Source of the DNA: Thunnus maccoyii
Lineage: Eukaryota; Chordata; Actinopteri; Scombriformes; Scombridae
Reading direction: 5' to 3'
Assembly: GCF_910596095.1 (NCBI RefSeq)
Contig: NC_056548.1
Location: 10,627,151-10,691,150, forward strand
DNA: 64,000 nt
Below, piece by piece: positions 1-64,000 of this stretch (position 1 is the first letter of the stretch; every line of letters starts with the position of its first letter). Position numbers and translations under genes: made by a program. The notes under the pieces are model-generated. The model had not been told where the DNA came from. It worked only from the letters and a program-made list of their open reading frames with translations, and did not search any database.

Positions 1-213
1 ATAGTAGTGGAGATGCTATGTACTGGTATCAACAGAAATCTGGACAGACTCCAAAACTCCTAATAAAATTTGCAAGCACACGTGAATCAGGAATACCAGC
101 TCGGTTTAGTGGCAGTGGAAGCAGGTCTGACTTCTCTTTGACCATCAGTGGAGTTCAGACTGAAGATGCAGCAGTTTACTACTGTCAGAGTTACCACAGT
201 GGTACAGTGTTCA
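1..213 (+). CDS. Ig light-chain V segment (kappa type), 5'-truncated by the window
   Basis: This is the 3' part of a germline immunoglobulin light-chain variable exon. The leader and FR1 lie before position 1. The visible frame starts in CDR1 and continues through the FR2 motif [14 protein letters not shown], an FR3 with [19 protein letters not shown], and the invariant YYC that holds the second conserved cysteine. The coding end is at 213, directly before a heptamer. The frame is open, so the visible part looks functional. The 12-bp-spacer RSS that follows is the kappa arrangement. Its 3' flank is nearly the same as that of the V at 5848-6321, so these two belong to one V family. Before rearrangement it encodes no complete protein. 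Confidence 0.9.
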
Positions 214-241
214 CACAGTGATTTGTAGTCGTACAAAAACC
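214..241 (+). other. 12-RSS of the first V segment
   Basis: Consensus heptamer CACAGTG (214-220), a 12-bp spacer (221-232) and nonamer ACAAAAACC (233-241), directly abutting the V coding end. This is the RAG recombination signal. By the 12/23 rule it pairs with the 23-bp-spacer signal of the J at 5160-5198. Confidence 0.95.
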
Positions 242-1900
242 TCCCTCAGTCAGACTGCAGAGACACTGAGCTGTTACAGCAGGAACCGACTGCAGCTGCT
301 GAAGAGGAAGAGACTCTGACACAGACCACTGAACACAGAGCTGACAGTAACCTCACCAAGCACAAACTGTACCAATCACAAACAACATGTACACATGAAT
401 ATATTGGCATATTTTATATTTTTAAATATCTTCCTTTTATTCCATGTCAAAAAGTGTGAAACTGACATTGAAACTAACCATCATGATGTTCATTTTCCAC
501 ATACAGTGATATCAGAAGTTGTGAAAAAAAAAAAAAAAAAACGGAACATTTTCCACAATCTAGAAACTTAGACACACATCCACATGTTGTTTGTCACTCA
601 GATATTTGCTGATTCACTGTCTTGTTGACTGATACAAACTCTCATATCTGTCAGTTAAAGACAAAGCAAGAGCCAGTAGCCAGTTAGCTTAGCTTAGCAT
701 AACAACTGGAAACAGAAGGAAACAGCTAGCCTGGCTCTGTCTGAAAGCAACAAAATCGGCCCACCAGTACCTCTAAAGCTCATTAATTAACATGTTATAT
801 GTTGCCTGTTTAATCCCCCAAAAAACAAATTGAAAAAACAAGACAAATTGTGGTTTAACAGGGGTTTATGTGATGTTGCCAGACAACCAGCAGAAACTTT
901 GGCTTTTGTTAATATTAAACAAGCCAGATATTAATTAGTGAGATTTAGAGGTTTTATAGGCAGATTTTGTTACCTACAGACAAGCTAGCTGTTTCACCCT
1001 ATTTACATTTGTAATGCTAAGCTAACCAGGAGCCATAGCTCCATATTTATGTACAAATAAAAAAGTGGTGTCGATCTTCTCATCTATCTCTAGAAGAAAT
1101 CAAATAACTGTATTTCCCAAGATGTCAAACTATTCCTTTGGGATTTTTTCTGTAAACATCAATCAACAACATGTTGTTTACTCACATCTTGTCTCACAGG
1201 ATGTAGTCCAACATTTTCTAATAATGTTCTTCTCTTATCTCATTGAAACTCATCCTCCTATTAACAGGGCTGTTAAAACATTATTTATGCTAACAGTATC
1301 ATTTTATTAACACAAACAGCAGCCCAAACAGAACATTTAGTGGCTGTCTAAGATCCTGCACACCAAACAATCAACTTCAACTTATTACTCAACTTTTCAG
1401 ATAAATCAAATACCAAATATACAATATAACATACTTTAATTAGAGTAGACACCTGTTAAGTGTGAAGGGAAAGAGTTGGTCACCTAAAACGCTGAGCAGG
1501 CCCTAAAGTGAGATAAAATGGGTTTAAATTCCTGCCTTTGTGCTAACAACAACAATAAAAAAAATGATTGTGAAAACGGAGAAATTAAAATCAATCAAAT
1601 GTTGGGTCAGATCATGCTGAGTTAAGTGTTTATCCAATCTGCCAGCAGGTGGCGCCATACAACCTAAATAACATAATAAAGAGGATAAAGTCAATGTTTT
1701 CTGGATGAACTTTGAATTAGAATGATCCTCTGTAGAGGTTGATCTCTCACTCCTCCTCACCTCTGCTCTTTCTGTTTCACAACAACAGGTGTGTGTTTGC
1801 CTTCTTAAATGTATTTTGCATGACTTTCATGCATCACTGCTCCTCAGAGTTTAAGTTCTTGTGTCACAGAGAGTCTGAACTGTTTTCATGCACTCACACT
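242..1900. other. inter-V spacer with one MITE-like copy
   Basis: No gene seen. Positions 242-370 are the conserved 3' flank of the V segment. About 676-1030 is a fish MITE-like repeat: its left end GTTAGCTTAGCTTAGCAT is mirrored by TAATGCTAAGCTAACC at the right end, and a relative lies at about 8815-9355. The rest is AT-rich and has no recognisable feature until the promoter of the next V. Confidence 0.55.
1814..1821 (+). promoter_or_regulatory. octamer-like element of the second V
   Basis: TTTTGCAT matches 7 of 8 bases of the kappa-type octamer ATTTGCAT bound by Oct factors. It lies about 95 bp before the leader ATG at 1916, the usual place for a V promoter octamer. Assignment by position and match only. 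Confidence 0.4.
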
Positions 1901-1915
1901 GAAAACTGCATCAGG

Positions 1916-2430
1916 ATGATGTCGCCAATAACTCTGCTGGTCATGTTGGGTTTTCTGAGTCAGGGTGAGAGATTCTGAAAATGTTTTGGTGCAAATCCAG
2001 TCTGTGTTCTCCCTTTTACTTTTGCTTAAATGTCTTTTCTATTTTTCTCTCCCATCACAACCTGAACTGCTTCTCCACTGGCTATTGGCTATAATATTTA
2101 CTCTTTAAGATTTTTCATTTCTCATTTCAGAGTCTTCTGCCAACAAATTTCTGACTCAGACTGACAAATTCAAGTCTGTTAGTCTTGGAGGGACGGTGAC
2201 CATCAGCGCCACAGGGAGTTCAGATATTGTTTATGTCAGTTGGTACCTTCAGAAACCTGGACAAGCTACCAAACTTCTAATATACGACGATTCCACTCTA
2301 AACTCAGGAACTCCACCTCGATTCAGTGGCAGTAGTTCTGGTTCTGGCTACACTCTGACCATCAGTGGTGTTCAGGCTGAAGATGTTGGAGATTACTACT
2401 GTCTTGGCGTACATACTGATGTAACGTTCA
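1916..2430 (+). CDS. Ig light-chain V segment lacking the first conserved cysteine
   Basis: Two-exon V segment: leader 1916-1964 (two adjacent ATGs, hydrophobic [14 protein letters not shown]), intron 1965-2130 with GTGAGA donor and TTTCAG acceptor, and V exon 2131-2430. The frame is open through FR2 ([16 protein letters not shown]), FR3 ([19 protein letters not shown]) and DYYC. FR1 reads VTISATGSS: where the family has Cys23 there is GCC (Ala), so the intradomain disulfide cannot form in the usual way. It differs clearly from the other two V segments and looks like a separate V family. It may be a recent pseudogene or a cysteine-free domain. The orientation is opposite to the C exon just downstream. 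Confidence 0.88.
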
Positions 2431-2458
2431 CACAGTGATATAGAGTCGTACAAAAACC
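2431..2458 (+). other. 12-RSS of the second V segment
   Basis: Heptamer CACAGTG (2431-2437), 12-bp spacer, nonamer ACAAAAACC (2450-2458). The signal is perfect although the V exon has lost Cys23. Confidence 0.95.
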
Positions 2459-3657
2459 TCCTTCAGTTTGACTGAAGTGAAAACGGCCTGCTGCAGCTGC
2501 AGAGGGTTGATGAAGAGACTGTGATGAGGATAACTGGTCGAGTGAACACAACACTGTGACTCTGACACACAAGAGTCATCAAGCACAACCACAATGAACC
2601 CAAATTAGACTGAAACAAACTGAAAGACATTTTCCAACCTGCAGTTTTTAAGTTAAATCTTCATCATTATTTCACATCATTTCAAGAACAGAGTTGTTGT
2701 AAGAATATATCCTCTGACAGCAACAAAATTCAACAATATTTCCACCAATAGTTTTACATTCAGCAGCACAAAACAATCTACTGTAACAGTTTCATCTAAA
2801 AAAGTTTTTGATTCAGAAATGATAAATATGTTATACTTTATATTTCATATTATATTGTTACACATACTATAAAATAATGAATAGAAACCTGACTTGATGT
2901 TGAAGTGAAGCATGTTGGAAAGATGAGGTATAATACTGGCATGAATATGCATTTCTCATGAATAATATATCACAAAATACACACAAAGATAGTGATTTAC
3001 TATAATATTCAGTTTTATTTTATTGGTTACATGTTTGAATGATTAAAAAATGGTTATATTGAAACATAATGGCAATGCATCAGAATATGAGTAAGATTAA
3101 TGAGAGAAAACTGAATACACATCAAGATAGAGTCATGATTTTGCACAAATAGTTGAACAGAGTAGATCTGTAGCCTCATCAATATCTCTGAACTACAACA
3201 CACCTACTGGAGAAGAAAGAGGGAGGAATACATCTTCACTCAGCTACATAGATTCAATTCTTGTCTTGTATTTTTTGTAATAGAGAAACATCTTTTGACA
3301 CCAAATCATGTTTTTTTTTCCACATTTACTCTCAATAGAAGAGCTCTGACAAATGTTGGCTGATCACCTATTTCAGTCATGATTTTTTCAACACTGAAAA
3401 TCTAATTCCAAAATATATTTTCCAAGTTTTTTAATCATGATATAAATTTGTATTTAAAAAAAAACATTATTGTTACTACATTATTCTACTTTCATTATCA
3501 GTTAAAATGTTAATTAATTTTGTCATTTAAGTCCGAAGCTTTTCAATTTCCACAGAGAGGAGAATCAGTTAAAGTTGTAAAACCTTTTCATTTCTTATCA
3601 CTCTTCATAAGATAAAAGAACAAAATATTTATAATGTTTTCTTTCATCAGTGCAAGC
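2459..3657. other. AT-rich spacer between V2 and the C exon
   Basis: No coding or structural feature recognised. The first ~150 bp are V 3' flank, the rest AT-rich. Confidence 0.5.
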
Positions 3658-3663
3658 TTTATT
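3658..3663 (-). terminator. poly(A) signal of the Ig light-chain C gene
   Basis: TTTATT on + is AATAAA on the C-gene strand, about 215 nt after the C stop codon. Confidence 0.7.
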
Positions 3664-3877
3664 AGCAAAAACATCAATCATCAACAGGACAGTTATTAAG
3701 CACACTCACATCTAGCTGCTGAGCTACACACATTACTCTCTAAGTTGTTGTTGTTCTCTGTCACACAAAGCTTCAGTTTACTCTACAGACATTAAAACTC
3801 ATATTGATCAGATGAGCAGGTGTGTTCCTCCTGCTCCCCCCAGACACAGCTCCTGTTCTGGGCTTCAGCCAGCCCCT

Positions 3878-4197
3878 CTAGCCCTTACACTGGCTCCTGT
3901 GGAGGGACTTGGTCTGGCTGTGGTCCTGATGGAGGACCTTGCAGGAGTACACCTCTCCTTCCATCCAGCGCTCCTGGCTCAGGCTCAGGATGCTGCTACT
4001 GCTGTAGCGTCCGCTCTTCTCCTCCTCTGAGCTGCTCAGGACCCCCTCTGTCACCTCTCTACCGTCCACCTCCCAGCTCACCACGGCTCCCTGAGGAGAG
4101 TAGCCGGTCAGCAGGCAGGCCAGCGTGGCCGAGCCCCCAGAGAGCTGCTGAGAGGAGGGGGGAAGCAGAGAGACTGAGGGCCTGACCGTGGGGCCAG
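3878..4197 (-). CDS. Ig light-chain constant exon (kappa type)
   Basis: Single C-domain exon of an immunoglobulin light chain. The acceptor is CCCTCCAG with exon start at 4197 in phase 1, which matches the single spare base left by the J segment. About 105 residues follow to a TAG at 3878-3880, the usual C-domain length. Family marks are the opening GPTVRPSVSLLPPS, the first core cysteine in LACLLTGYSPQ, VSWEVDG, the second core cysteine in VYSCKV, and a C-terminal SQCKG whose Cys would pair with the heavy chain. The tail has two extra residues after that Cys. With the J it forms one J-C unit on the minus strand, flanked on both sides by V segments on plus. Teleost isotype (L1/L3) is not settled here. 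Confidence 0.93.
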
Positions 4198-5121
4198 CTG
4201 GAGGGGAGAGCAGAGACACACAAGGAGCAGATTAACTTCTACTGTAGGACAGACAGCTGAGTTATGATACATGACAGAGGTTAACAATGCTGTGGATTAA
4301 CTGTGTGTGTGACACTGTGATCAGGCAGAGGAGAGGCAGTGAGAAATGGGAGGAAATGAGAGTTTTGTTAAAAAAGCTAAATGGTGTTTGTACTTTTGAC
4401 ATTTAAAGCAATTAATCTATTGTGGCAAATCATCATAAATCACTAAGAATCAGACAATACACAACATGAGGCAGGTGTAAATGTAACAATTTTTTAAAAT
4501 GAATGAACGATAAATGAAATCTTCATATATGCTTTATAATGTGTAATGATTTTCTTGATGAGTTTATATAAAAGTTAAGAGGTGAAACACTAATGTGTGA
4601 TTACAGTTAAAGACTTTGTCATCTGTCTGTTTCACTTCCTTTTCTCAACATCAAACTAACCAACTGTGAACACAAACTACAGCAAAACTGGATCTAAATA
4701 TAAACTCATTTATTTGTTTTACAGAAACCAACATTATATTTTAAATCTAAAAATTGTTTGATTGTTAAAAAATAATGAATAAAGTTCAAGTATTTTCTAA
4801 TAGTTAAAATGTTTATCAGATAAATTTTACAATGACATTTTGTGAAACAAACAATTGATTAAAAGTAAAATATTTGAAAATTTTAGTTTTTTTGGACTAT
4901 ATTTCATCATAACATCATCTACAATAATAACCATTTATTAACATCTGCATTATGTTTTACCCAAACTTCACTATCAGCTGAGCTTAATAAAAAGCAAAAA
5001 AAAACAAAAAAAATACCCACAATATATAAGTTACCCTGAATAAATTCTTGTTTCATCACATTCTGGTGAAAACTCAGTATAATATTTTATATTGTAGAAA
5101 TGAGAAATCTCTGGTACTTAC

Positions 5122-5159
5122 AGTTAATGATGAGTTTGGTTCCTCCACCAAAAGTCAAC
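5122..5159 (-). CDS. Ig light-chain J segment
   Basis: 38-nt J segment that reads [12 protein letters not shown] on the minus strand with the diagnostic FGGGT motif, then one spare base and a GTAAGT donor (5116-5121). Spliced to the C exon at 4197, the junction gives IIN-S-GPTV in frame. The J-C intron is about 920 bp. Only one J is seen. Confidence 0.95.
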
Positions 5160-5198
5160 CACAGTGATACAAACTCATTAAGTGGCCGTACAAAAACC
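5160..5198 (-). other. 23-RSS of the J segment
   Basis: Next to the J coding end, read on +: CACAGTG (5160-5166), a spacer of exactly 23 bp (5167-5189) and ACAAAAACC (5190-5198). The 23-bp J spacer with 12-bp V spacers is the kappa layout. Confidence 0.95.
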
Positions 5199-5737
5199 TC
5201 CTGCACTGTGAACAAGCATCTATCCACTGAAAAAAACTCTGTTTTTAAAAATTACAGAGCAACACTTATACTTTATCAAATCTACAATACTTTTTTAATC
5301 ATGTAGATTGAAATTATTGTATGAAACAAGATTATTTATTTAATTTTTCTTTACTTTTCTACATCTGACAGAAAAAGGATTACAGTCTACTTGCAACAAA
5401 GTCATCACAATTTCATATCCGTTAACAATAATACATGGTTAAATTAATATGATGCTTTTTTAATAATATAGATTTACAATCTCATATTAATCAGAAATTA
5501 AATATATTATTTATCTACAATAAACCCTGTAAGTCGATTAAACGTAGACAAACAGACACATCATACCAACCACTGTCGACACAAACTTTTCCATAAATCC
5601 TCAACTGCACTTCTATAAATATGATTTTCCATTAAGATCATAGATGGTGTAAATCCAAACAGTATTTCTCCTGATTTTGTGTCCCACGTTGCCTTCAGTC
5701 TGTTGAGAGCAGAGAAATCATTTCCATAGAGAGGAGG

Positions 5738-5745
5738 CTTTGCAT
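5738..5745 (+). promoter_or_regulatory. octamer-like element of the third V
   Basis: CTTTGCAT, 7 of 8 matches to ATTTGCAT, about 105 bp before the leader ATG at 5848. Confidence 0.35.
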
Positions 5746-5847
5746 CGTCAGCTGATCCTCCAGTGAACTGAGAAGGTTTATAGTCCTGTGAGTTCAACAC
5801 TGCAGGACTCAGATCTGTCAGTCAACACAGCAGAAAGCACAACTACC

Positions 5848-6321
5848 ATGACTCTCATCACCATCCTCATCTGGACGCTGGCCTGCTGCTGTTTTACAGG
5901 TTTATTCACTCAGCAACATTTCAAACATGATGTGTTGCCTTTTCTGTCATTTATTTCTGCTGATAAATGAAAGATTTGTTTCTGTCTGCAGGATGCAGCG
6001 GTCAGGTGACTGTGACTCAACCTCCAGTAGTGACATCTACTCCAGGATCCACTGTCACTCTGACCTGTAAAATAAACCCGGCTGTTCATAGATATAGTGA
6101 TGGAGATTATGCTATGATCTGGTATCAACAGATATCTGGACAGGTTCCGAAGCACCTGTTGAAATATGTTAGCTCTCGTGTTGTATCAACAACACAAGGT
6201 CGGTTTAGCTTCAGTGGAAGCGGCTCTGACTTCTCTTTGACCATCAGTGGAGTTCAGGCTGAAGATGCAGCAGTTTACTACTGTCAGAGTACAAATCAAA
6301 TAAACAGTGCTTGGGTGTTCT
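5848..6321 (+). CDS. Ig light-chain V segment (kappa type), complete
   Basis: Complete germline V segment. Leader exon 5848-5899 encodes [17 protein letters not shown]; the donor GTTTAT is weak. The intron is 5900-5991 and the V exon 5992-6321. Both core cysteines are present (VTLTCKI and VYYCQS), with an extended CDR1, FR2 [15 protein letters not shown] and FR3 [16 protein letters not shown]. It lies on the far side of J, again in opposite orientation, so V-J joining inverts about 1.2 kb. It is the only V in the window whose leader, both cysteines and RSS are all visible and intact, so it is the best candidate for a working segment. Confidence 0.92.
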
Positions 6322-6349
6322 CACAGTGATTTGTAGTCGTACAAAAACC
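6322..6349 (+). other. 12-RSS of the third V segment
   Basis: CACAGTG (6322-6328), 12-bp spacer, ACAAAAACC (6341-6349). Spacer and nonamer are identical to those of the first V. Confidence 0.95.
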
Positions 6350-7692
6350 TCCCTCAGTCAGACTGCAGAGACACTGAGCTGTTACAGCAGGAACCGACTG
6401 CAGCTGCTGAAGAGGAAGAGACTCTGACACAGACCACTGAACACAGAGCTGACAGTAACCTCACCAAGCACAAACTATGTTAACCGATTAACACACCCAA
6501 AACAACCAGTACTACTTCAATATATTTTCTGATTATAAAGTCCCATCTTGTGGACATTAAAGGACACCATTCTGCATATTATTTGGGTTTTTAAAATCCT
6601 CAGGAAAGTCTCTAAACAAAAAATACAGCAGTATGCACTATGTTGTAAATTTAAATAAAGATAATTTACTACTTATAATTACTTATAATTTCACATTATT
6701 CAACTGTTTCAAGTGTTGGATTATACTATAAAGTACATTTACTGGAGTGCTACACTTAAGTACAATTTTCCTTTTTGTTTACTCCACTGCATTTCAGAGG
6801 GAAAGTCACTTTATTTTAGATTTGACAGAATGAGTCAACAAACATTTGCTCTCATTAGACATTGTCTAGTAATGTGCTGAAGGTTAAACAAAGCCTTTTT
6901 TATCTCCAGTTTTCTTAGACACCATTTATTATGACCTTAACACCATCTTCCAAACTTTGATTGCTCAATGATACTGAATGAGTCATCTTCCCTGAAAATC
7001 AAATGACTGTTTTGCTGGCAGTCAGTCGTCTATTATAGGCAGGGCTAAGAATTTCTAAATATGGAGCCAGTATTTCCCTTTGTTTCATTCTGTTTTAAAT
7101 GAACTATATATATTGAAAATGCCTTTCAAGTTATTGTTACTTACATACTGATTTGACAGCAGCAGTTACTGATTACTTTGCAGGTTAATATTTTACAAAC
7201 AAACCATATAATCAGCTTCCCCATGACCTGCTATAACAATAAAGTATTAATTAATTGATATTCAAATACTGAATCTTACTACTGATGCATTGAAATGTAT
7301 TGTATTATTTACAATGTTAATTTATTGGAAATTATATCTAATATAAAGGTGACAGAGGTCATTCAGCTGGATAATGAGTAATTTTTAAACATGTTGCTAA
7401 CGATACGTTTTGAAAGCAGGACTTTTACTTGTAATGGAGTATTTTTATATCGTGTTACTGCTACTTTTTGCTGAAAATTTCCTCCACATTATTCGGTGTT
7501 TTATTACCACCGCAGAGATATTTCCGCGTTCTTTGGGCAAGTTTATTTTTGGCCATCGCGGAAGAGAAGTTGCAGTTTCCTCTTTAGCGCTATAAACTAA
7601 CGTGTTACCAAACTATACTGAAGTTGCCATCCTCACGTTTACGCACCTGCGATTATTGCGCGCTCGATCCTCGCAGCTCTTTAAGTCTGAAA
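6350..7692. repeat. V flank, then MITE-like element ends (about 6715-7490)
   Basis: 6350-6476 is the duplicated V 3' flank. About 6715-6840 (AAGTACATTTACT, then CTCCACTGCATTTCAGAGGG) and about 7415-7490 (CTTTTACTTGTAATGGAGTA, then TTTCCTCCAC) look like the left and right ends of a very common fish MITE. 7500-7690 is moderately CpG-containing and is likely the promoter and 5' UTR of the tetraspanin gene. Confidence 0.45.
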
Positions 7693-10600
7693 ATGAGAAG
7701 AGAAGCTTTAAAAACAGCACTTCAGCTGATGTGTCAACTTCTGTGGGTAGGTAAGACTTTAACAGTAAGGTTGTATTTTCAACTTCTTGTACTCTGCCAC
7801 TGAATATTGCCAATAATGATCTTATCTAATAACTATTATCTGTATTCATGGAGTTGCCAGTCATGGAAATTCTTCATAATTAAAAACAAAGAAAGTAGAT
7901 TAAATATCTTCTATGTCCTGTTTATAGTTTATTGTCACATATCACATGGCATATGTCACATGACATAAGACGCATGTGTGTCTTTTAAAGAGAAAGTAGG
8001 CTACAGAATAAACATACCTAGACATTAATTGGCCAACTTTCTGTAATATCTGAAACACATGTGGTTTAAAACAACAAAAAACTATATATTTACTTAATTC
8101 TGTTAATTTCCTTCCTGTCTTTTATTATTTATTATTACTATTATTTGAGTTTCACCTTCTCTTTCTACTGTAACACTGAGCTCATGACATGTTCTGCTCT
8201 GCCAATGTTTAAGTTTTTGGAAATAAAGTTAAAAGTGTTAAAATAAGTGGGCACACACACAGTTTGAGGGCAGGATGAGAAACCAACCTCTCTCATGGCT
8301 GCATGGAGGAGTTATTTTGATACTCAGTTTTAAATCAGGAACAGAGAGAAGATTTGGAGTCTCCCTTTCATTGGTTGATTTCCCACAGTTTGCACAATCA
8401 TGAGCTGCTTGAAGATACCTAAAATGTTGCCTTTAATGCATAATATTTTATTTTACCTTGCAGATAAGCACTCAGTATGTTGAATTAGTTTGGGTGCAGA
8501 AATGTGGGTGGAAAGATAAATGACCCAACAGGTCATACAAACCCAGAGCTTTAAACCCCCTGATATGTCTTTGAGAGGTGCAACTGGCCTAAAGCTTAAA
8601 GAAGCGGTTTTTGACTGCTAGGTTGAAAGAGCAGCACTTGCTCCTTTATCATTATCACAATTCACGCGCCCATGAGAAAGACCTTTAACCCACAAACAGA
8701 TCAGACTGTGGCTGGACTGTGAAACTGTGATTAGGACTTTGTTGCATAGAGAGCATTGCTCTCAGTTAAACTTGACTGAATAAAAATGGTTTTTTTTTTT
8801 GTTTTTTTTAAATGGATAGCTCCACATTTTGGGAAATATGCTTATTTGCTTTCTTTCAGAGAGTTAAGCAGATCATTGCCAGTCTCATGTCTCTTAATAA
8901 ATACAACATAAATACTTAGCATAAATCAGCACTTCAAATGCTTACCAATTAACACATTATATCCTGTTTGTTTAATCCATACAAAAAAACACAAAGTGTA
9001 ACATCAAGTTGCGGTTTTACGGGGGGGTTATTTGACTATTTCTTGGCTGGAAGCAGTGGAGTCGTCAAGACGTCTCTCTCTCTTGTTAGGAAATCAGCAG
9101 AGAGTCCAGCAAGTCCCTGCTTTTAGCCAAGAAATAGTCTTACACCCTCCATAAAGCCACAACTCATCAGTTTTACACTTCTTTTTTTTAAGTTGATAAA
9201 TAAATGAGATATAAAGAATTCATTAGAGAGTGTTAAGGTTGCTGGTTGGTATATTTTGTTTTTCGACAGAGCCAGTCTAGCTTTCAGTATGCTAAGGTAA
9301 CTGTTAGACTGTCTGCAGGAAAGTGAATAAACATATTTCCAAAAATGTCAAACTTCCCCTTTCAAAAAAAAAGTATGAAGGATGTGTGGAGAATATCTGC
9401 CACAGCCAGCCGATAGCAATATTCTGTCTTGATTGGTGTCAGTGAACACAGATATAAATCACTCCCACTGCACTATTTTTACCAGGTGGTGGGGCTGGTG
9501 GTAGGCCTGAGCGGAGTCTACTTGCTGATGAAGTACAGACATAGCAGCTTGTTTTTTTCTCACATCTACATCATCCTGCCAGCTGTCTTTGTGCTTGCCA
9601 GCGCTGTGTTCCTATTGGCCAGTGGATGCCTTGGCTCTTGGCTGAGCCTCAGGGATTCCACCTTTCTGCAGGGACTGGTAAGGTTGTGTGTGTGTGTGAT
9701 GTGTGGATATATGTATGTGCACTAGTGTTTGTACTAATAAAAGTGTTTTTCCTTTGCAGTTTGTTTATCTACTAGTTGTGGTCTTCTGTCTGGAAAGCAC
9801 AGCTTCAGCATTGGCTTATTTTCACTCTATAAAGGTACACTGGTTACACAAAAAATATTTTCACTGAATAATTGTGTTTTTATTACACTGCAGATTACTC
9901 TGGGAAAATTCTGCATGTTTACTTTATTTGTATCTATCCTCTCTGTGTGTAGCTGGACTCAGAGATAGCTCCCCTCAGTGGAGTGTTTCAGAACTACACA
10001 GGCATCAGCCAGGACCCCAACTCTCATGCTGTGGATGCGACACAAGAAGAGGTGTGTGTTCACCCATCACTCATGTGAACTGAGTCATATAGACATCCAC
10101 ATACTGTATACTAAGCATGTTTGTATTTCTTGTGAAAATTAAATGGTGGCCCTCAGGTGCAAAACACAACAAACACAAGCAAAATAAAAAAAAATACAAC
10201 AAAATTCTACAAGAGAAATTAACAAATTAGAAGCAACGCAAAATATGTTCATGACGAATCAGTGCATCCATGGGAGTTTACTACCATTTAGTATCGCTGA
10301 CCAATCTCAATTGTGTAAACTCTGAATTGAAATGGGATCGGTCCAATCGAAAAAACAAGAATTATTGTCTGATACATTTCCATTTTGTGAAATGTTGCAT
10401 TGTTTTTTTAATTCTAAATAATGTGTTTTCTGAAAACTTGTTTTTCCTGTTTTGTTGTTGTCGTTCCTGTAATATTGTTGTGAATATTGTTGTGTTTTGC
10501 ACCTCAGGGCCACCATAAAAATGTGTCAAAATGATACAGAATTTCAAAATGTCTACTGTGTGTTGAAGCCAGTATTCAATAGCTTCGAGGTGCACTTCCT

Positions 10601-12356
10601 CTAATGGTCATTTGATGCTTGTTTTAAAAAAAAGAAGAAATCCTTGACCCTCTGTTTGTGATTTCCAAACATAATGTTCCATTAAGATGATATTAGGTCT
10701 TAAAGAGGAGTATGTTTGGGAGATGTTTGCTTTGATTTACAAAGACGTCACATCATCTCCTATAGATCTATTGATCTATATAACACAAACCCCAGGCCCC
10801 AAATCATCCATCCAGGAACTTAGTGGCACAAATTTAGTTTTGTCCTCAGGAAAAAATTAACCAAATTCCTATCTACAATAACTCTTATGTTACCTGGAGA
10901 TCTAGTTTTGAAGATTTCCAGTGTTGCTGTGATACTAATTGATATTATTAGTTGCAGTGTTGTGGTGTCCATGACTACAGGGACTGGCTGAAAACCTCCT
11001 GGTTTAACCATTCTGGAGGACTCTGGGTTCCTCACAGCTGCTGTAACTCTACTTTCCCCTCTTGCAATGGAACTGTGGATCAACCGTGGCAGCTTAACCA
11101 ACAGGTAGACGTGTACACACTGATAAATTTAAAATACTCATGAGAATATAAATGCTCCAGCATGGTTGTCGGATTTGACACCTTTCATCATTGCCATCTG
11201 TTTTTCATTGTCTCTCACATTCAGGGTTGCCAGGTGAAACTGGAGATGGCCTTTCAGTTCGTGCTGAGTTTTGTCATGTGGGGCTCCTTGCTTGTTCTCC
11301 TGGTGGAGGTGAGAATGATAACATTTTATGACTGTTTATTCTGTATACATTTCATGTGGAATACACCCTGACCGATGAACATTTATTAGATAAGTGGTTT
11401 CATAAAGGAACTCATTGAGAGTCATGTTTCTGACCACTTGACAAATATAAGTCCATGGTTCCCTCTTGTCTTAGTTCTGCTTTGGTCTGCACCAACTCTT
11501 GAAGGTAACATCTGGCTCTTAAGCTGCTAAATCCTCCACTGTGTTCACTGGGTAGTTGCTAATTTTGTCTGTCTGCCATTTGGTATTGGCCACGTAGTGT
11601 ACTATGGTTATAAGAGCCATGAAAACCAAACCCAAAACCAGTAAAGTTGCAGTAAAACCAAAACAATGTTTAGGTGTTGGTGAAAGACATTAAAACAGTC
11701 AATGGAGGTGAAGGGAACTGCAGAGTTGGGTGATGAATCAACGTAGGTTTGTCACTACAAGCAAGATAAAAACATTATTCATTGAAGTTATACTGTAAGT
11801 GAGTTGTTAAAGTCTGAGAGGGCCTTAAAGGAGGTTCAACTACTATTTTTTACTTGGAATGTATAAAATTTCAAGATAGGAGGAAGAGAAGAGCAACTAT
11901 TTTGCTTACACACAATATATACGTATACAGTCATAGTACACGAATAATTCTGTCATATCCAATAAATCATCTTCCACACATTCTGAAACATATTATACAC
12001 TGCTATGATGTTTATTCGGGAGTGCTTTATATAAAAAAAGTTTGGGAAACACTTTACTGGATGAACAATTTAGCTCTATTTGAATGATACTTCTTTTGAC
12101 AGGGCCAAAATCCCTTCATGCACTGCTAGTTAGCAGAATTCTTTATCACACAGAGCTTTTCATCTCAAATCAATATTGCAGAAAGTCTTTTGTTAAGTTT
12201 CAGAAGTCATTATGGAACATTGTTTCATTTGGCAGATAACCAACATCTTCCTCTGCTTTCTTTCCTCTTGACATGCAGCTTGTTTTGATTGTGATGGTGG
12301 CACAACTGATGAGGGACCAACGAATTATGGAATATCAAGTGCTGGACAAAAACTAA
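7693..12356 (+). CDS. tetraspanin, TSPAN3/TSPAN36-like
   Basis: Seven coding exons: 7693-7746, 9486-9677, 9760-9834, 9953-10051, 10952-11104, 11225-11308, 12279-12356 (735 nt, 244 residues). All junctions are phase 0, and exon sizes 192/75/99/84 follow the tetraspanin pattern. The protein has four membrane segments. The large extracellular loop carries CCG (QCCGVHDYRDW), a second CC pair (PHSCC) and two more cysteines (SCNG, QGC), six in all, plus several N-glycosylation sequons (NYT, NHS, NST, NGT). The loop resembles TSPAN3 around HDYRDW...WF and the CNG motif. Tetraspanins organise membrane microdomains with integrins and receptors. The least certain part is exon 1: donor GTAGGT at 7747 keeps frame, while the stronger-looking GTAAGA four bases later would not. 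Confidence 0.85.
8815..9355 (+). repeat. MITE-like element in tetraspanin intron 1
   Basis: Relative of the repeat at about 676-1030. Shared stretches include CCAATTAACACATTATATC (ATTAACATGTTATATG in the other copy), TGTTTAATCC, and a GGTTTTACGGGG-type block. Boundaries are approximate. Confidence 0.5.
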
Positions 12357-12775
12357 AGACACTGTGAGAGATCCGATAGCGCTGCACTTTGTACAGATAC
12401 TATAATACTACATATTTTGTCATATTATTTCATCTTCAATATGTGCATCAAATCATTACTATACAGTTTCTTTATTATTTTAGCTACGTCAGTGCTGCTG
12501 ATCAATACAAGTTTACTTTGATACACTACATAACAAGTAACATAAACTGTAAGAATTATGCCCTCTGTTTCTCTGTCTTTCATTTTGAATATGTATCTCA
12601 CTTTCAGGTTGTGTTGACAATCTCAAAAAGATGGCAATGGTTCACAGAAAGCTGTTTATTGCTTTAAATACAGTGTTACAATTTATGGGAAGTGGCTGCT
12701 GTAACACTTATATCTAGATAACATTCTATCTATCTATCTATCTATCTACAGTGGGAAGATGCTTGTTTTGTTCAA

Positions 12776-12781
12776 AATAAA
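12776..12781 (+). terminator. poly(A) signal of the tetraspanin gene
   Basis: AATAAA about 420 nt after the stop codon. A (TCTA)n microsatellite lies just before it at about 12725-12748. Confidence 0.5.
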
Positions 12782-14335
12782 TACTGCATTTGTAATAAGG
12801 TGAAAGAAGATTTTACACTCAATTTACCCTGTAAAAGAAGTATTGGGAAGATTTAGGCTAAATATAGATTGTACATGTAGTGTGATTCTGAAAGGGAAAC
12901 GATTTTTCATACATTTTTTTCACTGTGTTATTTTGGATAAATATGCAGAATTTTATAAATAGGAAAAATGGATATTAATGTACATACTGATGTATGTGAT
13001 GTGATGTTGTATTTTGTGTTCACTGGGATGGATAGCAATATTACCGTTTTAATTCAGCTGCTGATTATTCTCGTTATATTTCACATCCACAAATCTAAAT
13101 GGTCTGGCTCCAAACCCTGTTTTCATTGGTTTATTGTTGAACTCATGCAGCATCTGAATCGAAGATGTGAGGAACAAAAAAGCTAAGAGGACTTTCAATA
13201 TTTTAAATGAAGTATATTTTATTTGATTTCTAAAAGGACTTACAATGAATGGACTTTGAACTCCTCTGGCTAGTGCAAAGTTTTTTGTTTTTTGGGTTGT
13301 TTTTTTTTCACTGTTTGTGTAAGAAAATTGTTGTACTTGAAAGATTATATACATATGAATCTGAAATATAACAGATGTGATGGATAATGTAATAAATAAA
13401 AAAAGTCAAGCATGACCAAGTACAAAATTGATCAACTGACATCTTCCTGTAGCTTTGTGTTGGGATAAGATAAAAATCTTTCTATTCAGGAAGGCTTTTT
13501 CATCTTAACTCTTATTACTATTATTTTCTTTGTGTGTACTATGTTATTAATACTGTAGCACTTTATGAATGAAGAGTCCAGTACAAATTAAATGTATCAT
13601 TACTATTTATTATTAAGCTTCACGCTGGAGTTGAGCTGTGTGCATGTTAACCATGGATGTTGACCACGCTGTCTCCTCTGCATAGTATGGCAAGCTAAAA
13701 GTGACAAATTATGTCACTTTTCAAACTACAAACTCATTTGCCCTCATGTTTAAGTTGTAGGCCTGTATCTGAATGCTTTAAGGAAACATATACTGCATGT
13801 CTACAGAATATTGTTAACAAGTTGTATCTGAAATATCGATATAAAGGTTAGAATCCTTAAAAACACAGTGAGCGGGATCACTGGCTGATTTTGTCTGTTT
13901 CCAGATAAGATAGCACCATGGCTGTCTGATCCCTCTGAACAGCAACAGCAAGCACATGTAAATCATGTCAAACTCACAGCAATTTCCACGAATTGTGAAC
14001 TCAGAAGTAACTCAAAAATGTGACATCTGCATTTGGTTTTAATTTAACATCATTTGCACGAGTTGATGTAAATACTGTATTTACTTATGTATTTCAGGTC
14101 TTCCATTCTTCAAATAAAGACAATTAGAAGATTCTCTTTTTTCACTTGTTTTTTGGTACATAATATGCTTTACATCTATTCAGTGCATTTATTAAGCATT
14201 CGTGTCAACTGGTTACATGTCTTTTTCAACACAGGTCTAGGTAGCCAAGATCTTTCAGCAAATACAGTTTTATATGCTATATTATATCTACAGTAATATC
14301 CCATTTCACCCATTTATATATATTTATATATATAC

Positions 14336-14407
<72 letters not shown>

Positions 14408-15602
14408 TACACATTTTCCCCAATACCTGTGCAGGATTTCTGTGCAAATAAAAATAATAAATTCTAGTTTAGGTACAACCCATGAGAAATGAAATTGATG
14501 AAATAAAGGAAAGAAATGGGGATAGTCTTTTCTTTTAATGACTGGCTGCAACATCCAGAAGTGAACCACACAGCCTCAGGTGCCAATAACTTAAACTAAT
14601 AGTCTCGGATTTAGAGATAAGAGAGATGAGTTATGTTTGAGGCTAACTGTGACAAATGTTGAACAATTTCCTGCTACTGTAGCAAATGAAAATACCACAC
14701 ATACTGCACACAAGACTCTATTGTTTCAATTTCAGCTTGATAGACAACCTCGATTTTGAATTTCAGACAAAAAACTGAAGTCACTCTAAATCATTTTAGG
14801 TTAGCTTTTTTCAGGCAAATATAATGTTTTTAGTCTTTAATCAGTTTAACGGGTTGCACATCTGTATACCAGTTCCATACAACATGATTCTAAGCAAATT
14901 TCTACAGTTTCTACATAACATAATCATCACCACCTATCTGCCGTTTTAAACAATGGCTAAGCTAGTTTCTGGAAGTGTTTGAAAACGTTCTTTTTCCAGT
15001 TTTAACAGCAAATATGTGGCAATTAACAAAATTGTAACATTGTGTTCACTACTGTGCGGAATAATGTAGTTCATTTGACTGTTCATACTTGTATCTTTAT
15101 GGACCCCCTGATTAAAGCCAATTGATATTACTACTCAAAACAACAAAATGATTTTGAGTTTAATGAATAAAAAAGTCAAAACAGTTGTCTATGTATGTAA
15201 ATCAGGTTTTCTCAATTTATTCAATCAAAATCATCATACACATTTATAACTCACAACTCACCATATTTACACATTAATATATTCTATAACAATTTATAGT
15301 TGTAGTGTTTAAAACAAGAAAACCATGTACAAAACATTCATTCCAGAATAAGAGCAGCCACCAAAAGGAACATGTGGCATTTTACAAAAATATACAATCT
15401 CATTTACAGTTCATATTATTACTAGAATTACAAGAAAACAACAAGAAAATATCATGAAAATAAGGATTGAAGAGTTAATTAATTTTCTAAAAAGCCTTCT
15501 TTTACAATTAAATAAGCCAAGAGAGGAACAAAAAGCAAACATGTGGCATTTAAACAAATTTACAGGTATATACAATCTTATTTACACATATTTATATCCT
15601 GC
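12782..15602. other. intergenic spacer between tetraspanin and calcium-channel 3' ends
   Basis: No gene seen. AT-rich. It holds a long (TA)n tract near 14316-14403, and below 15603 probably the 3' UTR of the minus-strand channel gene. Confidence 0.5.
14337..14403. repeat. (TA)n microsatellite
   Basis: About 33 uninterrupted TA units, preceded by shorter TATATATTTA blocks from about 14316. Confidence 0.95.
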
Positions 15603-18600
15603 TTAAAACAAGACAGTCGTTACATGAGCTCGGAATTTCTCTGTTGACCTCAAGGCCGGATAAGCCGGAGCCAGAGCCGGAGCCGGGGCCATATCCGGAG
15701 CCGGATCCGGAGCTGGATCCGGAGCCGGATCCGGAGGCCCTGGAGACTGCGAGGCCTGCTCAATTTCCCGCAGTTCTTCCTCCTCCAGGGGGAGACAGAA
15801 GTTAGTAGGGTTCTTCTGAAATATTTAAATATTCTTCTGTTACATTTCAGTCTCAAAAAGTCAGAAAACAAAACTTTGTTTATTTTATAATTATTATTAT
15901 TTTGTTCTTGTCTGTTTTGGTCGTGTTTTTTAATCATTTATGAAAACTAGAGAGAGTAAAAACGTAGACATGGAGACTTTGTTTGTTTCTGGAGGATTCT
16001 GATCTTAGAGGATTTAGACTTTTGGCAATGACTTTGAGTTTATAAAGGTGACAGCGAGACTGAAGCTTAAAGGGTCAGTCGACTATATTATAAAATAACT
16101 CACACTGCTCTAGATATATCTAGACATGCAGATGCACATGCAATCATACTGTGCAAATTTCCCTGCACTTTCATGTTAATACATCTGTTCATCAATAGTT
16201 TTCATACATGAAGTTACAATGAGAGGACTTTATTTAATTTCTTCTTTTGTTTTTAGTGATTTGGTATGGAGTAAAAGTAAAGACTGAGTACTGAATCAGT
16301 TGAATATATTCAGTTGTTTTGAATTTGTAAGCAGTTATTGAGCTCAATTTAAACCCAATAATATTAATTGGCTAAAAAATAGAATTACGATGGAGTTGAA
16401 AGAATGGCTATATGTTTGTGTTGCTTTCTAGGTCTGTACAGTTGCAGCTCCTTTACCTCGTTGCTTTCCTCCAGCGCTTGCATGATCGATGCCACCACCA
16501 GGTTCACCAGCACGAACTGAGCCATTATTACAAAGCTGGTGAAGTAGACTGGTGAGACCCATGACAGGTAGCTCACACAGTCGTCACCTGCGTGACATTC
16601 CCTCAGCGTGTCCTTGAGAGACATAGAGCAAAATTCAGAAAGGAGAGAGCAATACTGAGACTATATACTGACTATAATATATTGGTTTGATTCATTACTG
16701 TGTCCTTTATAGTTAGGACATGTCTGAGTATGCATACCTTCATAATCCCACTCCAATTGTCTCCCGTGCAGACTTTATAGAGTGTAAGCAGAGCCATCCC
16801 GAAGTGCCTGAAGTTGGCATATCGATGTAAGCCCAGGCACGGGTTGTCTTCAGTGCATTCTGATCAACACAGCGGCACACAACACAGACATTTATTTTTC
16901 TGCTCTGTATACATGTTGGTTTCAACCACAACAAACAATACGTTTAAAACAAACAGTTTTAAACGTATTAATACTTTGTTATCTCTTATCACATAGCCTG
17001 ATCTGGGTGCTGGGAGAGTAGGCCTATAGTATTTATCCCAATTCAACTAAGTTATAGTCCACTATGATTTAAACTTTAGGTTTGACGTTAAGGGTTTTCT
17101 CGTTTCCTTGGCAACAATGTCAAAACTGGCATCAGCTTTGGGACCATGATCCTTCGCAGTTAGCCTATGTGTATCTGTTCACTTTGCTAGCGGTGTTACT
17201 GACCTAGCTTGCCGAAGAGTTCGACTCCTAAGGCAGCGTAGATGAAAAAGAAGAATGTGAAGAGAAGACAAAGATTTCCAACCTGGAAGCAAAATACATG
17301 TTAGATCCTCTGTGCAACAATTACTACAATGTAGATACTTTGAAGAGACTGTGGCCTTTAATGTAGCTCAGCTGAATGAGAAATAAAGCCTTTACTTCTA
17401 ATTCATACTGTTTTCTAAGCATATGAAAGTATTTTTAGCATTTCTGTTTTCTATCTGCTCTCATTTGTTCCCATCAGAGACTCATCAATAATGCTTTATA
17501 GCCTCCTGAATTTTGAGTTGGTAAAAGAAAAATCAGGTCCTGTCTGAAGTGTTTGGTCTTTATTAGTTTGCAGACTTAATAATACAACTGACTGGTGTGC
17601 ATAACAAAGAGTGTGCACATAGAGACACTTCAGGGTCAGAATCTGCATTCTGTAATGTGGGCAAAACTTTTAAAATTCATCAATTCGTGCTAAAATCCAG
17701 CAGTGGCTAACTGCTTATCCTTTTGCAAAACAAAACCTTCATATTCACTTTACATACATATAACAAATCACATATAAGACAAGAAAACAAATTCAACCCC
17801 ACAGTGTGTTTACCTGTGACAGTGTCTTGATAACAGTTTTCAGCAGAACTCTTATCTTTTTTGCCTTCAGCACTGAGGAGAGACACAGGAGCTGTCGTGA
17901 ATACATAACTTTGTGTGCAATACGTGCGTACTTCACACACTCACTCGACTATATATTTGTCACACACAGATACCTTGAACTAAAAAGGTTTAGTTTTGTT
18001 GAATGTGTGCATACCTTGTGCTAGTCTGAGCACTCTGCAGACTCTAAGGATGCTGGGGTTGATGGGAATTGCATCTGCCATCTTCATCTCTGTGAAAATG
18101 ATGCTGATGACGGAGACCACGACTATAGCGACGTCTAGCAGATTCCACCTAAACACACATGCAGACGTATAATGTAACATTTTAGGGTTAGGGTCACAAT
18201 ACCTAACAGGCAAATGCAAATTAAGAGATTCAATTCTCTCTAATTCTAGTGTGTTACCTGTTTTTAATGAACCTCAGTGCACCGAACGCCACAATCTTCA
18301 GCAGGATTTCAGCGATTAGAATGGCAGTGAACACATAGTATGAATACTCCATCAGCTTCTCTACATACTGAACACACAGACACACACATTTATCTCTATC
18401 TGCTCACAGAGTAGATGCAAATTTATTTCTTGTGGCAGTTATCCTCGACTCTGAATTAAATTTTAAAAGTCATATCCACGACGTTACAAAGATAGCTTTT
18501 TATCATTTAAGAAACATTGCAAGAGTAAGACCCTACCTTACTTTGTAAGATGCCAAGAAACTCACTCATGTCTTTGTTTTTTCACGCTAAGATTATTGTA

Positions 18601-19322
18601 ATGCACTTTATACTGATTTACCCAATAAAACCATTGATACTGCAACTCGTTCAATACTCAGAAGCAAGAATTTTAACAAAACTAGGAAAAGGGAACATAT
18701 TACACCAGTATTAGCGTCACTGCATTGGCTACCTGTAATGTTGAGGATAGATTTTAAAATTCTTTTACTTGTTTTTAAAGCCAATAAAGGTCAAGCACCC
18801 TCATATCTCTCAGATTGCTTGTCAGAGTATGTTCCAAACCGTTCGCTTAGGTCGTTTAACACTGGCTTGTTAAATGTGCCACAAATAAAATGCAAAAAGT
18901 ATGGTGAGGCAGCTTTTTGCAGCTATGCACCAATGATCTGGAACAAACTCCCACCACATATTAGACAAGCATCCTCTGTTGATATTTTCAAGAAGCAACT
19001 CAAAACTTATTTTTATGGTCTTGTTTTTAATTAAATCAACCTTTTATTTGCTCTTTACTGTTATCAGCTGTTTTTAGTACCTGTATTATCTTTCTTATCA
19101 CCTGATGATTTTACCTCTTTTTATCTTCGTAGTTTTTTATTGTTTATTGTGTTTTTTTCTTTCTTTTATTATTTTTAAATATCTGTTTTTTGTTTGTTTT
19201 AATACCTTTTCTGTAAAGCACTTTGAGCTGCATTTTATGTTGTGAAAGGTGCTATATAAATAAAGTTTATTATTATTATCATTATTATTATGAGCTTGCA
19301 ACACTTGTTGACAGTGACAGTG

Positions 19323-19359
<37 letters not shown>

Positions 19360-19516
19360 ATTACCTTCGGTTGGTTATAATGTTCAAACGCCATAATCAA
19401 CACACTGATGATGATGATAACAGTCATGAAGAGGTCCAGGAAGTCGCTGGTACACAGAGTGTGAATAGACTGACGCAGGGGTGAGTAGTGTGCGTAATAA
19501 GGCGCCTGTTCAGGAT
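15603..19516 (-). CDS. Cav3-like channel: domain IV and C-terminus exons
   Basis: Exons: 19365-19516 (S1), 18258-18367 (S2), 18015-18148 (S3-S4), 17814-17872 (S4-S5), 17204-17282 (S5), 16738-16859 (pore TGDNW), 16457-16612 (S6, MQALEESNE), 15603-15782 (tail). S4 reads [16 protein letters not shown]; the fourth family arginine is Gln, and the S4-S5 stretch is about four residues shorter than in mammalian Cav3. The tail exon adds only 59 residues: an acidic EEELREIEQ, then PDPA repeats and a Pro/Ala stretch, then a short unique end. Mammalian Cav3 tails run to several hundred residues. Confidence 0.88.
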
Positions 19517-22500
19517 CTGGAACATGCACACACACAGAAATATATATCAACAATGGATAAAATGACGATGTGTAATGTGAAATTAATCTCTAATAGTGAC
19601 AAACCCACAGAGAATTATCACACACTTCCCTGCAGATCTACTGGGTATTTGATTCTTTTGCAGCTTTACTGTTTGTAGTCACTCTCACTACTTGCATGGA
19701 TGTGTAAACAGGCTGTTTGTGCACAACTTTTTAATGTGATAATATGGCAATAGTGTTTTTACAGTTACAGAAACAGAGCACTAGTGTGAATAAGTGTCTT
19801 TTGAATTTTAAATATTATATGTGTGGTGTGTTCTTTTCTGAATGCACAAATATGAACTTACTTAATCAGTCTCCTCATTTTACTCCAGGTAAAAAAAGCA
19901 AGTGTATTTCCCAAAATATTAAAAACCAATGTAGATTTCTGTGGATGGATGGTAAGTGGGAGATTAATTTGGTTGTATCTTGTTTCCAAAGATTTCAATG
20001 AATGTTTGAGGAAGGGAAGTCTGCAGTCATGCAGTTACATGCATCAGAGTAACGTAACCAACACCTTTGTGATCAGTCACTGTTTGTGTGACCAAGACAA
20101 TCTTTCTCTTTTGTTTTTTAGGTTCTGAAAGGAAGCTAAAAAAAAAACAAACTACCAACCAGCACCTCTGTTGGTCTGGTCTTCCACTATTTCTTCTTCA
20201 TTGGCTGGTAACGCTTCATCTGTCTTTTGCTTGTTCATACACTCGTGGAAGGTCTCCACCATCACCCCGATAAACATATCCAGCAGAAAGATGCTCACAA
20301 TCATGAATGAGATGAAAAAAACAAGCATCCATCTGTTGTAGTTCCTCACAGGCTGAAAAGAGAAGAGAGGAGACATCAGGTTATATTTTCTTGTGTGCAA
20401 GACATTAAACAAATTTACTACACTACAAAACAGATTGTGCATTTAATAAATCTCTCTGCATATTAACATTGTGCTTGCTGTAACCATTCCAATAATGTGT
20501 CTGCATTCAAATTAGACGTGAAGTGTTATGGAAATGTTACTAAGTCCTCTCAACTCAGGTTGCGGTTGTGACTGTGTGAAAGTGACTCGGTGGGCTTTTC
20601 AAACAGGAGACTGACACATAAAATTGTGCATTTATGGAATTATGTGCACATTAATATTTGTCAATATTAAATTATCGCTGTTTAGTAATGCACCTTTCAC
20701 CATCCCCTCATATTCTAGAGTTTCTAAATAAATCCCAGTGCCATTGTTCCCTGTCATGTGCATGACACTGTATAAACATCAGCCATATTGCTAGAAACAA
20801 TACCTGTATGTCTACTCCTACAGCATCCAGTCCATCATACATGATGTTGACCCAGCCGTCCTTAGAGTACATTACAAACAAGGACAACAGAGCCTGAATG
20901 GGAAACAGAGAAATAACTGTTAAGTCAACACACAGGGATTTTCCAGGTTCTGAGTTTGGTTAAAGCACACAAATTCAGTACAGTTAGCTGAAGAAACCTC
21001 TTGCACTGCTCAATTCTCTTAATTTTTTTAGTTATTCTAATAACAGAACATGTTTACAATTGTTTAATCTGCATCTGGATCCAAATCTACACAATCATGC
21101 ATAATCATAATAATGCTGACTTGACGACATTGATGTTTAGGAGAATATCTAAAACCTTTATATAAGACGAATGGTGCAAAATTTCAAGAAAGTCACACTC
21201 ACGGCCACCAAATTATAGAGAAATACATTTATCATAGTGCTTTAGTGCATCATTATAAGATTATTCAGAAATGATATGTGCATGTGTTCTCTAAATTTGG
21301 TTGTAACTGCAAAAATTATTTAAGAGTTATGGCAGTTTACATGAAGAATGTGATAACCACTTATAACACAATGTCATATTAAAAAAAACAAAAAATGTGG
21401 GGAATCATTTAAATATATAATGTACCACATTTGGTGAGGATTACGTGATTATTTTTTTTATAGGTGGGGTTTTGAAAAAATGTTAAAAAATGAAAAATTA
21501 AGTGGACAATCTAAATTTTACTGCAATCTGTTGAGCACTTTTTGAGATGACATGCTATGCAATGCCAGCAAGTGATTCTCACTCTGTAATAATCTGTGGT
21601 TATCAATAGCAAATGCACTTTCATTCTTTAACAGTGACTAGTTTGGAGCCAATCGTGGTCCAATGTTCAACTTACACGTGATATGGAAACTTGAAGCCTC
21701 CAGAGCATAAACACTGAGAATAAACTGTGAAGTGAAGTAGGAGACATCTTGTGTCCGGCAGTTAAACTTCTGAAATGAACATTATTTGCATATTTGTAGA
21801 TTCTGTCATTTTAAATGAGGGAGAAGGAGTAGATGTCGTTTCAAGGATTTTAACGAGATAACTGACCCTTTTTTTGCGGAAAAACCATATTAGACACAAA
21901 TTATTATTCAAAGTTCATTAAGGCCAATTAATCAGGAAGAACAGGTTCATGTTTGGTGTAAATGGGGCCTTCCATATATATGCTTAGCATTTAACATTTT
22001 ATCTCGAAACTCTTGAACCTTGAAGTGTAGAAACTACTTTTTTTCTTGATAGTTTGGTCCAACCACAGGTGCCCAACCATGGCCTGTCATATAGGCCACA
22101 CCAGTTTCCACCTACACATTTTCCACCATTTGGAATTTGTAGCAATTTTTTTTTTTCTTCTCCATGTGTAAGCTACAAATTTAATCTAATGCTCTCAAAA
22201 TTTGGTACATAACCCAATTTGACTGAACCTGTAAAAAGGAAAGTGGTTTATTTTTTGGTATTGCATAGGCTTATTATTTTTCTGATATGACCTAGCCAAA
22301 TTCTTGTAAGCATGCGTATTTGACAAAAAATGCCATAATCCTTGATTGAGTGCATCATTCAACTGCAATATTTAGATAAAATGTGCGGTCATTCACTCTG
22401 TACAATCCTTCAAATGTTGATGGTGTGCTAGCAAAGGAGATTGTAATTTTCTGTTTGGACAACCATTAAAGATCAGAACATTTCCTGCTCTGTAAATTTC

Positions 22501-25400
22501 TTTACTGTATGTTATGAAGAGGGTGATAACAGACAGAGAAAGATAAAAAATACATCAATACAACTATAGTACTATAAAATACAATTATACAGAGCATTTA
22601 TATTTAAACAGGGGGTGCTGAGTCACAGCAGTGTAGGAGTCTCAGTTGAGTGTTGACTCATTCTCCCTCTTGTCCTTCTTCCTCCTCCTCAAACCGAAGA
22701 AGTGGAGGATTATTTTCCACACTGAGCGCCTCTTTTTTTTCTCCAGGACCTTCTCCTGAGAAACTTCCTCCTCTACCAGCATTTCAACGGCCATTACAGC
22801 AACATGGGTTTTATCCTCCTGCTCCTTCAGCTTCTCTCTGAGCCGGGCATTTTCTGCCTGGAGGGCCTGACTTGCTTCTTACTCAGCTAGGAGCCGAGTG
22901 GCAAGCTCAAGGCTGGTGGAGGTCTGTTCCTCAAGTCTTGTTTTCAGATTCTCCCATTGCCGCTCCATGGTTTGACGGAGGGCCTCCGGCTCAGCCCTTA
23001 GCTTGTTGAGCATCTCCTGGTCCTCGCTCACCCTTTCAGCATGAGACTTCTTCTCTGTCTCAAATAGTTCCTGATGGGTGTCTCTCTCCTGCTGCAGCTG
23101 ATCACTGAGCTTCACATTGTCATCTTCCTTTATGTTCCAGTAATGTGATTACTTATTAATGTCTTGTCGAAATCAAATTTGCATATTGTCCATCATTCAT
23201 CATCTTTGTTTATTTAAAAAAAAAACACCTTAAACACTGATAATCTCCAAAGTACAATGTTGTTCAACAGCATTAACGATTCATAATTACTAAAAAGTCA
23301 CTATATATAGAATAACTGACTCATAACAGACATGCAGGTGACATGATGTCATAGCAGGTGTAATTAACAGTGTCAATGATTGCTGCGTCCCATTTAATTT
23401 GGCCAGTTCCAAATTAGTTTGGCCAGTATTTGCTTCCCGGGACACTGAACTATCGTTAATGTTGTCACCACCACCTGTGGTCTAGTCATCTGGTGGGGGT
23501 CCTTGATGAAAAATAACAACATTTATAATACGTGTTTGTGGTGTTCAGACGTTTATGGTGGTAGATGTATTTCTTACCTATCATATCAATAAACTGGTGT
23601 TTTACTGTGATGTTTGGAGACTACCAAATTATCATTATACTGAATATATGTATATTTTTTGTCTGTGGACTGACACTTAAATCGGTGATGGCCACTAAAC
23701 ACTGAATTGTCGAAGTGATTGTCAACAAGTCAGTCAGTGAACAAGTTAATTCTTGCAAAGTCAACGTGGGTGGGGGTTGGGGGCAGCACCCCCTCCTGCT
23801 GACAGAACGCTAACTAGGTCAGTGCTCTAATTTGAGTCTCAGTGCTGTCCTCTGGAGAGCCACAAGGGATACAATTACTCTCCCACTATCCCATTCATCT
23901 GCGACTCTATGGCGCAAACATTTGTGTGTTCGTGTGAGTGTACACGGCAGCATAACAGCATGTCTTTTTTTGATCCACCTTGAAGTGGGTAAAATGAGGA
24001 CATTGAAAATTCTCATTGTTCTCAAGTTATGATGAGGGAGAGAGACTAAAAGACTACAATTCAATTTAGGGTTTTCTTTTCAAATATATTATATTATATA
24101 CTTTTTATACTGCACCAAATTTCAACAGTGCACTCTCTGGCATTCCCAGCAATGCACCTGCCAAGTGTGAAGTAGATCGAATGAACTGCTCTCGAGATAT
24201 ATGAAGGACAAACATACATACAGAGATTCCTTGCTTCATATAGAGAGATAGGAGATACGACATTGGCCTGAATACAATAAAATTCTAAGTAAAAGAGGAT
24301 AAACTTCTGCAACACCAGCTTTTGGATAAAAACATTGAATTAAACAGTATGGATTAATCAGTATGAATTAAAGTATGCACAGTAGGCAGATATACAGTCA
24401 CAAAAACTACAGTATAGCAACAAACAGTAAAACAACAAATCAATAGAATACCTTTCTTAAATAGAGTTTTTAAATAAAATATGGTAACAGTATGCCAACT
24501 CAAAAGCCCCCAGTATCTTCAGATACATTTTGTGAGTTTTTATCATAGACTGTATAAAAATATGGACGTAGTTACCGTGACATCACCCGTTGGTTTCTGA
24601 AGAGCGGTTTTGAAGCTTAAAGCGAGCCGCTCCAGCCATCGCCATCTTGGCAGTGCATGACACTGCCTAACTCCCAGCCAATCAAAAATGGGCAAAGAGG
24701 CGGGCCAAATGACTGAAACAAGCCACCTAGCGGCTGGTGGACCTGTCACTCAAAGCAGCCATGTCCTTCATTATGCATAACTCTACGGCTTAATAAAACT
24801 TAAGTTATAAGTTTTATAAAAAAAATTCACCCCCCGTACAGTTGTCATGAACGGGGAAATTAGCTATAGAGACCAAGACCGTTTTTTGTACCAGGCTGTA
24901 ACCATTATTTCTGCTGTAAAGTTGGGCATTTTTACATGGGGAATGACTCGCTTTTGGAGCCAGCCTCAACTGGTCATTTAAGGAACTGCAGATTTTGGCA
25001 CTTCTGCATTGCTTCATTTTATAGCCCCAGAGGTTGCTTTGTTTTTATACGTAGTTTTTAGCTAGTTAATTTTGTGTGGGCAAGAATGCTAATCGCCTTT
25101 CTTTCTTCCTGCATCCCTCTCCTTCCCTCTCCCTTTCTCACCCTCCGTGTTGGTGCCTACCTGAAGCAGGTCGTCAAAGTTGTATGTCTTCCGTACCCAG
25201 CGATAGTTGGCCGACAGGCAGTCAGTCTTGTTGGTGATGGCACGTGTGTCCTGTCCGACACAATAGTAGAACTTCCCTTTGAACAGCTAGAGTGTTTGTG
25301 TGAGATAAAGACAGAGACAGAGTCAGGTCGTTTTTGTCATTGTCTTCACATCATCTCAATTGCATCAAAAGTAGTGGGCCAGCTGTGAACTTATCACTTG

Positions 25401-25437
<37 letters not shown>

Positions 25438-26481
25438 TGTGTATGTGTATGCATGCCATCTCACCTGCACACCAAGGATGCCAAAGAAAAAGAAGAAGAC
25501 GATGCAAATGAGAACAATGTTCCCAATGGGTTTAACCGAGGCAATCAGGGCCTCCACAGCCAGCTTCAACCTCGGGGCTCGCTTGATCACCCTGGAACAC
25601 ACAAACACAAACAAAAAGATGTGTGTTAGAACTAGCATATGTACTTACAGACACAAGCACAACTGACCGGAATATGAAATAAAGGTGGGATGCTTACACA
25701 CACGCACAGTACATGCACATATAGACTAGTATCAACTTACACAAAGATAAAACAAACATACACACATAAATAAATTATGTACCTCAGTGGGCGAAGTGCA
25801 CGGAGCAGGCGTAGAACTTTCACCATGCCCAACACGTTATTTTTGTCCGTATTGACCAGAGAGACAAAGATGTGGACTACAGACAGAATCACTAATGAGC
25901 CATCCATGATATTCCAGGAAGACTTGCAATAACTCTCCTTCCCAATCACCACACCGAGAGCTAGAACCTGGTTTTGAAGCACAACATGTCAATACAAGCT
26001 CACACTACTATTAATTAATTGAAACACTACTTCAGCTAAAGATCTGAGCTAAAAAAATTGATTTTAAGGTAGACGATTACTGATCCAAAATCATAACAAA
26101 ATTAAAGAATTGTTAAAAAGACTTCTTAATGGGAACAGGGCCCGTTCAACAGTGCTATTTATCAGTAAGAATATAATGTCATTTCCCAATGACCATATAC
26201 CTCCAAGGTTAAAAAAGAAAACTGATGTTTACCTTAAAAAGCATCTCTACGAAAAACACAGCAGAGAATACGTAACGGGACATTTTCAGGATCCATCGCT
26301 CCTAAAGGGCAGAATGAGATTTATCTTTAATATGTGTTTTGTATTTCATATAATCAAACTCACATACATATTATTTGTTCAAAGAAAATGCATAATATCC
26401 AGTTTGACTGTGCATAGTTTGTGTGTTTTAGTGTCTTTCAATTGTGTGGCCTCACATGTGCAGTATATGTGTGTGCATGTG

Positions 26482-26519
<38 letters not shown>

Positions 26520-26739
26520 TTGTGTGTGTGTGTGCCTCACCATTCTGTGAGGGTTTACTGTAAATCTGTTTCCAGAGTAACAGCAGGTTACATGTATGTG
26601 TGGCTCACCATGCTTTTGGGGTCTATTCCAGGCCTCTCCATAGCAATGGTGACACAGCTTAGGAGAATGAAGAGCAGAACCATGTGGTCGAACATCTTGT
26701 GCGAGATCACATGTTGGCAACAGTTGCGGAACCTACACA

Positions 26740-26778
<39 letters not shown>

Positions 26779-29700
26779 CAAAATGGTGGAGGCCAACGGT
26801 GCTCTGCAGCTGCATATCACTCCACAGCTCTATTTGCTCCACTTTTGAGTGATCCAATCATATCAGAGGGATTTGATCAAATCAATCTCATACCTAAATC
26901 CCATCCACATATTCAGTTTCACTCGGAAATAGAAAAAAAAATGTTATTGAAGATAAAGACACTCTAACTGCCATTTCACATTAAAGACAGGAGAAACACA
27001 AAGGTGTGTGTGTGTGTGCATGTGTGTTTGTGTTCATGACACTTACCTGTTCTGTGGAGACAACACATAGAATGACCACTCTTCATGTGCTTTGCACCAG
27101 CGGAGTACTTTCTGGATCCATGGGAAGTTACGCATCAGCCGCCTCTCCTTATCCAAAGCATGGACAAAATAAAGGTTTCAACACACCAGCAAAATGTTGC
27201 AGATTTTTTCTTTAATCCCAAAGCAACCTTTATTGCATCACTTACTGCTGCAAAAGTGTAAAATTAACTCTTGGAGAGTCCAAAATCAGACTTACAAAAC
27301 TATCACTCTAAGGAACTTACATTGTCTTTGTTTGCAGGTGCAGAGTCTTCCTCAGGGGCTGCGTTAATCATGGTGGATTCACTGGGCACAGAGTCAGAGC
27401 AGTGTTGCTCGGGTCTTGACGGGCTCTGGAACAACATGAAATATATTATGGGTACAATAACGTCAGTCTCAACACTGTAACTATAATCTCAACAAGGGAG
27501 AAGTAAACAGGTCACAAGTAATATCTCCATACAGGATACAGGGTACACATTAATTCAGATTCTGAATGGATAATTTCAAAGCAATGATTCTTAGGAACTT
27601 ACATCTGTCTTGTTGTTATCTGTCTGTGAAATGTCATTCTCAGGAGGTAAACTGATTGCAGTAGAGCTGGTGGGCCCACGGAGTGAGAGAGAGGAGTCTG
27701 AGGAACTGGAGGATTGCTAGAACAACAGGTAATAGAGTTCAGCATGGGTGTGTATGCAAGTGTTTGTGTCAGTGTGCTGTTCATTCAATTATAAAACATG
27801 TAGCTGTTGGATTATTGATTGTATGTAAAACTAAGGCAGAGATCCCTATTCATTTGCCTGATAGCTCTTAACAACAAGGGCAAAGTAAACAAGTCTCTCA
27901 ACACAAGTAATATCTCCATACAGGATACAGGGTACACATTAATTCAGATTCTGAATGGAGCATTTCAAAGCTATGATTCTTAGGAACTTACATTTTTCTT
28001 GTTATCTGTGGGTGAAAAGTCTGTCTCAGGAGGTAAACTGATTGCAGTGGAGCTGGTGGGCCCACGGAGTGAGCGAGAGGAGTCTGAGGAACTGGAGGAT
28101 TGCTAGAACAACAGGTAATAGAGCTCAGCATAGGTGTGTATGCAAGTGTTTGTGTCAGTGTGCTGTTCATTCAATTATAAAACATGTAGCTGTTGGATTA
28201 TTGATTGTATGTAAAACTAAGGCAGAGATCCCTATTCATTTGCCTGATAGCTCTTAACAAAAAGGGCAAAGTAAACAAGTCTTTCAACACAAGTAATATC
28301 TCCATACAGGATACAGGGTACACATTAATTCAGATTCTGAATCCATAATGTGGAAGCTATGATTCTTAGGAACTTACATTTTCCTCATTGTTATCTGTCG
28401 GTGAAATGTCTGTCTCAGGAGGTAAACTGATTGCAGTGGAGCTAATGGGCCCACGGAGTGAGCGAGAGGAGTCTGAGGAATTGGAGGAGGTCTGGAACAA
28501 CAGGTAACAGAGTCTAACATAGGTGTGTATGCAAGTGTTTGTGTCAGTGTGCTGTTCATTCAATTATAAAACATGTAGCTGTTGGATTATTGATTGTATG
28601 TAAAACTAAGGCAGAGATCCCTATTCATTTGCCTGATAGCTTTTAACAACAAGGGCAAAGTAAACAAGTCTTTCAACACAAGTAATATCTCCATACAGGA
28701 TACAGGGTACACATTAATTCAGATTCTGAATCCATAATGTGGAAGCTATGATTCTTAGGAACTTACATTTTCCTCATTGTTATCTGTCGGTGAAATGTCT
28801 GTCTCAGGAGGTAAACTGATTGCAGTGGAGCTGGTGGGCCCACGGAGTGAGCGAGAGGAGTCTGAGGAACTGGAGGATTGCTAGAACAACAGGTAATAGA
28901 GCTCAGCATAGGTGTGTATGCAAGTGTTTGTGTCAGTGTGCTGTTCATTCAATAATAAAACATGTAGCTGTTGGATTATTGATTGTATGTAAAACTAAGG
29001 CAGACATCCCTATTCATTTGCCTGATAGCTCTTAACAACAAGGGCAAAGTAAACAAGTCTTTCAACACAAGTAATATCTCCATACAGGATACAGGGTACA
29101 CATTAATTCAGATTCTGAATCCATAATGTGGAAGCTATGATTCTTAGGAACTTAAATTTTCCTCATTGTTATCTGTCGGTGAAATGTCATTCTCAGGAGG
29201 TAAACTGATTGCAGTGGAGCTAATGGGCCCACGGAGTGAGCGAGAGGAGTCTGAGGAATTGGAGGAGGTCTGGAACAACAGGTAACAGAGTCTAACATAG
29301 GTGTGTATGCAAGTGTTTGTGTCAGTGTGCTGTTCATTCAATTATAAAACATGTAGCTGTTGGATTATTGATTGTATGTAAAACTAAGGCAGAGATCCCT
29401 ATTCATTTGCCTGATAGCTCTGAACAACAAGGGCAAAGTAAACAAGTTTCTCAACACAAGTAATATCTCCATACAGGATACACATTAATTCAGATTCTGA
29501 ATGGAGAATTTGAAAGGTATGATTCTTAGGAACTTACATTTTTCTTGTTGTTATCTGTGGGTGAAAAGTCATTCTCAGGAGGTAAACTGATTGCAGTGGA
29601 GCTGGTGGGCCCACGGAGTGAGAGAGAGGAGTCTGAGGAACTGGAGGAGGTCTGGAACAACAGGTAACAGGGTCTAACATAGGTGTGTATGCAAGTGTTT

Positions 29701-32700
29701 GTGTCAGTGTGCTGTTCATTCAATTATAAAACATGTAGCTGTTGGATTATTGATTGTATGTAAAACTAAGGCAGAGATCTCTATTCATTTGCCTGATAGC
29801 TCTTAACATCAAGGGCAAAGTAAACAAGTCTCTCAACACAACATCTCCATACAGGATACAGGGTACACATTAATTCAGATTCTGAATGGAGAATTTGAAA
29901 GGTATGATTCTTAGGAACTTACATCTTTCTTGTTGTTATCTGTGGGTGAAAAGTCATTCTCAGGAGGTAAACTGATTGCAGTGGAGCTGGTGGGCCCACG
30001 GAGTGTGAGAGAGGAGTCTGAGGAACTGGAGGTCTGGAACAACAGGTAACAGAGTCTAACATAGGTGTGTATGCAAGTGTTTGTGTCAGTGTGCTGTTCA
30101 TTCAATTATAAAACATGTAGCTGTTGCATTATTGATTGTATGTAAAACTAAGGCAGAGATCTCTATTCATTTGCCTGATAGCTCTTAACAACAAGGGCAA
30201 AGTAAGCAAGTCTCTCAACACAACATCTCCATACAGGATACAAGGTACACATTAATTCAGATTCTGAATGGAGAATTTGAAAGGTATGATTCTTAGGAAC
30301 TTACATCTTTCTTGTTGTTATCTGTGGGTGAAAAGTCTGTCTCAGGAGGTAAGCTGATTGCAGTGGAGCGGACTGGCCCACGGAGTGAGAGAGAGGAGTC
30401 TGAGGAACTGGAGGTCTGGAACAACAGGTAACAGAGTCTAACATAGGTGTGTATGCAAGTGTTTGTGTCAGTGTGCTGTTCATTCAATTATAAAACATGT
30501 AGCTGTTGGATTATTGATTGTACGTAAAACTAAGGCAGAGATCTCTATTCATTTGCCTGATAGCTCTTAACAACAAGGGCAAAGTAAACAAGTCTCTCAA
30601 CACAAGTAATATCTCCATGCAGGATACAGGGTACACATTAATTCAGATTCTGAATCCATAATTTGGAAGCTATGATTCTTAGGAACTTACATTTTCCTCA
30701 TTGTTATCTGTGGGTGAAATGTCTGTCTCAGGAGAAGAGCTGGTTGTAGTGGAGCTGGTGGGCCCACAGAGTGAGAGAGAGGAGTCTGAGAAACTGGAGG
30801 AGTGCTGGAACAACAGGTGATAGAGCTCAGCATAGATGTGTATGCAAGTGTTTGTGTCAGTGTGCTGTTCATTCAATTATTAAACATGTAGCTGTTGGAT
30901 TATTGATTGTATGTAAAACTAAGGCAGAGATCCATACCTTCGCCTGATAGCTCTTAACAACTATGCCCACAAGTACGTTGAGGAGCACATGTTTTCCAAA
31001 AATAATGAGAGCCACAAAGTAGAGAGCGGACCATGGTGAGGTGGCAGTCATGGCATTGTATAGGACTAGATTCCAGTCCTCATGAGTAAGAATCTAGATT
31101 AATGAGATTAAATGAAAGAGAGTAACATAGACAGAGATCGATGCACATATTGCAAAGGATGAAATGCATAAAATAGGGAGTCAAAAACTAACCTGGAATA
31201 CAGTGACCATGGACCAGAGGAGTGAGTCGAAGTTTTTGCGGTCAGTGATGGTGTCGCCGTGCACCGTCTTGAAGCTAAATTGGCATCCAAACAGGTGCAT
31301 ACCCAGTACGCTGCAAAGAAACAAGAAAATGCAGTCAGGATTATTTAAATGCAATAGATCATAATAATTATCTACTGCGATTCCCTGTGACTTTACAAAT
31401 GACATGTAGAGCAGATAGACATGTAGAGAAGAGCGATTTGTGTGTGTGTGTACATACCTAAAAGTAAAGGTGGCAAATAGCAGCAGCATGCAGAGCGCGG
31501 CTGCCTTCTCTATGGTCCTTTTCAGCACAAGCAGTTGTTTCCTCAGGTAAGGGAGGAAGTGAACTAGCCTCACAAACCGTAGCAGGCGAAATGCACGCAG
31601 CGCTGACAACCTGCCATCAGCTTTAGCAATTATCTCCCACAAACTGAAAACCACAAAAACAACCACAATTTTGGTACGCTGTTGGACAACTTCAAAGTTT
31701 TCGGTTGCATTTGGCCAATTCTGTCTGAAAACTGTAACCATGTATGTAGCAAACTGTATATTGACATTTTGCTTGGAGTACTGGCATGCACTGTACTCCA
31801 ACCACTATTACTAAAGTCTCACATCGGTCAGTCAGTGCCATAGACCTCCAGTATGATACAAAGTTTGATACCATGTTTATTTTACACAATAACCTGAACT
31901 GTTTATGTGTACCAATGTCAAAAAATAAAATTTGTGGCTCCTGTGAGAGGTGAGTGTTTAAAGTTTGTCAGCATATAGCCGGTGCAAGTACTTTTCTACT
32001 TTCAAACAATGAAATACGGATGAGAATTTCAATGGAAGCTAAAATTACAGGACAAAACAATATGCTGAGGTCAAAGGTCAGACTGTGTGGGTTCGTATTA
32101 CCTGATGATAACGATGACAAAGTCAAAGATGTTGTTTTTATCTTTAAAGTATGACCACGAGAGAGCCATCAGCTTTAGGACCATCTCCATGAAAAATATA
32201 ATGGTGAAGATGATGTTGCTGGTCTTTAACACATCTGTCAACACCTTAGGCTGTAGGGAGAGAAGAAGAAAAAAGGACAGAGGGGCAGAGAGATACTGAT
32301 TAAGAGAGAGATACATAGCTAACACAGCTAGCACACAGGAAGGAAGCCTAACAGCCTGAAGCTTTTTAAATGTGTTTGACAGCTGAAAACATAACCTGCA
32401 ACACACACAGCTGTCTTTTGATGATTCACTATAACATTTTTGTGTGCTGTTTCATATGACATCTGTAAAGAGAGGACTGTCGGCCTGTTTTAAAACTTTT
32501 TTAAAAGAAGCATTAGGACAGAATTTGGAAAGTATCTCTCTTCATCCCCCACATAACAAAATACTGAAGCCCAAACGCGATTTTCTTCTACTGTCACTTG
32601 AGATGTGTAGATCTGCAAAATTTGCTGAATCAGAGGCAAAGTGGTTGTGGAACCATATTCATTGTTACATCCTGCAAGAGTCATTTTACCTTTGAACCTT

Positions 32701-35700
32701 TCAGCTCACCAGGGAATCATTTAGCTTGCACATCTGAAATTTACAGAAGCCTTGAGAGGGCAAATAGTAAGCAGACAGAAACACTCCCCTCCATCTCACC
32801 TGCTTATGGTGCTCTATGGCTATTGTGAGAACACTGAGTAAAACAGCCAACATGATTGCTCGGTCGAAGAATTTACTTTTAACGACCCTCTTGAGTTTTT
32901 CCTTGGCTTGTTTCCAGTACAGACTCAGTATGCTCCTGTTCTCGTACCATTGCCCGTGACCTTCAACCTGAGGGGAAGATAGGGAGGTCATTTAATTGGC
33001 CTCTTGTTGCTGAGGCAACACTGCTGCTGGTGGTGGTACTGCAGAAAGTTGTTTACTAGTCTCACCGATGAGGCATTGTTCCATCTCTCAGGGTTCACCT
33101 TGTTGTTCCAAAGTCTATTGGTAAAAGGAAAAACAGTATGAATAACAACTAATAACTGAAAATCCCTCAAAAGATTAAATTAAGACATAATGATTTGTTC
33201 CGGCAGTGTGCATGTGTGTGTGTTAATGTGTGTTTGCTTCTGAATGCATCTCTAGGAAATTGGTTCTCTACCCTTTTGGGGTCACATTCAGAAAGACAAA
33301 ATTACTGGTGCAAAGTAAATGCTCAAAACAAAACATATCTAGTTATTCAACCAAGAGACCTATAAAGAGCTCAAGACACACACAGGAAGACCAGTGAGTA
33401 CATTGAACAAGAGCTTCATTTAAACTTCAAGCTTTGTCCTGACACTGTATTTTTGACAGTGATATAAAAGTACTACCATGTTACCAAATTACAAGAGTAA
33501 TACCATAATACCAAAAAAAACCCCAAAACTCTAAAGTCATGCTTAAACTTGTGTGAGTGAAATTCACTTTCTCTACTAGGATACTTCCACCCATTGTCTG
33601 AAAATAAACTAGTACACTTAAAGCTACACAATAAGAAAGCATTTACATCTGTTTCATCATGACAAGTATGAAAAGCACATTTTGGATGACTGATTCGCAG
33701 GAGGAATGCATGTGATGTTGTTGAGGTGTAGGAGATTAAAAAAAATGAACTATATAGTATCTGGTATCTATATAGTATCTGACCTGTTGTATATACAGGA
33801 GGTGAAGCTGATGAACTTTTCAAAGAGATTCTTGACAGACAAGCCGGAATGCGGCTCCTCTACCTCCCTCTCCATGGTCTCTGAGAACTGGGTGGCGATG
33901 ACAACAGCGCACACGTTCATCATGACAAAGGAGCCCATCTGGTTAGGGGAGTAAAGAGTGGCTATTTAGAGGGCGCAAGCCCAATACTGGTGCATGTAGC
34001 ACTGTGCCCAATATTTTGGACCCAATAAAAACTATAATAAAAAACTCAAAGGCAGTTATGTTGGCAATTCTACTGAAAATTTACCAGTATGGAAGAATAC
34101 CAAAACCTAGGAACCCAGTCAAATATTAATGTTGTAAATTAAAACAATAAACATACACAGGTAGGTACTTACAATAGTGACCAATGTAAAAAATACAAAA
34201 CTCCAGAAGGAGTTTGCATCCATAACATAATACATGATCTCTGTCCATCCTTCCAGTGTGACAACCTGGCGGTAGAGAGAGACAGAAAGTGACATATTAC
34301 TATGTAGCAATGTTCTCCTCGCTTTTTATTGTGCTTTATTATGACAATAAAATGAAAGAAAATAACATTTTAATAAGCTCTCAGTTAAAAAATATGGTGA
34401 ACTATGGAATGATGAATCAAAACTCCAGAACAAACAAAAACACAATACTGTGCCCTAAAAAGTAATGATGGGTTCCCCAGCCAGAGGAAAGCATTGACTC
34501 ACATGTGACTATATGATAGATCATAAATAGATAGATGATAGATAGCAATTCCTTACCACATCCTCGTCAAAAACAAAATAAATTTATGTCTAACAAGTGC
34601 ACTGTGTTTCCTCACAATTCAGACTGTTACCACATGCTACCATAATAAACTGTCAAAATACAGTTTCATGAGGCGTCTCCCTGATATTCTTAACTCCCTG
34701 CGCTCCGTGTTTTTGCAAAACGTACCTGGAAGACGGCTATCCAGGCATAGCCGATGTTATCAAAATTGATAGCTCCCATCTGAGGGTTGAGGTCCCCGGC
34801 GCGACAGACGTTGTAGTACAAGTTCCAGTTTACACAGCTGTTGGTACTGGCCCCAACCACAGCAGGGACTGGCTCCTCTGTAGCTGAATCATGGTGGTGA
34901 GGGTCCAATGAGCAGGTAACCCCATCCTCGGTGTAAGGCGGCACATCACGGCAGCGCACCATCCCATTCTTGTCATCAGGTGAACACACGAATGGACTTT
35001 TTTCACCATGCTTGGTCACATAGTATGGACTTAGGGAAATGTTGTATTTTCTGGATTAATAAAAAGAATGATAAAAGCTTGATTACAGAATTGACATACT
35101 ATAGATAGACACTCATTACACAGTAGTGATGTTTTGAGTCCATCATGGGGTATTTTGTGCTGTAGGTTGAGAAAAAACATAAGTTGCATACAGTAGGTCA
35201 TATAAGCAATACATTGATATACAGTTGACTGAAAAATTAAGAAATGTTAACTTATAAATGCATCTCAAACCCTGTAATGCTTACTCAGTGATTTTTATTA
35301 CTGTCATGGTATAGTTTTAACTATATTGCTAGATTTCCTTACAAGTCTTGAAAAGGTAACAGTCACAACGCAATCAAATCATAGTAGAACTGAAACAATT
35401 AGATGATTAATTGATTAGTCAATCAATAGAAAATTAATTGGTAACCATTTTGATGACTAATTAATTGTTTAGTTTAAAAGTAATTTCTCAAGCAAAGTAT
35501 TTGATGCTTCTAGAAACACAAACATGTGGATTTGCTGTTTTTCATGGTTTTATGTAGTAATAGAATTAATTGGTTGGATAAAACAAGCAATTCCACTGGG
35601 TTCTGTGATTGGCATCTGTTTTTACAGTTTTTCTGATATTTTAAAGAGGAAACTATAATCAGTTAATTGAGATAATAATTGGCAGATTATTCAATAATGA

Positions 35701-38279
35701 AAATGACTGTTAGTCGTGATCTCTCAAATCTATTTGTGCTACCTCTAGCCCAGAGAGAAATGGGGAGAAAAAATCAAATACTGGAAGAGCAGACCAAACA
35801 AATTCCTTACGTGGGGATAACCTCTCCCGGGAAGCAGCGGTTGCGCAGCTGCCCTGCCCACATCTGGACTCCCACAACGCCAAAGATGTGGATGAAAAAG
35901 ATGTAGAGGACGAGAACATTTGCAAGCATGGGCAGGGTGTCGACAATCACTGTCACCAAGACTCGCATACCTACACAGGTGAACACAGGAAGTAATTATG
36001 CCATCAGAATTGACTGTTTTGACCAATACTATTGTCACACACACACAAACACAAGCATATAGCACATATGCATGTTTGAATTTAAAATTCCTGATAGAAA
36101 GTTGACTTTTGCCCTCTTTTTCGAACTCTACTGATCTTACAACCTCTTTATGGCAAGTAATGGACAGTGGTTGATAATACTTTTAGTGACAGCTTCATCC
36201 TTAGAGATTTGAACTCACAGCTTCCCTGCGGCTGGTCTTTATCTCACCACATGTGTTCACCATCCAGCCTCAATTGTCAGTTAGATTTTGCCTCATCATT
36301 AAAATGTATGTTTATAGAGCTAGCACTGATGTTTGTAATGATGTTGCATTGGATGGCATTGTACATCAGGGTGGACAACTTAACAGAAATACTCCAAAAT
36401 GAAGACAAAAGAGTTAAATCCACACCATTCTGACACAGCTTAATAAAGCTTTATGTCTTTCCCATCATTTGGTATTTCAGTGTACAGTATATGTTCAGAT
36501 TGTTCTTACCAATGCCAGATTGTTAATGTATATTATGAAGATACAGAAGTGGACAGAAAATAAATTTGCCTGCCTACGTATATCAAGTCAATGTCTCATC
36601 AAGACCTGCAAATGTTCATATGTGGACTTACTTGGTACTCTGCCAATCAGTCGCATTGGCCTGAGTGTTTGAAACATGTGTAACCCCGACAAGATGCCAA
36701 GGGAGGCCAGGATATGATCCAACACCCTACAGGGACAGTTGTAGATAGAAACATGAAGAAATTGCTTTAGTTTGTGTTCTTTCACCTACAAAAATAAATA
36801 TGTACACACATCCTAATAGTCTGATCATATAAAAGTCATGAGAGGCTGATGGTTCAAAAATGTCTTCTCTAAAATATAGTCAAAACGTCAGACATAAGCT
36901 GTCTAAACATTTTTTTTTCTCCAGTTTAAAACTAAGCCGTGTTTGTGTATGTGCTTGTATGCTTATGTATGTATGTCTATCTGCAGATGAAAGAGACAAT
37001 AGAGTGAAAGGCACTGTGGGATACTAACTCTCCAGAGATGATGAGGAAATCTAACTTGTTCCAGTTGTTGCTGAGGTAACTCCCTTTATGACCAAAGACC
37101 CCCAGGGCCACTGTCTTGATGATCATTTCCAATAGAAAGAATGCAAAGAAAAAAGAATCCAATGCCTGGCCATACATGATTTAAAAAAAAAAAGAAACAC
37201 AATTAAACATAAAGTAGAAATGACAACACTTCTGTTAACATAGGTGTGCAAAAGTACTCTGGTTTAGCGGTATGCAAATGCTATCTGTGACAATATATAA
37301 CAATATCTACTACTACTGAAATATTCACACCACAACACAGGTATCTAGCCTGCAGCAATTACAGACACTGCTGTAAACAGTGTTAAACGGGAAATGCAGC
37401 ATGACTCAGGAAAATTGTACTGGCCATGTGAGCGAATACCCTCTCAATATTATATCTAAAGAACGCATTTATGTCACAGTAAATGTACATTTCACTGCCA
37501 GTACCCACTTATGAGAGTGCAGGTGTCACACTGACCTGTAGGTTTTCACTCATCTCTCCACAGGGCTTATACATGCCCAGAGGCACAAAGTTGAGCAGGA
37601 CCATCAGTAAAGATGCGTAATCAAAAAACGTGGAGGAAGGGGTTAAGGTCAAAACACATAGCATGCAATTACAGTCATACAAGTCATCAACAACAGAGAA
37701 CAGGAACTTATAATGACAGAATAAACACAATGTTTTAATATGCCAAACAGACGCATACAGTACCTGAAAAAGAAAGACATGGGGGGAAAGTGTGCTGCAA
37801 ATTACCATTTTGCAAAAAAATGTTTGTGTGCTGCAGTTGATCTGAAATAAGACCTGATTCCAGGCAGTTTAAGACATGCAATTTCTGTTGCAAAACAGAT
37901 GAAACAAACAATACAGAGCATAAACAGTGATAAAGGATTGTATGTGCCTTCTTAAAAATGAGTCCCTTTATCCATTTAAAATTGTTTAACACTAATATCA
38001 AGTCAGGCTTAAAGGGTATTTAAATAATTATGATCATTGCACATATTTAGTATTAGAAGGTGTCAGACAGGGATAGATGTCCAGCACTAAGGAAGGATAT
38101 GGCTTACTGACCATGAACAGACACCAGTTACGTGGCCATGTGGTTTGTTTCAAGAAGGAGAAGACCACAGGGGCCAGGGCTGGGTATGGCAACTTTCCCT
38201 CATCCGTGGAGTGAAGTCCTTGTTCTGTATTGAAAGGCTGTTCCCTCTGCTTGTCCTTCTGTCTCTTACAATCAGTCAT
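15603..38279 (-). CDS. T-type (Cav3-like) voltage-gated calcium channel alpha1 subunit, divergent
   Basis: Pore-forming alpha1 subunit with four six-helix domains. I can thread 40 coding exons with consistent phases from ATG at 38279 to TAA at 15603-15605: 5,187 nt, about 1,728 residues if every linker repeat is used. Mammalian Cav3 channels have well over 2,000. Pore residues are TLEGW (I), THEDW (II), SKDGW (III) and TGDNW (IV): the E-E-D-D set of T-type channels, which conduct low-voltage-activated Ca2+ current. Family strings include [24 protein letters not shown] and VGVDIQ. It departs from known Cav3 in several ways: a short I-II linker, a repeat-exon II-III linker, a short C-terminus and a weakened domain I S4. 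An exon 5' of 38304 may hold the true start, since the frame stays open across the CCCCAG acceptor there. Which Cav3 paralogue it is, or whether it is a fish-specific one, I cannot say. Confidence 0.9.
18430..19292 (+). mobile_element. L2-type LINE, 3' fragment
   Basis: Intronic in the channel gene, opposite strand. In broken frames it reads [13 protein letters not shown], then [29 protein letters not shown] and [14 protein letters not shown]: the C-terminal end of an L2-clade reverse transcriptase. The 3' end has the L2-type tail CACTTTGAGCTG, GGTGCTATATAAATAAAG and an (ATT)n run. It is truncated at 5' and carries stops, so it is dead. Confidence 0.85.
19327..19358. repeat. (TG)n microsatellite
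   Basis: TG dinucleotide run directly beside the donor of the domain IV S1 exon. Confidence 0.95.
20166..27147 (-). CDS. Cav3-like channel: domain III exons
   Basis: Exons: 27047-27147 (pre-S1, [11 protein letters not shown]), 26609-26732 (S1), 26233-26301 (S2), 25783-25967 (S3-S4), 25465-25591 (S5), 25161-25286 (turret), 20804-20893 (pore SKDGW), 20166-20352 (S6 and start of III-IV linker). S4 [16 protein letters not shown] keeps the positive-charge ladder. The last exon ends in acidic [11 protein letters not shown] with donor GTGCTG, chosen because it gives the phase needed by the next exon. The 27147 acceptor (GATAAG) is weak but in phase. The 4.3-kb intron 20894-25160 holds a coiled-coil pseudogene and a MITE. 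Confidence 0.87.
22642..23149 (-). pseudogene. coiled-coil protein pseudogene fragment in a channel intron
   Basis: Read on minus, the frame encodes a heptad-rich chain ([20 protein letters not shown], then [16 protein letters not shown], then [11 protein letters not shown]), meets TAA at 22879-22881, and continues in the same frame for about 78 codons ([15 protein letters not shown] ... [18 protein letters not shown]) to a TGA at 22642-22644. The basic/hydrophobic end hints at a membrane-anchored tail. No introns, and a single in-frame nonsense codon: this suggests a processed or duplicated copy that died recently. I do not recognise the parent. It could instead be part of a mobile element. 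Confidence 0.55.
24546..25037. repeat. fish non-autonomous repeat in a channel intron
   Basis: Begins AGACTGTATAAAAATATGGA, followed by GACATCACCCGTTGGTTTCT and, further on, GCCATCGCCATCTTGG. I recognise this as a high-copy fish interspersed repeat. Boundaries are approximate. Confidence 0.6.
25401..25434. repeat. (GT)n microsatellite
   Basis: GT dinucleotide run between the S5 and turret exons of domain III. Confidence 0.95.
26482..26519. repeat. (GT)n microsatellite
   Basis: GT dinucleotide run, interrupted near 26520. Confidence 0.95.
26739..26775. repeat. (CA)n microsatellite beside an exon
   Basis: CA run that starts about 7 bp from the acceptor of the domain III S1 exon. On the coding strand it is a (TG)n tract and forms part of the polypyrimidine region. 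Confidence 0.95.
27321..30804 (-). repeat. tandem array of duplicated linker exons (II-III loop)
   Basis: Nine ~385-bp units, each with one exon. Exons in coding order: 30691-30804, 30305-30415, 29923-30033, 29538-29651, 29156-29269, 28767-28880, 28378-28491, 27992-28102, 27603-27716; then a diverged tenth, 27321-27425. Sizes are 111 or 114 nt (105 for the last). All are phase 0, with TTGTTCCAG or TTGTTCTAG acceptors and GTAAGT donors. Typical content is [20 protein letters not shown] followed by PPE, a two-residue variable spot, and SPTDNN plus KKN or EEN. The encoded chain is low-complexity, Ser/Thr/Pro-rich and probably disordered and phosphorylatable. Because each exon is a multiple of three, any subset can be spliced in without a frameshift. 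The exon at 29156-29269 has TTAAGT in place of GTAAGT. Intron parts are as similar between units as the exons, so the expansion looks recent. Confidence 0.9.
30938..32967 (-). CDS. Cav3-like channel: domain II exons
   Basis: Exons: 32800-32967 (end of linker and S1), 32102-32250 (S2-S3), 31458-31643 (S4-S5), 31193-31310 (S5-P), 30938-31093 (pore THEDW and S6). S4 reads [18 protein letters not shown] with the regular arginine spacing; the last family arginine is His. VLGMHLFGC and [10 protein letters not shown] are classic Cav3 pore-turret strings. The last exon ends KSYQAK with donor GTATGG, and decayed copies of its end occur in every unit of the array that follows. Confidence 0.9.
33066..33114 (-). 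CDS. Cav3-like channel: short I-II linker exon
   Basis: 49-nt exon between domains I and II, phase 2 in and phase 0 out, reading [17 protein letters not shown]. Acceptor CCAATAG, donor GTGAGA. It has no similarity I recognise to the long mammalian I-II linker. Coding assignment rests on splice sites and phase. Confidence 0.65.
33784..38279 (-). CDS. Cav3-like channel: N-terminus and domain I exons
   Basis: Exons in coding order: 38101-38279 (N-terminus to S1), 37536-37629 (S1), 37029-37165 (S2-S3), 36632-36726 (S3-S4), 35811-35970 (S5), 34726-35050 (S5-P loop, cysteine-rich), 34173-34265 (pore TLEGW, start of S6), 33784-33938 (end of S6, ATQFSET). Phases agree at every junction. The S4 exon reads [19 protein letters not shown]; by alignment to mammalian Cav3 the first two gating arginines are His and Gln. 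The pore-proximal turret keeps the T-type cysteine pattern (FVCS, VRCRD, VTCS, NSCVNW, NVCR). After S6 only about 31 residues follow in this exon. Confidence 0.88.
35390..35722. repeat. MITE-like element, family with GCAACAATTAG ends
   Basis: Begins AACTGAAACAATTAGATGAT and ends near AATAATGAAAATGACTGTTAG. Relatives in this window are about 47798-48092 and 50685-50895. Confidence 0.6.
37630..38100 (-). other. U12-type AT-AC intron of the channel gene
   Basis: On the coding strand the intron begins ATATCCTT (38093-38100), the full U12 5' splice consensus. It carries CCTTAAC (37642-37648), a U12 branch-point core, about 12 nt before an AC end at 37630-37631. No AG exists near the end that could act as a U2 acceptor. 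Splicing here gives VSKP-FFDYAS, which aligns residue for residue with the Cav3 S1 start. Confidence 0.9.
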
Positions 38280-38751
38280 GATGAGTTTTTCAAGCACAGA
38301 AACTCTGGGGGGGCAGTCAAACAGAGAGATGTTAGAAAAGAGAGAAGAAGGGGTAAAAAGATGGCAAAACATGCAGGTGAGACAGAGAGAAAGGGAAAGG
38401 GAGGGATAAGATAAACAACATAAACCATAAAGAGACAGGAACTTGGACATTGTTTCTGTAAAGATGTGTCGCTTTCATATTTCTAAAATATAATGTTTCA
38501 GGGATGTAGGTCCCACAAACAAACTCGATGCACTTTCATTATATTGGAATAAATCTCAAACTATTAGCTATAAGCCTCAGCACATGAAACCCAAACTACC
38601 TATCTGCATTGCTATATACCACTAGTTGTATGTAAGACAATATGTTTACTTATTTTATTTATTAGGATTAGGAATCCCTTACTTGAAAAAGTAAGAATGC
38701 TGCAGTGTACAAATGCTACAGTTGAGGGCGAGGTTTGCAGCCAAAGGACCG

Positions 38752-39100
38752 GTGTGTAGGATTTAGTGGCATCTAGCAGTGAGGTAGCAGATTGCAACCG
38801 CAACCAACTGAATAACCCTCGGTGGCCATGAAACTCGCGAAAAACGCGAAAGGATCTCCCTGGAGCCAGTGATTGGTTTGTCCGTTCTGAGCTACTGTAG
38901 GAACATGGCGGTGCAACATGGCGGGCTTCTTGGAAGAGGACCCGCCCCCTCTCTAACAATAAATGGCCCATTCCAAGCTAACGAAAATAACACAAAGATC
39001 TTATTTTCAGGTGATTACACACCAACTGAAACATACTTATGAATATTGTATTGCATTTCTGTGAAGTCCGTTCCGCTAGATGCCACAAATTCTACACACA
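38752..39100. repeat. TIR-bearing MITE
   Basis: Ends are inverted: GTGTGTAGGATTTAGTGGCA with CTAGCAG at left, and on the other strand TGTGTGTAGAATTTGTGGCA with CTAGCGG at right, around a ~350-bp body. It lies 5' of the first recognised channel exon and could overlap its unseen 5' UTR. Confidence 0.75.
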
Positions 39101-41960
39101 GCTTAGCGTTAGCTAAAGCTCGGTGAGTTAGCAAATTGGTGACGTTAGTGATGGTAACCTTAACTACCGTAAGTTACCTAAACCAAGCCAGTTAAAACAT
39201 AATACTTAAAGCTACCTGTTTTAGAAAAAAAAAACATTTTACAGTAAACCCTTGTTTCTCCTCAATGTAATTGGAAAATAAATCAATATTTCCACTACAC
39301 CTGTTTTAACAATGGTGACAAAAAGCTTTTATTGGTCCATAATTTAGAATAATGAACCGTTTTCTAACGTACTCTAACGTCCTACTACTCATGTTATTTA
39401 GCCAGGTGTTACTGAAGCTCTGTCGCCCAATTACACATTTCAGGTAATGTTAGCAGTTACTACTGCAAAAGGTTTTTCATACTTTATCACATACTGATAC
39501 TTTTGGTAGTTGTTACAAAATGTTACTGGTTATTTAGATAATCTAGCTAACCTCAGCATCATACATTTTGTTAGTTAAATTAACTTAATTAATTTGTTAG
39601 TTAGCGTTATATGGTTATCGTTTTGTTTTGACAGCTATGAGCTAACCAGGCATATAGCTTAGGTTAGTTATTACTAAGTAAAGTAACAAACATCATACCA
39701 TGATCACCAATGTAAAGTAACTAATAACGTTAACGCTATCAGAGGAAAAAGCAGCAGGACAGTCACAAACTGGGCCAAAGCCACTTACCAGAAAAAAGCA
39801 GATAACTATCTGTGGTCAAATTGTCCCCTTGTACGGTGTTCTTGAGTTATTAGATAACCTTTCAGGTTACTTTCACAACTGAGTTAGCTAACGGCAACGG
39901 GTAATAAAGTGTTGATGCGATTTAAAACTGAAGCCGTTATGATTTAAAAAGACTGACAGTAAACAGAAGTTTGAAACATCAGATTCTGGAATCGGATCGT
40001 GAAATTAAACAATATTACTGCAAATGTGACAGAAACATGCTCAGTTTACCTGTGTTTACCTAGTATGTTTTTTTTTTTTTTTATGATTGTTGCTGTAAAT
40101 GTATTTTGTGCTGCATATGGTATTAGTGTAATAATAATAATATTTTTTTTTATTTATATAGCACTTTTCCAGCTTAAGTACAAAGTGTTATCCAGATTAA
40201 AAGGATTTACAGAATTTAAAAAAATCAGAAATCCATGTAAATACACAAAATAAGTTCATATAAATAAGCAAATGTGTATAAAAGAAATATGCTCATATAA
40301 AGCAGGTGAAATTTAAGTAAAATAAATAACCACAAATAAATAAACAAATAAGATGCAAATATAAGAGATGATCCCATATAAAGAAGATAGAATACTAATA
40401 AAAGAGCATAAAACAATATAAAGGGTGAACATTTAATGATTACTTGTATCATTTTAATATGGACCCCAGGAAAAGAAGTTGATACCAAGGTTACATCTGG
40501 GGGGGGGGGGGGGGGGGGGAGATATAAATAACCTGAAACTCATTCACCCCCTGGTGTAAATGTGTTTGTGAACTGTTAACTCATGAGCTACACTTGTAAA
40601 TTCAATTTACAGTAGCCTGACATGTTAAAGGTGCAACAAAAAAAGAAAGTGGGACCCAGTGAGAAACTCTGATACTTTAATGAGGAAAATGAGCTATGAA
40701 ATATTTTCAGCTCAATGAGAATTTGTAGTTGGTTAGCTACTTTGTATTACATTTGTCCCCTTCCAAGTTCTTATCCTACCCCTCTTTCTCTTTCAGTCCT
40801 GCTCTGTGTCTCCTCAAAACACATTTGTCACCCAGATGACCGTCTGCCTCACCTACTTGCCCAGGGTCTTTTCAGTTTACCTTCTCACCTTTGTGCTCAA
40901 GACCCAATTTTGCTGACTGAAACATCTGGCGAGGTACAGTAAAATACAGACCAGTAGCACATGAACATATATCCCTGAGCCATTCTTTCCTAAGAACAAG
41001 ACACAAGACACACACACACTAAGATGCACTGGAATTTATGTAAGTATTATCCAATTTGCACAATATTTAGACAAATTACTACAGTATTGGATGAAGTTAA
41101 ATTATTTTTTGTGACTATCTTCAGGTAGAAATAAACATTGAGATTATTATCACTACATAAAATGTTCATTAGCTCTATGTATTAAGTGTAGGTGAAGTTA
41201 CATAAAGGTGGGTCCTTCAGCTGACCGGTTGCACTGGTAGGGTGTCAGCCTGGAAATACACCTTGTCTGGGCACAGAATTTATACCCGTTGAACCCCCTG
41301 GGTATAGAGCCAGTGTTGGTACTGGTATGCAGTATTTGGTGCCCTATAAGACTGCAAATACCGCAGTGTTTCAGAAAGTGTTCCCAGATGTCAACATATA
41401 AAATGCAGAGGCAAAAATGAAGGGAATGTGAGGTACTGTGAAATGTGATTAGATGGAGAGTGTAATTTATGCATTTATTTAAGGATGGAGTATGTAATTA
41501 AGTATGTCTCTGAACAGTGGAGCCCCATGATTCAACCCTTCATCATAATTTTCTTCTTTCCCCATCAAGGAATGAAAATAAAGGTGGCACCATTGTGGTT
41601 TTGTGTTTAAAAGTTTTATATATCCAGAATAAAACATTATACACAGTCAGTGGACCAAAAACATTTACTCATTCACCACTCCCTATTAAACATTCTGTTG
41701 TTTATAGTGAGTATAGTAAAAAATTCAGACAGTTTTGAATTCTTCTCATTTTGCATCACAGATAGGTGTCACATAACTAATTTGCACATCAGTGAAACAT
41801 GAGGAAATGCATGGTGGGATGCAAAAAGTAGTCTATGTGCTATTAATGTAACAATTTTTGTTAAACTGTGGAATTTTTTATGGTACCAAATAATTTTTAT
41901 CCTATTTCCCCTTGATAATTGTTCTTCTGTCTCTATGTGTACTTGAAATACGTGTTAATA
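39101..41960. other. intergenic region between the channel 5' end and elavl1
   Basis: No gene recognised. It may contain the upstream non-coding exon(s) and promoter of the channel gene, but no CpG-rich promoter is evident. It contains a 21-base G run at 40499-40519 and AT-rich DNA. Confidence 0.45.
40499..40519. repeat. poly(G) run
   Basis: 21 consecutive G on the + strand. Confidence 0.95.
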
Positions 41961-41966
41961 GAAGCA

Positions 41967-42018
41967 TTGGACAGCTAGGTACGGCAACACCAGTTGGACA
42001 AACCACACGCAGAGCTGC
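41967..42018 (+). repeat. inverted-repeat arm upstream of elavl1
   Basis: This segment (GGACAGCTAGGTACGGCAAC ... ACACGCAGAGCTGC) is the reverse complement, with few mismatches, of 42509-42560 next to the elavl1 promoter. TA/CA microsatellite DNA lies between the arms at about 42058-42112. Confidence 0.8.
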
Positions 42019-42553
42019 TATAAAAAGTTTAGATATGATTATGTGTGCGTGTGCATGTGTATATATGTGTGTTTGTATATATATATATATATGTATATAC
42101 ACACACACATGCATGTATTTGTATGTGTCCAAGATGGCAGACCCATTCGCGCATGAGCTACTTAGATTGGCAGCTACTGGGATTGGGCACACACACACAC
42201 AAAAATACATGCATAGGATATACTGTATACATATAATTAATATATATCAATCGTAATGGTGTTTTAATGTTCATATTACTGTTATTGTGTACTGTTTAAG
42301 TATTTGGACAAATTGTACTTTGCTGCTTTGGGAATATTGTTCTTGAAACTTTCAAGCCAATAAAGCCCCTTTGAATTGAATTGGATTTAAAAAAATGCTA
42401 TGCTATGACAGACAACCACGCACCGCACTAATAATCATTAGTAAATATACACATAATCATAACTAAACTTAACATATTGCCATTAATATTATTACTCCCA
42501 GTTTTACTGCAGTTCTGCGTGTAGTTTGTCCAAGTGGATTTGCCGTACCTAGC

Positions 42554-42603
42554 TGTCCAAGATGGCGGTCCCGCTTGCGCATGCGCTACTCAGACCGGGC
42601 AGC
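42554..42603 (+). promoter_or_regulatory. elavl1: elavl1 core promoter with YY1- and NRF1-type sites
   Basis: CCAAGATGGCGG (42557-42568) fits the YY1 core-promoter motif. TGCGCATGCGC (42576-42586) is a full palindromic NRF1 site. Both sit at the start of a CpG-rich stretch (about 42530-43340) immediately before the likely first exon of elavl1. A degenerate direct copy of this 50-bp block lies at 42126-42174. The factor assignment is by motif only. Confidence 0.65.
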
Positions 42604-42711
42604 GACACGCCTTCTACACATTACGTGAGGCCGACTTGGAGGGAATTGAACGCTGCAAAGAAAGACAAATAGGAGAAAAGAGCAGAAACATAAATCACCC
42701 CCAAAAAGCTG
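42604..42711 (+). other. elavl1: probable elavl1 non-coding first exon
   Basis: 5' UTR exon inferred from its place after the YY1/NRF1 promoter and a consensus donor CTG|GTAAGA at 42711/42712. The start is not defined. The next exon begins at 44672, giving an intron of about 1.96 kb. Confidence 0.5.
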
Positions 42712-44695
42712 GTAAGACTTGAAATATCGAGAAGTGTTTCCTGAAGCTTCTCAGCTGTATATTTTAATATTTTGATGTTTTTCAAATATCTGCCATGCCG
42801 CTCTTGTGGCCCTTGAAGCCGTTGGTTAGCCTCCGTGGCCTGTTAGCAGGCCGCTGGGGTTTCGGCGCCGGGACTGAAATGCGTTCATCCGACGCTCTCC
42901 AAACTGGGGGCGCGGTGCTTTACCTTAGCCTGCCTGCAAGAGCCAGCCACATATTCACTCCTATTTAGCCCTAAACAAATAATCGAACTGGTCTCTATGT
43001 AACGTTATGAAAGCTTATGGTAGTAATGGCGTGTTGTGTTTTTGTCCAAATTTATTGGGCATTTTGTTTACCCTTCCAGTCATGTGCGGGAAGAGGTGAG
43101 TTATGCGGCTAGCCCGGTTGCTAATGCTAGTCAGGCCTCTGCACGTTTCCGAGATGGACATCGATTCGTGAATTGGGGTGCTGTTTAATGCACCATAGAA
43201 AAACATAATTTGGGGGTCTGAGTTTTTAGAAGATGGCGTTAATCCCTTTCTACAGTAATGTTAACTATCGACGGTTGCCCAGTCTATGACGTTATTCTGG
43301 AGGCAACGTCGCTCGTTTGCAGCACTGTTAAAAAAAAAAAAGAGGGGGGGAGAGGGGCGGGGGAGGGTTCAGCCGGTTTTCTGACAGCTTAACCTGCTTT
43401 CTCAGCTTTTAGTGGAATACAAGTACAGGAGTGAGGTAGCTCATCCTGAGAGAGCAGCTGAAGTTGTCAGGACACCAGCTGATATCTACACCATGCTTTG
43501 CCATCATGCATTCAAATACTGTACGTCCATACTGACCTAACCCTCCTGCCACAACAGCTCCACAAGGATAATATGCAAAATGCCTGTAACTGACTGCAGA
43601 TTAAGTTTTCCACTAGGAGTACTGCTGCTCCTTACTTAAAAACTATATCGTAATATACCCACACTTTCTCCATCTTCATTCTTACTGATCAATACTTTAG
43701 TAATGAATGGATATCTTGCTGAAATGTACTGCTTTTGTTTGTCTGGGATACGTCTTGGAGACATTAATGACAGGTGCATAGAGACTTATGTCATTTATTT
43801 TATTATTTCCTTAAAATCAAATCAGGTTTTGACGATCTAACAAGTAGCAGACTCAACATTTTCCTCTTGAGTAATTTTATTTCCATGAGAGGTTCCCATT
43901 GTTCATATTTACCATGTTCACATTATGAACACACGTAAGATTTAATGCGGTCTTAAGATTGGTAAACTGTACACTGCAAATAAAAAAGCGGATGTACTGG
44001 CTTGTCATTGCTGGCAGCGTGACAAGAAATGACCTGTCACCTGTTTCATCCAATTACACATCACATGAGGCTGACCACCTTGTTTAACTGTGCTGACTAA
44101 AGCTACACGTCAGAAAAGTCAATACTGCAGGTCATACAAGCAACACACCAAGTCATTTCATTACAGACAGCTAATTGTTATAAAAATGCAGTTCAGGACA
44201 GTCCAGTACTAGCTACCAAGAACCCATTGCTTCATTGTGATGGTACTTGACATTTTCTCAAGCGCTGCACACAGCAACATGCAGGAAGTGATGTAAGCAT
44301 GCAGTGACACACAATTTGACTACCCAAGAGAGTCAGTAATAAATTAAACAGTTGCTTTTACCTTATTGTGTGAGAAAAGTCCCACTGTGCGTGCACCACT
44401 TTGTTGCGTCATTCAAGGCATCATTCAACCCAGAGAGCCTACAGTTACTCGGGAATTTCCCCCCATTTAAAACATTGTCACTGAGCTTTTATGCATTAAG
44501 CCTAGAAGTGTTGAGAAATGTTTACAGTAGCTTCTGATGATGTTTTTACTTATTTAAAATAAAAAAAAAACAACATGTATCAAGTGTTTGTCATTTAGTT
44601 GAGTGTTGTCAGGTTTATATTTTCTTAGCTTCCATCCCACAGTTGTTTGATATTGTTTTTTCCTTATCCAGCCTCAGGAGCAGTGAAGTGTCTTC

Positions 44696-51805
<7,110 letters not shown>

Positions 51806-54800
51806 AGAGGGAGCTGGACAATCAGGTGTAGAGGAGAGAGGGGAATAACCTGCACCGGGCTTTTATTGCAGACAGCAGAAATACATGTTTGAAAAGTCTG
51901 GCCAATCAGTTTGGGTTTTAGTGTATTCAGAGTTATGAGATGTTCACTCTTCTGCACCTTTGTACTTGTCTAAAAGAGTGTAGGCACAGTTCGTTTTGAC
52001 TTTTCTCCTTTTTTGTTTTTGTGTTTTTGTTTTTTGTGAGTTTTTTTTTTTTTTCTTTTCTTCATACTCATGTTCGAGGACACTCAGTAGTTTTCATTTT
52101 TAGGGGGAGGATGGAGAGGGCAAAATCTCAACATACTCCCAAGATAAGTTTTGACCTAAAAAGCTAAAATACTGTCCGTATGTGTTTGCATGTTTAACTG
52201 TGAGGACTTGATAAAGGAGGCAGGCCTGTGCTGCTTTGGCACATAGTTCTTAGCAGCGCACTGAAACTACAGAGCTAAAGTAAAACCCTGCAAATTGTTC
52301 TCCAAGTGTCAACGTTTCAGTGGTATTATATTTTTCAAGGAGCCAGTGGTTGTTTCGTTTTTTGAAAAAAAAAAAGCAGCGCTCTGTCCTGGATCATCGT
52401 CATATGTAGAAATAGATGCCTTAAATTATAATCCAGTGGGGACACACACCTACAAATACCACTCACTGTCTCGAGTCAGTCTGTGAGCAAAGCACTTTTA
52501 ACCAATCTGTTTTAGGTTGCTATGAATATCAGTCTTTTTAATCTATGAGTTTTGCTCGCCCTCCTACCAGTTTTAAACACAACAAACTTTGGAGGGAACT
52601 GTTTTTTGTTTTTGTTATCCCTGTGTAAAGTGTCTTTTTTATAATAAGTTGTATTTCAGAGGAGTCTTGTTTATATAAAAAAAAAGGAAAAAAAAAAAAG
52701 ACCCCCAGTCAATGAGTAGGAAAATAAGATGGACCAAAGGCAGGAAGAGATTTGATCCTTAAACCCCAGAAGAGTTTCTGAGTAGATTTTCACGAGGTAA
52801 ATTTACCTTTTTTTTTTTTTTTGTTTTGTTTGTTTGTTTGGGTTTTTTTTTTGTTTTGTTTTGTTTTGAAGAGGTACTAAGGTTTATATCTGATGCTGAC
52901 TGTGGGCAACATCACTCTGGCTCAGTTGGCTGTTTTTTTGTTTTGTTTTATTTTGAGTTAATCAGTTTTCATTTTGTTTGGATTTTTTTTCTTTCTAGCG
53001 GCATAGATTTTTCTTTGTTATGACGTAAGTTACAAACTTGTTTTCATCGAGTGATTATCTCAAGTTTGGAGAGAAATTAATGGCCTTTGTTAATGATTTC
53101 GGTTTAGATTTGCTTTATTTTCTTTCTTTCTTTCTTTCTTTTGTTTTGGTTGTTTCACTTTGAACATAAACCATTAAATTTTATTTTGTTTTGCTGAAAG
53201 TTTTGTTTGGTTTGTTTCTTTTTTTAAATTTAGTGTTAGATTTGGTTTGAAGTTTTGTTCTATTATTTTTTTAGTAGCAAATCTGCAGTCCTGATTTAAA
53301 AGGAAAAAGAAAATCATCTCTGGTCAAGCCAAAAGGGACCGTTACATAAAGTGTTTCCCTTAGAAGCTTTTAAACTTCAGAGGCAGGTTTATATCTTTGG
53401 AAAATTAACAATACTGGACCAATGTTAGTTGAAATAAGATTATTTAAACTGAAAACAGACACTTGAAGGAAAGGGATTGTTCAGCAAACTTCTCATGAAG
53501 CAACATTTCTATAATGGCCGGATAATTTTGAACCACTAAAGACCAGCATAATTAACATATTGAAGCTCTGTGTTGACACTAAAGTATTAAAAATTATGGA
53601 CAACTCAAGCTTTTTTTCTTATAGTTTAGATAATACACTAACTGACAAATCAAGCTCTTAATGAAACACATTGTTCCAAATGTACCAAACTTGTAAAAAG
53701 AAAACAAAAGACTCAAGAAGTAATTTGTGCTTTTTAAAGCTGAACCAACCAGATTAATGACAAACATCAAAGTGCCCCTCGTTTTCAGGACATCTGTGAT
53801 GGAGACATCACAGTTTGTCTTTTAAGCAGTTGTGATTTTAATATCAGGATCTTTTTTTTTTTTTTTGGCTTTAGTAAATCTGCTTTTCTTTTTGATATAC
53901 CCAGCTGTTTAGGGAGGGCGTTTACATTTGGGTTAAATCTGATTTGTAGAGTCTTGAGTGTAGTTAATGCATAGTGAAGCTAGATTTGTTCTGCATCAGC
54001 AGTATTTGATATCTCAACACTACAAATAATGTTAAACATATAACGCTTATAGATCGAAGCCCGTAGTTCTGATCTTTGTCTAATGGGATTTACGTTTAAC
54101 TGGTGAGGACAGTGAAACACTAATTATATCAGACTCCATTTAGAAAAGATCATTAGCATATCAGCTTATTGTTTTTATAGTGATGAATTTGGTACGATCG
54201 TCTTGTTAGTGATTAGAGCTGCAAGTAGCAAATGATTCTTAGGAACAATACCTGCTCACATTTTAGTATTTACTTTGAAAACCAGTTACTTTCCAGCAAT
54301 AATTCCCCCCCACGCTTTCATTAAATGCCTATTTCATCAGTGGTGCCCCCTCTTAGAGGAGTATTCCCATTACAAGCTTGAGTTTTTGGTCTTAAAAGTG
54401 CTTTTTAATTTAGTATTTCCGTGTTATTTTTGTGTCACAATCCTTAACTTTGTGCAATATTTAGTGACTTGCTCAAAGCAGGTAAGATAAATTTCTTGTA
54501 GTCTTTGACTGTCATCTTTTTTATAATTTCTTTTTTTCTACTGAAGTTACATGTTTCTGCTTAGTTTTTCTTTTTTTTCCCCAGCAGACCAGTTGCATGA
54601 AAGATGCGAGTGAATTTGTTTAGGGGCTGTCAGAATAAACTGCTTTCTGCCTTAATTTATAAGTGGAAATGGTGGAGAGGAGAGCAGTGGATGCACAAAT
54701 ATTTATTTGACAATGTATGGGGTCATACTTGTTACTTATTGGAGTGTTTTTAATGGATGATTGATTTTTGTTTTTCTTGGTTTTTGAACAGACACTAAGT

Positions 54801-54870
54801 TGAAGTCCATTAAATGTCTTCTAACATTGGATCATTTCAATAAAAACATGGTGGCTTTTCAAAGTTGAAA
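51806..54870 (+). other. elavl1: elavl1 3' UTR, long and U-rich
   Basis: About 3 kb of T-rich sequence with repeated poly-T and TTTG/TTTTG runs, densest at 52000-53280 (around 52035-52060, 52807-52870, 52930-53000, 53105-53240). These are the kind of U-rich sites HuR itself binds, and mammalian HuR autoregulates through its 3' UTR. An AATAAA at 54839-54844 is a plausible distal poly(A) signal. UTR extent is inferred. Confidence 0.6.
54839..54844 (+). terminator. elavl1: probable distal poly(A) signal of elavl1
   Basis: AATAAA after about 3 kb of U-rich 3' UTR. Confidence 0.5.
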
Positions 54871-57639
54871 GAATGAAAATGTCTCTTCAGAAGCTTCTTG
54901 TGGATTTTCTGGAAAGTGATTTTTCTTAACAAAAGCTTAATGTGTGACCAGACTTTAGACTTTTATCTGTGTTTTAGCTCTTAGCATTGTTATGTAGGTA
55001 TTTAAGTCATCATTAAGACATCAAATATAGACTGAAGTGAAGAAGCAACAGCAACAAAATAAGGTTTTAGTAGTAGCTTTGCTGTTGTATTTACTAGAAG
55101 GTTGATCATTTATGAGCTGATCACATTGTACAGACCCAGTTATTACCTTCTGAAACCAGATGGGGAGACATTTCTGCCTATTCCAGCACCACAGTGGTGG
55201 AAAATAAGAGTTAATTTACAACTATAAGATACTTGTATTTAAGTATATCCATTCATGTTACTTTATACATCAACATACTTCTGTACTCTATACAATGCAT
55301 TGTGAAAGATGAAACCAGTTGTTCCAAACCATCTTTAGCATGTGACTTTACACGAAAAGAAGTATCTAGTTGGATCCACTTGTCACATTTCATTTGAGTT
55401 GTTAGCAGTTCAAAGAAAGAGAGATTAGCCCCGCTGAACTTCTCAGATTATCGCTAAAATTGGAAAGTTTGAGTCCCAAAGAGGTAAAGGTATCCGATGT
55501 ATCACACACAAAGAGAAAAATCCAAAAAGTACATTTAAATTTCTGTAGTAGAGCTTGTTTTTTGTCTTCTCTCCTACCCCATTAATCATATCGGCACCTC
55601 AGATTTATCTCATGACCCTTAAGAAAACCCCTCCCCTCCAGACATGTGTTAAGACATAAAAATACTCAGCTTGGAACAATAATGTGCGTCTGATATGTTT
55701 TTTCCACAACAAAAGGATAATAACCTCTTTAAAATCCTTATAATGTCATCTACTCCTTCTCCCTCATTAAAATTACAGAATCTGTTTAACTGCTTGACAC
55801 AAGATGTCTCCTACGTCACTGTAAAGTCCGTTCTCAGTGTATGTGAACTGGAGGCTTCAAGTTTCAACATCACACTTGTGTAAGTTGAATATTGGACCAG
55901 GATTGGCTTCCAAAGTACTTGTGATGTCAGAAATCATGCTTGTAGGCCCACCCCCCAAAATCAGATTTTCAATGGGCACAGGGAAACTTTCAAAAAATAA
56001 AAAGCAAAAAACAGCCCTCTAGTGTCAAAAAATGCACACTGAAGCTCAAAAATCCAACCGTAGGAAGAAGAAAGAAAAAACATTTTTGAGTTGAGGGGGA
56101 CTTTTAACTGTTTAGAAAGTAGTCAAAACTATCTCCACCTCAACCAGCTACAGAAAAAAATGCAACTCACACATTGATGCATCAGTATTAAAAATCTAGC
56201 AATGTCATAAATAATAATATATCACTCACAACGGGCATTTTTTCTGCAGAATGAGTACTTTTACTTTAAAACTTTATGTTTATTTTGCTAATTATACTCT
56301 CAAGTAACATTTTGAATGCTTATTTTTACATTAATGTATTAATGCTTGTACTTAAATAAAAAATCTTAGTATTTCTTTCACCACTGATCCCCCTGCAACA
56401 TGTTTCCTCTGCAGCTTACATCATCAACACTGAATGATGTCTCTGCTGCTGGTATTTGCCTTCCACTTCATCTCTCACAGTGCTCTATCGTTAGATAGAG
56501 TCAAAAAAACAAAAACTATTAATAGGGTAAAAATGGAAGAAATATTAGGAAGATCAACAGAGGTACACGTACCTGGTTGGGAAACACTGATCTAAAGCAT
56601 ATCAGGCCCTAATAAAGTTCTAAAAAACATTTTTTCTCTGAATTAGATCTCAAATAAAACCATTTGTTGACACGACTGGTGTGCAGCAAGTTTTTATTAG
56701 AAAACATGAACACAAAAGTCAAAAGCATAGGTATAAAAACACAAATAATCATCTTATGTGATTTCTGTGCGCTAAGATAATGTAAATATTTGTGTTAGTG
56801 TTACTTTACTCACTCAACTTTATGTTGTATGCCGAACTTAAAACCAAAGGCAACTGCACTTTTGCTGCCCTGGCACCCAGAACAATCTCCCTCATCTCAT
56901 CAGATCAGCTGACTCTGTTGACTGTTTTAAACATTTAAAAACCCACATTTTTAGATGGTCGTTCTATAACTTTAAATAACTTCAAGGGTATTCTCTGGGT
57001 GGTGACTGGTCGCTGTATGCTTTCTGTGTTCGTATGTGCGTTATGTCTTTATGTATTGTATGTGCTTTGGTTTGTGTTCTCATTCTTTCTGTGCTGATGT
57101 TGATGTAAAGCACTTTGTAACCTCTGTTAAAAAAATTTGCTATATAAATAAAATTTTACTTACTTATTTTAATATCTTTCCATAAATAGCTTCTCTAACA
57201 TAGATAAAAGTTCACTTCAAAAAAAAGTAAATTGCTCCTTGTCTATCAGTTTATATTACTTTCAAGTCATTCAAGCTCTCAGCATTAATTGTCAAAACTG
57301 AGATCATGTTAAGGCAACTCAAAACCTTGACTGGAGTCTAAACCTACAGTTGAACTTCATTAGGACTGTGAATGTCTTAAGTGACACCACTGACTGATAA
57401 ACACTAATCTCACTATAACTAACTGCGACACATTATCAAGGCTGCAGATGCTTTCAGACAATATTGAGCGAGTGTCTGTAGGTAACATGTTAAACTAAAT
57501 GTATTTCCCCACAACTCCTGTCCTCCAGTCAAACTTGGATGTGGACATACAGTATATATCAAATAATGAAGTTTTCTGTTTCGGCATGGCACAGGCAAAA
57601 TCCAAACTCTGGTCTCATTTAGGTCTCTCATTAACAGAA
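54871..57639. other. convergent intergenic region with repeats
   Basis: Lies between the 3' ends of elavl1 (+) and the glutamate transporter (-). About 55189-56394 is bounded by AGTGGTGGAAA and TTTCACCACTG, the ends of a common fish MITE with an internal filler. No gene seen. Confidence 0.45.
56790..57165 (+). mobile_element. L2-like LINE 3' end fragment
   Basis: Ends with GTAAAGCACTTTGTAACCTC and GCTATATAAATAAAATTTTA, the L2-type 3' tail. Upstream are degraded remains of the reverse-transcriptase C-terminus (GCCCTGGCACCCAGAACAAT). Confidence 0.7.
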
Positions 57640-58290
57640 TTTCTCTTCCAAGAATCATCACCTTATCGTGGTGGAGTGATTTGAGTGTCCTTGTGACCCT
57701 GGGAACTGTGTTGTCGGGGTCAATGAGCCCCTGTTAGGGTCTCCCAAGGCAAATTGGTCCCAGGTGAGGTCCAGACCAAGAATGATTCATAGACCTCAAT
57801 GAAGCGGCATTTCAGGCATGTGGGAATCTCGCCTGGAAGAGGGAGAGCAGGGCACCTTCCTGGAGCCAGGACTGAGAGGGGAGCTCGACAGCGAGTGTCT
57901 GGTGGCCAGGCCTTGACCCATGGGGCCCGGTAGGGCACAGCCCGAAGAAATAGCATAGAGTCGCTGCCCTGTGGGTCCACCACCTGCAGGGATAAAGACT
58001 GGGGTCGGATGTGTTGCCAAATGAGCAGCAGGCAGGGACAGGGACCTGGGCATGCTGATTCCAGGCATCGATAACTGGTTCTAGGGATGTGGGACGCCAC
58101 CTCCCTGGAGGGGAAGGAGTCAGAACTAGTGTGGGAGGTGGTGCGTCCCAGGTATGTCCAACTGGTAGGAGACCCCGGGGCAGACCCAGAACACGCTGGA
58201 GGGACTACATATGTCTTCTGGCCTGAGAACACCATGGGATCCTCCCCTCCCCCCCTTCGTGCCGTAGGAGGCAGTATCCCTTGCTGTCCA
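57640..58290 (+). mobile_element. internally deleted LINE remnant in the transporter 3' UTR region
   Basis: The start ATCATCACCTTATCGTGGTG and the endonuclease-like stretch MWDATSLEGKESELVWEVV belong to the 5' part of a fish non-LTR element. The end, near CTGGAGGGACTACATATGTC, resembles its 3' part. The middle is missing. The clade (RTE-like or relative) is a recognition call only. Confidence 0.55.
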
Positions 58291-58305
58291 TCCTGTAAAG
58301 TCACC

Positions 58306-61300
58306 TCAGACTTGGCAGAGGTTGTAACAGGCCACAGGTCTCTCCATGACGTTGTCTCCATCCACCTCAAACACGTAATCGCAGCGGTGTGCAATCAGAG
58401 GAGCATCAGACATCGCCACACTCTGATTGCCAAAGGAGATTACTGTGTCTCTCTGCAGGGAAGAAGCAAACGACAGTACAGTTAGTTAAGCAGGTGAAAG
58501 TGGTTGGGAAGATTTGGGTGTTTTTCTAGAATTGCATGAAAGCAGGCTCAAAATGGAGCCAAAAAGAATAGAAAATGCCTGTGAAACTGAAAATCAGGAG
58601 GTGATGTAATTAGCAGTACCATTTTCTGTCCTATTCAAAATTTTCAAATGTGAATGTGAATATTATTTTACCTGGGTCACTGTAGGTGATTTGTTTCATT
58701 TTAGGACCATCAAAAAATATTTCCAATGTTTCTTTTGCTTATAAATCAAGCAACTAAGCTGAAGCAGTTCAATTTTTTTTGCACACACAAATGCATTAGA
58801 AAAAATAATCAACTAGTATGATGAAAGGGGTGACAGATTATGTAGAAATACAAATATGAACACTAATAATGATTAAAATACTCCAAAATGTCAGTACAAG
58901 GAAGTAACAAATGTTTTATACCCTAAAAAGTGACTTTTTAAACCTGTGTTAGCTTTTGTCAGAATCAGACTCAGGTTTATTGCCAAGTAGGTTTGCACAT
59001 ACAAGGAATTTGCCTTGGTATTGTGGTGCATAATGATCAAAATATACAATTTTGACAAAATACAAGTCCCCAAAAAGTTAGTTGATCATAAATAATATAA
59101 AATAGAAATGTACTTTATAAGATTTAAAAAATTAACCAGGTAAGTGCAAATGTTGATAATATAACATCACGGTCGCAGATTGTCATTTGCTCTAGTGATT
59201 GGTTGCCAAACATCAATTTGAGCCTGTCAGAGGGCAGATTCCCTATATGTTAACTGAAATCAACGCTGTGCTCAGTGCATGGTTTCATGATGATCCAGTC
59301 GAGGGTATCAACATAACAACAAATAGTTCTATCAGGTACTACCTGTGCCATGACAATATGAAGGCATGTGCACTTTGATCTGAACAAATAGAAATCGTCC
59401 TCCTTACCCGTTTGGGGCCACCTCCGTTATTGGCAGCAGTATTGGTAGGGGTGGCTGGAGCAGCAGCCCTCTCAAAGTCCTTCTTGCATAAATGAGCCAT
59501 AATCCCAGCAGCTAAGGCATCACCAAGAACATTGATCATTGTCCTGAAGCGATCACTGAGAATGAGATGGAAAAAAAATTTTACATATTGCCCCAACAGC
59601 CCCTAAAAGAATCACTGATGCTCTATTGGTGTAATACATTTTAGTGGGACTCACAGAACCCAATCAATGGCCACAATTAGGGAGATGTCAGCAGGCGGTA
59701 ACCCCACGGAGGTCAGGACAATCACCATGGTAACCAGACCTGCTTGAGGTATTCCAGCTGCCCCGATGCTGGCTGCTGTTGCAGTTATGCTGATGAGAAA
59801 AGAACCGGGATGTTAGCAATGTAACGTACAGTATATCAAACACATCATCAACAGGAGACCGAGTTTATTCTCACCTAATGGTGACCAGCTGACCAAAGTC
59901 CAAGTCATACTCATTGACCTGAGCGATAAAGATGGCCGCCACTGCCTCATACAGGGCTGTCCCATCCATGTTAATGGTTGCTCCCACTGGTAGCACGAAG
60001 CGAGCAATCTGCCGGTCCACTCCACAGTTCTCCAACAGACACTTCATGGTGATTGGCAAAGTGGCTGAGCTGCAGAGAAAGAGAACGAAGGATATGGATG
60101 GTGGAGGTCAGGATCGACTACTCACTGGCTTTCAATGCCAAATATATCTAATTAGAACTGTTGTTTAACCTGTGTTTGGATGTAGTTGCAGTACATATTT
60201 CTATGGCAGACTGGGCTACCATAATGAAGAAATTCCTTTTCCTCTTACCTTGATGAGGTGGCCAATGCAATGACAAGAGCCTGCAGCAGCCCTCGGATGT
60301 AAGTGAAGGGGTTTTTGCCTGTGAAGCAGAAGTAGAAGAGCGGCAACAGGATGAGGCCGTGCACAAACAGACCAGACAGGACCGTGATGAAGTACATGCC
60401 AAGCTTTTCTCCAAGGTGGGCCGGGTCATGCATATCCAGGACCTTCCCTGCCACCAGGAACACAATGCCGAAGGGAAAGTACCTGAAGACACAAAAGAAG
60501 AGAAGAGGCTGAGTATTTGTATGTGCACATTTTGCTTAGCTGCTTTAAGACCAACAAAAACAGTCAGTGGTTTTCACTTCCTTAAAGAGTACTTCTTCGA
60601 TTTAGCATTGCACTCCTCTAAGATTGTCAGACAGTTTTGACAGCTTGGGAGCAGGAGCAGGTCACAGAGGTTTGGTAAGTTCACTTCTTTCTACCTTCAC
60701 ACCCCCAGATTTTTTTTTAAACTTGTAGTTTGACATTGGTCAGGGCTAAATACTACAATTTAGCAGAGTTTGTGCTGCTCCCCCTGTAGCTACAAAATGC
60801 TTTTCACAACTTTTCTTTTTCACATATGCAGTAGTACTCCCCTAGAACTGTAAACAGACTTCAATGTGAAATTGGTGGTGTTCTCCTTTAAAGACAGTAT
60901 GTAATTAGTCTGTAACATCTGTGATTTATTCATGCAATACATGGCCAAACGTACTTGTTCACATACTTATGTGTACTTTTGGTAAGAAGCTGTTTTTTCA
61001 TGGTTTTGCTTTCCAGTTAAGGGGCACACAATGATATACTGTATGTTAGACATTAGTATGTGTCCAACAATTACGTTCTATATTCTATATTATATTCAAT
61101 TATATTATACACAGTCCACTTACACATTAAGCTAATATATACTTCAGTATTTTAAAACAGCCTATTCTATTTATTTTTCTAATTCTAATTTTTACTCTTA
61201 TTATGATTATTATTCTTTATTGCACACTAACCTTATAAGCACAGCCACCTTGTAGTATGCCACCTTGCATTTCAACACATATGTTATATGAACATGTGAC

Positions 61301-63084
61301 AAATAAAACCTTTGAATCTTGAAACTTTATAACAACAGTTTTGGGGAGGCTCATTCCTGTTTCAACATCACAATACTCCTTTGCACAAAGCCAGGTTCAT
61401 AAAGTCATGCCTTTCCCAGTTTGGTGTGGAAGAACTTGGCTGGCCTGATGTCAACCCTATCAAGCCTTTAGGATTAAGTCAAATGCTGACTGTGAGCCAG
61501 GCCTTATCAGCCAACATCAGTGTCCATCTTACTAATGCTCTTGAGGCTGAATGAGAGCAAATCCCTGTGTAAGGCCTTGCCCAAAGAGACTGTTATAGCA
61601 GCATGTTAACACACGTGGTTTTGAAATTAGATATTCAACAATCACATATGGGTGTAATGTTTGGGTGTCCAAATGATGATGTTGCTATTAACCATCACAA
61701 ACCGTTTGTATTTGTGTGTGAGATTATTTAACACAGATCTAATTCATGAAAGCGTCCTTGCCCCATTCACAGAAACGTCCTCCTGCCGTAATCAGCTCCC
61801 GTGTGATGGAGCGGGGACACTTCAGACGCCACTGAGTTGCTGTGTGACATTTATTTTTAGATTTAATCCGGCTGTGCTCTGTGTAGTCTCTCTGTCTTTT
61901 TTTGGATGCACGTGTATGATACAGTAGTAGTATGTTTGATAGTGTGTGTGTGTGTGTGTTTGTGTTTGTGTGTGAGAGAGATAGTGCAACCTTACCACAT
62001 AGCTGCATTAATGATCTTCATGACGCACTCATTGATGCACTGGCACACGTTGACCAGTGGCGCTCCACGTTCTCCCATCTTCCCCAGCAGCAGACCTGAG
62101 AACATGTGGTACATTCATGTGTTTTTAGATAGTAGTTATAGTACCACATACTTAGGGTTTATTTATTTAATGGTTAATAAATCACTTACTTAATTCTTTA
62201 TATATCAGTTATACATATACATATATACAATACATACAATAATAAATAATACAACATGCACAGTACAGACAGCAATAACGGACATGGTTCCAGTGTGAAT
62301 GGTGTTCAGAAAAGTTTGGGTTTCGGAAAAATCCCCATTGGCTGGATCACGTCTGCTGTTACCAATGTTAATAAGTAACTAAGTACATTTACTTCAGTAC
62401 TGTATTTAAGTACAATCTTGAGATACTTGTACTTTACTTGGGTATTTCAATTTCTGGCTACTTTATATTCTACTCCACTACATTTCAGAGGGAAATATTG
62501 TACTTTTTTACTACATTATGTTTGTCTGAGAGTTGTAGACAATTGGATCTGAAAATTTCTTCTTAGACTGGTAACTGAAAAAATGTCACGAGTTTATCAC
62601 CTCATAATAATAATATAAGAAGAAGAAAAAGAAGAAGAAGAAGTGGTACCACAATGATTAGATGATAATATATTTCAAGTGATATCACTATCACTATCAC
62701 TATCACTGTGTGATTGTCTCACCCATAGTGGCTGAGAAAATGACAATCCCCAGTACATTCATGCCCTTGCTGGTACTGGGGACAATCTTGTATTTGATGT
62801 CAGGTGCAGGGGTGATCTCCAGGAAGACTGGGTGGCCCAGTTGAGGGTTGTGGTAGTCGGGCATGACGTACACATAGTTGGCCTGCGACTCTTTTACATT
62901 GGAGTTCTGCACAATAGGCACCAGGTCTGTTCGATACTGGAGTGGGACGAGAGAGAACGACCACAGAAGAGGATATTAAACATCGAATTTATGAACAGCA
63001 TTTTACAATCCATTATGGGTTTCCTTATTTTGTCCACTCACCTGCTGAAAAGTTGCTTCAATTAGATTTGAGGGGATCATGTTC
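58306..63084 (-). CDS. EAAT5-like excitatory amino acid transporter (SLC1 family), 5'-truncated by the window
   Basis: Eight exons in coding order: 63042-63084, 62723-62936, 61996-62095, 60249-60482, 59875-60069, 59655-59789, 59408-59555, 58306-58452; phases agree, giving 404 residues here. The first exon enters in phase 2, so the N-terminal part (about 150 residues, TM1-TM3) lies past 64000. Hallmarks: [28 protein letters not shown], the serine-rich re-entrant loop ending [14 protein letters not shown], and [10 protein letters not shown] in TM7 (Na+/substrate binding), then [19 protein letters not shown]. The last strings fit EAAT5 (SLC1A7) and the related fish-only SLC1A8/9 better than EAAT1-4. 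The protein imports glutamate with Na+ and carries a chloride conductance. The C-terminal tail (ending YNLCQV) differs from mammalian EAAT5. Confidence 0.92.
61939..61976. repeat. (GT)n microsatellite
   Basis: GT run in a transporter intron, near the donor of the exon at 61996-62095. Confidence 0.9.
62370..62530. repeat. MITE-like element end in a transporter intron
   Basis: AACTAAGTACATTTACTTCA and CTCCACTACATTTCAGAGGG are the left part of a high-copy fish MITE. The same sequence type occurs at about 6715 and 55189. Confidence 0.6.
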
Positions 63085-64000
63085 CTGTAAAAGACAGCAG
63101 ACAAAATCTATCAAATGTCTGTGGTGACACACAATTCAGCTTTAATGTTTTTTTCTATTGTGTATGACTCATTTTCCAAACAATAAATAGACATATTTAT
63201 CACATTTGTAAATATTTCACGACTTCAGTGCAAATAAAGAGCTGATGACTTTTTTTTATCTGTTTTTATCATGAGAGCAAAAGTTCATCCTTGACGTTGG
63301 AAACACCAGTTCGTAAAGCAACCTCACTACAAGATTCAATGGAGATTTGGGTCAATTTCTGACCAACCAGCATCATGTAAGAAATATAATTACCTGTGTG
63401 AGTCTTACCTGCTAGTGTCTGATTGGCTGGATAATATTGTTTTAATGACTGACACTGGTTGTTGGCAGAGAAGACATAATTTTTACTTGACTAAATTTGT
63501 TTGACTGCTATAGCGACTAGTTACTTAAGAAATGATCAACTTAAAATACAATGCATTGTGTTTTATACCTAACAGTATATAAAATACTCAAACGTAGGTG
63601 CACCTCAGTGAAGTACAGTAAAATGCTCATTACACATGAATGTTTCAACAATAATAATAATCTTGTAATATATAATAATGGGTTTTTTTCTGCATGGTGT
63701 ACTTTTCATACTTACATATGTATATGTTAAGTACATTTTGCTGGTAATACATACTCAGTTACTTAAAAACCTTTTCAAAGCAGACTTTTACCTGCAAAAT
63801 ATATATTGTGTGGCATTGCCACTTTTACTTAATTGAAGGATCTGAATACTTCCTCCACCACTGGTATTGTATTTAAGTAAATTTACCAATGGTCTGACTT
63901 TTGTGTTCCTACATGGATCACTGATCATATTTTACGTATTTTACACTTTCATACAACACAGGAAGCAAAGAGAGGCCTTCACATGTTCACAAGGTGGAAG
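63085..64000. other. transporter intron with a MITE right end
   Basis: No exon recognised. About 63590-63862 ends ACTTCCTCCACCACTGG, the right end of the MITE family seen at about 62370 and 55189. Confidence 0.5.

Follow-up and report, generated by a model that had tools for sequence, protein, structure and literature searches.

A tandem array of related exons in the II-III linker region of a T-type calcium channel gene of Thunnus maccoyii

Introduction

Tandemly duplicated exons are a familiar feature of voltage-gated calcium channel (Cav) genes. The section of PMC9741552 on this subject counts 20 events of tandem exon substitution in 13 human and fly Cav genes, of which ten are independent; for human it names events in CACNA1A, B, C, D and E, and for fly it has one in the T-type gene Ca-alpha1T. 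That section presents tandem exon duplication in these genes as the substitution of one duplicate for another, the duplicates being mutually exclusive.

Exons that repeat in series are described for other kinds of protein. The part of PMC6469411 on the titin PEVK region puts over a hundred exons (112-224) in the human gene for this muscle spring. The chicken BG genes each carry 13-36 small exons of 21 or 24 nt, which belong to the cytoplasmic tail of an immune receptor (PMC4046983, in its account of these exons).

The cytoplasmic loop between domains II and III of T-type (Cav3) channels is a site of regulation. In the parts of PMC9913649 that deal with this loop, Cav3.2 has a PKA site at Ser1107, required for Gbeta-gamma inhibition, and a CaMKII site at Ser1198, and the ROCK-dependent inhibition of Cav3.1 and Cav3.3 acts via the II-III linker. 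For mouse Cav3.1, a passage of PMC2696442 states that the isoform lacking the II-III exon 14 predominates in the cerebellum. Here we describe a Cav gene of the southern bluefin tuna, Thunnus maccoyii, in which ten related exons lie in tandem at this place. The window, which is the whole stretch of DNA analysed, comprises 64,000 nucleotides (NC_056548.1, positions 10,627,151 to 10,691,150), and all positions below are counted from its first letter.

Results

The array lies in a T-type channel gene

We built the gene model from homology to a scaffold sequence and from splice sites, with manual correction of intron 1 and of the I-II linker. It leaves out a C-terminal exon that may lie near 15782. 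Across 22 kb the 29 exons contained neither a stop nor a frame break. GT was found at 27 of the 28 donors and AG at 27 of the 28 acceptors; the one exception on each side belongs to intron 1, which has an AT-AC pair and where we take ATATCCTT to be a U12 donor. The open model encodes 1297 residues, or 1671 with all ten array exons and 1633 if E5 is left out.

Compared with solved structures, the whole model matched four Cav3 sequences at 1333-1450 bits, with Cav3.1, Cav3.2 and Cav3.3 (CACNA1G, H and I) as the best matches at 1450, 1381 and 1334 bits, against 512 bits for the next and best other Cav, Cav2.3. Domain IV alone again placed Cav3 first (506-551 bits versus 279). The selectivity filter of the model reads TLEGW, THEDW, SKDGW and TGDNW, that is E/E/D/D, which is the filter rule for T-type channels. 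By these resemblances the channel is a T-type (Cav3) alpha1, and its gene looks intact; the initial annotation had seen a Cav alpha1 gene here and had missed its T-type identity. A 114-residue piece of domain III showed no relatives in the collection viral_contigs, and of its six pattern matches in genome_contigs none was confirmed; these two collections hold viral, bacterial and archaeal sequence and say little about fishes.

Several features of the channel would suit a decaying or unexpressed duplicate, in which the array would be no more than drift in a dying gene. At the positions of two Cav3.2 arginines, S4 of domain I carries His and Gln; S4 of domain IV has Gln in place of one arginine; and the I-II linker is short, at about 81 residues. 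However, the uninterrupted frame through all 29 exons and the almost complete set of GT and AG dinucleotides, with an AT-AC pair at the one exception, argue against decay, and we regard this explanation as improbable.

Ten related exons fill the interval between the S6 exon and the pre-S1 exon

Tandem Repeats Finder (TRF) reported an array of 389-bp period at 27513-30961, with 8.9 copies and 93% matches. Placed in register from a breakpoint in the exon for S6 of domain II, the array resolved into nine units (Table 1). All ten exons, E1 to E10, are open, in phase 0 and a multiple of three in length, so that any of them could be left out or repeated with the frame intact. All ten have an AG acceptor, and from E1 to E9 the exons are separated by eight introns of 268-275 nt. 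The tandem exon array is real.

Table 1. Positions of the channel gene, the repeat array and the exons at the II-III linker
Feature	Position in window	Strand	Remarks
T-type (Cav3) alpha1 gene model	16457..38279	-	29 exons; array and uncertain C-terminal exon left out
Domain II S6 exon	30938..31093	-	phase-0 donor GTATGG; its end recurs as a relic in each later unit
Repeat array in register	27490..30958	-	nine units of 382-389 bp, counted from the breakpoint in the S6 exon
E1, linker exon copy 1	30691..30804	-	114 nt; the true intron, of 133 nt, lies before it
E2	30305..30415	-	111 nt
E3	29923..30033	-	111 nt
E4	29538..29651	-	114 nt
E5	29156..29269	-	114 nt; TTAAGT where the donor should read GTAAGT; predicted to be splice-dead
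E6	28767..28880	-	114 nt
E7	28378..28491	-	114 nt
E8	27992..28102	-	111 nt; 3-bp deletion of its own
E9	27603..27716	-	114 nt
E10, by similarity an older diverged copy	27321..27425	-	105 nt; donor 10-mer GTAAGTTCCT, as in other copies
Domain III pre-S1 exon	27047..27147	-	phase 0

These data agree with the initial annotation on the nine units of about 385 bp with their open phase-0 exons of 111 or 114 nt, on an acceptor in every copy, and on their place in the II-III linker. The flanking exons are both in phase 0 at the junctions. The range 27321..30804, which it had said to hold nine exons, spans ten. It had listed the tenth as a diverged exon without noticing its kinship to the others, and it had given every copy a GTAAGT donor, which is wrong for E5.

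E10 scored 8.6-10.3 standard deviations above dinucleotide DNA shuffles in comparisons with four of the nine copies; as protein, in comparisons with all nine, its score was reached by 0-5 of 1000 shuffles. On this similarity E10 is a homologous, older copy of the linker exon. No other exon candidate was noticed between the S6 and pre-S1 exons. When the window was searched with units 1 and 6, no extra copies appeared; at E<=1 there were a match of 30 bp to the E10 donor region and some short ones, the best of these others being 36 bp at 81% (E 0.02).

The splice sites are largely preserved and would permit serial inclusion

Donors are GT in nine of the ten array exons, the exception being E5, where reading on past the dead donor meets a stop after 3 codons. 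The donors of the array other than that of E5 scored 5.7-8.2 and the acceptors 6.0-8.4, while the leave-one-out medians of the gene's own sites were 8.3 for the 27 GT donors and 7.3 for the 27 AG acceptors. The array splice sites, apart from the E5 donor, are thus within the range of the gene's own, and eight of the nine copies appear splice-competent on paper. E10 and the eight intact copies have one and the same donor 10-mer, even though about half of the coding sites of E10 differ from theirs (pS 0.56, pN 0.51), which suggests a maintained splice site.

Since every exon is in phase 0 and a multiple of three long, and the splice sites other than the E5 donor are close to the gene's own, we infer that the spliceosome would add most copies in series. 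The II-III linker is therefore probably encoded by the tandem exon array with most copies joined one after another. Inclusion of the copies in mRNA, and length steps of 38 residues, are plausible but unproven.

Double inclusion of tandem exons can be forbidden by exon lengths that are not multiples of three, by very short introns or by pairing between docking and selector sequences. A mutually exclusive cluster of the Dscam kind, with exactly one copy per transcript, would need some such mechanism, but here all ten exons are multiples of three, so that double inclusion keeps the frame, and the introns between E1 and E9 are not very short. Complementarity between three unique flanking stretches and one unit intron was equalled by 166, 71 and 34 of 200 shuffles; these duplex energies, no better than those of shuffles, gave no support to docking-RNA splicing. 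The folding of the same unit intron on itself was likewise no better than that of shuffles. The copies are also nearly alike, so the choice of one over another would change little. Although tandem exon substitutions are frequent in Cav genes, going by the section of PMC9741552 cited above, a mutually exclusive cluster is very improbable here.

The units share a junction with the S6 exon and have recombined

Units 2-9 each begin with a relic of the S6 exon, taken from its 3' end: GTTGTTAAGAGCTATCAGGC is exact in four of them and has one base changed in the other four. After this relic all eight continue in altered sequence without a donor, whereas unit 1 keeps the real exon end and its donor. 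The S6 exon reads ...ATAGTTG-TTAAGAG and the stretch behind E9 reads ...CCCTTGTTG-AGATT, while the join between units reads ...CCCTTGTTG-TTAAGAG, with a GTTG microhomology at the join. The shared GTTG points to one event in which the downstream intron became joined to the S6 exon and a unit of about 387 bp arose, and the donor loss, being common to all of units 2-9, most simply happened before they multiplied.

Read from the sequence, the array probably arose as follows. A stretch of 387 bp, running from inside the S6 exon through the intron and the linker exon into the next intron, was tandemly duplicated at the GTTG microhomology, and the duplicated S6 end lost its donor. The founder unit then gave rise to the nine copies, while sequence was exchanged or converted among them. 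E10 goes back to a still older duplication of the linker exon.

Every unit differs from every other. Units 5 and 7 are the most similar, with differences at 6 of 389 aligned bases, and units 3 and 4, another close pair, differ by 7 bases. The introns of units 2-9 differ by 4.8% on average, which supports the earlier proposal of a recent expansion. In the four-gamete test 168 of 351 informative site pairs failed, corresponding to at least 8 recombinations. Units 5 and 7 are close to units 2-4 upstream of the exon (3 of 156 differences) and close to unit 6 in their downstream part (1 of 119). Neighbouring units are more alike, with a mean distance among units 2-9 of 0.0435 at lag 1 and 0.0708 at lag 4. 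From these comparisons the units are recombinant mosaics, in a pattern of unequal exchange and conversion.

The small differences within the two closest pairs are what would be expected if a repeat-assembly error had multiplied the copies. However, private substitutions were seen by eye in the alignment in every unit, private indels occur in units 1, 4, 8 and 9, and the entire array, at 3.5 kb, fits into one long read. The absence of identical units speaks against plain assembly duplication, though the copy number could still be mis-assembled; an artefact of this kind is highly unlikely.

The copies keep their frame and show no detectable constraint on residues

The initial annotation had proposed comparing synonymous with non-synonymous divergence between the exon copies. 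This comparison gave a pN/pS of 1.02 (95% bootstrap 0.51-2.41), and the variable exon sites were spread evenly over codon positions 1, 2 and 3 (11, 10 and 9). The 23 nonsynonymous and 7 synonymous changes are as expected without selection on residues, and no purifying selection on residues was detectable between copies. E1 against the rest gave a dN/dS of 1.35 and E10 against the rest 0.83. The lack of a stop among the 30 changes had a 61% chance of arising without selection, and in E1-E9, nine of the ten exons, another frame is open as well. Both indels in exons are of 3 bp and none of the four in introns is a multiple of three (Fisher's exact test, p = 0.067; a 1-bp gap at the end of the alignment was left out of the count).

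Frame and splice sites look mostly kept and residues free. This combination fits a weakly constrained, disordered linker, and a neutral passenger fits almost as well. In a passenger array, a minisatellite-like expansion would have carried the exons along, most of E2-E9 would be skipped or randomly spliced, and only E1 and E10 (73 residues) would matter. The pN/pS near 1, the even codon positions, the dead donor in E5 and the high chance of meeting no stop are all in keeping with it. Against it, both splice dinucleotides are kept in eight of the nine copies with scores in the gene's own range, and the indels in exons keep to multiples of three while those in introns do not, the latter point being weak at p = 0.067. 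We consider a neutral passenger rather unlikely and prefer a linker spliced in series.

Diversifying selection was also considered: 30 of 114 exon sites were variable compared with 43 of 275 intron sites (p = 0.022; p = 0.084 for units 2-9). It is not claimed, because sites immediately next to the exon are also highly variable (10 of 36, and 10 of 40), because synonymous distance is as high as nonsynonymous distance, and because sites fixed between unit 1 and the rest showed no significant difference (7 of 114 versus 8 of 273, p = 0.15).

The predicted linker is rich in serine, threonine and proline

Together the ten exons encode 374 residues with 40% Ser+Thr and 10% Pro, compared with 11% Ser+Thr in the rest of the model, so the Ser/Thr/Pro-rich coding potential noted earlier holds. 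As pattern matches only, Ser/Thr-Pro motifs occur in nine of the ten exons, [ST]xx[DE] in all ten and Rxx[ST] in five. The first four exons had no match at E<=1 in the PDB; all ten had one match in Pfam (E 0.069; 13.9 bits against a cut-off of 25), which was taken as chance. The product would be a disordered linker of about 336 residues if E5 is skipped.

Discussion

Skipping of exons, or allelic differences in copy number, could shift the length of this linker in steps of 37-38 residues. As the Cav3 II-III loop is a site of kinase and Gbeta-gamma action, each added copy would bring further phosphorylation sites and lengthen the tether; taken with the skipping of exon 14, the kinase sites suggest that the array would change both linker length and phosphosite number. 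A bolder extension is that the linker is a fast-turnover exon VNTR whose copy number varies between individuals or species, and that the number of phospho-repeats in a channel is set by splicing, so that gating or the binding of partners is tuned in steps of 38 residues. We hold this to be speculative and unlikely. A serial array of ten exons that forms nearly all of a T-type II-III linker would in itself titrate linker length and the number of phosphosites by natural means, in the loop through which PKA, CaMKII and ROCK regulate these channels in the parts of PMC9913649 on the II-III region. Apart from function, the locus appears to be a clean case of the birth of an exon array, by a microhomology join of exon and intron, loss of the stray donor, and multiplication with exchange between units.

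Among the titles and opening abstract lines listed for open-access papers, we found no report of a serial exon array in a channel linker. The statement in the initial annotation that Cav alpha1 genes normally lack tandem linker exons has to be narrowed: tandem duplicates are common in them as substitutions, and long serial arrays are what the cited section of PMC9741552 does not describe.

Like the substitutions in that section of PMC9741552, the array consists of duplicated exons inside a voltage-gated calcium channel gene. However, the substituted exons are mutually exclusive, and the array has nine recent copies and one old copy in a linker without a detected domain. With Cav3.1-Cav3.3 the channel shares four domains and the E/E/D/D filter, and mouse Cav3.1 likewise has an alternatively spliced II-III linker exon, the exon 14 of the passage cited (PMC2696442). 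The short I-II linker is a difference from Cav3.1-Cav3.3. In the solved Cav3.2 chain, which may be an engineered construct, the matched II and III blocks are separated by 242 residues, whereas here ten related exons fill the linker.

The closest analogues of the array appear to be the titin PEVK and chicken BG exons, since here too exons of one phase and of lengths divisible by three stand in tandem, with one repeat in each. Titin PEVK also has serial exons for a repetitive region that expands and shrinks by duplication, and splicing of variable numbers of them is documented for titin in the part of PMC6469411 on this region, while the present case is read from genomic sequence; PEVK belongs to a muscle spring and not to a channel. 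The BG genes likewise recombine and vary in copy number, but theirs is a coiled-coil tail of a receptor, and exon inclusion in BG has been compared with cDNA (PMC4046983, in its account of these genes).

Voltage sensors and I-II linker

The S4 segments of the T-type (Cav3) alpha1 channel model were compared with those of Cav3.2, a solved T-type relative. Two arginines of the Cav3.2 domain I S4 were replaced by His and Gln in the model, and one Arg of the domain IV S4 was replaced by Gln. Directly after this last position, the domain IV S4 of the model showed a 4-residue gap relative to Cav3.2, which may be an exon-boundary error in the gene model. The I-II linker is only ~81 residues in the model, which we take to be short by T-type channel standards.

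Features in and around the channel gene
Feature	Window position	Strand	Basis
AT-AC first intron	37630-38100	minus	terminal dinucleotides
S4 departures	36632-36726 and 17814-18148	minus	comparison with Cav3.2
I-II linker	32800-33938	minus	gene model
Glu/Lys/Gln-rich ORF inside 4267-bp channel intron	22645-23148	minus	ORF
Three immunoglobulin V-set ORFs	within 3-6326	plus	ORF
C1-set ORF	3881-4231	minus	ORF
Tetraspanin-like gene	10952-11140	plus	27.4 bits, below the Pfam cut-off of 32.1
(TA)45 repeat	14315-14404		
RRM protein gene	51464-51802	plus	
Sodium:dicarboxylate symporter gene	59654-59812	minus	

Intronic ORF and neighbouring genes

The ORF nested in the channel intron appeared coiled-coil-like by eye from its sequence, and a Pfam search with each of its halves gave no match for either. 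It carries one in-frame stop. The V-set and C1-set ORFs formed a light-chain-like cluster next to the channel gene, and the neighbouring RRM protein is presumably ELAVL-like.

First intron of the channel gene

Intron 1 of the model has the donor ATATCCTT and the acceptor CTCCAC, with CCTTAAC ahead of the acceptor. This AT-AC intron is likely of the U12 type; minor introns are mentioned in published abstracts for voltage-gated calcium and sodium channel genes.
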